Source: Candidatus Acidiferrales bacterium (GTDB lineage: Bacteria > Bacteroidota > Ignavibacteria > Kryptoniales > JAKASW01). Taken from it: a stretch of DNA of 64,000 bases. Shown here in pieces: positions 1 to 64,000 of the stretch. The stretch covers positions 1 to 64,000 of the forward strand of contig DATJAY010000020.1 of assembly GCA_035515795.1 (NCBI GenBank). The letters are read 5' to 3'. How positions within the stretch are numbered: position 1 is the stretch's first letter; the number at the start of each line of letters is the position of its first letter. The notes below the pieces were generated by a model, which saw nothing but the letters and a program-made list of their open reading frames with translations, ran no database searches and was not told the DNA's origin. A program made the position numbers and the translations under genes.

Positions 1-945
1 CCTCAGCTGCAATTGAGACAAAACAAATCTGCTAATATAAAGAGCAAGAGTTCTCCGGTGAAATCATCGTCGTCGATAGCGAATTCAGGTAATCGCAAGA
101 AAGTTTCTTTTTATCAGGGCGATTACGGCATCGGATGGGTGGAGATAAAAAATGTGGAAATAAAAGTCACGGCCGCAGACTCAACTTTGACGCCGCTCGG
201 GGACGATGATAATACCGGCAAACCAAATGCGAGAGTTATAGATTGGACAAAGAGGAACACAACCGATGTCACTGTTACTGTGACCGACATCGAGAATAAT
301 CCAGTGCCTGACTATCCATTTACACTAAGTGCGTTTGTTCGTCCAAATTCCGGTGGGCATGACCATAACACAAATCGGCCGACAGGAAAGTTCGTAACGC
401 CGAACAATGACACCCTAGCGACTTTTCAAGGAAGTACGAACGGCGACGGGAAAGCGACCTATGCTTATATTTGTAGCGGCTTCGGAGGAGTGGATTCGAT
501 TTTCGTAAAGGGGAAAACCGCCAGAGATATTTCAACTGCAACGATTCTGCTGCAGTTCCCGGGTTTGCAAGAACTAACTGAGGGAGATCACTACGTTCTT
601 GTCGGAAGGACTTCTACCCATGAGATAAATCATTACGGAACGTCGACTACGATATCGAGGTTGAAAGAGTTGGCCGATTCTGCGTATGCTGATTCATCCT
701 GGGTCTTGCAGTACAATGATATGAGCTTGATTAACGGGGGACCATTTGATTATAAGGCAAACTGGAACACGCCGCATCAATTTCATAGAGAAGGGAAGAA
801 TACTGATATGCGAATAACAAGTACCGACGGCGATCTCATTTCATCACAATGGTTGCGCGATTTCTTTAAAATCAACAAATATGGAACAGTAGTTGACGAA
901 GACAAAACCACTTCCAATCATCATTTTCATTTAACATTTCAGTGA
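1..945 (+). CDS. Secreted Ig-like / LAS-metallopeptidase-like protein, 5' partial
   Basis: The reading frame is open to the left window edge (codons before the TTG at 13 are sense), so the N-terminus is missing. The visible part has a bacterial Ig-like segment (VTVTVTDIENNPVPDYPF, roughly residues 75-160 counted from position 13) of the type found in adhesins. A C-terminal segment follows, with FHREGKNTDMRI (H-x2-G-x3-D) and a final HHFHLTF (H-x-H). This matches the zinc-ligand layout HxxGxxxD...HxH of LAS-type (MepA/VanX-like) peptidases. I infer a surface protein with a peptidase-like domain; catalytic activity is not shown. The next gene starts 8 bases downstream, so the two are probably co-transcribed. 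Confidence 0.6.
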   Translation, partial: PQLQLRQNKSANIKSKSSPVKSSSSIANSGNRKKVSFYQGDYGIGWVEIKNVEIKVTAADSTLTPLGDDDNTGKPNARVIDWTKRNTTDVTVTVTDIENNPVPDYPFTLSAFVRPNSGGHDHNTNRPTGKFVTPNNDTLATFQGSTNGDGKATYAYICSGFGGVDSIFVKGKTARDISTATILLQFPGLQELTEGDHYVLVGRTSTHEINHYGTSTTISRLKELADSAYADSSWVLQYNDMSLINGGPFDYKANWNTPHQFHREGKNTDMRITSTDGDLISSQWLRDFFKINKYGTVVDEDKTTSNHHFHLTFQ

Positions 946-953
946 GGTGAGTA

Positions 954-1934
954 ATGGATAAGATTAGAATTGTTGGAATTATTTTATGGTTATGCTCGAA
1001 TGCATCTCCTTTGTTTTCACAGACTTTTGAGCCGGGCAATAAAATCAAAGTAATTGTCACAGCAACGACGCAACGGGATTCCAGCGCTCAATTGCGGTAC
1101 TCATATATTGTAACCAGTTTGCCACAAAGTCAACAAAAAGTATGGCAGTTCTATATAATTTCAAGAGTTCCAAGGATTAACATCACCCACAGTCACAACC
1201 CCGCAAGATGGAAGTTGGGTTTGCCTGAAGAGAATAGTATTGTTGAGTTGCGATGGGGGACCCCGGGTGGAAATGAAATCCTTCCTGGAAAAAGTCTTTC
1301 GGGTTTTCAATTCGATGCTAACGGACTCCCCGGGGTTATCGATTATTATTCTGAAGGATATGCTCCTCCACCAGCCTGGCCAGGAGATGTAGAAGAAGAA
1401 AGCATCCCCGGCTACGATGACCTCACGCCATACGGACCCGGTATTGTCGGCAAAACAATTGGGCCAGTCAATCCACCGTCGCCATTTGTTCCTCTTGATT
1501 TCCTGGACACCCTCATTTCCTACAAGCATCAATCCGTCACACTCGGCTGGCTGAAGGAGGACAAGACTCACAAGCAAGACTGTGACGAAATAATGAACGG
1601 CAGAGACTGGTACAAGAAAGGGGACTTCGAAAAGTTTGGCAAATGGAATCCAGCTAATGACTGGGACTTCGACCATGATTGGAATAACGGAATAGTCAGT
1701 GTATTGGATAAGAGATTAGGTAAGGCGAGGGATGATCTCGCTAAGAAAGATTCCGTGAAGGCAAGAAGGGATTTGCAGATATTTGTGATGGAAGTAGAAC
1801 TGTTGAATAGTCTGAGCAAGAAGCTTGAGGATAGGAAACAGAATCCGATCATGACAAGCAAGGCTTATGCGCTGTTGAAGTATAATGCAGAGTATTTAAT
1901 AGACAAGTTGCCGGAAGGAAGAGGTAAGAAGTAG
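954..1934 (+). CDS. Secreted hypothetical protein with FIMAH-like helical C-terminus
   Basis: 326 residues, starting at an ATG right behind GTGAGGTGAG, 8 bases after the preceding gene. The N-terminus (IVGIILWLCSNASPLFSQ) is a signal peptide with likely cleavage after FSQ. The middle is beta-rich and proline-rich. The last ~75 residues form charged helices (LGKARDDLAKKDSVKARRDL ... ALLKYNAEYLIDKL) that resemble the FIMAH-type helical domain at the C-terminus of some secreted bacterial proteins. No catalytic motif was seen. Its partner is probably the upstream Ig/LAS-like protein. The function is unknown. Confidence 0.6.
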   Translation: MDKIRIVGIILWLCSNASPLFSQTFEPGNKIKVIVTATTQRDSSAQLRYSYIVTSLPQSQQKVWQFYIISRVPRINITHSHNPARWKLGLPEENSIVELRWGTPGGNEILPGKSLSGFQFDANGLPGVIDYYSEGYAPPPAWPGDVEEESIPGYDDLTPYGPGIVGKTIGPVNPPSPFVPLDFLDTLISYKHQSVTLGWLKEDKTHKQDCDEIMNGRDWYKKGDFEKFGKWNPANDWDFDHDWNNGIVSVLDKRLGKARDDLAKKDSVKARRDLQIFVMEVELLNSLSKKLEDRKQNPIMTSKAYALLKYNAEYLIDKLPEGRGKK

Positions 1935-2078
1935 AAGGTCATAAGTCAAAATCATGAGAGATCTGCTCCGCAAGTTGACAGCGAGGCGGGCAGACATCTC
2001 TACCGATCCATCCCCATGACGTTGCGGAGTGTACCAGGAAACCTTATATTAATACATCACCAACAAAAGGAGTGTTCC

Positions 2079-2570
2079 ATGAAAGCAAAGATCATGCAAG
2101 CAATTCTTGCGATTACTTTTGCCGCAATCGTTCTCCCATCCACCGGCGCGGCTCAAAGCGTCCCGATCAACATCGCCTTGTTCAATCCGGTCCAGATATT
2201 TTCGGAAAGCCATACGGTAACAGGCCTGCGAATAGACCTTATATACGGCAAGAACGCAGGCATCGCCGGACTTGATTGGGGACTGGTCAACGGGGTCGGT
2301 TCTGGCGGCGTTTCCGGACTGCAGTGGGGATTCGTAAACTCAAACGACGGAGATTTCTTCGGCCTCCAGGGCGGGTTCATTAACCTGAGCGATGGAGACG
2401 TGCACGGGGTGCAATATGGCTTCTATAATTATGGAGGACATGTGAGCGGCCTCCAGCTCGGCTTCATCAACAATGCCGGGAGCATGAAAGGGATTCAGAT
2501 AGGACTCATAAACATTATCAAGACCGGCGGATTTATGCCGGTGTTCCCGATCATCAATTGGTCGTTCTAA
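2079..2570 (+). CDS. Surface repeat protein (LA_2272-like)
   Basis: 163 residues. I chose the ATG at 2079 because AAAGGAG precedes it and a signal peptide follows immediately (MKAKIMQAILAITFAAIVLPSTGAAQ). The rest is a chain of degenerate repeats built on G-[LI]-x-x-G-[FL]-[IVY]-N (GLDWGLVN, GLQWGFVN, GLQGGFIN, GVQYGFYN, GLQLGFIN, GIQIGLIN). This is the pattern of the LA_2272 surface-repeat family and suggests a beta-solenoid-like fold. It is probably exported to the cell surface; its role is unknown. A strong terminator follows. Confidence 0.65.
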   Translation: MKAKIMQAILAITFAAIVLPSTGAAQSVPINIALFNPVQIFSESHTVTGLRIDLIYGKNAGIAGLDWGLVNGVGSGGVSGLQWGFVNSNDGDFFGLQGGFINLSDGDVHGVQYGFYNYGGHVSGLQLGFINNAGSMKGIQIGLINIIKTGGFMPVFPIINWSF

Positions 2571-2594
2571 GATTTATTTGTGGTTGTGTCACAG

Positions 2595-2622
2595 GCCCCG
2601 TCATTGGTGCGGGGCTTTTTTA
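2595..2622 (+). terminator. Rho-independent terminator after the surface repeat gene
   Basis: Perfect 6-bp stem GCCCCG/CGGGGC with a 9-base loop, followed by TTTTTTATTTT, 24 bases after the stop codon of the gene ending at 2570. Confidence 0.85.
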
Positions 2623-2717
2623 TTTTGGCGGATTCCATGATGCCCTCTTTTTCATGAGAGAGATTGGCAGGAATGCTCTCACATAGATTGAGAGGAAGTC
2701 AGCCCTGGAAGTCAAAT

Positions 2718-3662
2718 CTACAATGAATAGCCCAGGGTCACTTCGAACAACGCAGGAGCGACAAGCTGGTATCCCGTCACGTGAGTGAACAAGGGGATTC
2801 TCAAGTTTGCGTACAACTGTATTCCCTGGAACAGGTTTGCTTCGATACCCGGAGAAATGTAAATCCTGTCATAACCTGTGTTCGCCGGGTCGGCAGACGG
2901 CCCGCTGTCCGAGCTGCGAATTGAAGCTTCAAGCTGCAGCATCGGAACGATCCTGTAAGTCTGCTGAAGGTTGTCGTAGTGGACTCCGACGGTTACATCG
3001 AAGCTGTCTCCGGGTCTGTATTCATCCCGATAATTGAACGCATGTTCCCAGAGTACCTGGCCGAACCATCCCCACGTGTCGAGCTGTCTCATCTGGTATG
3101 CGCCGAGGAGCAGATCGGTGGTCCCGCTTCCGATCTGTGTGTCTCTGTCCAGCAGGGATTGGTTGAAAGGACCGGTTGGAAGCTTCAGTCCAAACTGGAT
3201 GGCGGTGGACATGTCTTCGGAGATGCCGGTGTACATCCCCATCACGCGAACGTCGGCAGGCGAAATGTGTTTGACGGAAGCCAGGCCTCCTCCGTCGTCT
3301 GTTGTTTCAAAGTAGCGGTTCCAAACGGGAGCTTCGATGATGATTCCCCAATCGCGGCTCAACATGTCCTGCACGCCGAGTGTGTAGAAGCCCGATCTGA
3401 TCAGCCGATCGTCATTTAGATCCGGTGCGACACTATGCCAGCCGTTCCAATTGTCGTATTGATCCATATAGTCGTAAGTCAGGAAAGCCCGAAGTCCCTC
3501 GGAAGTTGCCATCATCCATCTCGCTCCAACGGAGAAGACACTGCATCCGCAAGCGCACGCTGACGAGGGTGCGGGAGACAGCAGTGTCACGATCGCGCCG
3601 AAAAGGAGGAGACGTCTCAACTCTTGCGGGAGACGGAATGGTTTGGCCAGGGAAATTTTCAT
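2718..3662 (-). CDS. Outer-membrane beta-barrel protein with Cys-rich N-terminus
   Basis: 314 residues from the ATG at 3662; an in-frame TTG at 3701 would add 13 residues. The N-terminus has a hydrophobic signal segment (RLLLFGAIVTLLSPAPSSA) followed by CACGCSVF, a Cys cluster often seen at the mature start of metal- or respiration-linked barrel proteins. The remainder consists of alternating amphipathic strands (for example GIIIEAPVWNRYF, STAIQFGLKLPTGPF, FEVTLGYSL) and ends in an aromatic/hydrophobic strand, typical of an outer-membrane barrel of the transporter/Phenol_MetA_deg type. The substrate is unknown. Confidence 0.65.
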   Translation of the reverse strand: MKISLAKPFRLPQELRRLLLFGAIVTLLSPAPSSACACGCSVFSVGARWMMATSEGLRAFLTYDYMDQYDNWNGWHSVAPDLNDDRLIRSGFYTLGVQDMLSRDWGIIIEAPVWNRYFETTDDGGGLASVKHISPADVRVMGMYTGISEDMSTAIQFGLKLPTGPFNQSLLDRDTQIGSGTTDLLLGAYQMRQLDTWGWFGQVLWEHAFNYRDEYRPGDSFDVTVGVHYDNLQQTYRIVPMLQLEASIRSSDSGPSADPANTGYDRIYISPGIEANLFQGIQLYANLRIPLFTHVTGYQLVAPALFEVTLGYSL

Positions 3663-3813
3663 TGCATAATTTCTAACAATCGCATTAAGAATAGGTTCCA
3701 ATGGAAAGTTAAGAGAGATTCATTTACTCAGCTTGTCCTGTCGGGACGGGATTCTCCTTGGGCAACTTAGGCCACTTTAAATTCAGGGATACGCAAAGCG
3801 GTGAAGATTGTTT

Positions 3814-4107
3814 TCACCACGTCCTGTAAATTTCACGGCTTCCCGAAACATACATGTCCTGAAAACCTTCCATCTTCTTCATGGCTTCCTGCATTTCCTT
3901 GCTCGGGTTCTTCATTGACTCCATCTCCTTTTCAAATTCGGCCAGGCTTTCGTATTGTGACACCATGATGACACGGTGGTATTGACCGGTCACGTCGGTC
4001 ATGACGCTTACTGCGTACGGGTTTGGCGCCATGGCCTCTTTGAACATCTTTGCCACTCTGGAAGCGTTACCCGGTTTGCAGACGAAAATATCGTGTACGA
4101 TGATCAT
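3814..4107 (-). CDS. Small ferredoxin-fold (ABM/NIPSNAP-like) protein
   Basis: 97 residues starting MIIVHDIFVCKPGNASRVAK, behind GGGAGAA. The beta-alpha-beta layout of an N-terminal strand, a helix, a YHRVIMVSQYESL strand and a long amphipathic helix resembles dimeric alpha/beta-barrel proteins (ABM or NIPSNAP type). Such proteins may be mono-oxygenase-like or simple binding proteins. No catalytic residue can be assigned. Confidence 0.6.
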   Translation of the reverse strand: MIIVHDIFVCKPGNASRVAKMFKEAMAPNPYAVSVMTDVTGQYHRVIMVSQYESLAEFEKEMESMKNPSKEMQEAMKKMEGFQDMYVSGSREIYRTW

Positions 4108-4348
4108 CTCTTTTGTTTCTCCCTGCTTTTTTTGTGAACAGGTGCTTCAATAGTGAACCCTATTTGATCTCCGTGAGTTCAATTTCCAGGAGTAAGCCGA
4201 GGTGTCTCTCTGGAAGACGATACGCAATATTTACTGTCAGATCTCTCTGTTCCTGCCGCCGTATTTAGAGTAACGCATACCTGAGAAGGCAAATTGATTT
4301 TGCCCAAATGAATCTGTAAGTTGAAAAAAGGATCCGTGTTTTAGAATC

Positions 4349-5353
4349 ATGAAGAAAAATTTTCGTACCACAAAACCTTCCTCTCAGAAAATCACCGATT
4401 CTGTCTACGCTTTTCGCGAGGCTCGCGTTCTCCTTACGGCGTATGAGCTCGGCCTCTTTACTATCATCGGTGATGAACCGAGGCCGTCGGAAGAGATCGC
4501 AAGACTGGCAGGAACAAATCCAAGAGCGACCGACAGACTTCTGAATGCACTTTGCGCTTCAGGATATCTGCAGAAGAAAGCAGGCTCGTTCTCAAATACT
4601 CCGCTTTCGTCCCGTTTCCTCGTTCGCGGAAAGCCCAACTATTTAGGGGGGCTAATGCATCAGGTTCATCTCTGGAATACTTGGAGCCAGCTGACCGGAG
4701 TTATTCGTCGTGGTACGCGTGCGGCCGGGCGAGAACCGGCGAGCGGTGCAGAGTGGCTGGAAGCTTTCATAGCGGCGATGCACATGAGGGCGAAACACCA
4801 GGCCTCTCCGATTGTGAAGCTGATCGACCTAAAAGGTGTCAGCCACGTCCTCGATGTCGGCGGCGGCTCGGGAGCGTTTTCATTTGCATTCGTCCGCGCA
4901 AAGAGAGAGCTCACCGCGACGGTCTTCGATCTGCCCGGTGTAGTACCTCTCACGCGGGGCTACATTGAAATGGAGGATCTCGGGGATTTGGTATCCGTTG
5001 TCGCGGGTGATTACACCGTTGACGCTCTCGGGAAGAATTTCGATCTCGTGTTCATGTCGGCGATCATCCACAGCAACTCCGCACGAACGAACAGGGAGCT
5101 ATTCCACAAGGCGTTCGAAGCGTTGAATGCCGGCGGGAGGCTGGTCGTTTCAGATTACATGATGAACAATGATCGGACGTCACCTGCAGCGGGCGCGTAC
5201 TTCTCATTGAACATGCTGGTCGGCACGACCGAAGGCGATACTTACACCGAATCGGAGGTGCGCGGATGGATGGAGGAAGCCGGATTCAGGAAGGTGCGTA
5301 GAACGAACACTAACATGGGAGCAGACCTGATGATCGGGACGAAGCCATCGTGA
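4349..5353 (+). CDS. SAM-dependent methyltransferase, O-methyltransferase family 2 type
   Basis: 334 residues. The N-terminal ~100 residues form a winged-helix dimerisation domain (VLLTAYELGLFTIIGDEPRP, ATDRLLNALCASGYL). The C-terminal Rossmann domain has the SAM-binding motif HVLDVGGGSGAFSFAFV and the FDLPGVV strand typical of plant-like and polyketide O-methyltransferases, followed by LVFMSAIIHS. It probably methylates a small molecule; the acceptor cannot be read from sequence. There is no biosynthetic neighbour to suggest a pathway. Confidence 0.8.
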   Translation: MKKNFRTTKPSSQKITDSVYAFREARVLLTAYELGLFTIIGDEPRPSEEIARLAGTNPRATDRLLNALCASGYLQKKAGSFSNTPLSSRFLVRGKPNYLGGLMHQVHLWNTWSQLTGVIRRGTRAAGREPASGAEWLEAFIAAMHMRAKHQASPIVKLIDLKGVSHVLDVGGGSGAFSFAFVRAKRELTATVFDLPGVVPLTRGYIEMEDLGDLVSVVAGDYTVDALGKNFDLVFMSAIIHSNSARTNRELFHKAFEALNAGGRLVVSDYMMNNDRTSPAAGAYFSLNMLVGTTEGDTYTESEVRGWMEEAGFRKVRRTNTNMGADLMIGTKPS

Positions 5354-5432
5354 TTGCGTTCCATCACAAATAATAATCGAAGGTCGTGGTTCGCGCTATT
5401 AGGCGTTCGTCTACGCGAGGCATGCAATGTCA

Positions 5433-5723
5433 CTATTGAAAGAGGCGCTGAAATCCCGTATATGCCTTCAGTGGTATAATCTCAAAGTCGATCAGTCCTT
5501 CTTTCACTAGGGGTAAAGTTGATAGGATGGATTGAGCTTGATCTGCACTCGCACATTCGAGGATCAGCACGGCTGAAACTCGATCCGTTCGGAAGTACAA
5601 TTCCCTTATGACTCCCGCTTGATGAAGCTCCCACGCATGTTCAGCTTCCTTTTTCAATAGCTGATCCGTAAATGAACTGTCCGGAATTCCTTCAACTTCC
5701 TTTTCGAGAGCCAAAATCTTCAT
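5433..5723 (-). CDS. Small muconolactone-isomerase/YCII-like protein
   Basis: 96 residues, MKILALEKEVEGIPDSSFTD. The architecture is a short strand, a helix (LLKKEAEHAWELHQAGVIRE), the strands YFRTDRVSAVLILEC, a helix and then a strand. This is the dimeric ferredoxin-like fold of muconolactone isomerase and YCII-type proteins. LHQAGVIRELYFR is a recognisable family pattern. The substrate is unknown. It is a monocistronic minus-strand gene. Confidence 0.6.
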   Translation of the reverse strand: MKILALEKEVEGIPDSSFTDQLLKKEAEHAWELHQAGVIRELYFRTDRVSAVLILECASADQAQSILSTLPLVKEGLIDFEIIPLKAYTGFQRLFQ

Positions 5724-5927
5724 AAGTTTACAAGGCTTGCTTTATTCCTAAGACTGATACTACGTCCGCCAGAGAGAAGTCCCGCCATGCATCTACATTG
5801 TTCCCATGAGCGCGGCATAAAGCGAACCATGGTAGCCTGTCCCGATATGCTCCCGATCGGGAAGCGACCTTTTTCCGCATCTTATGCGACCTTCACAACC
5901 TATACGGGAAAAGAAATATCAAGGAGA

Positions 5928-6488
5928 TCATGGGTGCGCTTTCTGCTGTTGATTTGGTAAAGCTTGATGAAATAACATTTGACGTGTGGTGTCTGGTTTT
6001 GAGCTTGACTGTGATTGCTGCATTGTCGGCGTTTGCTGATACAGTATTATCTCACTTGGTCGGGGTGCTTTGATCCACGCAACCAGGACGGCAAAGAGGG
6101 CTACAAGAACACTTGCCACGCCCGATATTTTTACAAACCGACTCGTTCCAATTACAGAGCGACTCACCATTTGTGAAAGGTCTCGTTCTTCATCTTGCCG
6201 CTCAGCAAGACCATCATATCCATGACGTTTCGCAAAAACTCTGCCTGCGCCGGTCAATCTATAATTATTTCCATATTTGTGAAGATAGCTGTCTTTGCAG
6301 AGCTCTGCAATTGCCGGTTCAACTGCCTGTCGTCCAGCCTCCACGGATCCCAGAGTGGATGGGTCGCCATCTGCAAGTTGATTTGCAAAATGATGAACAA
6401 GATCAAAGTCCATTCCCTTCATTGCGGGAGCGCGGTTAAGACAAAACTCGAGTATTTCATTTGAAAGATTGTCTACGTCTGCATTCAT
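5928..6488 (-). CDS. Winged-helix protein with one C-terminal transmembrane segment
   Basis: 186 residues. Residues ~1-85 are helical and end in YLHKYGNNYRLTGAGRVFA, which looks like the wing of a winged helix. Residues ~117-138 (ISGVASVLVALFAVLVAWI) form a single membrane segment. The Q/S-rich tail follows. I do not recognise the family. It could be a membrane-tethered DNA-binding protein; this is inference. A start-proximal TTAGGAGGTAAGAAA lies upstream (reverse strand), giving a strong ribosome-binding site. Confidence 0.5.
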   Translation of the reverse strand: MNADVDNLSNEILEFCLNRAPAMKGMDFDLVHHFANQLADGDPSTLGSVEAGRQAVEPAIAELCKDSYLHKYGNNYRLTGAGRVFAKRHGYDGLAERQDEERDLSQMVSRSVIGTSRFVKISGVASVLVALFAVLVAWIKAPRPSEIILYQQTPTMQQSQSSSKPDTTRQMLFHQALPNQQQKAHP

Positions 6489-6787
6489 TTTCTTACCTCC
6501 TAAGCGAATGTCGCATGACCGCTATGATTATGTTTACGTTATTACCTCCAGTGGTGCACAAAAGAAGTATTACACTTTTCATGTGTTATTATGTGCCCAT
6601 TTGACTTCCAAATTTATTCCCTGTTTTCGAGAAGTGCAAATATGTTGAACGGTGCCTCGGCGTTATTCCTCAGGGATAACTGGGTATTCGGGTTTTCATT
6701 GATTACCGGAAAAATGATGAAAGAAAGGACGGTCAGAGAAAGGCAATACCGCAAGCTATCGATCACATCGAAATAGCAGCGGATCTC

Positions 6788-7270
6788 CTACGTGTGCTCC
6801 TTCTCTTTTTCCTCCGCTCTCTCAATCAAAAGCGGGAAGTTCAATCTTCTGAGTATCAATAGAAGAACTACCACTGAACCTGTTGCGATTGCAGCAAATC
6901 CCAGGAGCCCGACACCGCAAAGAACCCCGACTGCAGCAACGAACCAAACCGTGGCAGCTGTCGTCACACCGCGCACGTGGACTCCTCGCTTCACTATTAT
7001 CCCCGCACCGAGAAACCCGATGCCTACGACCACGTTCGCGATGACAGCAAGGAATCCGCTGTTTCTGGCTACCACGTCGGATAGATTGCCTACAGCTACT
7101 ATGTAAGGCAGCGAAAGCCCGACTATGGAAAATATGGCTGCGCCAGCCGCAACCAGCATGTCGGTTCGCACGCCCGCTTCCTTGCCGATCGATTCACGCT
7201 CCAATCCGATGAGGAGACCTAATAGAATGGCCGCTCCGAATCTAATGAGCATCTCACCTAACGTAAGCAT
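6788..7270 (-). CDS. MgtC/SapB-family inner-membrane protein
   Basis: 160 residues, mostly hydrophobic with about four to five membrane segments. Diagnostic MgtC motifs are LLGLLIGLERE near residue 20, the following GVRTDMLVAAGAA, and GFLGAGIIVKRG ... VRGVTTAATVWFVAAVG. It matches the MgtC N-terminal membrane domain and lacks the long soluble C-terminal domain of Salmonella MgtC, as is usual in short homologues. Possible roles are magnesium stress or modulation of membrane ATPases. Confidence 0.85.
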   Translation of the reverse strand: MLTLGEMLIRFGAAILLGLLIGLERESIGKEAGVRTDMLVAAGAAIFSIVGLSLPYIVAVGNLSDVVARNSGFLAVIANVVVGIGFLGAGIIVKRGVHVRGVTTAATVWFVAAVGVLCGVGLLGFAAIATGSVVVLLLILRRLNFPLLIERAEEKEKEHT

Positions 7271-7632
7271 AGATCAATTATAAAATTTCAAGGCTCAAAT
7301 TCCAATAGTAAATCTGTGATAGAGATGAACTTCCATCAGAGATCCGCCTTTGAGAAGTCTCAAGTGGAAATATTTCAGCTCGTTCGTGGTACAGGTCCCA
7401 ACTGCAGGAGAAGCGAACTGAGATTTCATCTCTGCTACGATCTCGATTCAAAACAGTGTATCCACAATTGATTGCATGATGTACGTCGGTTTTGTATTTT
7501 GTTACCGCAATTTAAATCATTCAAAGCTTCCGGTTCTCGAACAGGATCAGGATGATTCCAATTCGGTGAATTTCGCGGCATCGGAAGCGCCCGAAAGACG
7601 CCTTACGGTGAGAATGAAATGAATTGACATAT
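7271..7632. other. Intergenic stretch without recognised features
   Basis: About 360 bases between the MgtC-like gene and tRNA-Thr. I see no ORF with a ribosome-binding site, no convincing terminator and no repeat. It probably carries divergent promoters for the flanking genes. Confidence 0.4.
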
Positions 7633-7704
7633 GCTGGAGTAGCTCAGCGGTAGAGCAGCGGTTTCGTAAACCGCAGGTCGTGGGTTCGAATCCCACCTTC
7701 AGCT
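7633..7704 (+). tRNA. tRNA-Thr (anticodon CGT)
   Basis: 72-base cloverleaf. The acceptor stem GCTGGAG pairs with CTTCAGC (one G-T wobble), the D arm is GCTCAGCGGTAGAGC, and the anticodon arm GCGGT/ACCGC has the loop TTCGTAA, giving anticodon CGT. The T arm is GTGGGTTCGAATCCCAC. The discriminator base is T and the CCA end is not encoded. Confidence 0.95.
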
Positions 7705-7871
7705 CAACAGATAGAAAGAAGAAACAATACGCGTTGAATTCCAAATCCCAAACACTCTCTGACGATTAATAACCAAGGTGCAGAGAGCTTTCGTTTGTGA
7801 TTTTATGTCCTGAGTTTTGAATCTGTGCGGAATTTCCGGATTAGAATTTAGAGTTTATCATCGGGTGTTAA

Positions 7872-8852
7872 ATGAAGTATGATGTGGTTGTCATCGGTGC
7901 AGGACCTGCCGGTCTCTCTGCCGCAATCGAAGCGAAGGGGAAAAATTTTTCCGTCCTCGTTCTTGATAAAGGCGCCATTGTTAATTCGATTCAAAATTTC
8001 CCGACAAACATGACCTTCTTTTCGACCGCGGAGCTTCTCGAGATTGGTGGAATCCCGTTCGTGGCGGGCTCGCCGCACCCGACACGCGTCGAGGCGGTGA
8101 ACTACTATTCCCGGACCGCAAAGTTTTTCGGAATCGAATTCCGGTTTAGCTCGAGAGTTATTTCTATTTGCAGATCGCGTGATGACTCTGCTTGCTTCAC
8201 AATAGAAATCAAAAATGAAATCTCTTCGCAGCTTAATTTTATTTCGGCGGATAGGATTATCGTGGCGACCGGCTTCTACGACAATCCGAATATGTTAAAT
8301 GTGCCCGGCGAAAATCTTCCCAGCGTCTCACATTATTACAAAGAGCCTGGCATCCACTTCGGCGAAAAAGTTATCGTAATCGGTGGGAATAATAGCGCGG
8401 TGGAGGCAGCTTTGGACCTGCATAGGCATGACGTCAATGTTACGTTGATTCATCGCAGAGAATGGTTCGGCAAGGGTGTGAAGTATTGGGTCTTGCCGGA
8501 TATCGAGAACCGAATAAAAAGTGGCGTGATCTCAGCGTATTTCAACTCTCGAGTGGCGGAAATAAAGCCTGATAAAATCATTATCGAGCAGGATGGAACG
8601 CGGCATGAAATCGCGAGTGATTTCGTGTATGTGTTGACTGGTTATCATCCGGCGGTGAATTTCCTCAGAGAGGTTGGAATTGAAGTGGATGAAAAGACGG
8701 GTGTTCCGAATCATGATCCATCCACTTTCGAGTCGAACGTAAAAGGGATCTTCGTCGCAGGCTCGATAGTGGCAGGTTATGATTGCAATAAAATCTTCAT
8801 TGAGAACGGCAGGGAACACGGAAAAGTGATAGCCAGGAGCTTGATGAAATGA
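7872..8852 (+). CDS. ypdA: Bacillithiol disulfide reductase-like flavoprotein (YpdA/Bdr)
   Basis: 326 residues, the full family length. The N-terminal FAD-binding motif is VVVIGAGPAGLSAAIEA. The next segment LDKGAIVNSIQNFPTNMTFF is characteristic of YpdA rather than thioredoxin reductase, and there is no CxxC redox pair. The second Rossmann motif VIGGNNSAVEAALDL binds NADPH. Known role of the family: NADPH-dependent reduction of bacillithiol disulfide in the cytoplasm. The presence of bshC at 60151 in the same window supports a bacillithiol-using cell. Confidence 0.85.
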   Translation: MKYDVVVIGAGPAGLSAAIEAKGKNFSVLVLDKGAIVNSIQNFPTNMTFFSTAELLEIGGIPFVAGSPHPTRVEAVNYYSRTAKFFGIEFRFSSRVISICRSRDDSACFTIEIKNEISSQLNFISADRIIVATGFYDNPNMLNVPGENLPSVSHYYKEPGIHFGEKVIVIGGNNSAVEAALDLHRHDVNVTLIHRREWFGKGVKYWVLPDIENRIKSGVISAYFNSRVAEIKPDKIIIEQDGTRHEIASDFVYVLTGYHPAVNFLREVGIEVDEKTGVPNHDPSTFESNVKGIFVAGSIVAGYDCNKIFIENGREHGKVIARSLMK

Positions 8853-8919
8853 TGCTGTGCATAAAAAAGAGTCTGAGCAGAACCGCCGAGCTCCGTAGGT
8901 TCCCATGAAATAATGGTTA

Positions 8920-10068
8920 ATGATATTTTCTCCAATGACTAATTTTTCAGGAACAACTCCCTGCGATCTAAGAAAGACAAATCTATTCGGTAAGACTGAA
9001 AAAGAGCTCGAAGAATTCTTCACGGGAATTGGCGAGCCGCCATATCGCGGCAGGCAGATTTTTGGCTGGCTTTATAAGAAACAGGTTGAAAGTTTCGACC
9101 GGATAACGGATTTTACGAAATCGCTTCGTTCAAAGCTGTCGGAAATCGCCGAAATAAAATATCCGGAGATCATCGGTGCCGAAGAATCCGGACTTGATGG
9201 TACAACGAAATTTCTTTTGCGTCTAGCGGATGGAGGTAAAGTTGAGACTGTATTGATTCCGAAGGAAAAATCCCCGGACGACCAGGGTGCCCCCAGACAG
9301 ACCATTTGTGTTTCAACTCAAGTCGGCTGTGCACTTGATTGTACGTTCTGCGCAACGGGCTCGATGAAGTTCATGAGGAATCTTACTGTCGGCGAAATTA
9401 TATCGCAGGTGGTCATCGGCCAGCGGCACACGAAAAAGCGAATTACAAATGTTGTTTTCATGGGGATGGGCGAACCGTTGTTGAACCATGAAGCCGTACT
9501 GAACGCGATAAGGGTTTTGACCGACGATAGGTCTATGAACATCAGGGCAAAGGGAATCACCGTTTCGACGGCGGGAGTTGTGGACAAAATTCCATTGCTG
9601 GCGGCCGAACCGATAAAATTCCGGCTTGCGATTTCACTCCATAGCCTGGTCGACGAGGTCAGAACCTTCTTGATGCCGATAAACAAAAAGTATAAACTCG
9701 AGAGACTTCTTTCCGCCGCAAAGGAATTTGCCCGCGCCAGACGCGACAGGATTACTTTTGAATACATACTCTTTGACGGGCTGAACGACACCGATACAGA
9801 TGCGGAAAGGCTCATCAAACTTTCGCGGGACATTCCGCTGAAGGTAAATCTTCTGCGTTACCATCCGCTCGACCACCTGAGCAGGCTGGGCTTGAAGGTT
9901 GATCCCTTATCGCTTAAACTAAGACCAAGCGGTCGTATCGAAGAGTTTGCGAACAGGCTTCGCGAGAACGGGATCACAGCGTTCGTGCGTTCCAACGCCG
10001 GCGAAGATATCAACGGCGCGTGCGGTCAGCTCGCTGCGAAGAATATTCGAAGCCACAAAGCGGCTTAG
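8920..10068 (+). CDS. rlmN: 23S rRNA/tRNA adenine-C2 methyltransferase RlmN
   Basis: 382 residues; ATGs at 8920 and 8935 are both possible, and neither has a clear ribosome-binding site. The radical-SAM motif CALDCTFC is at residues 137-144 (Cys137, Cys141, Cys144). FMGMGEPLLN, LAISLHSLVDEVR and the C-terminal RSNAGEDINGACGQL, with the conserved methyl-carrying Cys, are typical of RlmN. It methylates A2503 of 23S rRNA and A37 of some tRNAs using two SAM molecules and a 4Fe-4S cluster. Confidence 0.93.
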   Translation: MIFSPMTNFSGTTPCDLRKTNLFGKTEKELEEFFTGIGEPPYRGRQIFGWLYKKQVESFDRITDFTKSLRSKLSEIAEIKYPEIIGAEESGLDGTTKFLLRLADGGKVETVLIPKEKSPDDQGAPRQTICVSTQVGCALDCTFCATGSMKFMRNLTVGEIISQVVIGQRHTKKRITNVVFMGMGEPLLNHEAVLNAIRVLTDDRSMNIRAKGITVSTAGVVDKIPLLAAEPIKFRLAISLHSLVDEVRTFLMPINKKYKLERLLSAAKEFARARRDRITFEYILFDGLNDTDTDAERLIKLSRDIPLKVNLLRYHPLDHLSRLGLKVDPLSLKLRPSGRIEEFANRLRENGITAFVRSNAGEDINGACGQLAAKNIRSHKAA

Positions 10069-10223
10069 CCGCACCCAAATAAAGCCATAAGTTATGTACT
10101 ACCTTGAAAGTCCAAGGATCCCTTTGAAGCAACGATTCTCGAAAGATACGATCAGCGAAGCTCTTGGCGATATCGTTTATTTTTATTAAGCATATTCAAT
10201 TCTGAAAATTTAAGGACAACTAC

Positions 10224-10862
10224 ATGAGGATTATTTTGTTCGGACCCCCGGGAGTCGGGAAAGGAACACAGGCAAAAATTCTTTCCAAAGATTTGAAGAT
10301 CGTCCATATCGCGACCGGGGACATACTTCGAGAAGCTGTTTCCCGCGGCACCGAACTCGGCAAGAAAGCAAAGGCTTTCATGGATCGGGGCGAACTCGTA
10401 CCGGACGACGTCGTCATCGGGATCATCCACGACAGATTGAGAGAACGCGACGCGAAGAACGGCTTCATACTGGACGGCTTTCCACGGACGCTTCCGCAGG
10501 CGGAAGCGCTGGACAAGGTTTTTGATAAAATGAAAATTAAAATCGACAGGGTGATGAGCATGGAAGTCGATAAGGAAGTCCTGATGAACCGCCTGACTTC
10601 CCGAAGAGTCTGCAGAAATTGCGGATCGATTTTCAACCTCCTTGTCGATAAACTCAGTGATTCGAAGTGCACGAAATGCGGAGGGGAAATATATCAGCGC
10701 GACGACGATAAGCGTGAGACAATCGAAAGACGATTTGAGGTTTATCAAAACCAAACAAGACCCGTTAAAAATTATTATGGCACAAAGAAAATGCTTGTTG
10801 AAGTCGACGGCATTGGCGAAATTGAAGAAGTTACGGGTCGCCTCAAACTGGCGATAGGTTGA
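10224..10862 (+). CDS. adk: Adenylate kinase with zinc-type LID
   Basis: 212 residues. The P-loop GPPGVGKGTQ is at the N-terminus, followed by ATGDILR and GFILDGFPRTLPQAEAL, both hallmark adenylate kinase segments. The LID carries two Cys pairs (CRNCG ... CTKCGG), the zinc-binding form. It interconverts ATP+AMP and 2 ADP in the cytoplasm. The start at 10224 follows AAGGACAACTAC. The gene is monocistronic, with 155 bases upstream. Confidence 0.95.
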   Translation: MRIILFGPPGVGKGTQAKILSKDLKIVHIATGDILREAVSRGTELGKKAKAFMDRGELVPDDVVIGIIHDRLRERDAKNGFILDGFPRTLPQAEALDKVFDKMKIKIDRVMSMEVDKEVLMNRLTSRRVCRNCGSIFNLLVDKLSDSKCTKCGGEIYQRDDDKRETIERRFEVYQNQTRPVKNYYGTKKMLVEVDGIGEIEEVTGRLKLAIG

Positions 10863-10961
10863 CGGTTTCGGCCTGTAATTGTTGATTTAGTTCACACGAA
10901 ATTGTTTCTGGATCAGGTTAACTTTTCAAAAAATCGGTCCGTCCATGGACAAGGAGGAAAA

Positions 10962-11927
10962 ATGTGTAAGGCAATTTTATCGGTATTGTTTGTGATTTCA
11001 GGGCTTGCTAATGCACAGGATTTAGGCGGCAATCTCGCAAAAGTGTGGCGGCCTTATGGACAGGCGTACGTAACTCCTGTGGTCAATGCGGTCGGGATGG
11101 ATATGAATTCCGGCCTTTTTCATACGGCAAAGGTCGGCGGGATTCTCCCGTTCGGGCTGAGCTTTTATGTCGGAGTACAGGTCGGCGGTGCTTTGGTGCC
11201 AAGCTCGGACAAGTCGTTTAGTATGGGCTTCGATGACTCGGTTTATATCCCGCTACTAGGAATGGTTCCAAGCCATGATACGGTAATAAACGCTCCGACC
11301 ATCTTTGGAAGCAAAAATGCAGGGACAATTCAAGAAACCTATACTGACCCGGTTCTCCATACCAGGGTCACTCACAGCGATCCGACTATTGGTGGGCTGA
11401 TCAACACAAGTATTGCTTTGCTGCCGATACCTCAGGTCGGTCTGGGAAGTCTTTTCGGGACGGACGTACTGGTCAGGTATCTTCCCTCAATGAAACTCGC
11501 GAGTTACGGCAAGGTGCAGTTGTTCGGGTTCGGATTGAGACACAATGTCAGTCAGTACATACCTTTGATTCCGATCGACATAGCGGTGCAGCTTGGTTTC
11601 CAGAACTTCTCGATAAAGGACACGGCAGGGAATAACTTATTTAAACTTTCCACATTTGCTGCAAATGTAGAAGTGAGCAAGACACTGGCGATTCTCACCG
11701 TCTACGGCGGACTTCAGTTTGAGAATTCGAAAGTCAATTTGAATTACACTTTCACTCCTCCCGGCCAGACCGCGGAGACGATCCCGATCTCATTTTCGGT
11801 GACCGGCAAAAATAAATTCAGAGCACTCATCGGTTTGAACTTAGGTCTCCTGCCTTTCAACATAAATGTGGATTACAGTGTCGGTGCAGTGAGCGCCGTG
11901 ACGGCAGGACTGGGAATAGCTATTTAA
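10962..11927 (+). CDS. DUF6588-like secreted/outer-membrane protein
   Basis: 321 residues. The ATG at 10962 was chosen because the ideal ribosome-binding site AAGGAGGAAAA precedes it and a signal peptide follows (AILSVLFVISGLANAQ). The mature protein is glycine- and beta-rich (AKVGGILPFGLSFYVGVQVG, RALIGLNLGLLPFNINVDYS) and looks like an outer-membrane barrel. I recall it as the DUF6588 type found in Bacteroidota. The function is unknown. Confidence 0.6.
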   Translation: MCKAILSVLFVISGLANAQDLGGNLAKVWRPYGQAYVTPVVNAVGMDMNSGLFHTAKVGGILPFGLSFYVGVQVGGALVPSSDKSFSMGFDDSVYIPLLGMVPSHDTVINAPTIFGSKNAGTIQETYTDPVLHTRVTHSDPTIGGLINTSIALLPIPQVGLGSLFGTDVLVRYLPSMKLASYGKVQLFGFGLRHNVSQYIPLIPIDIAVQLGFQNFSIKDTAGNNLFKLSTFAANVEVSKTLAILTVYGGLQFENSKVNLNYTFTPPGQTAETIPISFSVTGKNKFRALIGLNLGLLPFNINVDYSVGAVSAVTAGLGIAI

Positions 11928-12035
11928 ATTCCATTCGTCGCTGCCTGGGCTGTCTGGTCGTTGAACCTTTCAGCCCTTTTCGTTTGTTGAATAGTATCAT
12001 GGATCGACATGTGACTACATGAAAGGAGAGGTCTC

Positions 12036-14945
12036 TTGTTTAGAAGATTGCAGTTAGGAAAAATGGGCAGAGGAGTCTTTGTTATTCCTTTCCTCTTAAT
12101 CGTGGCGATGGCATACAACCATAACGTCTATGCAAGAGCAAAGGCAAGCAATGCAGCGATCAATCGACGGGGGAGCGGCATTTATCCTGAAAAATTAGCT
12201 TTGCCGGGAGTGGTTGTCGTCAAATTGAAACCGGGAGTTGTGGCAAGCATCCAGGAATTACTGAAGGTCCCGGAGCTCGAGGGGAAAATATTGAGAGAAG
12301 CCAATCCGCAATCCGTGCAATCGCTGGCAAGAGCACCTAGGATAAGATTGGAAAAATCCTCCGAGCCGTTGAGCAACATTTATTTTCTAAATTACTCAGG
12401 CACAGTCACACCCGCTATGGTGGCACAATCGCTGTTGAAGAATCCCGATATCATTTACGCCGAGCCGCATTATATTTATAAAGTTACAAAGACTGAAGTC
12501 ACACCGAATGATTCGCTGCGTTCGCAGCAGTATGCCCTGACCAATATTCAGGCCTACCAAGCGTGGAATATTACGCAGGGCGATCCAACAGTATCGATCG
12601 CCATTGTGGATATCGGCGTCAACTGGATGCATCCTGATTTGTATGGAAATATCTGGCATAACCTCAACTGGCAGAGCGATACGTCCGCCGACTCCATCGG
12701 TTGGGATTTCGGCGGCAACAACGGGTTTGGTGACAGCAATCCTGCCGAGGATTTCCCTCCGCCCAGCGAACATGGCACACACGTAGCGGGGATAGCCGCC
12801 GCCGTCACAAACAACCACATAGGAATTGCAGGCACGGCACCGAAATGCAAAATAATGGCAGTCAAAACATCTCGTGCCGACATGACTGATCCGTCGTCAG
12901 GAGATCCATACATAATCTACGGCTTTGAAGGAATAATTTATGCGGCCGACAAGGGGGCCCGGGTGATCAACTGCAGCTGGGGCGGAGTCGGTTATGTGCA
13001 ATATGAACAAGATGTAATCAATCAAGCCACTCAGGAGGGTGCGCTTGTCGTTGTCGCCGCTGGCAACGACCACTCGGATGAATTCGAGACTCCTGCATAT
13101 TATGACAATGTTTTGTCCGTTGCGGCAACAGATGAGAACGACAACGCCACCTACTTCACTAATTACAGTTATAATGTTTCCGTGTCAGCCCCGGGACTCG
13201 ATATCATCTCAACCTGGGGGACAAACTCATACCAGTTGGAAAGCGGAACGTCGATGGCATCTCCGTGTGCCGCAGGCGTGGCGGCACTTGTCGTGAGCCA
13301 GCACCCTGAGTACACGCCGCAGCAGGTCATGGAACAGGTACGCGTCAGTGCAGATAACATAGACGCCATCAATTCTACTTATGTTCATCTTTTGGGTTTT
13401 GGAAGGGTTAATGCTTATCGGGCATTGACTGTGACTTCGCCGGGCGTCTTATTCAGCGACATCATGCTCAGTGATTCTGCAGGAGGCAATAACGATGGAA
13501 CTTTGTCCGATGGAGAAACAATTCAGGTCTTTGGAACTCTCACCGATTGGCTTGCCCCGACATCAAATCTGCAGGTGACCTTGACGACCAGCGATCCTTA
13601 CGTCACAATCGTTAATGGAAGTGCAACGATCGGTGCGCTCGCGACTAAGGGGACTTATGATTTGAGAAACAGCCCATTGAGCTTCAAGATAAAGAACGGC
13701 GTGCCCACCGGTCACGTTGCTCAATTCTTGGTACTTATAAATGATGGCAGCTATAGCGACTACAAAGGATTCACGGCATTGTTTGATCCGACGTTTAACC
13801 AGCTAACCGTTAACAATATTGCGACAACAATTACTGCTCGCGGAAATATCGGTTTCAATGATTTCCCGAACGATGCTGAAGGCGTTGGATTCATTTATCT
13901 GCCGGACAGTGACAGCCTCCTGTTTGAAGGTGCGTTCATGGCCGGCACGTCGGCCACAAAGGAGGTGGATGTTGCTCGCGATTCCTCCGGCCAGGTAGAG
14001 TCTGCGGACTTCAATCCGGATGGAATGGTCGAAGTAAAAACACCGGGAGTTACGGCTGATCAGGAAGCCACGACGGCTTTTAACGACAGCGGTGCCGCTT
14101 CCAATCGAGTTGGTATAGATGTTTCATTGCATACTTATTCATATAAAAGAGATTCTACAGGAAACTTCATAATCCTGGAATACACTATTCATAATCTGAA
14201 ATCGGCCGCGATCAATAATTTTTATGCCGGGCTATTTCTCGACTGGGATATAGGACTTGAAGGAGCAAACAACATTGTTAAGTACGATGGAAATTATCAG
14301 CTCGGATACGCATATAACATGGATGGCACTCCCAAAACTTACACCGGGTGTGCTCTGATTGACGGAGCGAGTCCGACGTTCACAGCGATCGATAATGCAG
14401 ATCAGAACACGGGCACTTATGTAGGTTTCAACAAAGCGAGAAAGTGGGATGCACTTTCAGGTCAGACGGGAATCACCTCCGTCGGGCCGGCAGATATTTC
14501 CATGGTCGTCTCGGGCGGCCCTGTATCCATACAGCCGAACTCGAATGCGAAATTGGTTTTTGCCCTTGTCGCGGGTGAAGGCTTGCAAGATCTCAGGAAA
14601 GCGGTCAATGTCGCGAGAGAACTATATGGGATTCCAGCCAATGTCACTCCAACGCCCGCTGTTCCGAAGTTCACCAGATTGAATCAAAATTATCCTAATC
14701 CGTTTAATCCCACGACGAACATTACATTTGATCTTTCCGCTGATTCGAGAGTCACGGTGGACGTTTATAACGTCATCGGCGAGAAAGTTGCAACGTTGAC
14801 TGACCATGATTATCAAGCAGGATATAATCACGCATTGACATTTTCCGCAAACAGTTTGGCAAGCGGAATTTATTTCGTTCGACTCACCGCGGTGTCGAGA
14901 GCGCAAACATACGTCCAGACAAGAAAAATGGTGGTGCTGAAGTAA
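12036..14945 (+). CDS. T9SS-exported subtilisin-like (S8) serine protease
   Basis: 969 residues. The TTG start at 12036 lies 7 bases behind AAAGGAGAGG and is followed by a signal peptide. A propeptide precedes the peptidase (~160-460) with catalytic Asp192 (AIVDIGVNWMHPDL), His246 (EHGTHVAGIAAA) and Ser407 (SGTSMASPCAAGVAALV). The residue after the Asp is Ile (DIG), where DTG/DSG is usual. Beta-rich domains follow. The C-terminus is a type IX secretion sorting domain (LNQNYPNPFNPTTNITF ... QTRKMVVLK). Predicted: extracellular or surface-anchored protein degradation. Confidence 0.92.
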   Translation: MFRRLQLGKMGRGVFVIPFLLIVAMAYNHNVYARAKASNAAINRRGSGIYPEKLALPGVVVVKLKPGVVASIQELLKVPELEGKILREANPQSVQSLARAPRIRLEKSSEPLSNIYFLNYSGTVTPAMVAQSLLKNPDIIYAEPHYIYKVTKTEVTPNDSLRSQQYALTNIQAYQAWNITQGDPTVSIAIVDIGVNWMHPDLYGNIWHNLNWQSDTSADSIGWDFGGNNGFGDSNPAEDFPPPSEHGTHVAGIAAAVTNNHIGIAGTAPKCKIMAVKTSRADMTDPSSGDPYIIYGFEGIIYAADKGARVINCSWGGVGYVQYEQDVINQATQEGALVVVAAGNDHSDEFETPAYYDNVLSVAATDENDNATYFTNYSYNVSVSAPGLDIISTWGTNSYQLESGTSMASPCAAGVAALVVSQHPEYTPQQVMEQVRVSADNIDAINSTYVHLLGFGRVNAYRALTVTSPGVLFSDIMLSDSAGGNNDGTLSDGETIQVFGTLTDWLAPTSNLQVTLTTSDPYVTIVNGSATIGALATKGTYDLRNSPLSFKIKNGVPTGHVAQFLVLINDGSYSDYKGFTALFDPTFNQLTVNNIATTITARGNIGFNDFPNDAEGVGFIYLPDSDSLLFEGAFMAGTSATKEVDVARDSSGQVESADFNPDGMVEVKTPGVTADQEATTAFNDSGAASNRVGIDVSLHTYSYKRDSTGNFIILEYTIHNLKSAAINNFYAGLFLDWDIGLEGANNIVKYDGNYQLGYAYNMDGTPKTYTGCALIDGASPTFTAIDNADQNTGTYVGFNKARKWDALSGQTGITSVGPADISMVVSGGPVSIQPNSNAKLVFALVAGEGLQDLRKAVNVARELYGIPANVTPTPAVPKFTRLNQNYPNPFNPTTNITFDLSADSRVTVDVYNVIGEKVATLTDHDYQAGYNHALTFSANSLASGIYFVRLTAVSRAQTYVQTRKMVVLK

Positions 14946-15006
14946 GAATATTTCCGAAGGCAGGCTTCAGGATTTCCAGTTAAGTAACTGGTGCGGTAAA
15001 GCTTGC

Positions 15007-15480
15007 TTAGACTGAAAATTTTTTCAGAAGAAAATTCTTGAGTGTGCCGAAGTCTTTGAAAATCTCGTCTGCGCAACCGATTATCCAGCTTGGTATATTT
15101 TCCACCTTCATGCCGGTTACTAAGTAAACGGGCTTCCCGAATGCGGCAGCAACGGTTAATTCCCCTTTTGTACCGCCACCTTGTTGAGCACTCTCATCGT
15201 AATAGCAAATGAGGTAATCGGATCGTAGAATTATTTCGCGGCAGTCAAATCTGACGATCTCCTTCGCTATTCGACGATGCAGCTCGATGTCACCCGACTT
15301 TGTACTGCGGAAATCTACTCCGGGATGTCTTGACTTGAGGAAAACTTCGCTTTCTCTCACTGGATTAAACGCACCATGGCCCAACTTGTCGGGAAACCAT
15401 GCTTCAATTTCAGTTCTCCAATCAGCCCCGTAATTTGCCGCATGTTCCATTCCACCCCACAGATATGCGATGAGCTTCAT
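15007..15480 (-). CDS. Nucleoside 2-deoxyribosyltransferase-like protein
   Basis: 157 residues from the ATG at 15480 (MKLIAYLWGGMEHAANYG); a TTG 18 bases upstream is less likely. The features LRSDYLICYYDESAQQGGGTKGELTVAAAFGKPVYLVTG match the nucleoside 2-deoxyribosyltransferase/nucleotide-hydrolase fold: an acidic residue on the strand, then GG-T-x-GE. It is probably a cytoplasmic nucleotide-metabolism or house-cleaning enzyme. The specific substrate cannot be stated. Confidence 0.6.
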   Translation of the reverse strand: MKLIAYLWGGMEHAANYGADWRTEIEAWFPDKLGHGAFNPVRESEVFLKSRHPGVDFRSTKSGDIELHRRIAKEIVRFDCREIILRSDYLICYYDESAQQGGGTKGELTVAAAFGKPVYLVTGMKVENIPSWIIGCADEIFKDFGTLKNFLLKKFSV

Positions 15481-15598
15481 GAAAAAAGATAACAACAAGA
15501 TTTTTATGAAAAAAACTTGATATTAAGTCTAAGATTATTATATTGGTTCAAAGAGTTCTTTTGAAAATTTGATATTAATTCATCGAGAATCGCTAATC

Positions 15599-15750
15599 GC
15601 TCACATCGTGTGATATGCGGTTTCCCGGATTTCCTGTCCGGGAAAGGGTGGAGGGATCAGGCCCTATGAAACCCTGGCAACCGTCTCCGTGTTATACGGG
15701 GAGCCCGGTGCCAATTCCTGCCCATGATAATCTGAATGGGGAAGATGAGC
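15599..15750 (+). promoter_or_regulatory. SAM-I (S-box) riboswitch
   Basis: The conserved core GGTGGAGGGATCAGGCCC, ATGAAACCCTGGCAACC and GGTGCCAATTCCTG, then a CCCAT/ATGGG stem and GATGAG, matches the S-box leader. A 9-bp hairpin TTTCCCGGA/TCCGGGAAA (15621-15645) directly precedes the core, where the 5' P1 strand is normally found. A possible P1 strand GCTCACATC (15599-15607) lies outside this hairpin. A terminator follows, then metY and metX, so high SAM should shut off methionine synthesis. Confidence 0.9.
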
Positions 15751-15759
15751 AAAGAATCA

Positions 15760-15806
15760 GAACCTCTTCTTGCAATCTTTCTCAGCAGGAAGAGGTTTTT
15801 TGTTTT
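15760..15806 (+). terminator. Riboswitch-controlled terminator upstream of metY
   Basis: Stem GAACCTCTTCTTGC against GCAGGAAGAGGTT (imperfect), followed by TTTTTTGTTTTT. GAAGA at 15741-15745, at the 3' edge of the aptamer, could pair with TCTTC inside the 5' arm as an antiterminator; this pairing is inferred. Confidence 0.85.
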
Positions 15807-15847
15807 TAGAATAACACTTTAAGAATAATAAATAAAAATACAAGTGA

Positions 15848-17191
<1,344 letters not shown>

Positions 17192-17206
17192 CTGCCCGGG
17201 AAAGGC

Positions 17207-18325
17207 ATGATAGAGACTCTGTCGAGAACAATCGTAAAAACTCAGAAGGTTCGGCTTTATACTGAAGCCGAACCTTTCCGTTTTGAAGTCGGCGCAAAAC
17301 TCGGTCCGATCGATGTCGCCTTTGAAACTTACGGGGAGCTGAACAACGAAGGGACCAACTGCATCCTCGTGTGTCATGCATTGACGGGAAGCGCTCACGC
17401 GGCATTTCTTAATTCCGAGAATGACAAGGTGCCCGGATGGTGGGAAGGAATAATCGGGCCGGGGAAAGCTCTGGATACGACAAGATATTTTGTCGTGTGC
17501 TCGAATTTCCTTGTCGGGTGTTATGGTACAACTGGGCCTTCGACGATCAATCCACGGACTTTGAAAGAATACGGGACGACCTTTCCCTTGACGACGATAC
17601 GCGATATGGTCCGCGTACAGAAAAAACTTTTGGAATGGCTTGGCATCGAAAAGGTCCAGCTGATCATCGGCGGGTCGATGGGCGGAATGCAGGCTATCGA
17701 ATGGGCGGTCATGTATCCTGATTTTGTGGAGCGCGTGGCTCCGATTGCGACTGGCGCGAGCCACACCGCATGGGGAATCGGACTAAATGAAGTGGCGCGT
17801 CAGGCAATATTCACGGACCCGGCATACCGCGGCGGCGATTATTACGCTTATGGTCAGCCTTCGCGCGGACTCGCACTCGCGCGCATGATAGCAATGCTCA
17901 GCTATCGGAGTCCCGAGTCTTTTACGATGCGATTCCAGCGCGACAGGGTAGGCGAAGAAGGCGGGAAAGGCTTTTTCGATCTGAAAAATATTTTCCAGGT
18001 CGAGAGCTATCTCCATTATCAGGGCGTCAAACTGGTCGAACGGTTCGATGCAAATACTTATGTATACATAACTCACGCGATGGATTTCCACGATGTCGCT
18101 CATGACAGAGGGAAATTACGTGATGTGCTTGGATCGATAAGATCAAAGGTGCTTTGCATTGGAATTAGTTCCGACGTGCTTTATCCCGCCGTGGAACAAC
18201 GCGGCCTGTCGGAATTGATTCCCGGCGCCAGGTATGCGGAGATTCAGTCCATCCACGGACACGACGCTTTTCTTATCGAGTTTGAAAAAATGAATCAAAT
18301 TGTGGAAAATTTTTTGAAAGATTGA
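17207..18325 (+). CDS. metX: Homoserine O-acetyltransferase (MetX)
   Basis: 372 residues of alpha/beta-hydrolase fold. The nucleophile elbow is IIGGSMGGMQAIEWA, with LVCHALTGSAHA at the oxyanion site and a C-terminal catalytic His in SIHGHDAFLIEF. It acetylates homoserine with acetyl-CoA, feeding MetY. Together with metY it forms a SAM-riboswitch-controlled two-gene operon. Confidence 0.93.
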   Translation: MIETLSRTIVKTQKVRLYTEAEPFRFEVGAKLGPIDVAFETYGELNNEGTNCILVCHALTGSAHAAFLNSENDKVPGWWEGIIGPGKALDTTRYFVVCSNFLVGCYGTTGPSTINPRTLKEYGTTFPLTTIRDMVRVQKKLLEWLGIEKVQLIIGGSMGGMQAIEWAVMYPDFVERVAPIATGASHTAWGIGLNEVARQAIFTDPAYRGGDYYAYGQPSRGLALARMIAMLSYRSPESFTMRFQRDRVGEEGGKGFFDLKNIFQVESYLHYQGVKLVERFDANTYVYITHAMDFHDVAHDRGKLRDVLGSIRSKVLCIGISSDVLYPAVEQRGLSELIPGARYAEIQSIHGHDAFLIEFEKMNQIVENFLKD

Positions 18326-18474
18326 AAATCATGGCTGTTATGTTATAAGATAAGCGGGTATCTTGTTAAGTGCGTGTTACGTGTCTTATTTCACCATTCT
18401 CAACCTTTGATTTTGCTGTAATTGCAAATCTTCCGAAGGATAGTTAAAATATCCTTCCAATATCTCATTGAATA

Positions 18475-20016
18475 ATGCATATCCTATTAGTCGATGACGA
18501 AGTAGAAAATCGCGTGGCTCTCGCGGAAGTTCTGAGGGCTGAAGGGTATTCTGTCGATACTGCATCGGACGGGCTGGAAGCCCTGGAATTGATAAAAAAT
18601 CTTGAGTTTGACGCAGTCGTGACGGATGCCTTGATGCCCCGAATGGACGGCTTTGTGCTGTGCAGGACTGTAAAGGCCGACGAGGCGCATAAAGATCTTC
18701 CGGTAATTATTCTGACCGGTGAATATACTAATTCCCTGGACATCCAGTTTGCGAAAAATCTGGGAGCAATCGATGTCTTAAGGAAAACGGCGGACCCGGA
18801 CCTTCTCCTCAGACTCCTCTCGACTTTCAAGGAGCCGTCCACGGCACCCGGCGTCCCTGTCCACAAAGAAATCCCCGAAAAAGAATATTTAAAAGAATAC
18901 AGCGAAGTTCTTGTCAGGAAGCTCGAAGCAAAAATGGCCGAGCTGGAAGCGGTGAATCAGAAGCTTGTCGAGAGAAACGTTCAACTCGAACGCGAGAGAA
19001 GAAAGTACCGGCAGCTTTTTATTTCTGCAAACGACGGAATACTCTTGGTGAATCGTTCCGATGGGATCGTGATTGAGTCGAACATCCATGCCAGGAAGAT
19101 TCTGAAGCTGAGCGAGAAAGGGCTCTCGCAGAAACCGTTGATAGAGCTTAAACCTTTCGGCGAATTGTTGTTCGAAAAAATTTCCCGTGGGGAGGCGGTA
19201 CAGTTCGAAAGCACCTATGAAAATGAAAAGTCGAAAATTTTCCTCGATATAAGCGGTTCGTCGACCGGCACTGAAGACAATCTTTACATCGTGATTATCA
19301 GGAACGTCACAAGGCGAAGAGAGTGGCTCGAGAGATTCATCATGCTTGATAAGTTGCGTGCCGTCGGAAGACTTTCGAGCGGACTCGTCCACGAAATAGG
19401 AAATCCGCTGAACGTCATCTCAGTCAATCTGCAGTTTCTTGACAAAAGCCTGGACGAAAAACTCCCGGAAAAAAACTTTACCAAGTCCGCTCTATCGGGG
19501 GTGAAATCCATTGAGAAGGTTATGCGCGAAACTATGAATTTCGCTCAACCGCAGGCACCGGCGAAAACAAAACTTCGGTTAGGCTCGCTGCTTTCGGAAA
19601 TCTCGGGACTCGCAAAAACGTCTCTTCAGAAATCGAAGATAAGCTTAGAAATAGAGCAGAGCGAGACAAACGATACGATAGCCGCCGACAAGTCACAGCT
19701 TCTTCATGCAATTCTGAACATTGTCGAGAACTCCATCGAGGCGATGCCCAATGGAGGTAAACTCCTTTTCAGGCTCGAAGATTGCGCTGATGTCAACGAA
19801 CTCGTTTTGAAGATCGTCGATACCGGTGTGGGGATGGACGAAGATACGGTAAAGCTTGCCGTCGAACCTTTCTACACGACCAAAGACGGAGCAACGGGAA
19901 TGGGCCTGTCGATATCCCACCGCCTCTTGGAATTGAACGATGCGAGCCTAAGTATCGAAAGCCAGCCCGGGTTCGGGACGACAGTCACGATTCGTTTCAG
20001 AAGAGAGAATCAGTAG
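18475..20016 (+). CDS. Response-regulator/histidine-kinase hybrid (REC-PAS-HisKA-HATPase)
   Basis: 513 residues. The N-terminal receiver has its phospho-acceptor Asp51 (AVVTDALMPRMDG). A coiled coil spans ~140-178 and a PAS domain ~178-280. The HisKA has His306 (GLVHEIGNPLNVIS) and the ATPase has VDTGVGMDEDTVK and GMGLSISHRLLE. No membrane segment is present, so it is cytosolic. Its stop codon overlaps the GTG start of the NtrC-type regulator by one base, so the two form a pair. The receiver-first order suggests the kinase is itself an output of another sensor. Confidence 0.88.
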   Translation: MHILLVDDEVENRVALAEVLRAEGYSVDTASDGLEALELIKNLEFDAVVTDALMPRMDGFVLCRTVKADEAHKDLPVIILTGEYTNSLDIQFAKNLGAIDVLRKTADPDLLLRLLSTFKEPSTAPGVPVHKEIPEKEYLKEYSEVLVRKLEAKMAELEAVNQKLVERNVQLERERRKYRQLFISANDGILLVNRSDGIVIESNIHARKILKLSEKGLSQKPLIELKPFGELLFEKISRGEAVQFESTYENEKSKIFLDISGSSTGTEDNLYIVIIRNVTRRREWLERFIMLDKLRAVGRLSSGLVHEIGNPLNVISVNLQFLDKSLDEKLPEKNFTKSALSGVKSIEKVMRETMNFAQPQAPAKTKLRLGSLLSEISGLAKTSLQKSKISLEIEQSETNDTIAADKSQLLHAILNIVENSIEAMPNGGKLLFRLEDCADVNELVLKIVDTGVGMDEDTVKLAVEPFYTTKDGATGMGLSISHRLLELNDASLSIESQPGFGTTVTIRFRRENQ

Positions 20017-21410
20017 TGCCAAACAAAATACTGATAGTCGATGACGACGAGCTACTCAATAATTCCCTGAATGCAGTTCTCACGAGAAGCGGATATGAAG
20101 TCCTCTCCGTTCTCAAGGGCGAAGAAGCCATCCAGCAAATTTCCGACTTCCAGCCGGATATTGTTCTTCTTGACCTTTATTTAGGCTCGATAACCGGGCT
20201 CGATATACTTCAAAGACTTCGCTCCGATAACAACAGCACGCCGGTAATTCTTATTACGGCGTTTTCGGATGTCAACAGTGCGGTACGTGCCATAAAGCTT
20301 GGTGCTGAAGATTTTGTCCTCAAGCCTCTCGATCTGGAACAGCTTGAGATTCTCATCAATAAGACTTTAAACCGGAAAAATCTCGAGCGGCGTTATGAGC
20401 TTCTCAAAGATGAGATGCAGCAGAAGTTCGGGCCGTACGCGATCGTCGGCAAAAGCGATAACCTTCGGAAGGTCGTCTACACCGCGGAAAGGCTTGCCCG
20501 CGCCGACACGACTGTATTGATAGTCGGCGAAAGCGGTTCGGGCAAGGAACTTGTCGCACGCTTGATCCATGAAAAGAGCGATCTGTCCGACGGCCCGTTT
20601 ATTTCAATCAACTGCGGCGCAATCCCCAAGGAACTTGCCGAGAGCGAGCTCTTCGGTTATGAGAAGGGCGCGTTCACCGGCGCGATGGATAAAATGAGAC
20701 AGGGGAAATTCGAGCTTGCCAATCGCGGCACGATTCTTCTTGATGAAGTCGGAGAGCTGACGCAGGAACTGCAGGTTAAGCTTCTGCGTGTCCTGGAAAC
20801 AAAAAGATTTTACAGGCTGGGCGGGGCGAAAGAAATTTCGGTGGATGTGCGGATAATTGCCGCCACAAATAAGAATTTGAAAACTGCCGTCGAAAAAGGT
20901 GCATTCCGCGAAGACCTTTTCTACCGGCTCAACATCGCCCAAGTTCATGTCCCGCCGCTTCGTGAGAGAACAGAAGACATTGCGCTTCTCGCGAATACAT
21001 TTCTTGATGAGTTCAATAAAAAATTCGGGAAGTCCATAAAAGGTTTCACGCCGGACGCGATCAAGGTCCTTGAAAAATACCCGTGGCCGGGAAATGTGCG
21101 TGAGCTTAAGAACGCCGTTGAACGAGTTGCGCTGCTCGAAACGGATACGGTAATAAAACGCGAGCACCTCGCCTTTCTCAGCATGCATCCAGGTTTCAAC
21201 TCCTCGAAGATAATGGACAACAAAGAGATTGTTTCGGTCCCCAGCCATGGCATTAGAATGGACGATATAATGAAAGAGGCTATCTTGCAGACGTTGGATC
21301 TCACAGGGGGAAATCAAATCCAGGCCGCAAAAATCCTGGGACTGACAAGATCGCGTTTGCGATACCGAATGCAGCAGCTCAAAATCAAGTACGAACCAAG
21401 GAAGAATTAG
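20016..21410 (+). CDS. NtrC-family sigma-54 response regulator
   Basis: 464 residues with a GTG start inside the previous stop (TAGTG). The receiver has Asp53 (DIVLLDLYLGS). The AAA+ domain has Walker A GESGSGKE, a canonical sigma-54 loop EKGAFTGAMD, Walker B GTILLDEVGE and an NVRELKNAVER segment. The Fis-type HTH at the C-terminus is AAKILGLTRSRLRYRMQQL. It should activate sigma-54 promoters on phosphorylation by the upstream kinase. Its targets are unknown. Confidence 0.92.
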   Translation: MPNKILIVDDDELLNNSLNAVLTRSGYEVLSVLKGEEAIQQISDFQPDIVLLDLYLGSITGLDILQRLRSDNNSTPVILITAFSDVNSAVRAIKLGAEDFVLKPLDLEQLEILINKTLNRKNLERRYELLKDEMQQKFGPYAIVGKSDNLRKVVYTAERLARADTTVLIVGESGSGKELVARLIHEKSDLSDGPFISINCGAIPKELAESELFGYEKGAFTGAMDKMRQGKFELANRGTILLDEVGELTQELQVKLLRVLETKRFYRLGGAKEISVDVRIIAATNKNLKTAVEKGAFREDLFYRLNIAQVHVPPLRERTEDIALLANTFLDEFNKKFGKSIKGFTPDAIKVLEKYPWPGNVRELKNAVERVALLETDTVIKREHLAFLSMHPGFNSSKIMDNKEIVSVPSHGIRMDDIMKEAILQTLDLTGGNQIQAAKILGLTRSRLRYRMQQLKIKYEPRKN

Positions 21411-21515
21411 TTCACAGCTTATAGTTGAATTGATCGTCGAATCCCTCCATGTGTGAATTTATCGGTCGAAATCTGTTTCATCTGCGTCACCATTATGCTA
21501 TTTTGGTTCGAAGCT

Positions 21516-22958
21516 ATGAATGACGTTCGAGTAAGATTTGCGCCGAGTCCAACCGGTTATTTGCATGTCGGCGGATTAAGAACTGCGCTTTATAATTTTC
21601 TTTTCGCGAAAGGATCCGGCGGCAAGTTTGTCCTGCGGGTCGAAGATACGGACAGGTCGCGGTACGTAGATGGGGCGGTTGAAAATTTGATCAATACGCT
21701 TTGCTGGGCCGGTCTGGAATATGACGAGGGACCAAACGCCGGTGGAGAATTCGGTCCTTACGTTCAAAGCGAGCGGTTAGACATCTACAAGAACCACGTC
21801 AGTACTCTAATCGAAAAGAAAGCGGCATACCGATGCTTTTGCACGCCGGAACGCCTCGAACAAATGCGAAAAGAACTGGAGAAGAAGAAGCTGACGCCGA
21901 AGTACGATCGAACGTGCCTTCGCCTTTCAGAAAAAGAGATTGAAGAGAGTCTCGCCTCCGGGAAACCGTATGTTGTTAGAATGAGAGTGCCGGATGACGC
22001 GCCCATCAGATTTTCAGATATGGTCAGGGGCGACGTGGAATTCTCTCCCGAACAAATTGACGATCAGGTTTTGTTGAAGTCCGACGGCTATCCGACGTAC
22101 CATCTCGCTAATGTTGTTGACGATCATCTGATGAAGATCTCCCACGTCATTCGAGGGGAGGAATGGCTGTCGAGCACGCCGAAGCATGTCCTGCTCTACC
22201 GGTTCTTCGGGTGGGAGCTGCCGAATTTCGCGCACCTCCCTTTGCTGCTCAATCCGGATCGATCAAAGCTGAGCAAACGTCAAGGCGATGTTGCGGTTGA
22301 AGATTACAGGAAGAAAGGATATCTGCCGGAAGCACTCGCGAATTTCGTGGCTCTCCTGGGGTGGAATCCCGGTGACGATAGAGAAATTTTTACTCTAAAG
22401 GAACTCGAAAAGGAATTCTCGCTCGAGAAAGTAAACAAAGCCGGTGCAATATTTAATATTGAAAAATTGAATTGGTTGAACTTCCAGCATCTCCGGCGCA
22501 AAACTGACGATGAGGTCCTCGCCATGCTGAAAGAATATCTGTCGGCGGCCGGGTATCAGCCATTGGAGGATCAGTATTTGCGCGGAGTGGTGGCCGCGAT
22601 GCGCGAGAGAGTCACGTTTGTGAAGGATTACGTTGAAAAGAGTCCCTACTTTTTTCAAGCACCGAAGGAATACGATCCAGATGTGATCAAGAAAAGATGG
22701 GACCCAAAGTCGCCGGATTATTTAAGAGAACTGGTCTCCGAGTTTTCTAAATTAGAATACCCACGAAAGGAAGATTACGAAGCCGCTTTGAAGCGGTCCG
22801 CCGAGTCGATGAAAGTCGGAAACGGGGAGTTGATCCATCCTCTGAGACTTGCGGTTTCTGGAGTTGGAGAAGGGCCGGGAGTTTACGAAATTATTTACAT
22901 TCTAGGCAAGGAAGAAACCTTAAGACGCCTCAATTCTGCAATCGAAAGAATTAAATAG
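21516..22958 (+). CDS. gltX: Glutamyl-tRNA synthetase
   Basis: 480 residues from the ATG at 21516 ([20 protein letters not shown]). An upstream in-frame ATG at 21453 would add an unconserved stretch. The class I signatures are HVGG (HIGH) and SKLSKRQGD (KMSKS). It charges tRNA-Glu. It lies 5 bases before glnS; with a separate GlnRS present, this enzyme may be Glu-specific, which is inference. Confidence 0.95.
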
Positions 22959-22963
22959 CAATC

Positions 22964-24664
22964 ATGGAACACGAAGAAACCGAAGAATCTGCGAAAGCAC
23001 CTGCAGCCGGACATGAAAAAAGAAACTTTATCCGCGACATTATCGATGAAGATCTGAGGTTCGGCAAATACGATACGGTTCATACGCGATTTCCTCCGGA
23101 GCCGAACGGCTACCTCCACATAGGCCATGCGAAATCTATCTGCTTGAATTTCGGAACTGCGAAGGACTACAAGGGGCTTTGCAATCTCCGTTTCGACGAT
23201 ACAAATCCGACAAAGGAGGAAGTGGAATATGTTGAATCGATCAAAGAAGATATGCGCTGGCTTGGATTCGATTGGGAAGATAGGGAATTCTACGCCTCGG
23301 ACTATTTCGATAAACTTTATGAATTTGCGATTAAGCTGATCAAAAAAGGGAAGGCGTACGTGGACGATCTCAGCGCGGATGAGATTCGCGAGCATCGTGG
23401 TACGCTTACGGAGCCGGGAAAGGACAGTCCGTGTCGGAATCGATCGGTCGATGAAAACCTGAGTTTGTTCGATCGGATGCGCGCAGGCGAATTTCCCGAT
23501 GGCTCGAGGACTCTGCGTGCTAAGATAGATATGTCCTCGCCAAATCTTAACATGCGGGACCCGGTGATGTACAGGATTTTGCATGCCGCGCATCACCGCA
23601 CCGGCGATAAGTGGTGTATTTATCCGATGTACGATTGGGCACACGGGCAGTCCGATTCAATCGAAGGAATTACACATTCGATATGCACTCTGGAATTCGA
23701 AGACCACCGTCCGCTTTATAATTGGTTTGTGGAACAGCTCGAGATTTTTCATCCGCGGCAAATTGAATTCGCGCGGCTGAACCTCACGTATACGGTGATG
23801 AGTAAGCGGCGACTTCTCCAGCTCGTGCAGGAGAATCATGTCGGCGGATGGAATGATCCGAGGATGCCGACCATTTCTGGGTTGAGGCGGCGCGGATATA
23901 CTCCGGAATCGATAAGGCTTTTTGCGGAGCGAATCGGAGTTTCAAAAGCAGACAGTGTCATCGACGTGTCGGTGCTCGAGGATTGCCTTCGGTTCGATTT
24001 GAACAAACGTGCATCGCGTGCCATGGCTGTGCTGCACCCTCTTAAGCTTGTGATCGATAACTACCCCGACGGGAAAGTCGAGGAGCTCGAAGCGGTCAAC
24101 AATCCCGAAGACGCGTCGATGGGAACTCGCAAGACTCCGTTTTCGAGAATACTTTACATCGAGCAGGAAGATTTCCGCGAGATTCCGCCGAAGAAGTATT
24201 TCAGGCTCTCTCCCGGCGCGGAAGTGAGGTTGCGGTATGCCTACATTGTCAAATGTGTCGATGTTGCGAAAGATCCGAAGACAGGGGCGGTCACCGAAGT
24301 GCATTGCACCTACGATCCCGAGACGAAGAGCGGTTCACCCGCGAGTGCGCGGAAAGTGAAGGGAACGATTCATTGGGTTTCGGCGCAGCATGCCGTAGAT
24401 GTTGAAGCACGTCTTTATGATCGGCTCTTCAACGTTGAAGAACCTGCGGGTGATAATTGGAAGAATTTCATCAATCCGAATTCTCTTGAAGTCATGAAAG
24501 GCGGCAAGGCGGAGCCGAGTTTGGCAAATGCAAAACCGCAGGATCGTTTCCAGTTTGAACGCCTCGGATATTTTTGCGTCGACGACGCGTCGAACCCCGG
24601 GAGTCTCATTTTCAATCGCACAGTGACGCTTCGCGATACGTGGGCGAAGATAGAAAAATCGTAG
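22964..24664 (+). CDS. glnS: Glutaminyl-tRNA synthetase
   Basis: 566 residues. The catalytic start is [20 protein letters not shown], the GlnRS form of HIGH. KMSKS is TVMSKRRL. The C-terminal beta-barrel anticodon-binding region ([19 protein letters not shown]) is of the GlnRS type. A 38-residue N-terminal extension is present. GlnRS in bacteria is regarded as a transferred gene and makes the GatCAB route for Gln-tRNA unnecessary. Confidence 0.95.
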
Positions 24665-24756
24665 CTGACCATGGCGCGATACCATGAAGCATGAACTTTG
24701 TTTTGTGGCACATTTTAGCTAAGATATAGCGTCGAAAATAAAAGTCAGGTGGCGTC

Positions 24757-26301
24757 ATGCTTTCCAAACTCGCGAGCGCCGCGACTTACGGCGTGAACGC
24801 TTTCATCGTCGAGATCGAAACCAACATCGGCGGCGGCCTGTTCAACTGGTCGATGGTCGGTCTGCCGGATAACGCAGTCAAGGAAAGCCGCGAAAGGGTA
24901 CAAACGGCCATCAAGAATTCCGATCTAAAATTCCCGTATCATCGTATAATTGTCAACCTTGCTCCGGCAGACGTCAAGAAGGAGGGGAGCGCGTTCGATC
25001 TTGCTATTGCAGTTGGAATACTTTCTGCATCTGGAGGAATGGATGCATCGCATCTCGGGAACTTTATCATTATCGGGGAACTTGCTCTTGATGGCACGGT
25101 CAGGCCCGTGCACGGCGTTTTGCCGATTGCCGTTGAGGCAAGGGACAGAGGAATACCATCGATTATCCTTCCAAAGGGAAATGCGAAAGAAGCTGCTATG
25201 GTTGAAGGAGTAGATGTGTACCCCGTCGAAAATCTTGCGGAAGCCGTCCAACTCCTGAATGGCGAATACAAACTTCTTGAACCTTTTCATGTCAACAAGG
25301 AAGAAATATTCGGACAGACTCAGTTGTACCCGATCGACTTTGCCGATGTGAAGGGCCAGGAAAATGTGAAGCGCGCGCTCGAAGTAGCGGCGGCAGGCGG
25401 ACATAATGTAGTAATGATCGGTCCGCCGGGAAGCGGGAAGACCATGCTCGCGAAGCGCCTCCCGACAATCCTGCCCGATATGACATTCGAGGAAGCGCTT
25501 GAGACGACGAAGATACATTCCGTTGCGGGGCTTCTTCCGATTGAAGCCGGCCTGATAGCTACGCGGCCTTTTCGGTCGCCGCATCATACGATTTCGGACA
25601 GTGCGCTCGTTGGCGGCGGAACCATCCCCAAGCCGGGAGAAATTTCTCTCGCACACCATGGCGTACTTTTTCTCGACGAGCTCCCTGAATTTGAAAGAAG
25701 CGTGCTTGAAGTCCTCCGGCAGCCGCTCGAGGATGGGCACGTCACCATAAGCCGCACGAAACTGTCTCTGGATTATCCATCGAAATTTATGCTCCTTGCC
25801 GCGATGAACCCTTGCCCGTGTGGAAATTTCGGCAATCCGAATGCAAGCTGTTCCTGCACTGCAACCACGATACAACGCTATATGTCTAAGATAAGCGGTC
25901 CGCTTCTTGACAGAATTGATATACACGTCGAAGTGCCCGCTGTGAAATACTCTGAACTATCGAGTAAGCGGATGGGTGAACAGTCTTGTGCTGTCAGAGC
26001 ACGGGTCAAGAAGGCACGCGAGACACAACGCGGCAGATTTACCGGCCGGAAAGGACTCTTCAAAAATGCCGATATGCAGAGCAAAGAGATAAGAGAATTC
26101 TGTCAGGTAGACAAAGCGGGGGAAGATTTGCTGAAGCAGGCGATCACGAAACTCGGATTGAGCGCGCGAGCATATGATAGAATCTTGAAAGTCGCCAGAA
26201 CGATTGCCGACCTCGCGGAATGCAAAGATATTTTGACGGAGCACATCGGAGAGGCGATACAATATAGGAGCCTGGATAGGCAGCTGTATTTGGATTCATG
26301 A
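24757..26301 (+). CDS. comM: ComM/YifB-family Mg-chelatase-like AAA+ ATPase
   Basis: 514 residues. The N-terminal Lon-protease-like domain (LPDNAVKESRERVQTAIKNS) is followed by the AAA+ domain with Walker A MIGPPGSGKTML and Walker B GVLFLDELPEF. A zinc-like MNPCPCGNFG and the C-terminal ARAYDRILKVARTIADL helices complete the family. ComM is a hexameric helicase that promotes branch migration during natural transformation. The start codon follows GTCAGGTGGC. Confidence 0.9.
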   Translation: MLSKLASAATYGVNAFIVEIETNIGGGLFNWSMVGLPDNAVKESRERVQTAIKNSDLKFPYHRIIVNLAPADVKKEGSAFDLAIAVGILSASGGMDASHLGNFIIIGELALDGTVRPVHGVLPIAVEARDRGIPSIILPKGNAKEAAMVEGVDVYPVENLAEAVQLLNGEYKLLEPFHVNKEEIFGQTQLYPIDFADVKGQENVKRALEVAAAGGHNVVMIGPPGSGKTMLAKRLPTILPDMTFEEALETTKIHSVAGLLPIEAGLIATRPFRSPHHTISDSALVGGGTIPKPGEISLAHHGVLFLDELPEFERSVLEVLRQPLEDGHVTISRTKLSLDYPSKFMLLAAMNPCPCGNFGNPNASCSCTATTIQRYMSKISGPLLDRIDIHVEVPAVKYSELSSKRMGEQSCAVRARVKKARETQRGRFTGRKGLFKNADMQSKEIREFCQVDKAGEDLLKQAITKLGLSARAYDRILKVARTIADLAECKDILTEHIGEAIQYRSLDRQLYLDS

Positions 26302-26406
26302 ACATAAATATCTGATTGAGGCAGAAGACGTCGGGAGAGCAACCTTCATGAGATTATCCCTTTGTGATTCTCAGAGTCGAAGATTAACTTTAGAAAAATC
26401 CGATAG

Positions 26407-27690
26407 GTGACCATTTTGCGAATCTCGGAAGGTTTACGGAGAGTTATGAGACTCCGGCAGAGGAGTAAAAGGGAAGCCCCACCGCTGCTCACTCCCGAGG
26501 AATTTCTGAGGTCGATCACGCTTATCCCGGATATTGATCAACTCCTCGGCAATTTCACCTCGAAGTTCACAGAGATGTTTGCTGCTGATTCGGTTTATTT
26601 GGTTCTGTTGGAGCCGGTTACCAGTCGCTATGTCGGTAGGAAGGCAAAAGGCGACGGCAACGGACTGCTGCCAAGATTCAATTTTTCTCAGAAGGATAAC
26701 CTTATCAAGTGGCTGAATATAAACCGGTGTTCCCTTAATGTGGCACGCCAGGATCAAGTCGTTGGATTTTTGGATAAGGTGGAAAGACAACTTCTGCTTG
26801 ATGCGTCGATTCAGATTATCCTTCCGCTGATCGTTATAAATCGTTTGACAGGAGCTCTGTTTGTGGGAAAGGATTACAGCAGAAGGAGGTACTCGCCGGA
26901 AGAAGAGGGGCTGATGTCAAGTCTGGTATCGCAAAGCGCCCTGGCGATCGAGTATGCCATGATATATCAGTTTCAGGAGGATAAACTGAAGAGACTGTTT
27001 CATGCGGACAAGCTCGTGACAGTCGGCGAACTCGCTGCCGGAGCAGCCCACGAAATACGGAACCCTCTTGCCGCCATCAGAAGCACCGTTCAGTACATCA
27101 GGAAAGATCTATCGATCGATAAGCAAACTCTGGTAGATGGAATCATTGGAGAAGTGGACCGGATCGACAAAATAATCCAGGGGTTGCTTTCATTCAGCAG
27201 GACATCAGAGATACATGTTGATTCGATAGATTTGCATGCCGTATTGGAACAGACACTTTCCCTGTTGGATTCTGAATTGAAGAATCATAATATTGAAATA
27301 ATCAAGGAGTATCGTCTGAGCGATCCATGTATACGCGGAGATGGTGAACAGTTGAAGCAAGTGTTTCTGAATATTTTTCTTAACAGTGTACAGGCCATCG
27401 AGAGGGACGGGAAGATCACTGTAACCACGGCGGTTGCTTCAAATCGTACCGATTTCGTGACGATCTTGTTTTCCGACACGGGGCCAGGCATACCGGCTTC
27501 AGTGTTGTCGAGAGTCTTTGACCCGTTCTACACGACGAAAGAAAATGGCACGGGGATCGGCCTGTCTATTTCATACGGAATAGTCAGCAGGCATGGCGGC
27601 GAAATCGAGATCAGGAGCACCCGGCAAGGAGAAGATAGAGGGACCAATGTGACGATTAATCTTCCCAGAAATTTGACGGACCATCAATGA
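26407..27690 (+). CDS. GAF-domain sensor histidine kinase
   Basis: 427 residues from a GTG at 26407; an ATG at 26446 is an alternative. A GAF domain spans ~40-185, ending in SSLVSQSALAIEYAMIYQF. The HisKA has His215 (GAAHEIRNPLAAIR). The ATPase domain has FLNIFLNSVQAI, DTGPGIP and GTGIGLSISYGIV. There is no membrane segment, so it senses an intracellular or redox/gas signal. ATGA overlaps with the regulator downstream, forming a two-component pair next to the RiPP-like cluster. Confidence 0.9.
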   Translation: MTILRISEGLRRVMRLRQRSKREAPPLLTPEEFLRSITLIPDIDQLLGNFTSKFTEMFAADSVYLVLLEPVTSRYVGRKAKGDGNGLLPRFNFSQKDNLIKWLNINRCSLNVARQDQVVGFLDKVERQLLLDASIQIILPLIVINRLTGALFVGKDYSRRRYSPEEEGLMSSLVSQSALAIEYAMIYQFQEDKLKRLFHADKLVTVGELAAGAAHEIRNPLAAIRSTVQYIRKDLSIDKQTLVDGIIGEVDRIDKIIQGLLSFSRTSEIHVDSIDLHAVLEQTLSLLDSELKNHNIEIIKEYRLSDPCIRGDGEQLKQVFLNIFLNSVQAIERDGKITVTTAVASNRTDFVTILFSDTGPGIPASVLSRVFDPFYTTKENGTGIGLSISYGIVSRHGGEIEIRSTRQGEDRGTNVTINLPRNLTDHQ

Positions 27691-29081
27691 ATAATCCAAT
27701 CGATAAAAGAGTTCTCATCGTGGACGATGAAGAACGCATCCGCAACATATTGGCCGCAATATTGAAAGATGAAAACTATGAAGTTGCGACTGCGAACGAT
27801 GGCACCGAGGCTCTAAACAAAATGGCCGATTTCATGCCTCATGTAGCGATAGTCGATCTCCAGATGCCCCGCATGAACGGTCTGGAGACTATCTCGCAGA
27901 TGATGCAAATCGACAGCCATATCGTCCCCATAATCCTGACGGCTCACGGCACAATCCAATCGGCAGTACGGGCGACCAAGCATGGTGTCTATGACTACTT
28001 GACGAAACCATTCGACAATGAGCAGATGCTTCTGGTTGTCAAGCGCGCTTTGGAGCATTATCAACTTGCCGCAGAAATTACGGAACTCAGGAAGGAACTC
28101 AGCAAGCGGCATGGACTCGACTCGATTGTCGGCAATAGTCTCATGATGCAGAAGGTGCGGGAAGAAATCAAACGCATTGCGGAAACCGATGCCGTCATAT
28201 TGATAGAGGGAGAAAGCGGAACCGGCAAAGAGTTGGCCGCACATGCGATCCACTATGAAAGTGCTAGAAAAAATGGCCCGATGGTAATCGTGGATTGCGG
28301 CTCAATACCGATGAGCATAATTGAGAGCGAGTTCTTCGGGCACGAGAAAGGTGCCTTCACAGACGCCCGGGAGCAGAGGATAGGGAAGTTCGAGGAGGCG
28401 GACACAGGGACGATTTTTCTCGACGAGATTAGTGAACTCGCGATGGATGCGCAGACGAAGTTGCTTCGGTTTCTGCAGGAGAAGGAATTCGCCCGCGTTG
28501 GGGGTGGAAACGCCGTAAAGGTTGACGTGCGGGTGATTGCGGCAACCAATAGAAATCTTGAGGATCTGTTGAAGGCAGGTAGATTCCGCGAGGATTTATA
28601 TTACAGGTTGAATGTCCTGAGACTTAGAATTCCTTCTTTGCGTGAGCACAAAGAAGATATCCCCCTCTATGCGGCTCACTTCATAGAGAAGCACAAACAG
28701 ACCGTCAATCGGGGGGAATGCGAAATATCATCGGACGCAATTCAGGTTCTGATGTCGCATGACTGGGGCGGTAATGTTCGGGAGCTCGAAAACGCTATCC
28801 AGCGCGCCATGCTCAGCATGAGCGGCCGTCGGATTGAAGCAGCCGATTTGATGTTTCTAGCAAGACAGAGTTCTTCAAACTCTAAACAATATGATGGCGA
28901 GGAAAGTCTTGAGAGCTATATCAAATCTCTTGTCGAGTACACGGAGAGAGAAATCATTATCAAGGCTCTTGAGGAGAGTAAATGGAGCAGAACGGAAGCT
29001 GCGAAAAAACTGAAGCTGGACCGTAGGACCCTTTTCAACAAGATGAGACAATACTGCATCGAGGAAAAGTCCGAAAACTAA
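27687..29081 (+). CDS. NtrC-family sigma-54 response regulator (GAFTDA variant)
   Basis: 464 residues, overlapping the kinase by 4 bases. The receiver Asp57 is in VAIVDLQMPRMNG. AAA+: Walker A GESGTGKE, sigma-54 loop EKGAFTDAREQ (GAFTDA in place of GAFTGA), Walker B GTIFLDEISE. The C-terminal HTH is AAKKLKLDRRTLFNKMRQY. Its position just upstream of a sigma-54 promoter and half-site array (29205-29310) makes it a candidate regulator of the cluster, alongside the receiver-less activator at 29566. Confidence 0.9.
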   Translation: MNNPIDKRVLIVDDEERIRNILAAILKDENYEVATANDGTEALNKMADFMPHVAIVDLQMPRMNGLETISQMMQIDSHIVPIILTAHGTIQSAVRATKHGVYDYLTKPFDNEQMLLVVKRALEHYQLAAEITELRKELSKRHGLDSIVGNSLMMQKVREEIKRIAETDAVILIEGESGTGKELAAHAIHYESARKNGPMVIVDCGSIPMSIIESEFFGHEKGAFTDAREQRIGKFEEADTGTIFLDEISELAMDAQTKLLRFLQEKEFARVGGGNAVKVDVRVIAATNRNLEDLLKAGRFREDLYYRLNVLRLRIPSLREHKEDIPLYAAHFIEKHKQTVNRGECEISSDAIQVLMSHDWGGNVRELENAIQRAMLSMSGRRIEAADLMFLARQSSSNSKQYDGEESLESYIKSLVEYTEREIIIKALEESKWSRTEAAKKLKLDRRTLFNKMRQYCIEEKSEN

Positions 29082-29204
29082 TAACGGCGGAGATGGAGAG
29101 CCGTTATAACTCTGATCCAGAGGTCCAAATGAATTGTTACCATCAATGATGTCTGGTGGAGAGGAGAGTATGTTCCTAATATTTGGCCATCATTTATGTC
29201 CCGG

Positions 29205-29246
29205 TGGGAATCTTCTTACCCACGTATATGGGCATTACATTTCCCA
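29205..29246. promoter_or_regulatory. Enhancer-like array of four alternating half-sites, upstream of the activator gene
   Basis: TGGGAA (29205), TACCCA (29217), TGGGCA (29229) and TTCCCA (29241) alternate in orientation with exactly 12 bp between starts, forming two inverted repeats TGGGNA-N6-TNCCCA in tandem. The array ends 48 bp before a sigma-54 -24 element. A second array with the same geometry is at 34730-34771. This is the expected layout of an upstream activator site for a sigma-54 activator dimer pair. Confidence 0.75.
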
Positions 29247-29294
29247 CGTGATGATGATGATCTCCGGATTTCGATGTTCTGACTGCAAAAAGTG

Positions 29295-29310
29295 TGGCAC
29301 TCCGCTTGCA
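29295..29310 (+). promoter_or_regulatory. Sigma-54 (-24/-12) promoter of the activator gene
   Basis: TGGCACTCCGCTTGCA matches the consensus TGGCACG-N4-TTGCW with GG and GC in correct spacing. Transcription would start near 29322, leaving a leader of ~240 bases before the ATG at 29566. It lies 48 bp downstream of the half-site array, consistent with autoregulation. The leader holds no ORF that I would defend. Confidence 0.75.
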
Positions 29311-29565
29311 CCAATAACAGGTTGGCTTCTGGAATGAGCGTTAGGTTTTTGGGAACCACCGTTTCAAATCCCAAACCAAACTCAGATATGCTAAAGTTCG
29401 CAGTGAATGTATGAACGAATGATTCGGATACCAGTTTCGTGCAAACTTACTGGACAGAACCGGGAAGGCACCGAAGTTAATGGAGAGCAAGACGGTGTTG
29501 GTGTTCGATCATCCCTGAAAGTGAACTAGAATTCAAAATTCAAAAAATTATTATGGATTAATCAA

Positions 29566-30501
29566 ATGGAAAGAGAGCCTAAGGAAGTAGTATTCGGCAG
29601 CCAGGAGATGACAGTAATAATGTCGCAGGCTGAAAGGGTCGCGCGTAATGAATTTTCAGTTCTCATAACCGGCGAGAGCGGAGTAGGGAAAGAGGTTGTG
29701 TCGCGTTATATTCATCAGCACAGCGCTCGTGCTGCGGAACCGTTTGTCGCGGTAAACTGTGGTGCAATTCCTGAGACCCTTTTTGAAGCCGAGCTTTTCG
29801 GCTTCGAGCGGGGTGCCTTTACGAATGCGTTCTCACCGCACAGGGGATACTTCGAGCAGGCAAACCATGGCACTATTTTGCTTGATGAGATCTCGGAACT
29901 TCCCCTGACATTGCAGGTTAAACTCCTCCGTGTGCTGGAAGACAAATACATCATGCGAATTGGCGGCGAGAAGGAGATTCAGGTGGACGCACGGGTGATA
30001 GCTGCGTGTAATATGAACCTTCAGACGCTGGTGAGAGAGCGGAAATTCCGAAAGGATCTGTATTATCGTCTGGCGGTCTCCGTCATAGCTATTCCACCTC
30101 TTCGTGCGCGTAAAGACGATATCGAAACTTTGGCTGGTAGCTTCCTGCGTAAATATTCGCCTGCCAGGAAAATTCTAAACCGCGAAGCACTTATGAAACT
30201 CACCCATTATGAATGGCCTGGAAACGTGCGTGAGTTAGAGTATTGTATCATTCGCTCCATCCTAAACAGCGATGGTAAAGAAGTTATCAGGGCCGACGAC
30301 ATTCAGTTCCTGGAGGATGATATCGAACGCAGCGCCGCGATAGAGCGAGGAGCGTTTGAGGAAGCATTGAGAAAAGCTAGAGGAAATGTGAACAGTGTTT
30401 CCCGGCTGTTAGGAGTACATAGGAACACCGTTTACAACAAAATTAAAAGATTCAATATTGATCTGTTGCGATACAGGAACGGCCATCCGGTTTTTCAATA
30501 G
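29566..30501 (+). CDS. Receiver-less sigma-54 activator (AAA+ and HTH only)
   Basis: 311 residues that start almost directly with the AAA+ domain: Walker A GESGVGKE (36-43), the sigma-54 loop ERGAFTNAFS (GAFTNA at 83-88), Walker B ILLDEISE (~104-111) and R-finger region FRKDLYYRLAV. The Fis-type HTH at ~275-300 is SVSRLLGVHRNTVYNKIKR. There is no N-terminal receiver or sensor domain, so activity is probably set by expression level, by a partner protein as with PspF, or by the neighbouring two-component system. It lies downstream of its own sigma-54 promoter and is convergent with the maturase gene. It is the leading candidate to bind the TGGGNA/TNCCCA arrays. Confidence 0.85.
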   Translation: MEREPKEVVFGSQEMTVIMSQAERVARNEFSVLITGESGVGKEVVSRYIHQHSARAAEPFVAVNCGAIPETLFEAELFGFERGAFTNAFSPHRGYFEQANHGTILLDEISELPLTLQVKLLRVLEDKYIMRIGGEKEIQVDARVIAACNMNLQTLVRERKFRKDLYYRLAVSVIAIPPLRARKDDIETLAGSFLRKYSPARKILNREALMKLTHYEWPGNVRELEYCIIRSILNSDGKEVIRADDIQFLEDDIERSAAIERGAFEEALRKARGNVNSVSRLLGVHRNTVYNKIKRFNIDLLRYRNGHPVFQ

Positions 30502-30550
30502 ACGCGGAATTTTTAAGAAAGCGTCAGGGGACCTCATCCTTTGCCAACTC

Positions 30551-30571
30551 CCGGCACTCGTCGGGTGCCGG
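30551..30571. terminator. Possible bidirectional terminator between convergent genes
   Basis: Perfect 7-bp stem CCGGCAC/GTGCCGG with a 7-base loop between the activator stop (30501) and the maturase stop (30778). No T-run follows on either side, so termination activity is uncertain. Confidence 0.3.
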
Positions 30572-30777
30572 TCAAGAAATAATCTTCGTTGTTTGATTCA
30601 CGTGGGAAGAAAGTGCGATTCATTTTCCTATGAATGGAAGATAAGAACGCTCTATTGAATGTCAGGCAAAATGAACCATTGTGAAGTATTGTTTCTCCCT
30701 GAGAAACCATTCTTTTCTCTTCTGGATTCGGTATTTCGATTGTCATTTTGTTACAATAATCCTTTCTACTGATTTTT

Positions 30778-32331
30778 TTAAATTGTGCGAGCATCAGACA
30801 AGGTGTAATCGTTTTCTTTTTTGATGTCTTTTCGTTTTTCCTCATAAGCTTTTGCAGCCTGTTCCATTTTATTAAATGGAATCTGCGTATCTGCCCAGAG
30901 GCTGTCTATGGCAGATTTTTTCAAGAGAGGGCACATGTCTTTATGATAGGCCTTGATGTCTCCATACATGTTGTAGGCAGCCCCGCGGCAACCGCCTGCA
31001 CATACGTATTTGACAAAACATTTGCCGCATTGCTTGATTGAATCGACCGTTGTCTCCCGGCATTTCTTCATCACTGCCGACTCTCGATATATCTTTCTTA
31101 TATCCTCTTCAAGAATGTTCCCTGCCCTAAACTCTTTTTTGTACATCATGGTACACGGGTATATGTCGCCGTTCGACACCATGTGGATATCCCCGTTTGC
31201 AGCACCGCACTGATTTTTCCTCGGAGCGTGCTTGACGATGAGTCCGTTGTGCTCATCGACAGCAAGAGGAGGGAATTCGTCACCGCTCAGTTCGAGCCTG
31301 AGGCTGGCAGCGACGAGAAATTTATTGTATTCATCGTCGAATATGACAGGGTTGATAGGATTATTGTTTTTGTCCCTGACGACTTCTTTTGACGGAAGAA
31401 AAGCACCCATTCTATGCTGGCCGACACCGATTTCCTCAACGAGCAACCTATGAGTTTCGGGCATACTCTTGACATTGACGTTGCAGACGACCGAATTTAT
31501 CACGAGCCGCTTCGGATTGTAATTCGCCAGCAATCTGACGGCACGCATGGTCCGGTCAAACGATCCTTTACCCCTCAGTGCTTCATGCTCTTCTTTTATA
31601 TGGCTGTCCAGGCTCACCCACACCAGGTCGAATAATTCTGCAACAGCAGGAGCCAGGTTTTCTGTTATACGTGTACCATTTGTCACCAGCGCGATACGGA
31701 ATCCCCTGTTCTTGGCGTAACGGGCCACATCAAACAAGTCCGGCCGCATCATAGGTTCGCCGCCGCAAAAGGCAACCGCTGACGCACCAAAATCCCAAAG
31801 CTTTTCCAGCGCCTGAACCGTTTCGGCCGTTGTCATTTCTTCCCTGAATTTTCCAAAACGTTTTCTGTTCTCCGCATTGTAGCAGTAAACGCATGAGAGA
31901 TTGCAGCGCTCGGTGTTTGAAAAGTATACGTTAACTGGGTGTCCACCCTCCGGTGAATCAACAAACTCGCGGGTTACATAGGCATCGAGATGGATGATTC
32001 CAGCATCGATCATGCTCCGAATGAAGTCGGCGACCTTCTCTCTGATGCTGTCGGCACTTTGCCTGTAATGCGCGCATAGGCGGTTGATTGCCTCATCGAG
32101 GTCGGGAGATGTTTCCAGTGTTTCAATTATTTGCTTCCCGGAGTCGTTTAGGCGGATCCAGACATGGTTATCTGGATCGAAAAAGAGGTGCCAACCTTCT
32201 TCATTTGCGAGATGAACCAGTTTGGGTGGAAGGAGGAGTTTCGCCTTGATGAGATCAGATTCGGCCAAGGACCTTCCTTTTGCAATAGTTTTGCTCCCGG
32301 GATCTACTTTATCCGGTGTGCCAATTTCCAT
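30778..32331 (-). CDS. Radical SAM/SPASM peptide maturase with PqqD-like leader-binding domain
   Basis: 517 residues. Residues ~30-118 form a PqqD-like fold (WHLFFDPDNHVWIRLNDSGK, SIREKVADFIRSMIDAGII), the RiPP recognition element that binds leader peptides. The radical-SAM motif CNLSCVYC holds Cys143, Cys147 and Cys150, followed by AFCGGEPMMRPD. The C-terminus is a SPASM domain (IYPCTMMYK, CGKCFVKYVCAGGCRGAAYN, DMCPLL) for auxiliary Fe-S clusters. The precursor peptide gene lies 112 bases upstream on the same strand. The predicted reaction is a radical crosslink or thioether on the Cys-rich core; the exact chemistry is unknown. Confidence 0.88.
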   Translation of the reverse strand: MEIGTPDKVDPGSKTIAKGRSLAESDLIKAKLLLPPKLVHLANEEGWHLFFDPDNHVWIRLNDSGKQIIETLETSPDLDEAINRLCAHYRQSADSIREKVADFIRSMIDAGIIHLDAYVTREFVDSPEGGHPVNVYFSNTERCNLSCVYCYNAENRKRFGKFREEMTTAETVQALEKLWDFGASAVAFCGGEPMMRPDLFDVARYAKNRGFRIALVTNGTRITENLAPAVAELFDLVWVSLDSHIKEEHEALRGKGSFDRTMRAVRLLANYNPKRLVINSVVCNVNVKSMPETHRLLVEEIGVGQHRMGAFLPSKEVVRDKNNNPINPVIFDDEYNKFLVAASLRLELSGDEFPPLAVDEHNGLIVKHAPRKNQCGAANGDIHMVSNGDIYPCTMMYKKEFRAGNILEEDIRKIYRESAVMKKCRETTVDSIKQCGKCFVKYVCAGGCRGAAYNMYGDIKAYHKDMCPLLKKSAIDSLWADTQIPFNKMEQAAKAYEEKRKDIKKENDYTLSDARTI

Positions 32332-32363
32332 TGAGAAATTCCGTCCTTTTTATTCTTGACTAG

Positions 32364-32413
32364 TTGGATCGACGGGGCACCTGAACGTCGGTAATGCCCC
32401 GTCTATGATCCAA
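32364..32413 (-). promoter_or_regulatory. Long hairpin between precursor and maturase genes
   Basis: TTGGATC+GACGGGGCA pairs with TGCCCCGTC-TAT-GATCCAA: 16 base pairs interrupted by a 3-base bulge, with a 15-base loop. In the direction of transcription it follows the precursor stop and precedes the maturase. No T-run follows, so it more likely attenuates read-through or protects the upstream mRNA end, giving more precursor than enzyme. Confidence 0.7.
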
Positions 32414-32443
32414 ATGCAATTTGATTTTTTTAAGCCATTGTTT

Positions 32444-32572
32444 TCATTTAGGGGGTTCGAAATTTATGGCTATCGTAACGGGGTAAGAGCAAAAACAACT
32501 ACAGCTATCTGGTTGTAATGCTGCTTGCGCCTCTAACGATGAAAGACTCGCGAATCCCAGTGGGTTGAACAT
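32444..32572 (-). CDS. Candidate RiPP precursor peptide, 42 residues
   Basis: The ATG at 32572 has the ideal ribosome-binding site AAGGAGGT with a 9-base spacer. The peptide begins MFNPLGFASLSSLEAQAALQ, a Cys-free helical leader. It continues with PD, then SCSCFCSYP (Cys24, Cys26, Cys28), a hydrophobic VTIAINF segment and a final EPPK. It sits between an ABC exporter and a PqqD-radical SAM/SPASM maturase on the same strand, exactly where a modified-peptide precursor is expected. The three alternating Cys are the likely modification sites. I know of no named family with this core. There is no GG-type leader cleavage site. Confidence 0.8.
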   Translation of the reverse strand: MFNPLGFASLSSLEAQAALQPDSCSCFCSYPVTIAINFEPPK

Positions 32573-32640
32573 GATGTTTTTACCTCCTTCGGTTTTTGTA
32601 GTTTGTTTGAGTGAGTTGAGACAAAAGTGTTTGCATGTAA

Positions 32641-34476
32641 CTATATTTCAATCGTAATCATTTTTTGTCCATTGTTGCTCTGGTTCACCGTCATCTTGGA
32701 AATGCGTACTCCGTCAGGGAGACCCGATAGACTTCTTTCTTCTTTGCCGGCAAAAAGCTGTTCATCGTAGAGCCGTCGATATGTTCGGTTGCCCAGGTAC
32801 AGCTCCTGATGTGACCCGATAGCCGCGACCTTGCCTCCGTCAAGAACGATGATCTTGTCGGCCGATAAGACGGTCGAAAACCTATGAGCAATTATAAATG
32901 TCGTGCGACCCCTCATCAAATTTGCGAGGGCTTCTTTGACCAAATTTTCAGATTTTGAATCTAGTGAGGACGTTGCCTCATCGAGGATCAGTATCCTCGG
33001 ATTTTTTAAAATGGCTCTTGCAATTGCAATTCTCTGTTTTTCTCCCCCCGACAACTTCATCCCTCTCTCTCCAACCTGAGTTTGGTATCCGTTCGGAAAT
33101 CCGACTATGAATTCGTGTGCGTTAGCTCCCTTGGCAGCTTCAACTATTTCCGCTTCAGTTGCGGTCAGATCTCCATATCTTATGTTTTCGAAAATGGTCG
33201 TGCTGAATAGGAATGTATCCTGGAGGACGATGCCGAATTGGGATAAGAGGCTTTCTCTTTTTATTCGCCTTATGTCTTGCCCGTCGATTAGTATCTCACC
33301 ATCATAAGAGTCATAGAAACGAGCAAGCAAATTGAGAAGAGTGCTTTTCCCCGCACCGCTCTCTCCGACTAAGGCAACCATGTTACCGGCCTGCACATCG
33401 AGATTAACGTCCCGCAGCACCGAATGATTGGGTTCGTAAGCGAACGAGACGTTTCTGAATTCGACATCGCCACGAAGTTTCACACCTGGTATTTCAAAGT
33501 GCCCTTGTTCCGGTGAATCATTATTGTTCATCAACTCAAGAATTCTTTCGGCCGACGCGAGAGAGGTTTGAACGCTCATGTTTGTTCCCATAAGGTTTCT
33601 TATCGGTCCAAAAATATTCACCGTATACGCCGAGAATGCCATCAGCTGACCAAGAGTGAGTGTCCCTGTGATTACTTGGTAGCTGCCAAACCAAAGGATA
33701 AGGACACCGGCAAACGTTGTACACAACAGAACGGTTGTCGCACTCAGCGCTGTAAGTATGCCCAACTTTATGTTCAGGTTGCGGTTTTCGTCGATGCTTC
33801 TTTGAACTTTATCAGCCCGAAACTTCTGCAAGCCGAACGCTTTGATGAGCCGGATGCCCGCGAAACTTTCCTGAATGTCTCCACACACTCGTGATCGCTC
33901 TTCCTGAACTTTGCGAGAGACGTCTCTCACATATTTGTTGAACCAATTGACCCCGAATGCAAAAGCCGGCACAACAGAGATAGCTATCAGAGTTAACTTC
34001 CAGTTCATGATGGATACTATCGAAATTGTTCCCGCGGCGACGAGCAAATTTATTAGTGCACTTATGATTGTCTCGCCGACAAGTGTGCCCGCGGCTGTCG
34101 TGTCCGCAAGTATCCGGCCTGCAAGGTAACCGGTCCCCCTTTCGTCAAATATCGATACCGGAAGATCTTGAACGTTCTCGTATAATTTCCTTTGCATGCA
34201 CCGGACTACATCTTCGCGGAAGGTAATCAGTAGTTTTCCCTTGACAAAATCGACGAAAGACCGCATGAAGTACAAACCGATAAATGCTAGCCCAAACTTT
34301 GCAAGAAGTATCGGATCCTTTCGCGGTATGATATTGTCGATGAGGATCAAGAGGACTAATGGAGCAGCCAGATCTGCAGATGCGCTGATCATTGTCAGCA
34401 TGCCTGCAACTACATATTTTTTCAGGTGCGGCTTTGCAAAGGGGAACAGACCCTTTGCTACCGCAATAGTGTGCAT
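32641..34476 (-). CDS. ABC exporter (fused membrane and ATPase domains), probable peptide exporter
   Basis: 611 residues. Six membrane segments lie in the first ~310 residues. The nucleotide-binding domain follows with Walker A GESGAGKSTLL, Q-loop FGIVLQDTFLF, signature KLSGGEKQRIAIARA, Walker B RILILDEATSSLD and H-loop IIAHRFSTV. There is no N-terminal C39 peptidase, so it does not cleave leaders itself. A 36-residue polar tail follows the usual end. It is first in the predicted operon exporter-precursor-maturase, 68 bases before the precursor ATG, downstream of a sigma-54 promoter at 34567-34581. Confidence 0.9.
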   Translation of the reverse strand: MHTIAVAKGLFPFAKPHLKKYVVAGMLTMISASADLAAPLVLLILIDNIIPRKDPILLAKFGLAFIGLYFMRSFVDFVKGKLLITFREDVVRCMQRKLYENVQDLPVSIFDERGTGYLAGRILADTTAAGTLVGETIISALINLLVAAGTISIVSIMNWKLTLIAISVVPAFAFGVNWFNKYVRDVSRKVQEERSRVCGDIQESFAGIRLIKAFGLQKFRADKVQRSIDENRNLNIKLGILTALSATTVLLCTTFAGVLILWFGSYQVITGTLTLGQLMAFSAYTVNIFGPIRNLMGTNMSVQTSLASAERILELMNNNDSPEQGHFEIPGVKLRGDVEFRNVSFAYEPNHSVLRDVNLDVQAGNMVALVGESGAGKSTLLNLLARFYDSYDGEILIDGQDIRRIKRESLLSQFGIVLQDTFLFSTTIFENIRYGDLTATEAEIVEAAKGANAHEFIVGFPNGYQTQVGERGMKLSGGEKQRIAIARAILKNPRILILDEATSSLDSKSENLVKEALANLMRGRTTFIIAHRFSTVLSADKIIVLDGGKVAAIGSHQELYLGNRTYRRLYDEQLFAGKEERSLSGLPDGVRISKMTVNQSNNGQKMITIEI

Positions 34477-34510
34477 ATCTGCAAACCTCGCAATCTTTTG
34501 ATCGAAAAGA

Positions 34511-34538
34511 GGGGGACGTTCTAGGGACCTCGTCCCCC
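34511..34538 (-). promoter_or_regulatory. Hairpin in the 5' leader of the exporter mRNA
   Basis: GGGGGACG pairs perfectly with CGTCCCCC around a 12-base loop, between the predicted sigma-54 start point (~34556) and the ATG at 34476. It may protect or regulate the transcript; there is no direct evidence. Confidence 0.35.
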
Positions 34539-34566
34539 ATGGCTAAACGTATTCTTTGGTATATTC

Positions 34567-34581
34567 GCAATCGGCGTGCCT
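34567..34581 (-). promoter_or_regulatory. Sigma-54 promoter of the exporter-precursor-maturase operon
   Basis: On the minus strand the sequence reads AGGCACGCCGATTGC, matching TGGCACG-N4-TTGC at every conserved position except the first T. The predicted start is near 34556, 80 bases before the exporter ATG. It shares the half-site array at 34730-34771, about 150 bp upstream, with the divergent promoter. Confidence 0.7.
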
Positions 34582-34729
34582 TATTAAAGTCTCATAGAAT
34601 ATCATGTTTTTGCGGAATCGAGGAGTGATTTGCAATCCTTCTGTGCACTGGGGTTGTGCAGCCGCGACAACTGATAGCGATGCGGATGCTTACTTGCACA
34701 CAGATTGTTTGTGCATGTCCAATAAGATT

Positions 34730-34771
34730 TGGGCAATTGCGTTCCCATACAGGTGGGAATCTCCTTTCCCA
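34730..34771. promoter_or_regulatory. Second enhancer-like array of four alternating half-sites, in the divergent intergenic region
   Basis: TGGGCA (34730), TTCCCA (34742), TGGGAA (34754) and TTCCCA (34766): again four half-sites of alternating orientation at exactly 12-bp pitch, as at 29205-29246. The array ends 49 bp before the plus-strand -24 element, nearly the same distance as at the activator gene. The same activator should therefore control the activator gene, the RiPP operon and the ABC-2 operon. Confidence 0.75.
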
Positions 34772-34820
34772 TTGTGGTTTCGTGTCTTTAAGAAATGCAC
34801 GGAAACTCATTGTTAAGAAT

Positions 34821-34836
34821 GGCATGGGGATTGTCC
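34821..34836 (+). promoter_or_regulatory. Sigma-54 promoter of the ABC-2 transporter operon
   Basis: TGGCATGGGGATTGTC fits TGGCAYG-N4-TTGY; the -12 GC is GT here, so it may be weaker. The start point would be near 34847, giving a short leader before the ABC-2 permease. Confidence 0.6.
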
Positions 34837-34891
34837 AATACATACTGTCATAGAAATCTTATTGGCTAAACGTAAACAAGGTCTAAATCCC

Positions 34892-36337
34892 ATGCTGTTG
34901 ACAATCGTCATCAGGGAAATCTTCGAAAGTATTTACAGCTATCGTTTCCTTTTCTTCCTGATTATCAGCGCCACTCTCATCCCGATCGGGCTTTATGTTA
35001 ACGAGGTGAGCTACTCCAAGCGGCTGGGTGAGTATGACGAACAGAAACGATTGGAAAACAAAGCCTTGTCTTCTTCTCAGAAGTGGGATCTCATGTCCGG
35101 GACTGTTCCTCTAAAAGGTTTTCTAGAGCCATCACCACTCGCTGTCTTTGCTCAAGGACTAGAAGGCTCTCTACCACAATCCTATACGTTCAAGCCAGGC
35201 GGGTACGAGAAGGGAGCAGTTCCCTCGGGCAAAGGATCGATCCCATCCGAATTAGGAGAGTTGAATTTTGCCTTCATGGTTCAACTGGTCGTGAGCCTTA
35301 TAGTTCTGATATTCGGTGCAGATGTCGTGTCAGGCGAAAAAGAATTGGGAACACTGCGAAGCGTGTTATCAAACAGCGTTCCGCGTGATACGGTCTTGTT
35401 CGGCAAGCTCATTGGGGGCTATGCGGCCATCTGGTTCCCCTTTGCTCTTGCACTTGTGGCAGGGATTCTGGTCTTAAGCTTCACCCCTTTTCCACTTTAT
35501 GATAAAGAAATTCTGGTAAGGGTCTTGTTGATCTTCGCGGCCTCGTCAGGATTTATTCTTATTTACTTTTTAATTGGGATAATGATCTCTTCCTGTACAG
35601 CCAGAACCCGCACTTCTCTGATTGCGATTGTCGTAGTGTGGACATTTCTGCAATTGATTGTTCCTAAGGTCAGCAACATAGTGGTAGCACTCGCCTATCC
35701 CATTAAGACCGAGACGGTTGTATCTGTTGAGAAATCACTCGCCATGAACACCCTTGAAAATGAGAAGTCCAAGGTATTGGGAAAACAATATCAGGAGATT
35801 TTCGGAGTGGACACGGCTTCTGCTTCCGGCAATGAACCGTCGGCTAGAGAGCTTCAATGGAGATCATTCAAGGATGAAATTGTACAGACCTATGAAAAAA
35901 AAGAGACTGAAGATATTCGTTTCATCGATCAGGATTATGAACGAGAGAAAGCTATCCAGCAACGCATTGAAACAGGGATTTCATTGATTTCCCCGAGCGC
36001 CGCTTTTGACTATATAATGACGGACTTATGCAGCACTGGAATCTCTGACAAGGAGAAATACGTCGAAGCAGTTAAAACATATCAGAACACACTAGATCGG
36101 GAATTGTTTGATCTTGTTGAGCGTACGACCCTCACGTTCCCGAGCGGACGCACAGCTGCTTTCATGTCAATCGGGAATGTCCAGGATATGAAATCTCTGC
36201 CGAGTTTTTCTGTGCCGCGGGCCGGTCTCTCAGAAATTTTCAGAAACAACATGGGAAGTCTCACGTCCCTCACCCTCTGGCTGATTGTTCCGCTGGCCGT
36301 AGCCTACAAAAGGTTTTTGAAATATGATGTACGATAA
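34892..36337 (+). CDS. ABC-2 type transporter permease
   Basis: 481 residues from the ATG at 34892 (MLLTIVIREIFESIYSYRFL), with AAGG upstream; a TTG at 34862 would add 10 residues. There is one N-terminal membrane segment (FLFFLIISATLIPIGLYV), a long soluble loop, a group of about four segments around residues 130-275 (FADMV-type GADVVSGEKELGTLRSVLS follows the first), a second large soluble region and a last segment near the C-terminus. This is the DUF3526-like architecture of ABC-2 permeases. The 3' end overlaps the ATPase gene by 14 bases. Proposed role: efflux or self-protection linked to the peptide cluster (inference). Confidence 0.8.
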   Translation: MLLTIVIREIFESIYSYRFLFFLIISATLIPIGLYVNEVSYSKRLGEYDEQKRLENKALSSSQKWDLMSGTVPLKGFLEPSPLAVFAQGLEGSLPQSYTFKPGGYEKGAVPSGKGSIPSELGELNFAFMVQLVVSLIVLIFGADVVSGEKELGTLRSVLSNSVPRDTVLFGKLIGGYAAIWFPFALALVAGILVLSFTPFPLYDKEILVRVLLIFAASSGFILIYFLIGIMISSCTARTRTSLIAIVVVWTFLQLIVPKVSNIVVALAYPIKTETVVSVEKSLAMNTLENEKSKVLGKQYQEIFGVDTASASGNEPSARELQWRSFKDEIVQTYEKKETEDIRFIDQDYEREKAIQQRIETGISLISPSAAFDYIMTDLCSTGISDKEKYVEAVKTYQNTLDRELFDLVERTTLTFPSGRTAAFMSIGNVQDMKSLPSFSVPRAGLSEIFRNNMGSLTSLTLWLIVPLAVAYKRFLKYDVR

Positions 36338-37118
36338 GGAAAAAATAATTGATGAAGCGACCAAGGGGCAGATTGATTCCCGATTCGAGGAATTACGTGA
36401 TCGATCCATGATTCAGGCAGTTGACCTGACCAAGCGATATGAAGATGGCCTCCTTGCTCTCGACCACTTGAACATAGATATCAAACCGGGGCAAATCTAC
36501 TGCCTCCTTGGTGCCAACGGAGCGGGGAAAACAACAGTGATCAACCTCTTCTTCAATTTCATCGAGCCTACGAGCGGAAGCGCGAGGATAAACGGCTACG
36601 ATTGTGCCAGAGAGCCTCTTAAAACGAAAAAGTATGCCGCCTACATCCCGGAAAATGTGATGCTGTATGGCAACTTCAGTGCCCGGCAGAATCTTGATTT
36701 TTTTGCGAGACTCACGGGAAGGGATGAATTGAAGAAGGAGGATTACCACATGGTGATGAGGCAGGTCGGGCTTCCAGAATCATCGTTTGAAAAGCGTGTC
36801 AAGACATTTTCCAAAGGGATGCGCCAGAAGCTAGGGATCGCGATAGCAATTCTAAAACAAGCGGCGGCATTAATCCTCGACGAACCAACATCGGGCCTCG
36901 ATCCTAAAGCCGCAGCCGATTTCGTCGAGCAGCTGTTCAAATTGAGAAACGAAGGCAGGGCGATACTAATGTCAACGCATGACATTTTCAGGGCAAAGGA
37001 GATAGCTGACGTCGTAGGAATAATGAAAGAGGGCGTTCTTATCACTGAGAAAACGAAGGAAGATATAGATAGAGAAGATCTCGAAAAATCGTACCTCAGA
37101 TATATGGGGGTCGATTGA
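36324..37118 (+). CDS. ABC-2 transporter ATP-binding protein
   Basis: 264 residues. Walker A LLGANGAGKTTVIN, signature TFSKGMRQKLGIAIA, Walker B ALILDEPTSGLDPKA and H-loop MSTHDIFRA are all intact. The ~28-residue N-terminal extension is polar. It overlaps the permease gene and pairs with it as the motor of an ABC-2 transporter. Co-regulation with the RiPP operon is predicted from the shared half-site array. Confidence 0.9.
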   Translation: MMYDKEKIIDEATKGQIDSRFEELRDRSMIQAVDLTKRYEDGLLALDHLNIDIKPGQIYCLLGANGAGKTTVINLFFNFIEPTSGSARINGYDCAREPLKTKKYAAYIPENVMLYGNFSARQNLDFFARLTGRDELKKEDYHMVMRQVGLPESSFEKRVKTFSKGMRQKLGIAIAILKQAAALILDEPTSGLDPKAAADFVEQLFKLRNEGRAILMSTHDIFRAKEIADVVGIMKEGVLITEKTKEDIDREDLEKSYLRYMGVD

Positions 37119-37256
37119 AATACCGTTCAGTCCATAAGTCATCCTTTTCATGGTCGGGATCATGCGTCTTGATTCCGATGCCAGAATCTGGGTGCCACAG
37201 ATTTGAGGATGAAGCCATTAACCCGAGACTTTCAAAGAAATGGAGAGTGGAGTCAG

Positions 37257-38735
37257 ATGTATAGGGCCATCATTATTTTATTTCTTGTACTTCTGCGGTC
37301 AGGGTTGTCCCAGATGTTATACAATCCTAACGATGAGAGATTTAAATCTCTGTACCTGGAAAAAGTACAGAGTGATTACAGACTTCAGAAAGAGACCTAC
37401 GACCGCCAGAGGATTCTTTTTGACAAGGGACTAATTTCCAAGCAGGAGTTTGAGCAATCGGAGGCGGCGTTTAAGACAGCACAGGTTACTTATCAACAGG
37501 CAGTCCTTTCTGTCGCGTTCGAACAGCCGCACATAACGATTGACAAAGCCGTCAAGCACCAGTCCCGGAATGGTAAAACTTGGGTAAAACTTACTCTCAG
37601 GAATACCACCGGTGGCATTGTGTCGGGCAATGACAGCACGTTTGAGGGTATGGATAATCTTCGCACCGACCGGATCGCTAACGTCTATGTTTCTCTGCTG
37701 AATGACGAACACGCTGTCGTCAGTCAGCCATATGAAGCGAAGATCCCTGTGATGAAGTATAACGAGCCGGTTACAGTCGACTTCGTGCTGCTGCAGGATC
37801 TGGACTATGTCACCGTAAAGGAAGTTCGAGGCGATAAGTCTGAGGAACGAAAGATACTTCTTCAAATGGATGAAAGTGCGAACCGCGTCCTCATCACTCT
37901 CGATCAGTTTTCTCAGGAGGTGGACCTTGGATCCGATGCAACATTTGGATTGACCCTCGCTTTGTTTTCCGATCGAAGCTATGCGTACAGACTTGGAGTA
38001 GTGAATCTGCCCAGGCAAATCAGCTGCGATTTCTTTGACACGCAGGCTGGAGGAGGGAGAAATGCCAGGGTCTCACAGGTAAAATTTTGCCAGGACGCAA
38101 GCACACGACAGGTCTCCCTTGCCGCATATTTACCCGATAGATATGACAGCACTTCATTTACAGTTGATAAGCCGATTGATTTCTTCGCGGTCGCAATCCC
38201 GGAGGGCCCGGGGGCAGAGGATTTTGATCAGACAAGAATGTATGCCGCGTCAGATCTCGATAAGCTCCATATAAGTTACGCTCGATTAGAAATTGTTCCG
38301 CGCGGGACCGGAAAAATCTCTGTCCGAACGACCAACTATTATCAGGAAATAAAACCCGGTGACAGAGTAAACATGACTTTGACGGTGCATAATGATGGCA
38401 CGCGAACCCTTGACAACGTAAGAACCCGGACAGATCTCCCTGCCGAATGGATGGCGACGATCTCCCCAGATTTGATTGAATCCCTCTCGCCGGGAAAAGA
38501 TCAGACTGTGTCAGTAACACTTATCCCACCTGCGAGGTTGGCGATAGGAGATTACGAAGCGACTATGAAGACCATTGGATTTGCAGGCAACAAGCAGATT
38601 GACGGGGAAAACAAAAGCATCCGGATTCATGTCAGCCCAAGCGGAAACGTTTTGGAAACCGCAATGCCTCTTATGTTGATCCTTGGGATTCTGGTAGGCG
38701 TTGTCACATTCGGAATACGAATGAGCAGAAGATGA
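37257..38735 (+). CDS. NEW3-domain membrane-anchored protein with MFP-like helical segment
   Basis: 492 residues from the ATG at 37257, behind GTGGAGTCAG; an in-frame start at 37203 is also possible. A signal peptide (IIILFLVLLRSGLSQ) leads into a helical segment DYRLQKETYDRQRILFDKG-LISKQEFEQSEAAFKTAQV, which resembles the hairpin of membrane-fusion proteins. Beta-rich domains follow; the last (~370-470, YQEIKPGDRVNMTLTVHNDG) is a NEW3-type domain. A C-terminal membrane anchor (LMLILGILVGVVTFGI) ends in RMSRR. It is periplasmic and probably works with the ABC-2 pair encoded upstream. Confidence 0.65.
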   Translation: MYRAIIILFLVLLRSGLSQMLYNPNDERFKSLYLEKVQSDYRLQKETYDRQRILFDKGLISKQEFEQSEAAFKTAQVTYQQAVLSVAFEQPHITIDKAVKHQSRNGKTWVKLTLRNTTGGIVSGNDSTFEGMDNLRTDRIANVYVSLLNDEHAVVSQPYEAKIPVMKYNEPVTVDFVLLQDLDYVTVKEVRGDKSEERKILLQMDESANRVLITLDQFSQEVDLGSDATFGLTLALFSDRSYAYRLGVVNLPRQISCDFFDTQAGGGRNARVSQVKFCQDASTRQVSLAAYLPDRYDSTSFTVDKPIDFFAVAIPEGPGAEDFDQTRMYAASDLDKLHISYARLEIVPRGTGKISVRTTNYYQEIKPGDRVNMTLTVHNDGTRTLDNVRTRTDLPAEWMATISPDLIESLSPGKDQTVSVTLIPPARLAIGDYEATMKTIGFAGNKQIDGENKSIRIHVSPSGNVLETAMPLMLILGILVGVVTFGIRMSRR

Positions 38736-38821
38736 GGAGTGATTTGGAATGGCGTTCGTCCCGATAGCATGTTTGACAATTGCAAACCTGTGGGCATGAG
38801 ATGGAAATTTCGGAGGTCATG

Positions 38822-41431
38822 ATGTCATATTTAACTAACAATCAGCATAACGCACTTGGTGATAACGGTATCCATGGAGCCTTTTTTGAAGACCACCCGT
38901 TGCCAATGTGGATACAGGATATTGATTCTCTCAGGATCATAGGAGTGAATCGGGCCGCAATGAACAAATATGGATATTCCCGTGAAGAATTCTTGGAAAA
39001 AACAATTGACGATATTCGGCTGTCAAAGGAAATGGAGCGCATTAACACAGACCTGCGGCCGGGTATTGTATATCCCAATATCCAACAGCATCGATTGAAA
39101 AGTGGTGAGATGATTGCGGTGGAAACCACTTCGCGTGTACTGGATTACGACGGACACAGCGCGGTGTTCACGATAATACACGATCTCGCCGATCAGAAAC
39201 GTGTGGAGGACGATCTAAATGAAGAGGCGAACCGCGACCTTATCGAAGCTATGCCCATCGGTTACTATAGATGCACGCAGAATAGATTTGTAGAAGTAAA
39301 TCCGGCGTTTGCAAGAATGTTGTGTTACAGCCGTGAAGAGTTGCTGGCCATTGATATCCCTGAAGGGCTTTATTTTAATCCCGCCAAGCTGGATTTGCAG
39401 GTGATGGATCGCGGCTTCCGCTCTAAACCGGAAATATGTCAACTCAGAAAAAAAGATGGGACCGAAATATACATCAACGACTTTTCCAGGTACGTCCAGG
39501 ATCCGGAAGGTGAAATCATTTATCGCGAAGGGATGTGCCGACAAATCTCGGATCACGAAGCTAAGACACCTTTGGAGGTCAATGCAATCGTCGATCAATT
39601 ACCGGTTGCCGTTGTCGTTCACACTGATTTGAAATTGGTTTACATGAATGCTGCGGCACTGAAATTGGCCGGCGCGCGTTCCTTTGGCCAGCTCCAGGGA
39701 AGATCGATGATGGAATTCGTCCATTCGGACTTCCAGTCAGTCATGATGGATCATATTAGCAACATATCGGTCGGCGAGCAAAAAGTCCAAATATCGGAGA
39801 TCGGGTTCGTCCGGGTCGATGGTTCGATGACGCTGGTTCAAATAACGAGTAATCCCATAACATATTTCGGCAGGCCTTCGATTCAGTCGACCATTCAGGA
39901 TATTGGTGAACGAAGGAAGATCGAGGAAACTCTGAGTCTTCAAAACACTGCCCTCAGCGCAATCGACAACGCAATCGTGATTACCGATCAGAGAGGAAAA
40001 GTAGAATGGGTAAATCCTGCTTTTGAAAAACTCACAGGTTACTCTCCATCTCAGGCTGGGGGCGCGGAGATAGGTAAGCTTGTAAAATCAGGGAAGCAGG
40101 ATAAGGAATTCTACAAAGACATGTGGGACACCATCCTGTCCGGAAAGACATGGCGCGGACAGCTTGTCAATCGGCGCAACGATGGTACGATTTACGATGA
40201 GGGCATGACCATAACGCCAGTCTTAAACGATGAAGGAAAAATTACTCACTTTGTTGCGACAAAGGAAGACGTCAGCGAGAGAAAATATCTCGAAGATGAA
40301 CTCACTCAGGCACAGAAGCTGGATATGGTTGGAAGGCTTGCCGGCGGTGTCGCCCATGACTACAACAACGTCCTGGGCGTGATCCTCGGCTATGGTGAGC
40401 TCATTAAGAGCAAGCTTCGCGATGAAGAGTCTATAAGACGTCAGCTCGATGCTATTATTGCGGCGGCGAAGAGGGGATCCGCTCTGACAAAGCAGCTCCT
40501 TTCCTTTGCGCGAAAGGATGTGATATCCCCTAAGATTATCAGCATCAACACGTCGATCGAGTCCATCAAAGAAATGTTGCAGCAGATCATCGGCGAGAAT
40601 CGTGAGCTGGCTCTCCATTTAGAAAACAATCTATGGAACATAAGAATAGATCCCACTCAACTCGACCAGATACTCGTGAACCTTGCAACGAACGCTAGGG
40701 ATGCAATCGCGGACGTGGGGACGATAACCATCGAAACGTCGAACATGTTTGTGGATGAAGCATTTGTTCGAGAACATCCCGAATTTTTGCCGGGCGAGTA
40801 CGTGAGGGTCTCGTTCTCAGACACGGGGAAAGGGATCGATAGGGACACTTTGAAAAGGATATTCGAGCCGTTCTTTACGACGAAGTCCGAGGGGAAAGGG
40901 CTGGGGCTTGCAATGGTCCACACGATAGTCAAACAGAACAGCAGCCATGTCGAGGTACAAAGCGAGCCGGGCATCGGAACAAAATTCGATATTTATTTTC
41001 CCCGCTCCAATGGAGAACCGGAGAAGGCAAAAGAGCAATCTCCGAGCGAATCGCCGAGAGGGGACGCAACCGTTCTCGTCGTGGAGGACAGGCCCGATCT
41101 GTTGGAGCTTGCGAAGAGAGGCTTGGAGCAATACGGATACAAAGTATTGACCGCATTGAATCCCAGAGAAGCCTTGTCGGTGTGCAGAGAGTTTTCAGGA
41201 GACATTGATTTGCTCCTCGCCGATGTCGTCATGCCGGGCATGAACGGCGGCGAGCTGAGTCGCAGAATTAGAGACATGAAGCCGGGGATAAGGACGCTCT
41301 TCATGTCCGGATACAGCGCAGACGTGATAGCGCCGCAGGACGCGGCAGGAAAAAGGATAGCATTCATCCAGAAGCCATTCACTCCGCAGGCTCTTGCTAA
41401 AAAGCTCCAGGAAGTCCTCCGCACAATCTGA
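38822..41431 (+). CDS. Multi-PAS hybrid sensor histidine kinase with C-terminal receiver
   Basis: 869 residues. The ATG at 38822 is preferred (GGAGGTC just upstream); ATGs at 38819 and 38801 are possible. Four PAS/PAC repeats occupy the first ~500 residues (GVNRAAMNKYGYSREEF, EVNPAFARMLCYSREELL, YMNAAALKLAGARSF, WVNPAFEKLTGYSPSQ). The HisKA has GGVAHDYNNVLGVILGYGEL (His in AHDYNN). The ATPase has DTGKGIDRDT and EGKGLGLAMVHTIV. A C-terminal receiver has LLLADVVMPGMNGG. There is no membrane segment. It is a cytosolic sensor and could feed one of the sigma-54 regulators. Confidence 0.88.
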   Translation: MSYLTNNQHNALGDNGIHGAFFEDHPLPMWIQDIDSLRIIGVNRAAMNKYGYSREEFLEKTIDDIRLSKEMERINTDLRPGIVYPNIQQHRLKSGEMIAVETTSRVLDYDGHSAVFTIIHDLADQKRVEDDLNEEANRDLIEAMPIGYYRCTQNRFVEVNPAFARMLCYSREELLAIDIPEGLYFNPAKLDLQVMDRGFRSKPEICQLRKKDGTEIYINDFSRYVQDPEGEIIYREGMCRQISDHEAKTPLEVNAIVDQLPVAVVVHTDLKLVYMNAAALKLAGARSFGQLQGRSMMEFVHSDFQSVMMDHISNISVGEQKVQISEIGFVRVDGSMTLVQITSNPITYFGRPSIQSTIQDIGERRKIEETLSLQNTALSAIDNAIVITDQRGKVEWVNPAFEKLTGYSPSQAGGAEIGKLVKSGKQDKEFYKDMWDTILSGKTWRGQLVNRRNDGTIYDEGMTITPVLNDEGKITHFVATKEDVSERKYLEDELTQAQKLDMVGRLAGGVAHDYNNVLGVILGYGELIKSKLRDEESIRRQLDAIIAAAKRGSALTKQLLSFARKDVISPKIISINTSIESIKEMLQQIIGENRELALHLENNLWNIRIDPTQLDQILVNLATNARDAIADVGTITIETSNMFVDEAFVREHPEFLPGEYVRVSFSDTGKGIDRDTLKRIFEPFFTTKSEGKGLGLAMVHTIVKQNSSHVEVQSEPGIGTKFDIYFPRSNGEPEKAKEQSPSESPRGDATVLVVEDRPDLLELAKRGLEQYGYKVLTALNPREALSVCREFSGDIDLLLADVVMPGMNGGELSRRIRDMKPGIRTLFMSGYSADVIAPQDAAGKRIAFIQKPFTPQALAKKLQEVLRTI

Positions 41432-41584
41432 GTAAGAGGGCTTCCTGGTCCAGGGGGCGCGGAGGTTTGTTGGGAGGCTGTAGTATGAAATCGGAATCGA
41501 AGAGGCTGACATGAACAGAATTGAACTGCAGGAGCGATTTCCAGGAGAAAGGGAGCGAATCGAAAACTTGACGAAAGGAGGAGA

Positions 41585-41773
41585 ATGCAAAAGAAAAAAC
41601 AGGCGATAGTGATTGCACCACTACCGCCCAGAAAAATTGATAAACAAGCATGTTCTCAGAATCGCGCAGTCGTATTAAGAAAATACGACGCGACAATATT
41701 GTTTATCAACGCGCATTCTAAAAAGAATTACAGACAAATTCAACAACAAAGGATTGAAAGGAAACTGCAGTGA
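41585..41773 (+). CDS. Small basic protein translationally coupled to the papain-like protease
   Basis: 62 residues starting MQKKKQAIVIAPLPPRKIDK. A good ribosome-binding site (AAAGGAGGAGA) precedes the ATG. The stop overlaps the GTG start of the protease by 4 bases (GTGA), indicating coupling. It is rich in K, R and Q, with one Cys near residue 23 and no signal peptide. I do not recognise it. It could be a regulatory leader, a chaperone or inhibitor of the protease, or a second peptide precursor; none is established. Confidence 0.45.
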   Translation: MQKKKQAIVIAPLPPRKIDKQACSQNRAVVLRKYDATILFINAHSKKNYRQIQQQRIERKLQ

Positions 41774-44583
41774 AAAGATTATTATATGTTTTGTGTATCG
41801 CTGCAATATTCTTCCCTCGGTTTTCCTTTTCACAAGAGAGAAGCATATCTGACTCCGCAAGAGCATTCGCTCAGAGCAGAATCAAGGCGATTAATCAAAT
41901 GATCAAAGAGAAAGGGTACCAATGGACTCCAGGTATTACGTCGAATTCCTACTTGACCAAAGAAGAAATGGCAGGACGCTGCGGACTCCAAAGAGATACT
42001 TCTATGTTGCAGGAAATGCTGCAAGTAGAGGATAGTTTGTACCAGCAGTATAAAGCTGCCGGAATGAAGAGCGGCAAATTGTTCAATACTCTCAGTGTAC
42101 CAAATTGGATAGGTATGATGGACTCCGTATGGAACCAGGAATGCGAGAATTGCTGGGCATACGCTGCAGCAGCCGTGACGGTCGGTTTGTTGCATAACTA
42201 TTATGGATCAAACGTTGGAATTCATCTCGATCAAATGGATATAACGAATAATGCAAGTTGCGGAAATTGTGGTGGAACATCATGGTTGCCATGTGGCTTG
42301 TCTTACATTTACAGTTCCAAAGTAAGGAGTAAACAAGGTCTGAATCAATTTCCAAATTTTGATCATGGATACTACACGGTCTCGTCTTACTCTGTAAACT
42401 CGGTCTCCATTTCTGCTATAAAGTCTGCGCTCCAAACCAGTCCTGTCCTCGCGGGAATGGAAGTTTACGAAGACTTCGCTTATTATTACACGGGAGGTGT
42501 TTACCAACATACATTTGGGAATGATCTGGGTGGGCACGCTGTCGTAATAGTAAGCTACGATGACGCTAACTCGTGCTGGATTTGCAAAAATAGCTGGGGA
42601 GGGAACTGGGGCGAACGTGAGCCAGGTCAGATTGATAAAGCAGGTGTTAACGGATACTTTAGGATCGCATATGGTCAGTGCGGAATTGATGCGGAGGGAA
42701 ACGTAACTGCTTCAGTAACATCAAGTGGCTGTCTCGCGAAGATGATTTCCAATTTCCAATCATTGCAGAATGCCGTCAATTTTTCTTTTGTAAGTAATGA
42801 GCTGGCTTATGTCCTTACTAGCCAAACGGTCAATGCCGGACAAACGCTGACCGTCCCTTCAGGTGCAAAGATAGTCTTTCAAGCTGGCACCTATCTCGCG
42901 GTCAACGGCACGCTCAACGCAAGTAGCGCCACATTTGATCAGAGTGGGTCTTCAAGCTGGATGGGCATAACCTACAACAGCGGTTCCAGCGGGTCGCTCA
43001 ATAATTGCACCATTCAACATGCGGGTACAGGAGTGACTTGCAACGGTGGTCTGTCCTCGATAAGCAGTTGCACAATACGGTACAACGGGATAGGAATCAG
43101 ATGCAATAACGTCATGCCTCCCATAACGAATTGCCATATTGATTACAACTCCGGCATGGGAATCTGGCTCAGCAACGTAGGTACGCCGAGTGCGCATATT
43201 GCAGGGAATAGTTTCTATAATTACTCCCAGCAGGGTCAGGCAATGGCTTTGTATTATTCATCCCCGCAGATTGATAATTCAGGACCCAATAATCTTACAA
43301 ATTATATATTCTACAACAATATGGGAATCTTCTGCGTTGGCTCAGCCCCTCAGATTTCTAACAGTGAGATTGATAACTGTGTCAACGGCCTTTATGTGAT
43401 TGCCAACAGTCACCCGACAATCGGCCCCTACGACAGGATGATTGGTAACCGCACCGCAATTTATGCTGATGGCTCCTACAACGTCTATTCTTACTATACC
43501 GACGTTTACCCTTGGAATCCCGGATACATGGCGGTTGTAGCTACGAATTCAGCGCAGGTAATTGCTCAAGCCGATTACTGGGGCCAGTATCCGCCAAATC
43601 CGTCAAACTTTTCGGCAACCAATGGGGCTTTGATTTTCTACCAACCGGGTAGCCCGTCCCCCTGGACGGGACCTCTGAGCAGTACCGCCCCAAGCGTAAA
43701 TCCTGACCCGCGGTCTTCACAAAGCAGGTCGAGCAATCCGAAGACGACGGCTTCCACCTCCGATGGAGGCTATTCATTCGACCAGGAAGTACTCGATGCA
43801 GAAAAGATGATTGGGGATGGCAAATATGAAGATGCCATCAAGTTCTATACGACAAAGCTGAAGTCAACTGACAATGTTGCAATGAAGAGATATGTGTTAG
43901 GACAATTAGCCGAATGCTATAGGGGAGAAGGGAAAAAAGATTTTTCAGACTTCTTGAATACGGAAGTTCGGCCGCAGTTGTCTAAAGATGACGGACTATA
44001 TGCTACGACATTAGAACTAGAGAATCTTTTCCTGATCCCGGGACACGACTACAAGAAAGCGATAGAAAATCTCACGACGCTGAAGACTCAGTTTGCGAGC
44101 GATGCTACAACGTCTAAGAACGCTCTCTTCGATTTAGGGTATATTCATAATTTCCTCCTCAACGACGCTGTGAAAGGAAAAGGCTACTTCGATGAGCTAA
44201 AGTCTAAATACCCAGACGATATGCTTACGTGGCAGGCCAGACTCTTCCTTGGTGAGGTTGACAGCATTCCTGCCTCATCGGGTGTAAAGTCTAAGGGAAG
44301 CGTTGCGGAAGGTGTTCTCGGAGACGTTGCCCTTATTGATAATTACCCGAATCCATTCAACCCGACGACGGTTATAAGCTATACCATTCCTAAGGATGGA
44401 CAGGTTACGTTGAAAATCTTTGATGTCCTCGGCAGAGAAGTGAAAACGCTTGTGAACGAATTCCAGCAAGTCGGAAGATACTCGGTTACACTCGACGGTT
44501 CCGGGCTGGCGAGTGGTGTGTATTTCTACAGGCTAGTATCTGGTAATTATGTTTCGACAAAGAAGATGATGCTGATGAAGTAA
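41770..44583 (+). CDS. T9SS-exported papain-like (C1) cysteine protease with beta-helix and repeat domains
   Basis: 937 residues with a GTG start. The signal peptide is KRLLYVLCIAAIFFPRFSFS. The papain-type catalytic domain has Cys128 (NQECENCWAYAAAA), His256 (LGGHAVVIVSYDD) and Asn274 (CKNSWGGNWGE), and extra Cys (CGNCGG). Residues ~380-640 form short repeating strands resembling a right-handed beta-helix (CTIRYNGIGIRCNNV). A TPR-like helical region follows. The C-terminal type IX sorting domain has NYPNPFNPTTVISY and ends STKKMMLMK. It is extracellular. A role in cleaving the exported peptide is possible but only inferred from proximity. Confidence 0.88.
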   Translation: MKRLLYVLCIAAIFFPRFSFSQERSISDSARAFAQSRIKAINQMIKEKGYQWTPGITSNSYLTKEEMAGRCGLQRDTSMLQEMLQVEDSLYQQYKAAGMKSGKLFNTLSVPNWIGMMDSVWNQECENCWAYAAAAVTVGLLHNYYGSNVGIHLDQMDITNNASCGNCGGTSWLPCGLSYIYSSKVRSKQGLNQFPNFDHGYYTVSSYSVNSVSISAIKSALQTSPVLAGMEVYEDFAYYYTGGVYQHTFGNDLGGHAVVIVSYDDANSCWICKNSWGGNWGEREPGQIDKAGVNGYFRIAYGQCGIDAEGNVTASVTSSGCLAKMISNFQSLQNAVNFSFVSNELAYVLTSQTVNAGQTLTVPSGAKIVFQAGTYLAVNGTLNASSATFDQSGSSSWMGITYNSGSSGSLNNCTIQHAGTGVTCNGGLSSISSCTIRYNGIGIRCNNVMPPITNCHIDYNSGMGIWLSNVGTPSAHIAGNSFYNYSQQGQAMALYYSSPQIDNSGPNNLTNYIFYNNMGIFCVGSAPQISNSEIDNCVNGLYVIANSHPTIGPYDRMIGNRTAIYADGSYNVYSYYTDVYPWNPGYMAVVATNSAQVIAQADYWGQYPPNPSNFSATNGALIFYQPGSPSPWTGPLSSTAPSVNPDPRSSQSRSSNPKTTASTSDGGYSFDQEVLDAEKMIGDGKYEDAIKFYTTKLKSTDNVAMKRYVLGQLAECYRGEGKKDFSDFLNTEVRPQLSKDDGLYATTLELENLFLIPGHDYKKAIENLTTLKTQFASDATTSKNALFDLGYIHNFLLNDAVKGKGYFDELKSKYPDDMLTWQARLFLGEVDSIPASSGVKSKGSVAEGVLGDVALIDNYPNPFNPTTVISYTIPKDGQVTLKIFDVLGREVKTLVNEFQQVGRYSVTLDGSGLASGVYFYRLVSGNYVSTKKMMLMK

Positions 44584-44638
44584 TTCGATTGGGAACCTTG
44601 TGAAGGGTCTAAACCTTCGCCGGGTCAGTCTTATTTGG

Positions 44639-44671
44639 GGTCTGAGTTCATTTCGGAACTCAGACCTCTTT
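44639..44671 (+). terminator. Rho-independent terminator after the papain-like protease
   Basis: Perfect 11-bp stem GGTCTGAGTTC/GAACTCAGACC with a 6-base loop, followed by TCTTTTG. It lies 56 bases after the stop codon and marks the right end of the operon-like block. Confidence 0.85.
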
Positions 44672-44700
44672 TGTCCTACTTGTTTCCCGGTTAACGGAAG

Positions 44701-45060
44701 CTATTTCCTCCTATTATATCCCTTTTCTTCATAAGGCTGAAGTTTCTCAAGCCACATCTCTTCGAGGACGGTCAGATCTTCCGTGTAGTCATAGCCCGCC
44801 TCTTCCTTCGGCTTGAGATAATCCACAATTTCGAATGCAAAGTTCTTTTCACCCAATTCAGAGTAGTCCTTCTGCAGCTCCGAGTTCATGTGAGCACCAT
44901 GGTCGAGCTGGAATTTATTGCTGTTAAGTTTCGCCTGCAGGTTCTTCGCGCTGCCGAGAAAGATCTTTCCGTTGATCAGATTTCTTATCTGATAAACACC
45001 CATCGGCTGCACGGTCTGTTTATATTGCTTCTTTAGTTCCTTCTTATCGGTCAATCGCAT
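44701..45060 (-). CDS. GIY-YIG nuclease-family protein
   Basis: 119 residues. The core GVYQIRNLINGKIFLGSAKNL is the GIY...YIG-type motif in the GVY/FLG form. The later conserved Glu lies in LTVLEEMWLEKLQ. This is the compact single-domain form (UvrC-like N-terminal fold). Roles in the family range from repair to mobile elements; nothing nearby indicates which applies. Confidence 0.75.
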   Translation of the reverse strand: MRLTDKKELKKQYKQTVQPMGVYQIRNLINGKIFLGSAKNLQAKLNSNKFQLDHGAHMNSELQKDYSELGEKNFAFEIVDYLKPKEEAGYDYTEDLTVLEEMWLEKLQPYEEKGYNRRK

Positions 45061-45196
45061 CTCCAGTTCTTCAGGCTACAATTTAATAATTGAAAATGAA
45101 TTCTCTTTGCTTTAAGCGGCGACTTTAGATAATTTTTTATATAAAGCGAATCTTATATAATGATCTAAGTTTTGTTTCCCAAATTCGGAGATAGCA

Positions 45197-47227
45197 ATGG
45201 TCCGTAAAAAGTTCATTTTCCTAATAACCGTTCTCCTCACGAGTGCATCATCCGCTCTTCCTTCCGGAGTCGGACGAGAGTCACAGTCTGTGGGATCATC
45301 CCAATCCTCTCCGCTGCAATGGTGGCGTGATGCGAGGTTCGGTATGTTCATCCACTGGGGAATTTATGCTGTGCCTGCAAAGGGAGAATGGTACATGACG
45401 ACCGCACAGGTGCCGCGAGGAGAGTACGAGAAGTACGCGCTGCAATTTGATCCGACGAAGTTCGATGCAGATCGCTGGGCCGAGATCGCCCATGATGCAG
45501 GAATGAAGTATATCGTCATCACGTCGAAGCACCATGACGGCTTCTGTATGTTCAAAACCAAAACGAATCATTACAATGTCGTCGATGCGACACCATGGCA
45601 CAAGGATCCGCTCAAGGCGCTCAGCGCCGCTTGCCGACGGCATGGGATCAAATTTGCCGTTTATTATTCGATCATGGACTGGCATACTCCGTTTCAAGGA
45701 GCGTACAAGCCGGACTCTCTGCATCCTGTTTACAACCCGACTCATTTCAAAGAGGGAGAAAAGGGAGCTTACATCAGTTACATGAAGACCGAGCTGAAAG
45801 AGCTTGTCACTCAATATCATCCTGCAATTTTGTGGTTCGACGGACAGTGGATGGATGGCTGGACCGACGAAGACGGCAGGGCGATTTATGATTACCTGCA
45901 CAAGCTCGATCCCGACATAATCGTCAACAACCGAGTCAGAGGAGCAGGCGATTATGAGACTCCCGAGCAGCAGATTCCCGCGAACGGTTTGCCCGGTCAT
46001 GATTGGGAAACTTGCATGACGATCAACAACAGCTGGGGATTCAATGCCGCGGATTCCAATTTCAAGTCCGCCGAAGAACTGATTCACAATCTCATAGACA
46101 TTGCAAGTAAAGGCGGAAATTATCTTCTCAATGTCGGACCGACGGCGAAAGGAGTGATCCCGCAGCCTGAGGTGGACCGTCTCGACTCTATGGGACGCTG
46201 GCTGAAAGTCAACGGCGAATCTATCTACGGCACGACAGCCAGTCCTTTCACTGCTCAACTTCCGTGGGGACGCTGCACGCAGAAGCACGGTAAACTTTTC
46301 TTGAACGTCTTCGACTGGCCGGCCGACGGGAAACTTGTCGTTCACGGAGTTTATAATAAACCACGACAAGCCTTCCTTCTCGCCGACAAAGAGAGAAGTC
46401 TGTTGAATGTAGAGAAAAGCGGTGACTCGTTGTTGATAGAAGTTCCGCCGAAAGCTCCCGATGGAATCAGCAGCGTGGTGGTCCTTGATTTCAATCCGAA
46501 GGGTTCTGCTCGGATTGGAAAAGCAGAGATTTACAACCCGCCTTCGATCAAAGCGCAAACAAAAATATTTATCGACACTCTCGACGTGACCATTGATGCG
46601 AGCGGAGAAAAGACTGAAGTGCGTTACACATTAGACGGAAGCGGCCCGACAATGAAATCGCCGGTAGCGGTGAATCCGATCAGGATAACAGGGACGACCG
46701 TTATCAGTGCGAGGTGTTTTCGTGACAGTGAAGCAGTGAGCGAGACTGCGCAAGCGGCGTTTACGAAAGTGAAACCGGAAGACGCTGCAAGAGTTGACAG
46801 CGCGAAGAATGGAATTCATTACGAGTACTTTACAGGAGAATGGGATTCTCTTCCCGATTTTGGAAAACTGAAGGCATCGCATGATGGTACACTAGTGAAT
46901 TTCCTGCTGCCGCCGCAGAGAGATCTTATCAATTACAGCGTCGTGTATGCGGGATACCTCAAAATCATGACAGACGGCATTTATGATTTTTGCACGGCAT
47001 CGGATGATGGAAGCAAATTATTTATCGGAGACAGGCTGGTTGTGGATAATGATTATCAACACAGCGTAATTGAGAAGGAAGGAACCATTGCGCTGAAGGA
47101 GGGTTATCATCCGATCCGCGTGGAGTTTTTCCAGCGCGGCGGCGCAGACAGTCTCGGTGTTTTCTGGTCGGTTACTGGCGCCATGAAGCAGTCAATACCC
47201 GATTCGCAAATTTATACTGGCAAATAA
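45197..47227 (+). CDS. Secreted alpha-L-fucosidase (GH29) with CHB_HEX-like and PA14 domains
   Basis: 676 residues. The ATG at 45197 follows CGGAGATAGCA. The N-terminus is a signal peptide. The GH29 catalytic barrel begins WWRDARFGMFIHWGIYAVP and has the nucleophile Asp215 in ILWFDGQWMDGW; HHDGFCMF is another family signature. A chitobiase-C-like domain (VRYTLDGSGP, ~470-530) and a PA14 domain (~535-670, TASDDGSKLFIGDRLVVDND) follow. It releases fucose from glycans outside the cytoplasm. The start codon lies downstream of the divergent GIY-YIG gene. Confidence 0.92.
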   Translation: MVRKKFIFLITVLLTSASSALPSGVGRESQSVGSSQSSPLQWWRDARFGMFIHWGIYAVPAKGEWYMTTAQVPRGEYEKYALQFDPTKFDADRWAEIAHDAGMKYIVITSKHHDGFCMFKTKTNHYNVVDATPWHKDPLKALSAACRRHGIKFAVYYSIMDWHTPFQGAYKPDSLHPVYNPTHFKEGEKGAYISYMKTELKELVTQYHPAILWFDGQWMDGWTDEDGRAIYDYLHKLDPDIIVNNRVRGAGDYETPEQQIPANGLPGHDWETCMTINNSWGFNAADSNFKSAEELIHNLIDIASKGGNYLLNVGPTAKGVIPQPEVDRLDSMGRWLKVNGESIYGTTASPFTAQLPWGRCTQKHGKLFLNVFDWPADGKLVVHGVYNKPRQAFLLADKERSLLNVEKSGDSLLIEVPPKAPDGISSVVVLDFNPKGSARIGKAEIYNPPSIKAQTKIFIDTLDVTIDASGEKTEVRYTLDGSGPTMKSPVAVNPIRITGTTVISARCFRDSEAVSETAQAAFTKVKPEDAARVDSAKNGIHYEYFTGEWDSLPDFGKLKASHDGTLVNFLLPPQRDLINYSVVYAGYLKIMTDGIYDFCTASDDGSKLFIGDRLVVDNDYQHSVIEKEGTIALKEGYHPIRVEFFQRGGADSLGVFWSVTGAMKQSIPDSQIYTGK

Positions 47228-47272
47228 ATCGCGACATTGAGGTGTACAGCGCTATACAATGCTATGAAATAA

Positions 47273-47301
47273 AAATGGCGCCTTCTCCCTTGGCGCCATT
47301 T
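47273..47301 (+). terminator. Terminator after the fucosidase gene
   Basis: Perfect 10-bp stem AAATGGCGCC/GGCGCCATTT with a 9-base loop, 46 bases past the stop. The A/T ends make it potentially active in both directions, though the convergent gene ends 80 bases further on. Confidence 0.7.
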
Positions 47302-47380
47302 GGATTCTCGTCTCGGTGTTGATCTCCGAAGCCGATATCCGGTGCGAAAGTTTAACCGTCGCACATCAGTCAATTAAAAA

Positions 47381-47824
47381 TTAACGTCGTTTGCCTCTTC
47401 TTGCGGTTCTCTTGGGCTTTGCAGCCTTTCTCTTTTTCGCTGAAGCCTTCTTAGGTTTCGGCTCTGGTGGAGGAGTCTGGGGCCCTTTTACCAAACCGAT
47501 GACATTTCCTTCGGGATCGGCGATCTGCGCAAACGTGACCATCCCTGCATCAGTGAGCGGCACGACTACTCTTCCGCCGAGGCTGACAGCCTTGTCGATA
47601 TGCGCCTGAACATCCTCGACCTGAACATAAAACGTTACACTTGCGCCTGGTCCCATTGCTTGGCCGATGCCGCCGTTGATTCCCATCTTCACTCCGGTAT
47701 TCACCATTCCGTAATTCATGCTTGGGTCCATCTCAATTTTCCAGCCGAAGAGGCTGGAGAAAAATTCTCGAACGCGTGCAGCGTCTTTCGCGTTCACCTC
47801 AAAATGCGTAACGGGTGCTGCCAT
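47381..47824 (-). CDS. VOC/glyoxalase-like protein with Lys-rich tail
   Basis: 147 residues. The bleomycin-resistance/glyoxalase fold has HFEVNAKDAARVREFFSSLF, GWKIE, the conserved VTFYVQVEDVQAHIDKAVSLGG and the closing IADPEGNVIGLV. The last ~30 residues are a Lys/Arg/Pro-rich tail (KKASAKKRKAAKPKRTARRG) reminiscent of histone-like or nucleic-acid-binding tails, unusual for this family. The enzyme substrate is unknown. Confidence 0.85.
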   Translation of the reverse strand: MAAPVTHFEVNAKDAARVREFFSSLFGWKIEMDPSMNYGMVNTGVKMGINGGIGQAMGPGASVTFYVQVEDVQAHIDKAVSLGGRVVVPLTDAGMVTFAQIADPEGNVIGLVKGPQTPPPEPKPKKASAKKRKAAKPKRTARRGKRR

Positions 47825-48095
47825 TTTTCCTCCTTTTGTTAATGTTTGGTTTATTTATCGTTAGCCACAACAACAACAACTCTCCATGAAAATGACAAAT
47901 AATGCATTCCGAATTTAAGTCATGAAGATGTATAGGTCAAGTAGGTTGTGACGAAAAACGGATAAAATATTCGGCTCACGAGAAATTTCTTGGAAGTAAT
48001 TCATCCGCGGCATGTCTCTTCCATTATTGCTTTGTCAGGTGGAGGATTCCCAAATAGTTGAAATTTATCGGAATTCTGCTTGATTTTGCCGGTTT

Positions 48096-49505
48096 TCACT
48101 TCCCGGGTAATGGCGCCTCAGGAACACTCTCAACTCCATTTGTGCCGACAGACGAAAGTCCGAAGATATACTCATCTTTTGACAGGGTCTTTAGATTGTA
48201 CTCAACCGTCGAATCTATGGACGGGTGTACCATGATATCCCCCGACCAGAATGGCTCCCAGGTTTTGCGGTAATAGATTTTCCAGCCGGCAACACCTTTT
48301 TCCTGAGAGGCATTATCCCATTTCAGTCGGGTGCCGTACTCAAGTTTGTCAACTAACATCTCGGCACGCTGCGGCGACTGCGGTGAAATTGACAGGAGAG
48401 CAGCCACCAAGGAATTTGTTTTGCAAACGTTCGACAAATAAACGGTGTCGACAAACTTCGGCAGGTCACCGTATTGGACACGGACCAATTTTCCGTTGAC
48501 GGTATCCGTCCCGACACGCACATCCTGATGCTGGTGGTTGTAGTCCTCGTTCGGCTCGGTAAACCGCACAGCAGCATATCCGTTCTTGTTGAACGACTCC
48601 TGATCGCCGCCGCGGAGAAATCGATCCTGTCTGTAGATCAGATCGACTTTAAACTTCGGAGTAAATTTCTTCGCTTCAGTCTGGATATATCTTGCCAGCT
48701 CCCGCGACGGGCTGTCATCCTCGTAACCGATCAACCCAGCTCCGATTTTCCTCTTTCCGATCGTAATCTCACCGTATGACTCCGAGAATACTCTCACCGT
48801 GTTTCTATCTATTGTACCGTTGCCGCCTTTTACAGCTCCGACGATATCGTTGTTTAAGTCGGCGATCACGTCCATGTTTTTCTTCTTCGCTTCATCGGCA
48901 AAATGTGCGCTGCCGTAGAGTCCCTGTTCTTCGCCGTCGAAGCAAATGAAAATAATATTCGCATCCGGCTTGAAATGCATCGATGTAAATACACGTGCCG
49001 CTTCGATGACCAAAGATGATCCGCTACCGTCATCATCTGCGCCGGGTGCATCAGAGGTATCGTCCATTCCGTCGGTGCACCTTGAGTCATAGTGTCCAGA
49101 GATGACAACGTATCTTCCGTTGATTCCTTCCTTGCCCTGCAGGATTCCGTAGACATTGACGAGCGTTGTCGGTCTTGATATCCGCGGAACGCTGTCGAGT
49201 TCGAATCGATCCTCATAAACTTTGAAGTCCGCATCGTGTTGGGCGAACGATTCAAACTTTGACTTTATCCATCTTCTCGCGACTCCTATTCCTCTTGTCA
49301 GGCTTACCGTGTCGGACATCGTATGTCTCGTACCGAAGTCGGCGAGAGTGTTGTCGTATGATTTGAGGGAGTCAGGAGAAATTGTCTTGATAATTTTCTC
49401 CGCAATTTCAATTGGCCGGGTGTCACGGTTATGAGAAACCGTCTGACCAAATATGATGGCACAGGTGGAAAAGAAGCAGATATTGATTAGGTAAATGGGT
49501 TTCAT
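48096..49505 (-). CDS. Secreted M28-family zinc aminopeptidase with C-terminal Fn3-like domain
   Basis: 469 residues from the ATG at 49505 (MKPIYLINICFFSTCAIIFG), behind GGAGGAGATC; a longer frame would have an unlikely start. Zinc ligands: His in VISGHYDSRC, the Asp in APGADDDGSGSS, Glu-Glu in FDGEEQGLYGS, and His in EDYNHQHQDV. The C-terminal ~100 residues (TRLKWDNASQEKGVAGWKIY) look like an Fn3 domain. It degrades peptides outside the cytoplasm. Confidence 0.9.
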   Translation of the reverse strand: MKPIYLINICFFSTCAIIFGQTVSHNRDTRPIEIAEKIIKTISPDSLKSYDNTLADFGTRHTMSDTVSLTRGIGVARRWIKSKFESFAQHDADFKVYEDRFELDSVPRISRPTTLVNVYGILQGKEGINGRYVVISGHYDSRCTDGMDDTSDAPGADDDGSGSSLVIEAARVFTSMHFKPDANIIFICFDGEEQGLYGSAHFADEAKKKNMDVIADLNNDIVGAVKGGNGTIDRNTVRVFSESYGEITIGKRKIGAGLIGYEDDSPSRELARYIQTEAKKFTPKFKVDLIYRQDRFLRGGDQESFNKNGYAAVRFTEPNEDYNHQHQDVRVGTDTVNGKLVRVQYGDLPKFVDTVYLSNVCKTNSLVAALLSISPQSPQRAEMLVDKLEYGTRLKWDNASQEKGVAGWKIYYRKTWEPFWSGDIMVHPSIDSTVEYNLKTLSKDEYIFGLSSVGTNGVESVPEAPLPGK

Positions 49506-49699
49506 TTTTGATCTCCTCCGCAGAAAAATATGAAGTAACCTGTCGAAAAACAACGAAAGCCACGATGCCGGCCGAACAAAGCCATTTTGCGGCAATAAAT
49601 TATTGCATTTAAAATCTATCGTCCATAGATTGCAACCTATGGCAGAACGCGATTGCCGGCATCAGATGAAATAAATCCCCGCAACTTAAGGAAGATTAG

Positions 49700-51217
49700 A
49701 TGAATCTTTTCCGCACCAAGCAGCTCAACGATATTCTCTCGGAAAGCGAGAAAGCAGAATATACGCTTAAGAAAAGTCTGACTGCAATTGACCTCACCGC
49801 GCTTGGCATCGGCGCGATAATCGGCGCAGGAATATTTGCAGTGCTCGGATCGGCCACTTCCGGCGGAGAGGGCATTCCACCCGCGGGGCCGGGCGTTTCA
49901 GTGTCCATCATATTGACTGCGGTAGCTTGCGGATTCTGTGCATTGTGTTATGCCGAGTTTGCCAGCCTCGTTCCGATTGCCGGATCCGCATACACATACA
50001 GCTATGCCACTCTCGGCGAACTCGTAGCATGGATCATTGGGTGGGACCTGATTCTCGAGTACGCAGTTGGAAATATCGCCGTCGCAATTTCATGGGCCGC
50101 ATATTTCCGCCAGTTGATGCTCGGCTTCGGAGTCGAAATCCCGGCGTGGATGGCGACGGATTATCGTTCAACAATGTTCGCGGCAAAGTCCGTTGCGGAG
50201 TCAGGAGTATCTTCGCTCGGGCCCGAAACGTCGATTGCCTACCAGGCACATTTAAGTCACCCGGTTATTTTCGGAATTCCCGTAATCTGCAACGTGCTTG
50301 CGATTGTTATTACGGCCGCCATAACCTGGCTCCTCGTAATAGGCGTGAAAGAATCCGCCCGGTTCAATAATGTGATCGTCGTCCTGAAAGTTTGTACCAT
50401 CTTGTTCTTCATCGCTGTCGGTGCAACTTATGTTAAACCCGCGAACTGGCATCCGTTTTTCCCGGGCGGGGTAAGCGGAGTCTGGACGGGAGCTTCGCTG
50501 ATATTTTTCGCTTATATAGGATTCGATGCGATTTCCACCGCGGCGGAAGAATGTAAAGATCCGGCTCGAGACATGCCGCGGGGAATCATCTGGTCGCTTT
50601 CGATTTGCACTGTCCTTTATGTCGCATCGGCCATGGTTCTCACCGGAATGATTCCGTTCACAAAGCTGGTCGGCGTTGCCGATCCGCTTTCCGCCGCACT
50701 CCACTACGCTCAAGAGGATTGGGCAGCAGGACTTCTCGCGTTCGGTGCCGTAATTGCAATGACGGCAGTTCTCCTCGTGTTCCAGCTTGGACAGCCGAGG
50801 ATACTTATGGCCATGTCGAGGGACGGACTGCTCGGACCGTGGTTCAGCAAGATTCATCCGAAATTCCGGACGCCGCACGTCACCACGATTCTCACCGGAG
50901 TCTTTGTTGCATTCTTTGCCGCTATTGCCAATATAGATGAAATCGTGCAGCTGACTAACATCGGAACTCTGTTCGCGTTCGTTCTCGTCTGCATCGGGAT
51001 CGTAATTCTCCGCGCACGCGAGCCGGACCGTCCGAGAAAATTCCGCGTCCCGCTGGTGCCGCTGGTGCCGATTCTTGGAGTCGTGAGCTGCGGCATCCTG
51101 ATGGCCGGACTTCCGGCCTTGACATGGATCAGGTTCGTTCTCTGGCTTGCAATCGGATTATCGATATATTTTTTCTACGGGAGAAAGCACAGCAAATTGG
51201 TGAAAAGCCAACAATGA
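49700..51217 (+). CDS. APC-family amino-acid permease
   Basis: 505 residues with about 12 membrane segments. The N-terminal signature LTALGIGAIIGAGIFAVLGS is the APC substrate-binding unwound helix. The segments FFAYIGFDAISTAAEECKDP and GQPRILMAMSRDGLLG are typical of the CAT-type (cationic or broad amino acid) branch. It imports amino acids by proton symport or exchange. Adjacent genes encode peptidases, suggesting uptake of degradation products. Confidence 0.92.
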   Translation: MNLFRTKQLNDILSESEKAEYTLKKSLTAIDLTALGIGAIIGAGIFAVLGSATSGGEGIPPAGPGVSVSIILTAVACGFCALCYAEFASLVPIAGSAYTYSYATLGELVAWIIGWDLILEYAVGNIAVAISWAAYFRQLMLGFGVEIPAWMATDYRSTMFAAKSVAESGVSSLGPETSIAYQAHLSHPVIFGIPVICNVLAIVITAAITWLLVIGVKESARFNNVIVVLKVCTILFFIAVGATYVKPANWHPFFPGGVSGVWTGASLIFFAYIGFDAISTAAEECKDPARDMPRGIIWSLSICTVLYVASAMVLTGMIPFTKLVGVADPLSAALHYAQEDWAAGLLAFGAVIAMTAVLLVFQLGQPRILMAMSRDGLLGPWFSKIHPKFRTPHVTTILTGVFVAFFAAIANIDEIVQLTNIGTLFAFVLVCIGIVILRAREPDRPRKFRVPLVPLVPILGVVSCGILMAGLPALTWIRFVLWLAIGLSIYFFYGRKHSKLVKSQQ

Positions 51218-51260
51218 ATAGCGAATAGTTGACATGTGGGAGCGACATTTGAGGTAATCT

Positions 51261-52232
51261 ATGAAAAATAATCTCTTCGTGTTCATAGTTTTAACAGCAA
51301 TGCTTGCAGTGAACGGTGTCTGCAATGCTCAAACGAGAACGGCGAAATACACGATTGTCATTCATGGCGGCGCCGGAACTATCAGCGAGTCGATGCCCGA
51401 TTCCGTAAAGCAAGAATATTACGCCTCACTCAAAAAAGTTCTTCAAATCGGTAGAGATGTCCTGGCAAACGGCGGAACGAGCCTCGACGCCGTAGAGAAG
51501 GTGCTGAGATATTTTGAAGAGGATCCGAAATTCAACGCAGGAATCGGTGCGGTCTACACTTCCGCCGGCACGCATGAACTCGACGCCTCCATAATGGACG
51601 GAAGAGATTTGTCATGCGGTGCAGTTGCCGGCGTCGAGCACATTGCCCATCCGATTTCGCTCGCAAGGCTTGTAATGGAGAAATCCCCGCATGTTCTTCT
51701 TGCTTACGGCGGTGCGGAGGAGTTTGCAAAGAAAATGGGAATGGAGCTCGTTCCGAACAGCTACTTCGATACTCCGCTTCGCAAGCAGCAGTTGGACGAA
51801 TACATGAAAAAGGTCAAGGAGGGAAATCACGGCACGTGCGGCTGCGTCGCTCTCGATGAATATGGAAACCTCGCTGCCGGAACTTCAACCGGCGGCATGA
51901 CCGGGAAGCTGCCCGGAAGGATCGGTGATTCGCCTTTGATCGGCGACGGAACTTACGCAGACAACAGAACATGCGCAGTCTCAGGAACAGGCTGGGGAGA
52001 GAAATTCATCAAACATGCGGTGGCGTTCAACATCTCCGCTTTGATGGCGTATAAAAATATGTCTTTGAAAGAGGCGGTTGACACGGTTATCTACAAGATC
52101 CTCCAGCCCGACGACGGCGGGGTAATAGCGGTTGACAAGGACGGCAACTACGCAATGGAGTTCAACACAAGCGGAATGTTTCGGGGCGTAGCAACTTCAA
52201 GTGGGACGCTTGAAGTGAAGATCTGGAAATAG
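51261..52232 (+). CDS. Isoaspartyl peptidase/L-asparaginase (Ntn-hydrolase)
   Basis: 323 residues. The signal peptide (FVFIVLTAMLAVNGVCNAQ) is followed by the family start YTIVIHGGAGTIS. The self-cleavage/nucleophile Thr lies in GNHGTCGCVALDEYGNLA (HGT-GCVALD). GTSTGGMTGKLPGRIGDSPL and GDGTYADN are also conserved. It cleaves isoaspartyl dipeptides and asparagine, and its signal peptide places it in the periplasm. It starts 43 bases after the permease gene and is probably co-transcribed. Confidence 0.92.
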   Translation: MKNNLFVFIVLTAMLAVNGVCNAQTRTAKYTIVIHGGAGTISESMPDSVKQEYYASLKKVLQIGRDVLANGGTSLDAVEKVLRYFEEDPKFNAGIGAVYTSAGTHELDASIMDGRDLSCGAVAGVEHIAHPISLARLVMEKSPHVLLAYGGAEEFAKKMGMELVPNSYFDTPLRKQQLDEYMKKVKEGNHGTCGCVALDEYGNLAAGTSTGGMTGKLPGRIGDSPLIGDGTYADNRTCAVSGTGWGEKFIKHAVAFNISALMAYKNMSLKEAVDTVIYKILQPDDGGVIAVDKDGNYAMEFNTSGMFRGVATSSGTLEVKIWK

Positions 52233-52248
52233 AGAATTAAGGTGTGAA

Positions 52249-52890
52249 ATGAAACGGGGGAGGTCTGTTTATTTTCTGCTGCTCATAATAATCAGTTCTT
52301 CAACAATGCAGTCTTCTTTTGGAAACGTTCATCAACAAGTGCGCAGAGAGTCAACCCGGTCTGACAACATGGAAACGCGATGTATAAACCGCATGAACGA
52401 ATTTCTAAGGTGGTACGTCCCTTTCTCCATTTCAGATGACAGTGTCCGTCATGTTCTCAAATCTGCGAAATCGCACGGTCAGAAGTTTTATTGCATCGAT
52501 ACGCTTGGAGCGAAGGCAGAGGTTGATCGCTACTACAGGTCTGGTTTTTTCACGGAGTTATGGAAAGAGAATACCATAAGGAATCTGCTCGCCGCAGACA
52601 AAATATTGTTCCAATATAAATATGAAGATCTCCATTCTGTCGATCTGAACATGGAAGTTGTCGGCCTGATTGGGGATGCGGCGTTGTCTTTTGTAGACCA
52701 TGAAAAGAGTTTTGCACCGGGCTTTAAATGGGAAGTAAAGAACTTTAAAGTATTCGCGGAAAACGTCTTTTCAATTAATTTGTTCCTGGATTCCGGCTGG
52801 GGGCCCGTGCACGAATGGGCAATTCAGCTTGTGCTCGAACATGGTCAGCTGAAGATCAACGACGTGTCATATCCTATTCTTGTGGACTGA
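52249..52890 (+). CDS. Secreted hypothetical protein (DUF3828-like)
   Basis: 213 residues starting at ATG 52249, 16 bases after the isoaspartyl peptidase gene. A signal peptide (FLLLIIISSSTMQSSFG) is present. The region FLRWYVPFSISDDSVRHVLK ... YYRSGFFTELWKEN and the final strands (LVLEHGQLKINDVSYPI) resemble the DUF3828 fold. The function is unknown. Confidence 0.55.
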   Translation: MKRGRSVYFLLLIIISSSTMQSSFGNVHQQVRRESTRSDNMETRCINRMNEFLRWYVPFSISDDSVRHVLKSAKSHGQKFYCIDTLGAKAEVDRYYRSGFFTELWKENTIRNLLAADKILFQYKYEDLHSVDLNMEVVGLIGDAALSFVDHEKSFAPGFKWEVKNFKVFAENVFSINLFLDSGWGPVHEWAIQLVLEHGQLKINDVSYPILVD

Positions 52891-53581
52891 ACAGACCTCA
52901 ACTTCTCGTTTCGAGGAGCGATTCTTGGCAGTGTCTCAATTTGAACATCTAAATAAGTGAGACCTTGTGATGACAGCTAGGATGAAACTGAGACACTATC
53001 TGATTTCTTTCTTCTGCGCGAAGTTGTCCTCGGATAGTTTTGATTTGGTCATTTACTGCAGAAAATCTTCTGCGCACTCCGGAAAACATCCCGCGCACTG
53101 AGAAAAGTTGCCCGCTGGTTGCGCCGAACGGCCCGCTCGTTCGGAAAAGTTGTCCGCTGGTTGTGCCGGGTAGTCCGCCGATTGTGCAGAGAAGCCCGCT
53201 GACTGTGCAGACCCACCCGCTCGTTGTGCAGAAGTGTCCATTTGACCGGAAAACCCATTTGCTTGCCAGGAAGCGCACTTTTCCTCTTGACAAAAAGTCT
53301 TTATTGGTTAAATTGAAATGTTCACTTGGAATGGAATGCGGCCCGCTTGCCGCGCAGACGTATGTTCAGGTGGTTTGAGATCGAATATTCAGGCATGAGA
53401 ACCGATATCTGAGACTTCTCCCGATCCAGCGGGAAAAGTTCTACTGTCAGGGACAAACTGATCTTCCTCTGTCCTTAATGTGATGCTACTCTTTAGAAAT
53501 GATGATGTGTACCTTCTTCGGCCTCTTGCCGAAGGGGAGAAATAAATTAACAGCATCGAAAACTAAAAGAGAAGAAGGGCC
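52891..53581. other. Non-coding accessory stretch containing a 21-bp tandem repeat
   Basis: About 690 bases without a credible gene. It contains the tandem repeat at 53049-53363 described separately. AGTGTCTCA at 52930 and its complement at 52989 form a short inverted repeat of uncertain meaning. The next gene starts at 53582. Confidence 0.5.
53049..53363. repeat. 21-bp tandem repeat, about 15 degenerate units in perfect phase
   Basis: Units start at 53049 and every 21 bases thereafter (53070, 53091, 53112 and so on, to 53343) with no insertions or deletions. The approximate consensus is CCGCTGGTTGTGCAGAAAAGT. The best-conserved units are 53154-53237; those before 53112 and after 53238 are more diverged. 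Because 21 is a multiple of three, several frames stay open on both strands and encode 7-residue repeats (for example PLVVQKS in plus frame 3). The lack of a ribosome-binding site and of residue conservation argues against a gene; the function is unknown. Confidence 0.8.
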
Positions 53582-54271
53582 ATGGCAAGTACCGTAGGCG
53601 AAATCGCTGAAGATGCGGAAACTCTTCAGCTGACAATGCAAACTCATATGGCGGACATGATTGCGAAGGGATTCAAGCAAATCCGCTTTCAAAATTTCGG
53701 CGACAAGATCAAAGCCGTTGTCGCGAAAAGTTCGACTCAGAAGGCGGCCCACGAAACGCTATCCCTGAACACGGTAAGTCAGAACGCCGCGATCCAGGAG
53801 GGGTTGAACATGGAAACCAAGATCCAGAATGCGGGGAAGTCGGCATTCGGGAAGGACAAGACGAAGCAGAAGGAGTTCAGGATCGGGGCGCCAAAATCAA
53901 AAAGCGTAAGCAAGCTCGCCCAGAACCTCGACTACTTGGCCGGGGTCTGCACGAAGTACCACGACGAGCTGATCGAGAACGGTCTGACGGAAGACGATTT
54001 CACGGCTCTTTCGACAACCTATGCCAATCTTGTAACTGCGGACGCAGTGCAGGAGCATTCGAAGAAGCTGCGGAACGTTGCGACCGAAACGAGGGACGAC
54101 GCGGTTGCGGACCTTCAGGAGGAAGTGTTCAAGATCAGGAGCTTTGCCAAGTCGGCATTTGCCGGTAACAAAGCGCTCCTTGAAGAGTTCAAGCCGATCA
54201 AGAAGGGTGGAAGGAAGAGTGCCACTCCTCCGCCTCAACCTCCGGCACCGGAGCCGACACAGCAAAAGTAA
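53582..54271 (+). CDS. Hypothetical helical protein
   Basis: 229 residues. The ATG at 53582 follows GAAGAAGGGCC. The sequence is mostly alpha-helical and rich in K, E, A and T, with no signal peptide or membrane segment. Two segments (HETLSLNTVSQNAAIQEGLN and KLRNVATETRDDAVADLQEE) suggest a helical bundle with internal duplication: each half ends in a similar pattern, KSAFGKDKTKQKEF and KSAFAGNKALLEEF. The tail is Pro-rich. I do not recognise it. Its stop codon lies in a 30-bp palindrome. Confidence 0.6.
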   Translation: MASTVGEIAEDAETLQLTMQTHMADMIAKGFKQIRFQNFGDKIKAVVAKSSTQKAAHETLSLNTVSQNAAIQEGLNMETKIQNAGKSAFGKDKTKQKEFRIGAPKSKSVSKLAQNLDYLAGVCTKYHDELIENGLTEDDFTALSTTYANLVTADAVQEHSKKLRNVATETRDDAVADLQEEVFKIRSFAKSAFAGNKALLEEFKPIKKGGRKSATPPPQPPAPEPTQQK

Positions 54272-54296
54272 AGGCGATTCATGAATCGCCTTTACT
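54267..54296. repeat. Perfect 30-bp palindrome overlapping a stop codon
   Basis: AGTAAAGGCGATTCA (54267-54281) is followed immediately by its exact complement (TGAATCGCCTTTACT). The TAA stop of the gene at 53582 is inside the left arm. A chance palindrome of this length is very unlikely. It may be a terminator-like stem, but no T-run follows. Confidence 0.85.
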
Positions 54297-54314
54297 AGTA
54301 GGCAATATGTGGCA

Positions 54315-54338
54315 GGCGGAAGCCGAGAGGCTTCCGCC
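54315..54338. terminator. Strong hairpin downstream of the hypothetical gene
   Basis: Perfect 10-bp stem GGCGGAAGCC/GGCTTCCGCC with the loop GAGA. It lies 18 bases after the 30-bp palindrome. There is no long T-run; together the two stems probably stop or stabilise the transcript. Confidence 0.45.
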
Positions 54339-54438
54339 GAGATTTCTGAATTCTTGGCAGCTATTCGGGGACATGAAGGACTTCTATACTGATCCGTAAT
54401 AGCTTTAATCATCGCAATGAAAAGTGAGAGGATACCTT

Positions 54439-55005
54439 ATGGACATTACCATTACAGTAACTGACGCAGAATTAACAGCTGCGGACAAGACCATCATCAA
54501 AGAGTGCCTTGGATTAGCGAGTGATGCTACTTTGAATGCCGCCTTGAAGAAGCTTAGCAAAGCGGCATTTATGGAGTATGTAAAAATGTTTAAAGAAAGG
54601 GGCCTTCCGACTCGAGCAAATGAGGTGCAACAGGAGCGACTTTTCTTTTTACTCAACCACTATTTCATAGACAGGCTGCCTGGAGAAAATGAAATTTCTT
54701 CAATCTTTCAGGTGACACCTTCACAAAGTAAGACATTGTTGAGAAATACGAAATCTAGATTCAGAACAAAGATCGAAAAGTCTATTGACAACACTTTGCT
54801 TCAAACATTAAAATCAGCAACCCAGCGAGAAGACGAGGGGCCATATGAATTTGTCTGCACCTCACAATCGACGATAGAAGAATTGAATTCAATCGTTGGC
54901 CAAAAAGGACCAACACTGGAGCCAATCAAAAAAATCAAAGACCTTGCAAACAAATACATATGTGCTGTTGATACTTACAATTTACTCATGAAGGAACTGT
55001 CATGA
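54439..55005 (+). CDS. Hypothetical protein with HTH-like segment, first gene of a coupled pair
   Basis: 188 residues from the ATG at 54439, behind GAGAGGATAC; a GTG at 54424 is less likely. The middle contains ISSIFQVTPSQSKTLLRNTKSRF, which resembles a helix-turn-helix. The flanking segments are helical. There is no catalytic motif. It overlaps the membrane protein at 55002 by 4 bases (ATGA). I do not recognise the family. Confidence 0.55.
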   Translation: MDITITVTDAELTAADKTIIKECLGLASDATLNAALKKLSKAAFMEYVKMFKERGLPTRANEVQQERLFFLLNHYFIDRLPGENEISSIFQVTPSQSKTLLRNTKSRFRTKIEKSIDNTLLQTLKSATQREDEGPYEFVCTSQSTIEELNSIVGQKGPTLEPIKKIKDLANKYICAVDTYNLLMKELS

Positions 55006-55385
55006 ACATGAGTGATTTGTTTTCGGCGATAGGAGTTTTGCTTATCTTCTTGACAATGCTCCTCAGCGCAATCGAGAAAGACATCGGCAGGATAATCGAG
55101 TTGCGAAAACCGGAACCTGCACAGGAAGTAAAACGAAAGCAATTTACAAGGGAACTGTTGAAGCTACTTCTTCTGAAGACTCTCCCGGTGACAGCAATAT
55201 TCATCGTGACTTTTTATTCGTTGTTGCCAATAACAATCGAGATTGTGACGACAAGTAGATTCTCGCTTTGGCATTTTGACGAACTGAAAACAATCTTTGT
55301 ATTTGTCGAACTTGGGATATTCGGCTTGACGATATATGCCATAATAGAATCTGTTCAACTGGTCAAGAAATTGATAGAGAAATGA
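55002..55385 (+). CDS. Small three-TM membrane protein, coupled to the preceding gene
   Basis: 127 residues starting MNMSDLFSAIGVLLIFLTML. Three hydrophobic segments lie near residues 6-22, 59-77 and 95-115. The N-terminal loop is charged (IEKDIGRIIELRKPEPAQE). The gene starts inside the stop of the upstream gene. A small membrane protein translationally coupled to an HTH-like protein is a layout seen in some defence and toxin-like modules, which is only a hint here. Confidence 0.6.
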   Translation: MNMSDLFSAIGVLLIFLTMLLSAIEKDIGRIIELRKPEPAQEVKRKQFTRELLKLLLLKTLPVTAIFIVTFYSLLPITIEIVTTSRFSLWHFDELKTIFVFVELGIFGLTIYAIIESVQLVKKLIEK

Positions 55386-55571
55386 ATTCTTCTCATTTGA
55401 ATGGGAAGAATAGTTAGTGATGGTTGTTCGTTTTGCCTTTGTAAAGGGAAACATTCCGGGTTCTTGTTTGCACTTGATGGACGGGAGAAATAAATTTTAT
55501 ACACAAGTATGCTCCGCGCAAAGAAGATCCGACTCCTATTTAGGCTGCTAAGAAATTAAAGAGGCAAAATC

Positions 55572-57584
55572 ATGCAAAATCAAGCCTTCGCTTATGCCCT
55601 TGTTCAATCGCTCTACGATCAAGGAAAAGATTATATTGATGCCTTCTCGCCATTCTCGGTGGTATCACTGTCCAACCTGAATGGATCATCCACTGAATTG
55701 GAAATCCAGCAAAGATTATTATTCGATTTTGGTCTAGATGTTCCCCTATACTCGTTGAGAACAATCCTGACCCGGGCCGGGAGGAACGGTTACGTCGAAA
55801 AGATAAAAGGGGAATACAAACTAAAAGAACCAGGAAACCAACTTGCGGTCAGCATAAGTAATGAAATAAACGAGGCAAAGGTCTCCACTGGTTCCCTTTT
55901 CGATTTTCTATCGACGTACATGCAATCCAAAGGAATCAAAGTGTCCCCCAAGGGGATTGGGGAGATGCTCTTGGATCTTATCAAAAGTGACCTATTGATG
56001 TTTGAAGCTTACTTTGCGAATGGCGGAAATGAGGCACGGTCTGTCATAAAGAACAATGAACAACAATCTGCACGCAGAACTCATGATCAGATCCTCATTG
56101 AGGCACTGAGCCATGTTTCAACAAGTGAACCAGATCATAATAAGGTTCTCGAATCTATTGTACGGGGGGCGGTAATATCTTTATCCCTCAAGAGTAATGA
56201 GGATGTATCCACCGTGATGCGACGATTCAAGCCTACTGTGCTCTTTCTGGATTCTAATTTTGTGTTTCGGATGCTTGAACTTACACATGCTGATTTGTGT
56301 CAACCTGTGAAGGAGTTAGTTGGCCTCCTAAAATCCAGAAAGGAGTTCTCATTAAAGGTTTTTGATTTTACAATCGAGCAAATGACCCTTGTCCTTGCCG
56401 CATACCCGGGGCATCAACATCTGTATATAAAAGACGTTGCAGTGAATTCTATCTATTCTTCATTAAGAATGAGAGGATGGAAGACGTCAACCGTCTTAGA
56501 ATACATAAGAAATCTTGAAGAATTGCTCCTTTCCTACGGCGTCGGAGTAGAGACGACGGGAATAAGACTTCATTCATTTTCTCCAGCAGACTTTTCCTGG
56601 CAGGAGGGACTGCGCACTTTCAAAAGCCCGAAGATCCCCAGTGACAATTCTATTAATCATGACTTGGCGGCGATTGAGAGAGTGGCAAGACTCCGTCGAC
56701 ATCCTAAGAAGAGAATAGAGGATTCCGCCTTTTTCTTTCTCAGTTGTGACCATAGATTGGCACAATTCAATCTTCAGTATTGCCAACACCATGCAATGAA
56801 AACAATTGCGGAAGTTATCCCTGATAGCGTTCTGACCAATGTACTTTGGTTAAAGGACCCGAAAGAGATAAAGAGATTAGATATTCATCAGGTCATTGGG
56901 ATGTTCAAGCGCAATAGTCTAATCGATAATGACGTATGGGTTAGATTTTTTGATTTGCTTCATGAACTTAAGGACTCGGGCAAGGTCGATGATGACTTAG
57001 CATTTGCGCTGCTATATGATAGTCACTTGCGTGAATATTTGTTTGGATTGGGTGATCCTGCAAAAGAAGCGGTAGTTACGTACGCAGATCTTGAGCCCAT
57101 GATTGAAAATGCCAAACGGCGGAGGCGAGAGGCTGCGATCCAGCACGAGGCAACTGAGAAGGCCAAGAAACTTGCAGAAGAGAGGGCGAAACATCTTACG
57201 GGGAAGGTGGAATTTCTAGAGCCACAGAGTATGGAGTTAATCGAAAAAAACAAGCAACTTATCGAGAACCTGTTGAGCATAAAGGATACTGTAAGAAGAG
57301 AATGCGCTGCGAAAGCACGAGCAATATCAATTGAGATCGCAGTGTTGTTTTGGGAGGTTGTGGTGGGTGTTTTTCTTGTGTTAGAATCAAAATATGGGAT
57401 TCAAAATCTGCCGTCATGGATTATTTCTGTCGGCCTTTTTGCGCTCAACGTAGTGTTCGATCGGAAATGCTTTAAGACTGTTAGAAATTGGTTGCAGGAG
57501 AAATTCTATCGAAGTTCAATCAAAAAGTACAAGCTTGAGAATATCTCTGATCAGTTTATGCTGGATTCGAACAACTCTGTTTAG
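55572..57584 (+). CDS. PIN-like domain protein with C-terminal transmembrane hairpin
   Basis: 670 residues; GAGG precedes the ATG. The N-terminal part may be winged-helix-like (LRTILTRAGRNGYVEKIKGE). The central PIN-like nuclease fold has candidate metal ligands Asp227 (PTVLFLDSNF), Glu269 (FDFTIEQ), Asp364 (INHDLAAIE) and Asp393 (FFFLSCDHRLAQF). A charged coiled coil (~520-590) leads to two membrane segments (~592-640). I predict a membrane-tethered ribonuclease-like effector. It is not in an operon with recognisable partners. Confidence 0.65.
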   Translation: MQNQAFAYALVQSLYDQGKDYIDAFSPFSVVSLSNLNGSSTELEIQQRLLFDFGLDVPLYSLRTILTRAGRNGYVEKIKGEYKLKEPGNQLAVSISNEINEAKVSTGSLFDFLSTYMQSKGIKVSPKGIGEMLLDLIKSDLLMFEAYFANGGNEARSVIKNNEQQSARRTHDQILIEALSHVSTSEPDHNKVLESIVRGAVISLSLKSNEDVSTVMRRFKPTVLFLDSNFVFRMLELTHADLCQPVKELVGLLKSRKEFSLKVFDFTIEQMTLVLAAYPGHQHLYIKDVAVNSIYSSLRMRGWKTSTVLEYIRNLEELLLSYGVGVETTGIRLHSFSPADFSWQEGLRTFKSPKIPSDNSINHDLAAIERVARLRRHPKKRIEDSAFFFLSCDHRLAQFNLQYCQHHAMKTIAEVIPDSVLTNVLWLKDPKEIKRLDIHQVIGMFKRNSLIDNDVWVRFFDLLHELKDSGKVDDDLAFALLYDSHLREYLFGLGDPAKEAVVTYADLEPMIENAKRRRREAAIQHEATEKAKKLAEERAKHLTGKVEFLEPQSMELIEKNKQLIENLLSIKDTVRRECAAKARAISIEIAVLFWEVVVGVFLVLESKYGIQNLPSWIISVGLFALNVVFDRKCFKTVRNWLQEKFYRSSIKKYKLENISDQFMLDSNNSV

Positions 57585-57729
57585 TGTAGGCATTCTTCGT
57601 AGCTCTGGTTTCTGCACATTGTATCACTTATTGCAAAATCACCCCCCAATAATTGTTCTCTTGTAGAGAGCTTGGAATTTCCCCCTCTCTATACATGTAT
57701 ATTTCCGATTCATTTTTTATATTGGATAA

Positions 57730-59037
57730 ATGAATTACGAGGTAAGGGGAGCATCCCTCCCGCATACGAAATCTACGACAATCAACGGCTCGTTTGAAGT
57801 ACCCGGCGATAAGTCGATTTCCCACAGAGCCTTAATCTTTTCGTCGCTCGCGAACGGAGTGTCGGAAATCGATGGGATATCGACAGGCGGCGATGTGCGA
57901 AGTACGATGAGCTGCCTGAAACAGCTGGGCGTGAAGATCGAACAGACGAACGGTACGGTAAAGGTCCATGGGAAAGGAAAATTTTCCTTCTCGCCTTCGC
58001 GTGAAGTTCTCGATGCGGGCAACAGCGGTACGACGATGAGACTCCTCACAGGCGTCCTTGCAGGACAAAAGTTTGAAAGCACTATAAACGGCGATGAGAC
58101 TCTGCGCAAAAGACCGATGCAGAGAATAATCGATCCGCTCGCTCAAATGGGAGCAAACATCGTCCCGTCATATAACTCGACGGCGCCGCTGAAAATTTTC
58201 CCGTCCGACAAACTGCACGGAATCAGGTACGAGCTTCCGCTTCCGAGCGCGCAGGTAAAATCGTCTGTTCTTCTTGCCGGAATGTTTGCTGAAGGAGAAA
58301 CGACCATCGTCGAGCCGGTCGAGTCGCGCGATCATACCGAGCGGATGTTGAAATTAAATAAAGTTAAGACCCCTTCCGGCTTCGAGACGAAAATTTCTTG
58401 CGATTATAATGTGGAGCCGGCAAAGTATGACGTCGCCGGCGATATTTCTTCCGCAGCTTTTTTCTTGGCCGCCGCTGCGATTCTCCCGAATTCATCCGTA
58501 ACTGCTCTAGGTATCACGTTGAATCCGACGAGGATCGGTTTCCTCGACGTGCTCGAGAAAATGGGAGCGCAGGTCAAGGTTGAGAAAGCCCGCGAGGCGG
58601 CGGGTGAGCCGATCGGAGATGTCACGGTCTCATATTCCGAGCTGAACTGCATTGAAATCAAAGGCGGGTTGATCCCGAGGCTGATAGACGAGCTGCCGAT
58701 TATCGGCGTGATGGCTGCATTTGCACAAGGAGAGACCGTCGTCCGCGATGCGCATGATCTCCGCAGAAAGGAGTCCGACCGGATCGTGGCAGTTGTCGAC
58801 AACCTTGAAGCGATGGGTGCGGAGGTCGAAGAGCTCGATGACGGCTTTATCGTCCATGGTACAGGGAAATTGAATGGAGCGGAAATAAATTCATATAAGG
58901 ACCATCGAATCGCCATGGCGTTCGCGATAGCCGGGCTCGCGGCGCACGGCATGACAACGATCGAGAATGCGGAATGGGCGCAGATTTCCTATCCGGAATT
59001 TTTTGAAACTCTTGAAAGACTTGTCGTGAGGAATTGA
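57730..59037 (+). CDS. aroA: 3-phosphoshikimate 1-carboxyvinyltransferase (EPSP synthase)
   Basis: 435 residues. The motif [18 protein letters not shown] at the start and [19 protein letters not shown] are the EPSP-synthase signatures. [14 protein letters not shown] and [15 protein letters not shown] complete the active site. It performs the sixth step of the shikimate pathway. It opens a tight gene run with trpD further down, so aromatic biosynthesis is partly clustered. Confidence 0.95.
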
Positions 59038-59039
59038 AG

Positions 59040-60149
59040 ATGGCACGGGTTAAACTCGACAAGATTTCGAAAGTTTATGACGGCGGAGTCGTCGCTGTGG
59101 AAGACGTCAGCCTCGATGTCGCCGACAAGGAATTTGTGGTTCTCGTCGGACCTTCGGGATGCGGGAAGACGACCACGCTTCGCATGATTGCAGGACTCGA
59201 AGAAATTTCGAGCGGCGAGCTCTACATCGAAGATCGGCTGGTCAACGACGTCGCTCCGAAGGATCGGGACATCGCGATGGTGTTTCAGAATTATGCGCTC
59301 TATCCGCACATGACGGTGTTTGAGAACATGGCGTTCGGATTAAAGCTGAGAAAATACTCGAAGCAGGAAATAGATTCACGCGTGAGGGAAGCGGCGGAAA
59401 TTTTGGGAATAACGGAGTACCTTGACAGAAAACCCAAGGCACTGTCGGGTGGTCAGAGGCAGCGCGTCGCGCTCGGACGGGCAATCGTCCGGAAGCCGAA
59501 AGTGTTTTTGTTCGACGAGCCTCTTTCGAACCTCGACGCCAAGATGCGCGTCCAGATGCGGGCAGAGATTTCTAAACTCCATCAAAAACTCGGCGCGACG
59601 ATGATTTATGTGACGCACGACCAGGTCGAAGGGATGACGATGGGCGACAGAATCGTCGTTATGAAGAGTGGAGCGGTGCAGCAGATCGATACGCCTTTGA
59701 ACCTTTATAATAATCCGGTAAATAAATTTGTCGCCGGATTTATCGGAAGCCCCGCAATGAATTTTTTTGAAGGACATATCAGAAGGAACGGCAAATTATT
59801 TTTCAACGAAGTGAACGACGGCATCAAGCTGGAAATCCCCGAGTCCGTCGAATCGAAACTCTCTCCTTACGCGGGAAAGAATTTGTATCTCGGGATCCGC
59901 CCCGAACACATTTCAATTTATGAGTATCATCATGGTGAGCTCGATGCGGCCTCATCGCTGCGGGTCGATATTTCCGAGCCGATGGGAAATGAGGTCTATC
60001 TGTATTTCAATTCTCCTACGACGCAGATCGTCGCGCGCCTTTCTACGCCGGTCGATCCCAAGCCCGGCTCAGAGCTGAAAATGTATTTCGACACGACGAA
60101 GGCCCAGTTTTTCAACAAGGAAAATGAAAACTCGATTTTATTGAATTAA
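59040..60149 (+). CDS. ABC transporter ATP-binding protein, UgpC/MalK type
   Basis: 369 residues from the ATG at 59040 ([16 protein letters not shown]). Walker A is [19 protein letters not shown], signature [17 protein letters not shown], Walker [19 protein letters not shown]. The C-terminal ~120 residues are a TOBE/regulatory domain ([11 protein letters not shown]). It energises a sugar or glycerol-phosphate importer; its permeases are not in the window, so it may serve several systems. It starts 2 bases after the aroA stop. Confidence 0.9.
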
Positions 60150-60150
60150 T

Positions 60151-61776
60151 ATGGAAATACCACTAACCGGACTACCGGATCAATCGAAACTCTACACGGA
60201 CTATCTTGAAAATTTCGATAGCCTCAGGAAATACTACAATATAGATTTCTCCAACGAAGATGAGCTGCGGAATTATTTTGCCCGTGCCCTCGAAAGTTTT
60301 TCTCCGAAACGCGAGAGGCTGATCGGAATACTCCGCGGCCAGAATTCGCGGTTGAATAATTCTCCAGGTCATGAAGCTTTGCTGGATGTTCTCAGCAAAG
60401 ACAATGCCCTCGCTGTGGTGACCGGCCAGCAAGTCGGCTTGTTCTGCGGACCGCTTTACACTCTCTTCAAGACGATAAGCGCGATAAAGCTCGCTGACGA
60501 GTTGAAACAAAGATTTTCCGAATTTGAATTCGTCCCCGTGTTCTGGCTTGAAGGAGACGACCACGACTTCGAGGAATCGAACCACATACATCTGTTGAAC
60601 GGTGCATCGGACGTCGTTCGGGTTGAAGCTATTATCACGAACGGTGAAGGGGAAAATCTCCATCCGCTGAGCGAAATAAGATTCGATGCGTCAATCGAAC
60701 AGGTTTTTCAGCAGGTCGACGCTCTGCTCCCTGCGTCGGAATTCAAGCCTGCCATGATGAAAATGATAGAGTCGTTTTACAGAGAAGGCGAGACTTACTC
60801 CACAGCATTTGCAAAGACCATGACGAAGCTGTTGGCAAAGCATCCGCTCCTGCTGGTGGATTCATATGATCCCGAGATAAAAAAAGTCCTCAAGCCGGTC
60901 TTCGAGAAGGAATTCCAATCGTCCCCGCGTACGAGCGAAGAGGTCATCAAGCAAAGCGCGGAGCTTGAAGAGATTTACCACGTTCAGGTGAAGCCGAGAG
61001 TGATAAATATTTTCTACATCGAAGACGGTATCCGCCGGGGTCTTGAACCCATTGGAAACGGTATTTCTCTTCGTGGCACAAAGAGGAAGTTGATGCAGGA
61101 GCAAATCAGAACGATACTTGAAACGAAGCCGGAATCATTCAGTCCGAACGTGGTGCTTCGGCCTATTTGCCAGGACTATCTTCTTCCGACGGCTGCTTAC
61201 GTCGCCGGTCCGGGAGAGATTGCCTACTTTGCGCAACTGAAAGGTGTGTACCAGCATTTCGGAATAGAGATGCCGCCGCTCTTTCCGAGAGCCGCCGCCA
61301 CGATCCTTGAACACAGAATTGAAAAAGTCATGGAGAAATATCGTCTGGAATTCTCCGATGCGTTTTCCGATTTTGAGCAGGTAATGAAGAAGGCGTTGGC
61401 GGCCGCGAATCCCGAAAATATCCCGGGTGAGTTTCAAAAGGCCGCCGGGGAAATAAAGAAATCAGTCGAGAGTCTTGAGCCTCTGATCTCCCGCGTCGAT
61501 CCGACTCTGAAGGGAACAATGGACTCCACGGTCTCGAGAATAGTGTATCTCCTCCAGCATTTCGAAGAGAAGACGACGACAGCTTATCGGCGCAAGAACG
61601 AACAGGTTCTGCAGCAGACTAAAAAATTTCAGCACTCGATTTTTCCAAATCGCGAATTGCAGGAGCGCGTATTAAACTTCACTTACTTTTATAATAAATA
61701 TGGAGAAGAATTCATCGAGATCCTTTTCCGCGAGCTGCCTTCTTACGCAAAACTCCACAAGGTGGTAATCATTTGA
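60151..61776 (+). CDS. bshC: Bacillithiol biosynthesis cysteine-adding enzyme BshC
   Basis: 541 residues, the full family length. The segment AVVTGQQVGLFCGPLYTLFKTISAIKLA is the BshC signature. VFWLEGDDHDFEESNHIHLLN and RPICQDYLLPTAAYVAGPGEIAYFAQL are also conserved. A coiled-coil region occupies ~385-500. It adds Cys to GlcN-malate in the last step of bacillithiol synthesis. It starts just after the ABC gene stop and is followed 1 base later by trpD. Confidence 0.93.
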   Translation: MEIPLTGLPDQSKLYTDYLENFDSLRKYYNIDFSNEDELRNYFARALESFSPKRERLIGILRGQNSRLNNSPGHEALLDVLSKDNALAVVTGQQVGLFCGPLYTLFKTISAIKLADELKQRFSEFEFVPVFWLEGDDHDFEESNHIHLLNGASDVVRVEAIITNGEGENLHPLSEIRFDASIEQVFQQVDALLPASEFKPAMMKMIESFYREGETYSTAFAKTMTKLLAKHPLLLVDSYDPEIKKVLKPVFEKEFQSSPRTSEEVIKQSAELEEIYHVQVKPRVINIFYIEDGIRRGLEPIGNGISLRGTKRKLMQEQIRTILETKPESFSPNVVLRPICQDYLLPTAAYVAGPGEIAYFAQLKGVYQHFGIEMPPLFPRAAATILEHRIEKVMEKYRLEFSDAFSDFEQVMKKALAAANPENIPGEFQKAAGEIKKSVESLEPLISRVDPTLKGTMDSTVSRIVYLLQHFEEKTTTAYRRKNEQVLQQTKKFQHSIFPNRELQERVLNFTYFYNKYGEEFIEILFRELPSYAKLHKVVII

Positions 61777-61777
61777 T

Positions 61778-62818
61778 ATGATACGCGAGGCAATTTCAAA
61801 ACTTGTCGCGGGCGAGAATCTCTCGCGGGATGAAGCATACAGGACCATGCTGGAGATAATGAGCGGAGAAACTACCGAGTCGCAGATCGCCGGATTTCTC
61901 ATTGCGTTGAGAATCAAAGGCGAGACCGTGGATGAAATAGTCGGCAGTGCGCTCGCGATGCGCGAGAAGGCGGACAAGCTTCATATCGAGAAAGAGGTGG
62001 TTCTCGATACTTGCGGAACGGGCGGCGACAGCGCGGGCACATTTAACATTTCTACCGCTGCTGCATTGGTTGCATCTGCGGCCGGCGCGACGGTCGCAAA
62101 GCATGGAAATCGAGCAGTGTCGAGCAAATCGGGAAGCGCAGACGTCTTGAAGGCTCTTGGATTAAATCTGGACGGACTCGATTTGCAGAAGACGGAGAAG
62201 GCACTGCGAGAGATCGGGCTGGCTTTTCTTTTCGCGCCGGTCCATCATAAGTCGATGAGGTTTGCGGGGCCGGTCAGGCGCGACCTCGGCGTGCGGACAA
62301 TTTTTAATCTGCTCGGCCCGTTGACGAACCCGGCAGGAGCGAATCGTCAATTGCTGGGGGTTTACAGCAAGAATCTCCTGCGAAGAATAGCGGAAGTTCT
62401 TAGAGACCTCGGGAGTGAGGCGGCGCTCGTCGTTCACGGTGAGCCGACGATGGATGAGATTTCGCTCTGCGGAAAAACTTTTATTGCGGAACTAAAGAAC
62501 GGAAAGATAGACGAGTACGAAATTGCGCCTGAAGATTTCGGCTTCAAGCGCGCTGCGCTAAACGATCTCGTCGTCCATAATCAGGAAGAGTCTGTCGATG
62601 CTTTTATGAAGGCAATAAAAGGGATGGATTCGCCGTTCTTTGATGCTATGCTTCTTAACGCGGGTGCGGCAATTTATGTGGCGGGCATCGAGCAGAATAT
62701 TGAGGCTGGAATAGCCAGGGCGCGTGACGTTGTCGTAAATGGACAGGCGGAGAACAAGCTCCGCTGTCTTATTGAGATAACCGGGTCTGCCGGTCCGACA
62801 AACACTCCGCAAGCATGA
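61778..62818 (+). CDS. trpD: Anthranilate phosphoribosyltransferase
   Basis: 346 residues. The PRPP site is LDTCGTGGDSAGTFNISTAAALVA, followed by AKHGNRAVSSKSGSADVLKALG, with VHHKSMRFAGPVRRDLGVRTIFNLLGPLTNP downstream. It makes phosphoribosyl-anthranilate in tryptophan synthesis. No other trp genes are in the window. Its stop overlaps the next gene by 4 bases (ATGA). Confidence 0.95.
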   Translation: MIREAISKLVAGENLSRDEAYRTMLEIMSGETTESQIAGFLIALRIKGETVDEIVGSALAMREKADKLHIEKEVVLDTCGTGGDSAGTFNISTAAALVASAAGATVAKHGNRAVSSKSGSADVLKALGLNLDGLDLQKTEKALREIGLAFLFAPVHHKSMRFAGPVRRDLGVRTIFNLLGPLTNPAGANRQLLGVYSKNLLRRIAEVLRDLGSEAALVVHGEPTMDEISLCGKTFIAELKNGKIDEYEIAPEDFGFKRAALNDLVVHNQEESVDAFMKAIKGMDSPFFDAMLLNAGAAIYVAGIEQNIEAGIARARDVVVNGQAENKLRCLIEITGSAGPTNTPQA

Positions 62819-64000
62819 TCGAGAGTTTCATTCTGGCCGTGGTGCTTTTTGCTTCCGCATCACTTTGCTGGGGTTTCGTATGCTCCGTTGACGCGGTCAA
62901 GTTTGGGAAACGTCTCCTTATTACCTCGATCTTTATTTCAGCAATCCTTTCTATATTTGCCGCCATATTTTTCGTGAAGGGATTTGCGGAATTGGAAGAG
63001 GATATCGGTATTCTCGGCGCATCAATAGTCTTTGCCCTTTCTTTTATTCTGAGCCTGTCGGTCGGTGCCGTGTTGAGCGTCTATTCGAAGTCAGCGAAGA
63101 TGTTCGTGTATGTCGAGAAAATGCTTAGAGGGTCCGGCGAGAAAGACGGGCGTGAGGAAATTATCGACGAGATTCTGGATCGCAGCTCCGAAACCGGACA
63201 GATAGATGTCCTTGAACGTGAGCTGATCGAGAGCGTGCTGAAGTTCACCGACAAAACAGTCCGTGAAGCGATGGTTCCACGCGGCGATATAGTGGCGATT
63301 GATATTGATGAAGATCGCAGGCATTTCCTGCATAAGGTTATCGAGGAAGGATATTCGCGTCTTCCGGTCTTTCGCGGCTCGATAGATAATATCGTCGGAA
63401 TAATTTATGCAAAGGATTTGCTGACGATGGTGGAAAGCGATGCTGTGATAGTTCTCCACGACCTTCTCCGGCCTCCGTACTATGTGCCGGCTACGAAAAA
63501 AATAAGTCAGCTCCTCCGTGAAATGCAGAGGGACAAGATACATCTCGCGGTTGTGGTCGACGAGTTCGGCGGAACAGAAGGCATTGTGACTCTTGAAGAC
63601 GTTCTCGAGGAAATCGTCGGTGAGATACAGGACGAATACGATGAGAATCCATCGGAGTTGACCCGCGATCCGAACGGAGATGTTCATATTGCAGGGTTGA
63701 TGACAGTGAACAGGTTCAACGAGCTTCTCGAAGCCGGTGTCCCGCAAAGCGACGATTATGACACCATGGCAGGCTTCGTACAGAAACTTGCCGGAAAGCT
63801 TCCCCAAAAAGATGAAATCTATAACCACGAGGAAATGTTTTTCATCATAGAAGAAGTCGCCCGTCATAGGATCAAGCGGCTTCGGGTATCGTTTAAAGAA
63901 CACCCGGCTCAGACTGCCGAGACGAACGATACGGCTTCTGATATAGATCGCTTGACCGACGTCTATCGCCGGTTTCAAAGACAGAGTGGCGATAGGGTTG
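62815..64000 (+). CDS. CorC/HlyC-family CBS-domain membrane protein, 3' partial
   Basis: At least 395 residues; the frame runs off the window end. The ATG at 62815 overlaps the trpD stop. Three membrane segments fill the first ~100 residues (LAVVLFASASLCWGFV, LLITSIFISAILSIFAAIFF, ILGASIVFALSFILSLSVG), shorter than the usual DUF21 domain. Two CBS domains follow (VREAMVPRGDIVAIDID, HLAVVVDEFGGTEGIVTLED). The CorC_HlyC domain begins near residue 290 (VHIAGLMTVNRFNELL). A role in magnesium or cobalt efflux is likely by family. Confidence 0.85.
   Translation, partial: MIESFILAVVLFASASLCWGFVCSVDAVKFGKRLLITSIFISAILSIFAAIFFVKGFAELEEDIGILGASIVFALSFILSLSVGAVLSVYSKSAKMFVYVEKMLRGSGEKDGREEIIDEILDRSSETGQIDVLERELIESVLKFTDKTVREAMVPRGDIVAIDIDEDRRHFLHKVIEEGYSRLPVFRGSIDNIVGIIYAKDLLTMVESDAVIVLHDLLRPPYYVPATKKISQLLREMQRDKIHLAVVVDEFGGTEGIVTLEDVLEEIVGEIQDEYDENPSELTRDPNGDVHIAGLMTVNRFNELLEAGVPQSDDYDTMAGFVQKLAGKLPQKDEIYNHEEMFFIIEEVARHRIKRLRVSFKEHPAQTAETNDTASDIDRLTDVYRRFQRQSGDRV

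Follow-up and report, generated by a model that had tools for sequence, protein, structure and literature searches.

A probable Cys-rich precursor peptide of a radical-SAM RiPP, and its conserved gene block in an Ignavibacteria genus

The question raised by this locus is whether a 42-codon reading frame between an ABC exporter gene and a radical SAM gene encodes a precursor peptide, and what would be made from it. The analysis was performed on a contig stretch of 64,000 nucleotides (the window; source genome G000) and on the corresponding locus (L006) of a second species of the same genus (G012). The reading frame is very probably the precursor gene of a radical-SAM RiPP, because the neighbouring gene encodes an enzyme of the PqqD/RRE-radical SAM-SPASM type, the cluster motifs of which are complete. 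A new natural product very likely derives from the encoded peptide, because the second species keeps the peptide at the same place beside the maturase and the pump. A probability of about 0.7 was given to the whole model, in which the leader would be read by the RRE, thioether rings would be formed by the maturase, and the product would be exported, with protection by a pump and control by sigma-54.

The precursor gene and its counterpart in a second species

The genes and signals at the centre of the locus were located in the window as follows.

30778..32331 (-), maturase, 517 aa, with N-terminal PqqD/RRE, radical SAM core and seven-Cys SPASM (Pfam)
32444..32572 (-), precursor peptide gene, 42 aa, with a homologue in the second species
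32573..32591 (-), ribosome-binding site and spacer of the precursor gene
32641..34476 (-), MsbA-type ABC exporter, 611 aa, without peptidase domain (ABC_membrane and ABC_tran above cut-off)

A sequence-only reading had described here a 42-residue ORF with a Shine-Dalgarno sequence, Cys24, Cys26 and Cys28 (C-x-C-x-C) and the C-terminus EPPK, located on the same strand as, and between, an ABC exporter gene and a PqqD-radical SAM/SPASM gene; both the ORF and its site were confirmed. The frame runs from ATG to stop (42 codons, translated as MFNPLGFASLSSLEAQAALQPDSCSCFCSYPVTIAINFEPPK) within the gap of 309 nt between the exporter and maturase genes, the order being exporter, precursor and maturase, all on the minus strand. 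The Shine-Dalgarno sequence AAGGAGGT lies 9 nt upstream of the ATG and is present in the second species as well. Six short ORFs (25-85 aa) of the window carry AGGAGG at start-codon distance, and among these C-x-C-x-C occurs solely in the precursor. The gene is shorter than most gene finders accept, and no family was matched by the peptide in Pfam or NCBIfam. We infer a leader of about residues 1-22, in which a double-glycine site is absent, and a Cys core of about residues 23-42; the latter consists of CxCxC (with an additional Cys in the second species), the conserved S-x-P-V-T and then a hydrophobic strand.

The counterpart in the second species, MFNPLGFASLSTLEANMTTNPGCNCTCVCSVPVTVTIFIATN, is also of 42 residues and was found at L006 9354-9482 (-) between the orthologous exporter and maturase genes. 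The two peptides are approximately 58% identical (BLASTP E=1e-15 in a single comparison). Within the leader, 14 of the first 15 residues are identical and residues 16 to 23 are mostly different, and within the core the three Cys, S29, P31, V32 and T33 are kept. Where an RRE recognises the leader, that leader usually hardly changes while the core next to it varies. The occurrence of such a leader and a variable Cys core, together with an adjoining RRE-fused maturase and an exporter, in a second species supports the reading as a RiPP precursor.

Conservation beside the orthologous maturase, and third-position-independent drift or frameshifts, had been named as the tests of this reading. A small ORF with the leader and the three Cys kept was found there, and neither drift of that kind nor any frameshift was seen in 41 aligned codons, the 45 mismatches falling at codon positions 1, 2 and 3 as 13, 7 and 25, respectively (binomial p=0.0018). 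Different codons are used for 14 of the 24 identical residues, and dN and dS by NG86 were approximately 0.34 and 1.85 (near saturation), respectively, corresponding to a dN/dS of approximately 0.18. Since the divergence is third-position-biased, whereas the DNA 3' of the precursor up to the maturase is merely 33% identical, the precursor is, by this comparison, a real coding gene under purifying selection; two precursors are known and conservation therefore rests on one pairwise comparison.

The maturase and the probable chemistry

PqqD, Radical_SAM and SPASM were matched in Pfam by residues 51-113 (6e-10), 140-296 (3e-24) and 375-438 (8e-7) of the maturase, respectively. Complete motifs are present for radical SAM (CNLSCVYC) and for SPASM (C375-x12-G-x4-C393, C435-x2-C438-x5-C444-x3-C448, C467), with all of these Cys invariant in the orthologue of the second species, which is 57% identical. 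The Cys layout is as would be expected for two auxiliary iron-sulphur clusters. The top NCBIfam model was StsB (NF045574), aligned near full length with 211 bits for the window and 204 bits for the second species, the second-best models giving 143 and 137 bits, respectively; both StsB scores are far below the curated cut-off (625 bits), so the exact chemistry is unreadable from this match. Every NCBIfam cut-off listed was above the score of the maturase, including those of the SCIFF model TIGR03974 (100.5 of 425 bits), the PqqE model (93.5 of 381 bits) and the mycofactocin model MftC (134 of 265 bits); the AlbA model gave 84 of 850 bits. The top PDB match was 5wgg (E=6e-26, the alignment spanning radical SAM and SPASM with the SPASM Cys), which we take to be CteB, a thioether-forming SCIFF maturase. 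The structure of CteB has been described (PMC8326336). By these comparisons, the maturase resembles thioether-forming peptide maturases and lies outside any curated family tested. Its two-sequence AlphaFold model (mean pLDDT 37) was too poor for a fold search.

In the proposed mechanism, the conserved N-terminal stretch MFNPLGFASLSxLEA would be read by the PqqD/RRE domain, and the radical SAM and SPASM domains would connect Cys24, Cys26 and Cys28 (in the second species, four Cys) through their thiols to carbons of the backbone or side chains in the strand that follows the conserved Ser-x-Pro turn (V-T-I/V-A/T-I...). The product would be a hairpin turned at S-x-P with nested thioether rings, in which alternating donors face alternating acceptors. 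The chemistry would most likely be thioether bridging between the alternating Cys and the strand that follows the conserved Pro. Between the two precursors, V32, T33, I36 and F38 are the only invariant candidate acceptors; alpha-, beta- and gamma-linkages cannot be distinguished by sequence. In its fullest version, the model has one enzyme building three or four nested thioethers as a ladder across a beta-hairpin, together with a pump for immunity and sigma-54 control of the cluster's own; this version is less likely than not. To our knowledge, a nested-ladder topology is not known from described sactipeptides or ranthipeptides, and the ring topology could be new.

SPASM enzymes can also make C-C or C-O bonds, and epimerisation is carried out by other radical SAM enzymes. 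A radical-SAM RiPP carrying such another modification, with the Cys forming disulphides or binding metal, is unlikely. It would be compatible with the SPASM similarity of the maturase, which is generic to many families, with an acceptor pattern that is not firmly conserved and with the S, T, Y, N and F residues available in the core; however, conservation within that core is highest at the three alternating Cys, and the top full-length model and the top solved relative are a sactipeptide maturase and a thioether maturase, respectively. It is quite improbable that the Cys cluster serves in metal binding or redox chemistry, or that a small redox cofactor of the PQQ or mycofactocin type is made from the peptide instead of a secreted ring peptide: C-x-C-x-C is usable as a metal-ligand pattern, and the PqqD domain and the similarity to the mycofactocin maturase (134 bits) recall cofactor pathways, but the maturase scored below the mycofactocin and PqqE cut-offs, the block is without a cofactor-pathway partner (dehydrogenase, peptidase or MftB-like protein), an exporter stands in the same gene row, and the core varies and gains a Cys. 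A chance ORF in an intergenic region, as its short length and lack of a database match might suggest, was rejected on the codon-position divergence as having a negligible probability, the ortholog having the frame, Shine-Dalgarno sequence and leader conserved and the divergence being synonymous-biased.

Export, regulation and distribution of the block

The remaining features of the block were located as follows, with identities to the second species in brackets.

26407..29081 (+), sensor histidine kinase and NtrC-type response regulator at the left block end (67% and 69%, respectively)
29295..29309 (+), perfect sigma-54 promoter match TGGCACTCCGCTTGC before the free-standing activator (0 mismatches)
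29566..30501 (+), sigma-54 activator without receiver domain, PF00158 and HTH_8 (73%)
32364..32413 (-), approximate bounds, stable RNA hairpin by folding z in the precursor-maturase gap, stem GACGGGGCA...TGCCCCGTC
34567..34581 (-), sigma-54-type -24/-12 site AGGCACGCCGATTGC by pattern match, one mismatch, approximately 105 nt before the exporter start
34820..34834 (+), weaker sigma-54-like site TGGCATGGGGATTGT by pattern match, before the divergent pump operon
34862..36337 (+), ABC-2 permease, PF12679
36324..37118 (+), ABC ATPase of the ABC-2 pump (73%)
37203..38735 (+), membrane-anchored NEW3-domain protein, PF10633, with weak RND adaptor matches (68%)
38780..41431 (+), PAS-hybrid sensor kinase at the right block end (55%)

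The matured peptide would likely exit by the MsbA-type exporter encoded upstream, which is 62% identical in the second species. A C39 peptidase domain was not found in it by Pfam (ABC_membrane and ABC_tran alone were above cut-off) and no protease gene was seen in the conserved block; therefore, removal of the leader would need a protease encoded elsewhere. The ABC-2 pump is a candidate for self-protection or for second export, and together with the NEW3 protein, the sequence of which is weakly similar to periplasmic adaptors, it would probably protect the producer. We infer an antagonistic or signalling activity of the peptide. A protein of 285 aa with an N-terminal hydrophobic stretch is encoded in the second species at L006 6858-7715 (-), overlapping the end of the maturase gene; it is without a Pfam match and without a counterpart in the window, and could have an immunity or processing role.

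The hairpin gave z=-2.87 in the window, and the corresponding gap of the second species gave z=-4.60 with different stem sequences; no Rfam family was matched at gathering scores. It probably acts in RNA processing or attenuation and so sets the precursor:enzyme ratio, and would hold the precursor level above the enzyme level.

The proposed regulation would involve the kinases and sigma-54 activators, by which both arms would be switched on together. The second species has TGGCACACCTGTTGA, likewise with one mismatch, approximately 99 nt before the orthologous exporter start, TGGCATAGCGATTGC as the counterpart of the site before the divergent pump and CGGCATTGGTCTTGC, with 2 mismatches, before the sigma-54 activator; directly upstream of the precursor there is no sigma-54-like site. 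With at most one mismatch, 9 sites were found in the window versus 3.2 expected, and with two mismatches no overall excess was found at the locus of the second species. Such pattern matches by themselves are weak evidence, and what weight they have lies in the matching positions across the two genomes. Another histidine kinase/NtrC-type regulator pair at 18475-21410 (+) of the window, 30% and 39% identical to the block pair of the second species, is a possible paralogue of the block pair.

The block (26407-41431, 15 kb) is collinear in the second species with genes 55-73% identical, in the order kinase, NtrC-type regulator, sigma-54 activator, maturase, precursor, exporter, ABC-2 permease, ATPase, NEW3 protein and PAS-hybrid kinase. 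A second precursor was not seen in it, the other conserved short ORFs being shadows of conserved genes on other frames. The flanks differ, the second species having a glycosyltransferase-like gene on the left and other secreted-type proteins on the right, and the glutaminyl-tRNA synthetase gene, near the block in the window, is on another contig there; this synthetase is 81-86% identical across the genus, with the second species (83%) no closer than others. In the window, genes of a papain-family protein and a subtilase, each with a type IX secretion sorting domain, lie just right of the block (41770-44583, +) and at 12036-14945 (+), respectively. A SAM-I riboswitch (Rfam RF00162, 62 bits) at 15631-15751 (+) precedes a gene (at 15857) for a PLP enzyme of Cys/Met metabolism, and an alpha-L-fucosidase with PA14 and chitobiase-like C-terminal domains and BshC (bacillithiol synthesis) are encoded at 45197-47227 (+) and 60151-61776 (+), respectively. 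BshC and the type IX sorting domains would point to Bacteroidota and allied lineages.

Among the 13 family genomes searched, which all belong to one genus, the kinase, the permease and the maturase were each found in the same two only (G000 and G012), in different chromosomal settings, as would be expected of a cassette that is acquired or lost as a whole. Beyond these two genomes, no maturase homologue was found at E<=1e-55 in 391 genomes of the class or at E<=1e-35 in 385 genomes of the phylum, and a single-sequence search of 395 phylum genomes (E<=1e-60) returned the same two; the draws overlap and about three candidates were scored per genome, and a diverged relative could therefore be missed. 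On plasmids, the precursor had no match by tblastn and the maturase matched just radical SAM proteins of 26-29% identity, e.g. mycofactocin MftC. In genome contigs, the maturase had two archaeal matches only, restricted to the radical SAM core, and the search of viral contigs gave no match. A precursor profile run on 391 class genomes returned the two orthologs and otherwise weak matches (E 4.5e-4 and worse). The best of these were judged to be chance: in their loci (about 3 kb), none of the matches coincided with a short CxCxC ORF next to a convincing radical SAM gene, and CxxxCxxC occurred in two long ORFs only.

Comparison with known radical-SAM peptides

The claim that the peptide belongs to no named class holds within the libraries searched, in which the precursor was without a Pfam or NCBIfam match and the maturase below the cut-offs. 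Because both are outside curated models, such a cluster can escape gene callers and family libraries. Nothing relevant was found in the literature on C-x-C-x-C radical-SAM RiPPs or on radical-SAM RiPPs of Ignavibacteria. The locus offers two testable precursor-enzyme pairs (three and four Cys) for a Cys-rich radical-SAM peptide outside curated families, and the fourth Cys of the second species is a natural comparison, predicting one extra ring.

As in subtilosin A, thurincin H and ruminococcin C, the Cys lie N-terminal to the candidate acceptor strand, but their spacing (i, i+2, i+4) differs from that of Bacillus sactipeptides. Most sactipeptides are hairpins with donor Cys N-terminal to the acceptors and leaders of 8-29 residues (PMC8326336), and the layout of this precursor, with putative acceptors, would fit that kind. 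RumC2 has a C-x-C donor pair, in which Cys22 and Cys24 are joined to Asn35 and Glu31, respectively (PMC8172795), and may be taken as a partial precedent for the alternating-donor hairpin. Streptosactin has two unnested rings, Cys25-Ser28 and Cys31-Gly34 (PMC8172795). Its system (StsB/GggB, GggA) likewise combines an N-terminal extension with radical SAM and SPASM in an enzyme adjoined by a short precursor; however, its rings are unnested and its regulation is of the Rgg type, whereas here an alternating CxCxC precedes a Pro turn and the regulators are kinases and sigma-54 activators. The SCIFF ranthipeptides (CteA/CteB) share a Cys-rich precursor of similar length, the nearest solved structure (CteB, 5wgg) and a thioether product, presumed in the present case, but have six Cys spread over about 45 residues in contrast to three or four clustered ones. 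Radical-SAM RiPP clusters of Bacteroidales, in which the leaders are of the GG type and the transporters contain a peptidase (PMC10352776), also combine a radical SAM enzyme having RRE/SPASM with an ABC exporter, whereas the present cluster is without a GG motif and a C39 peptidase domain. Within the genomes sampled, the precursor and its cluster are clade-restricted; they are new as a family and ordinary as a kind of radical-SAM RiPP.
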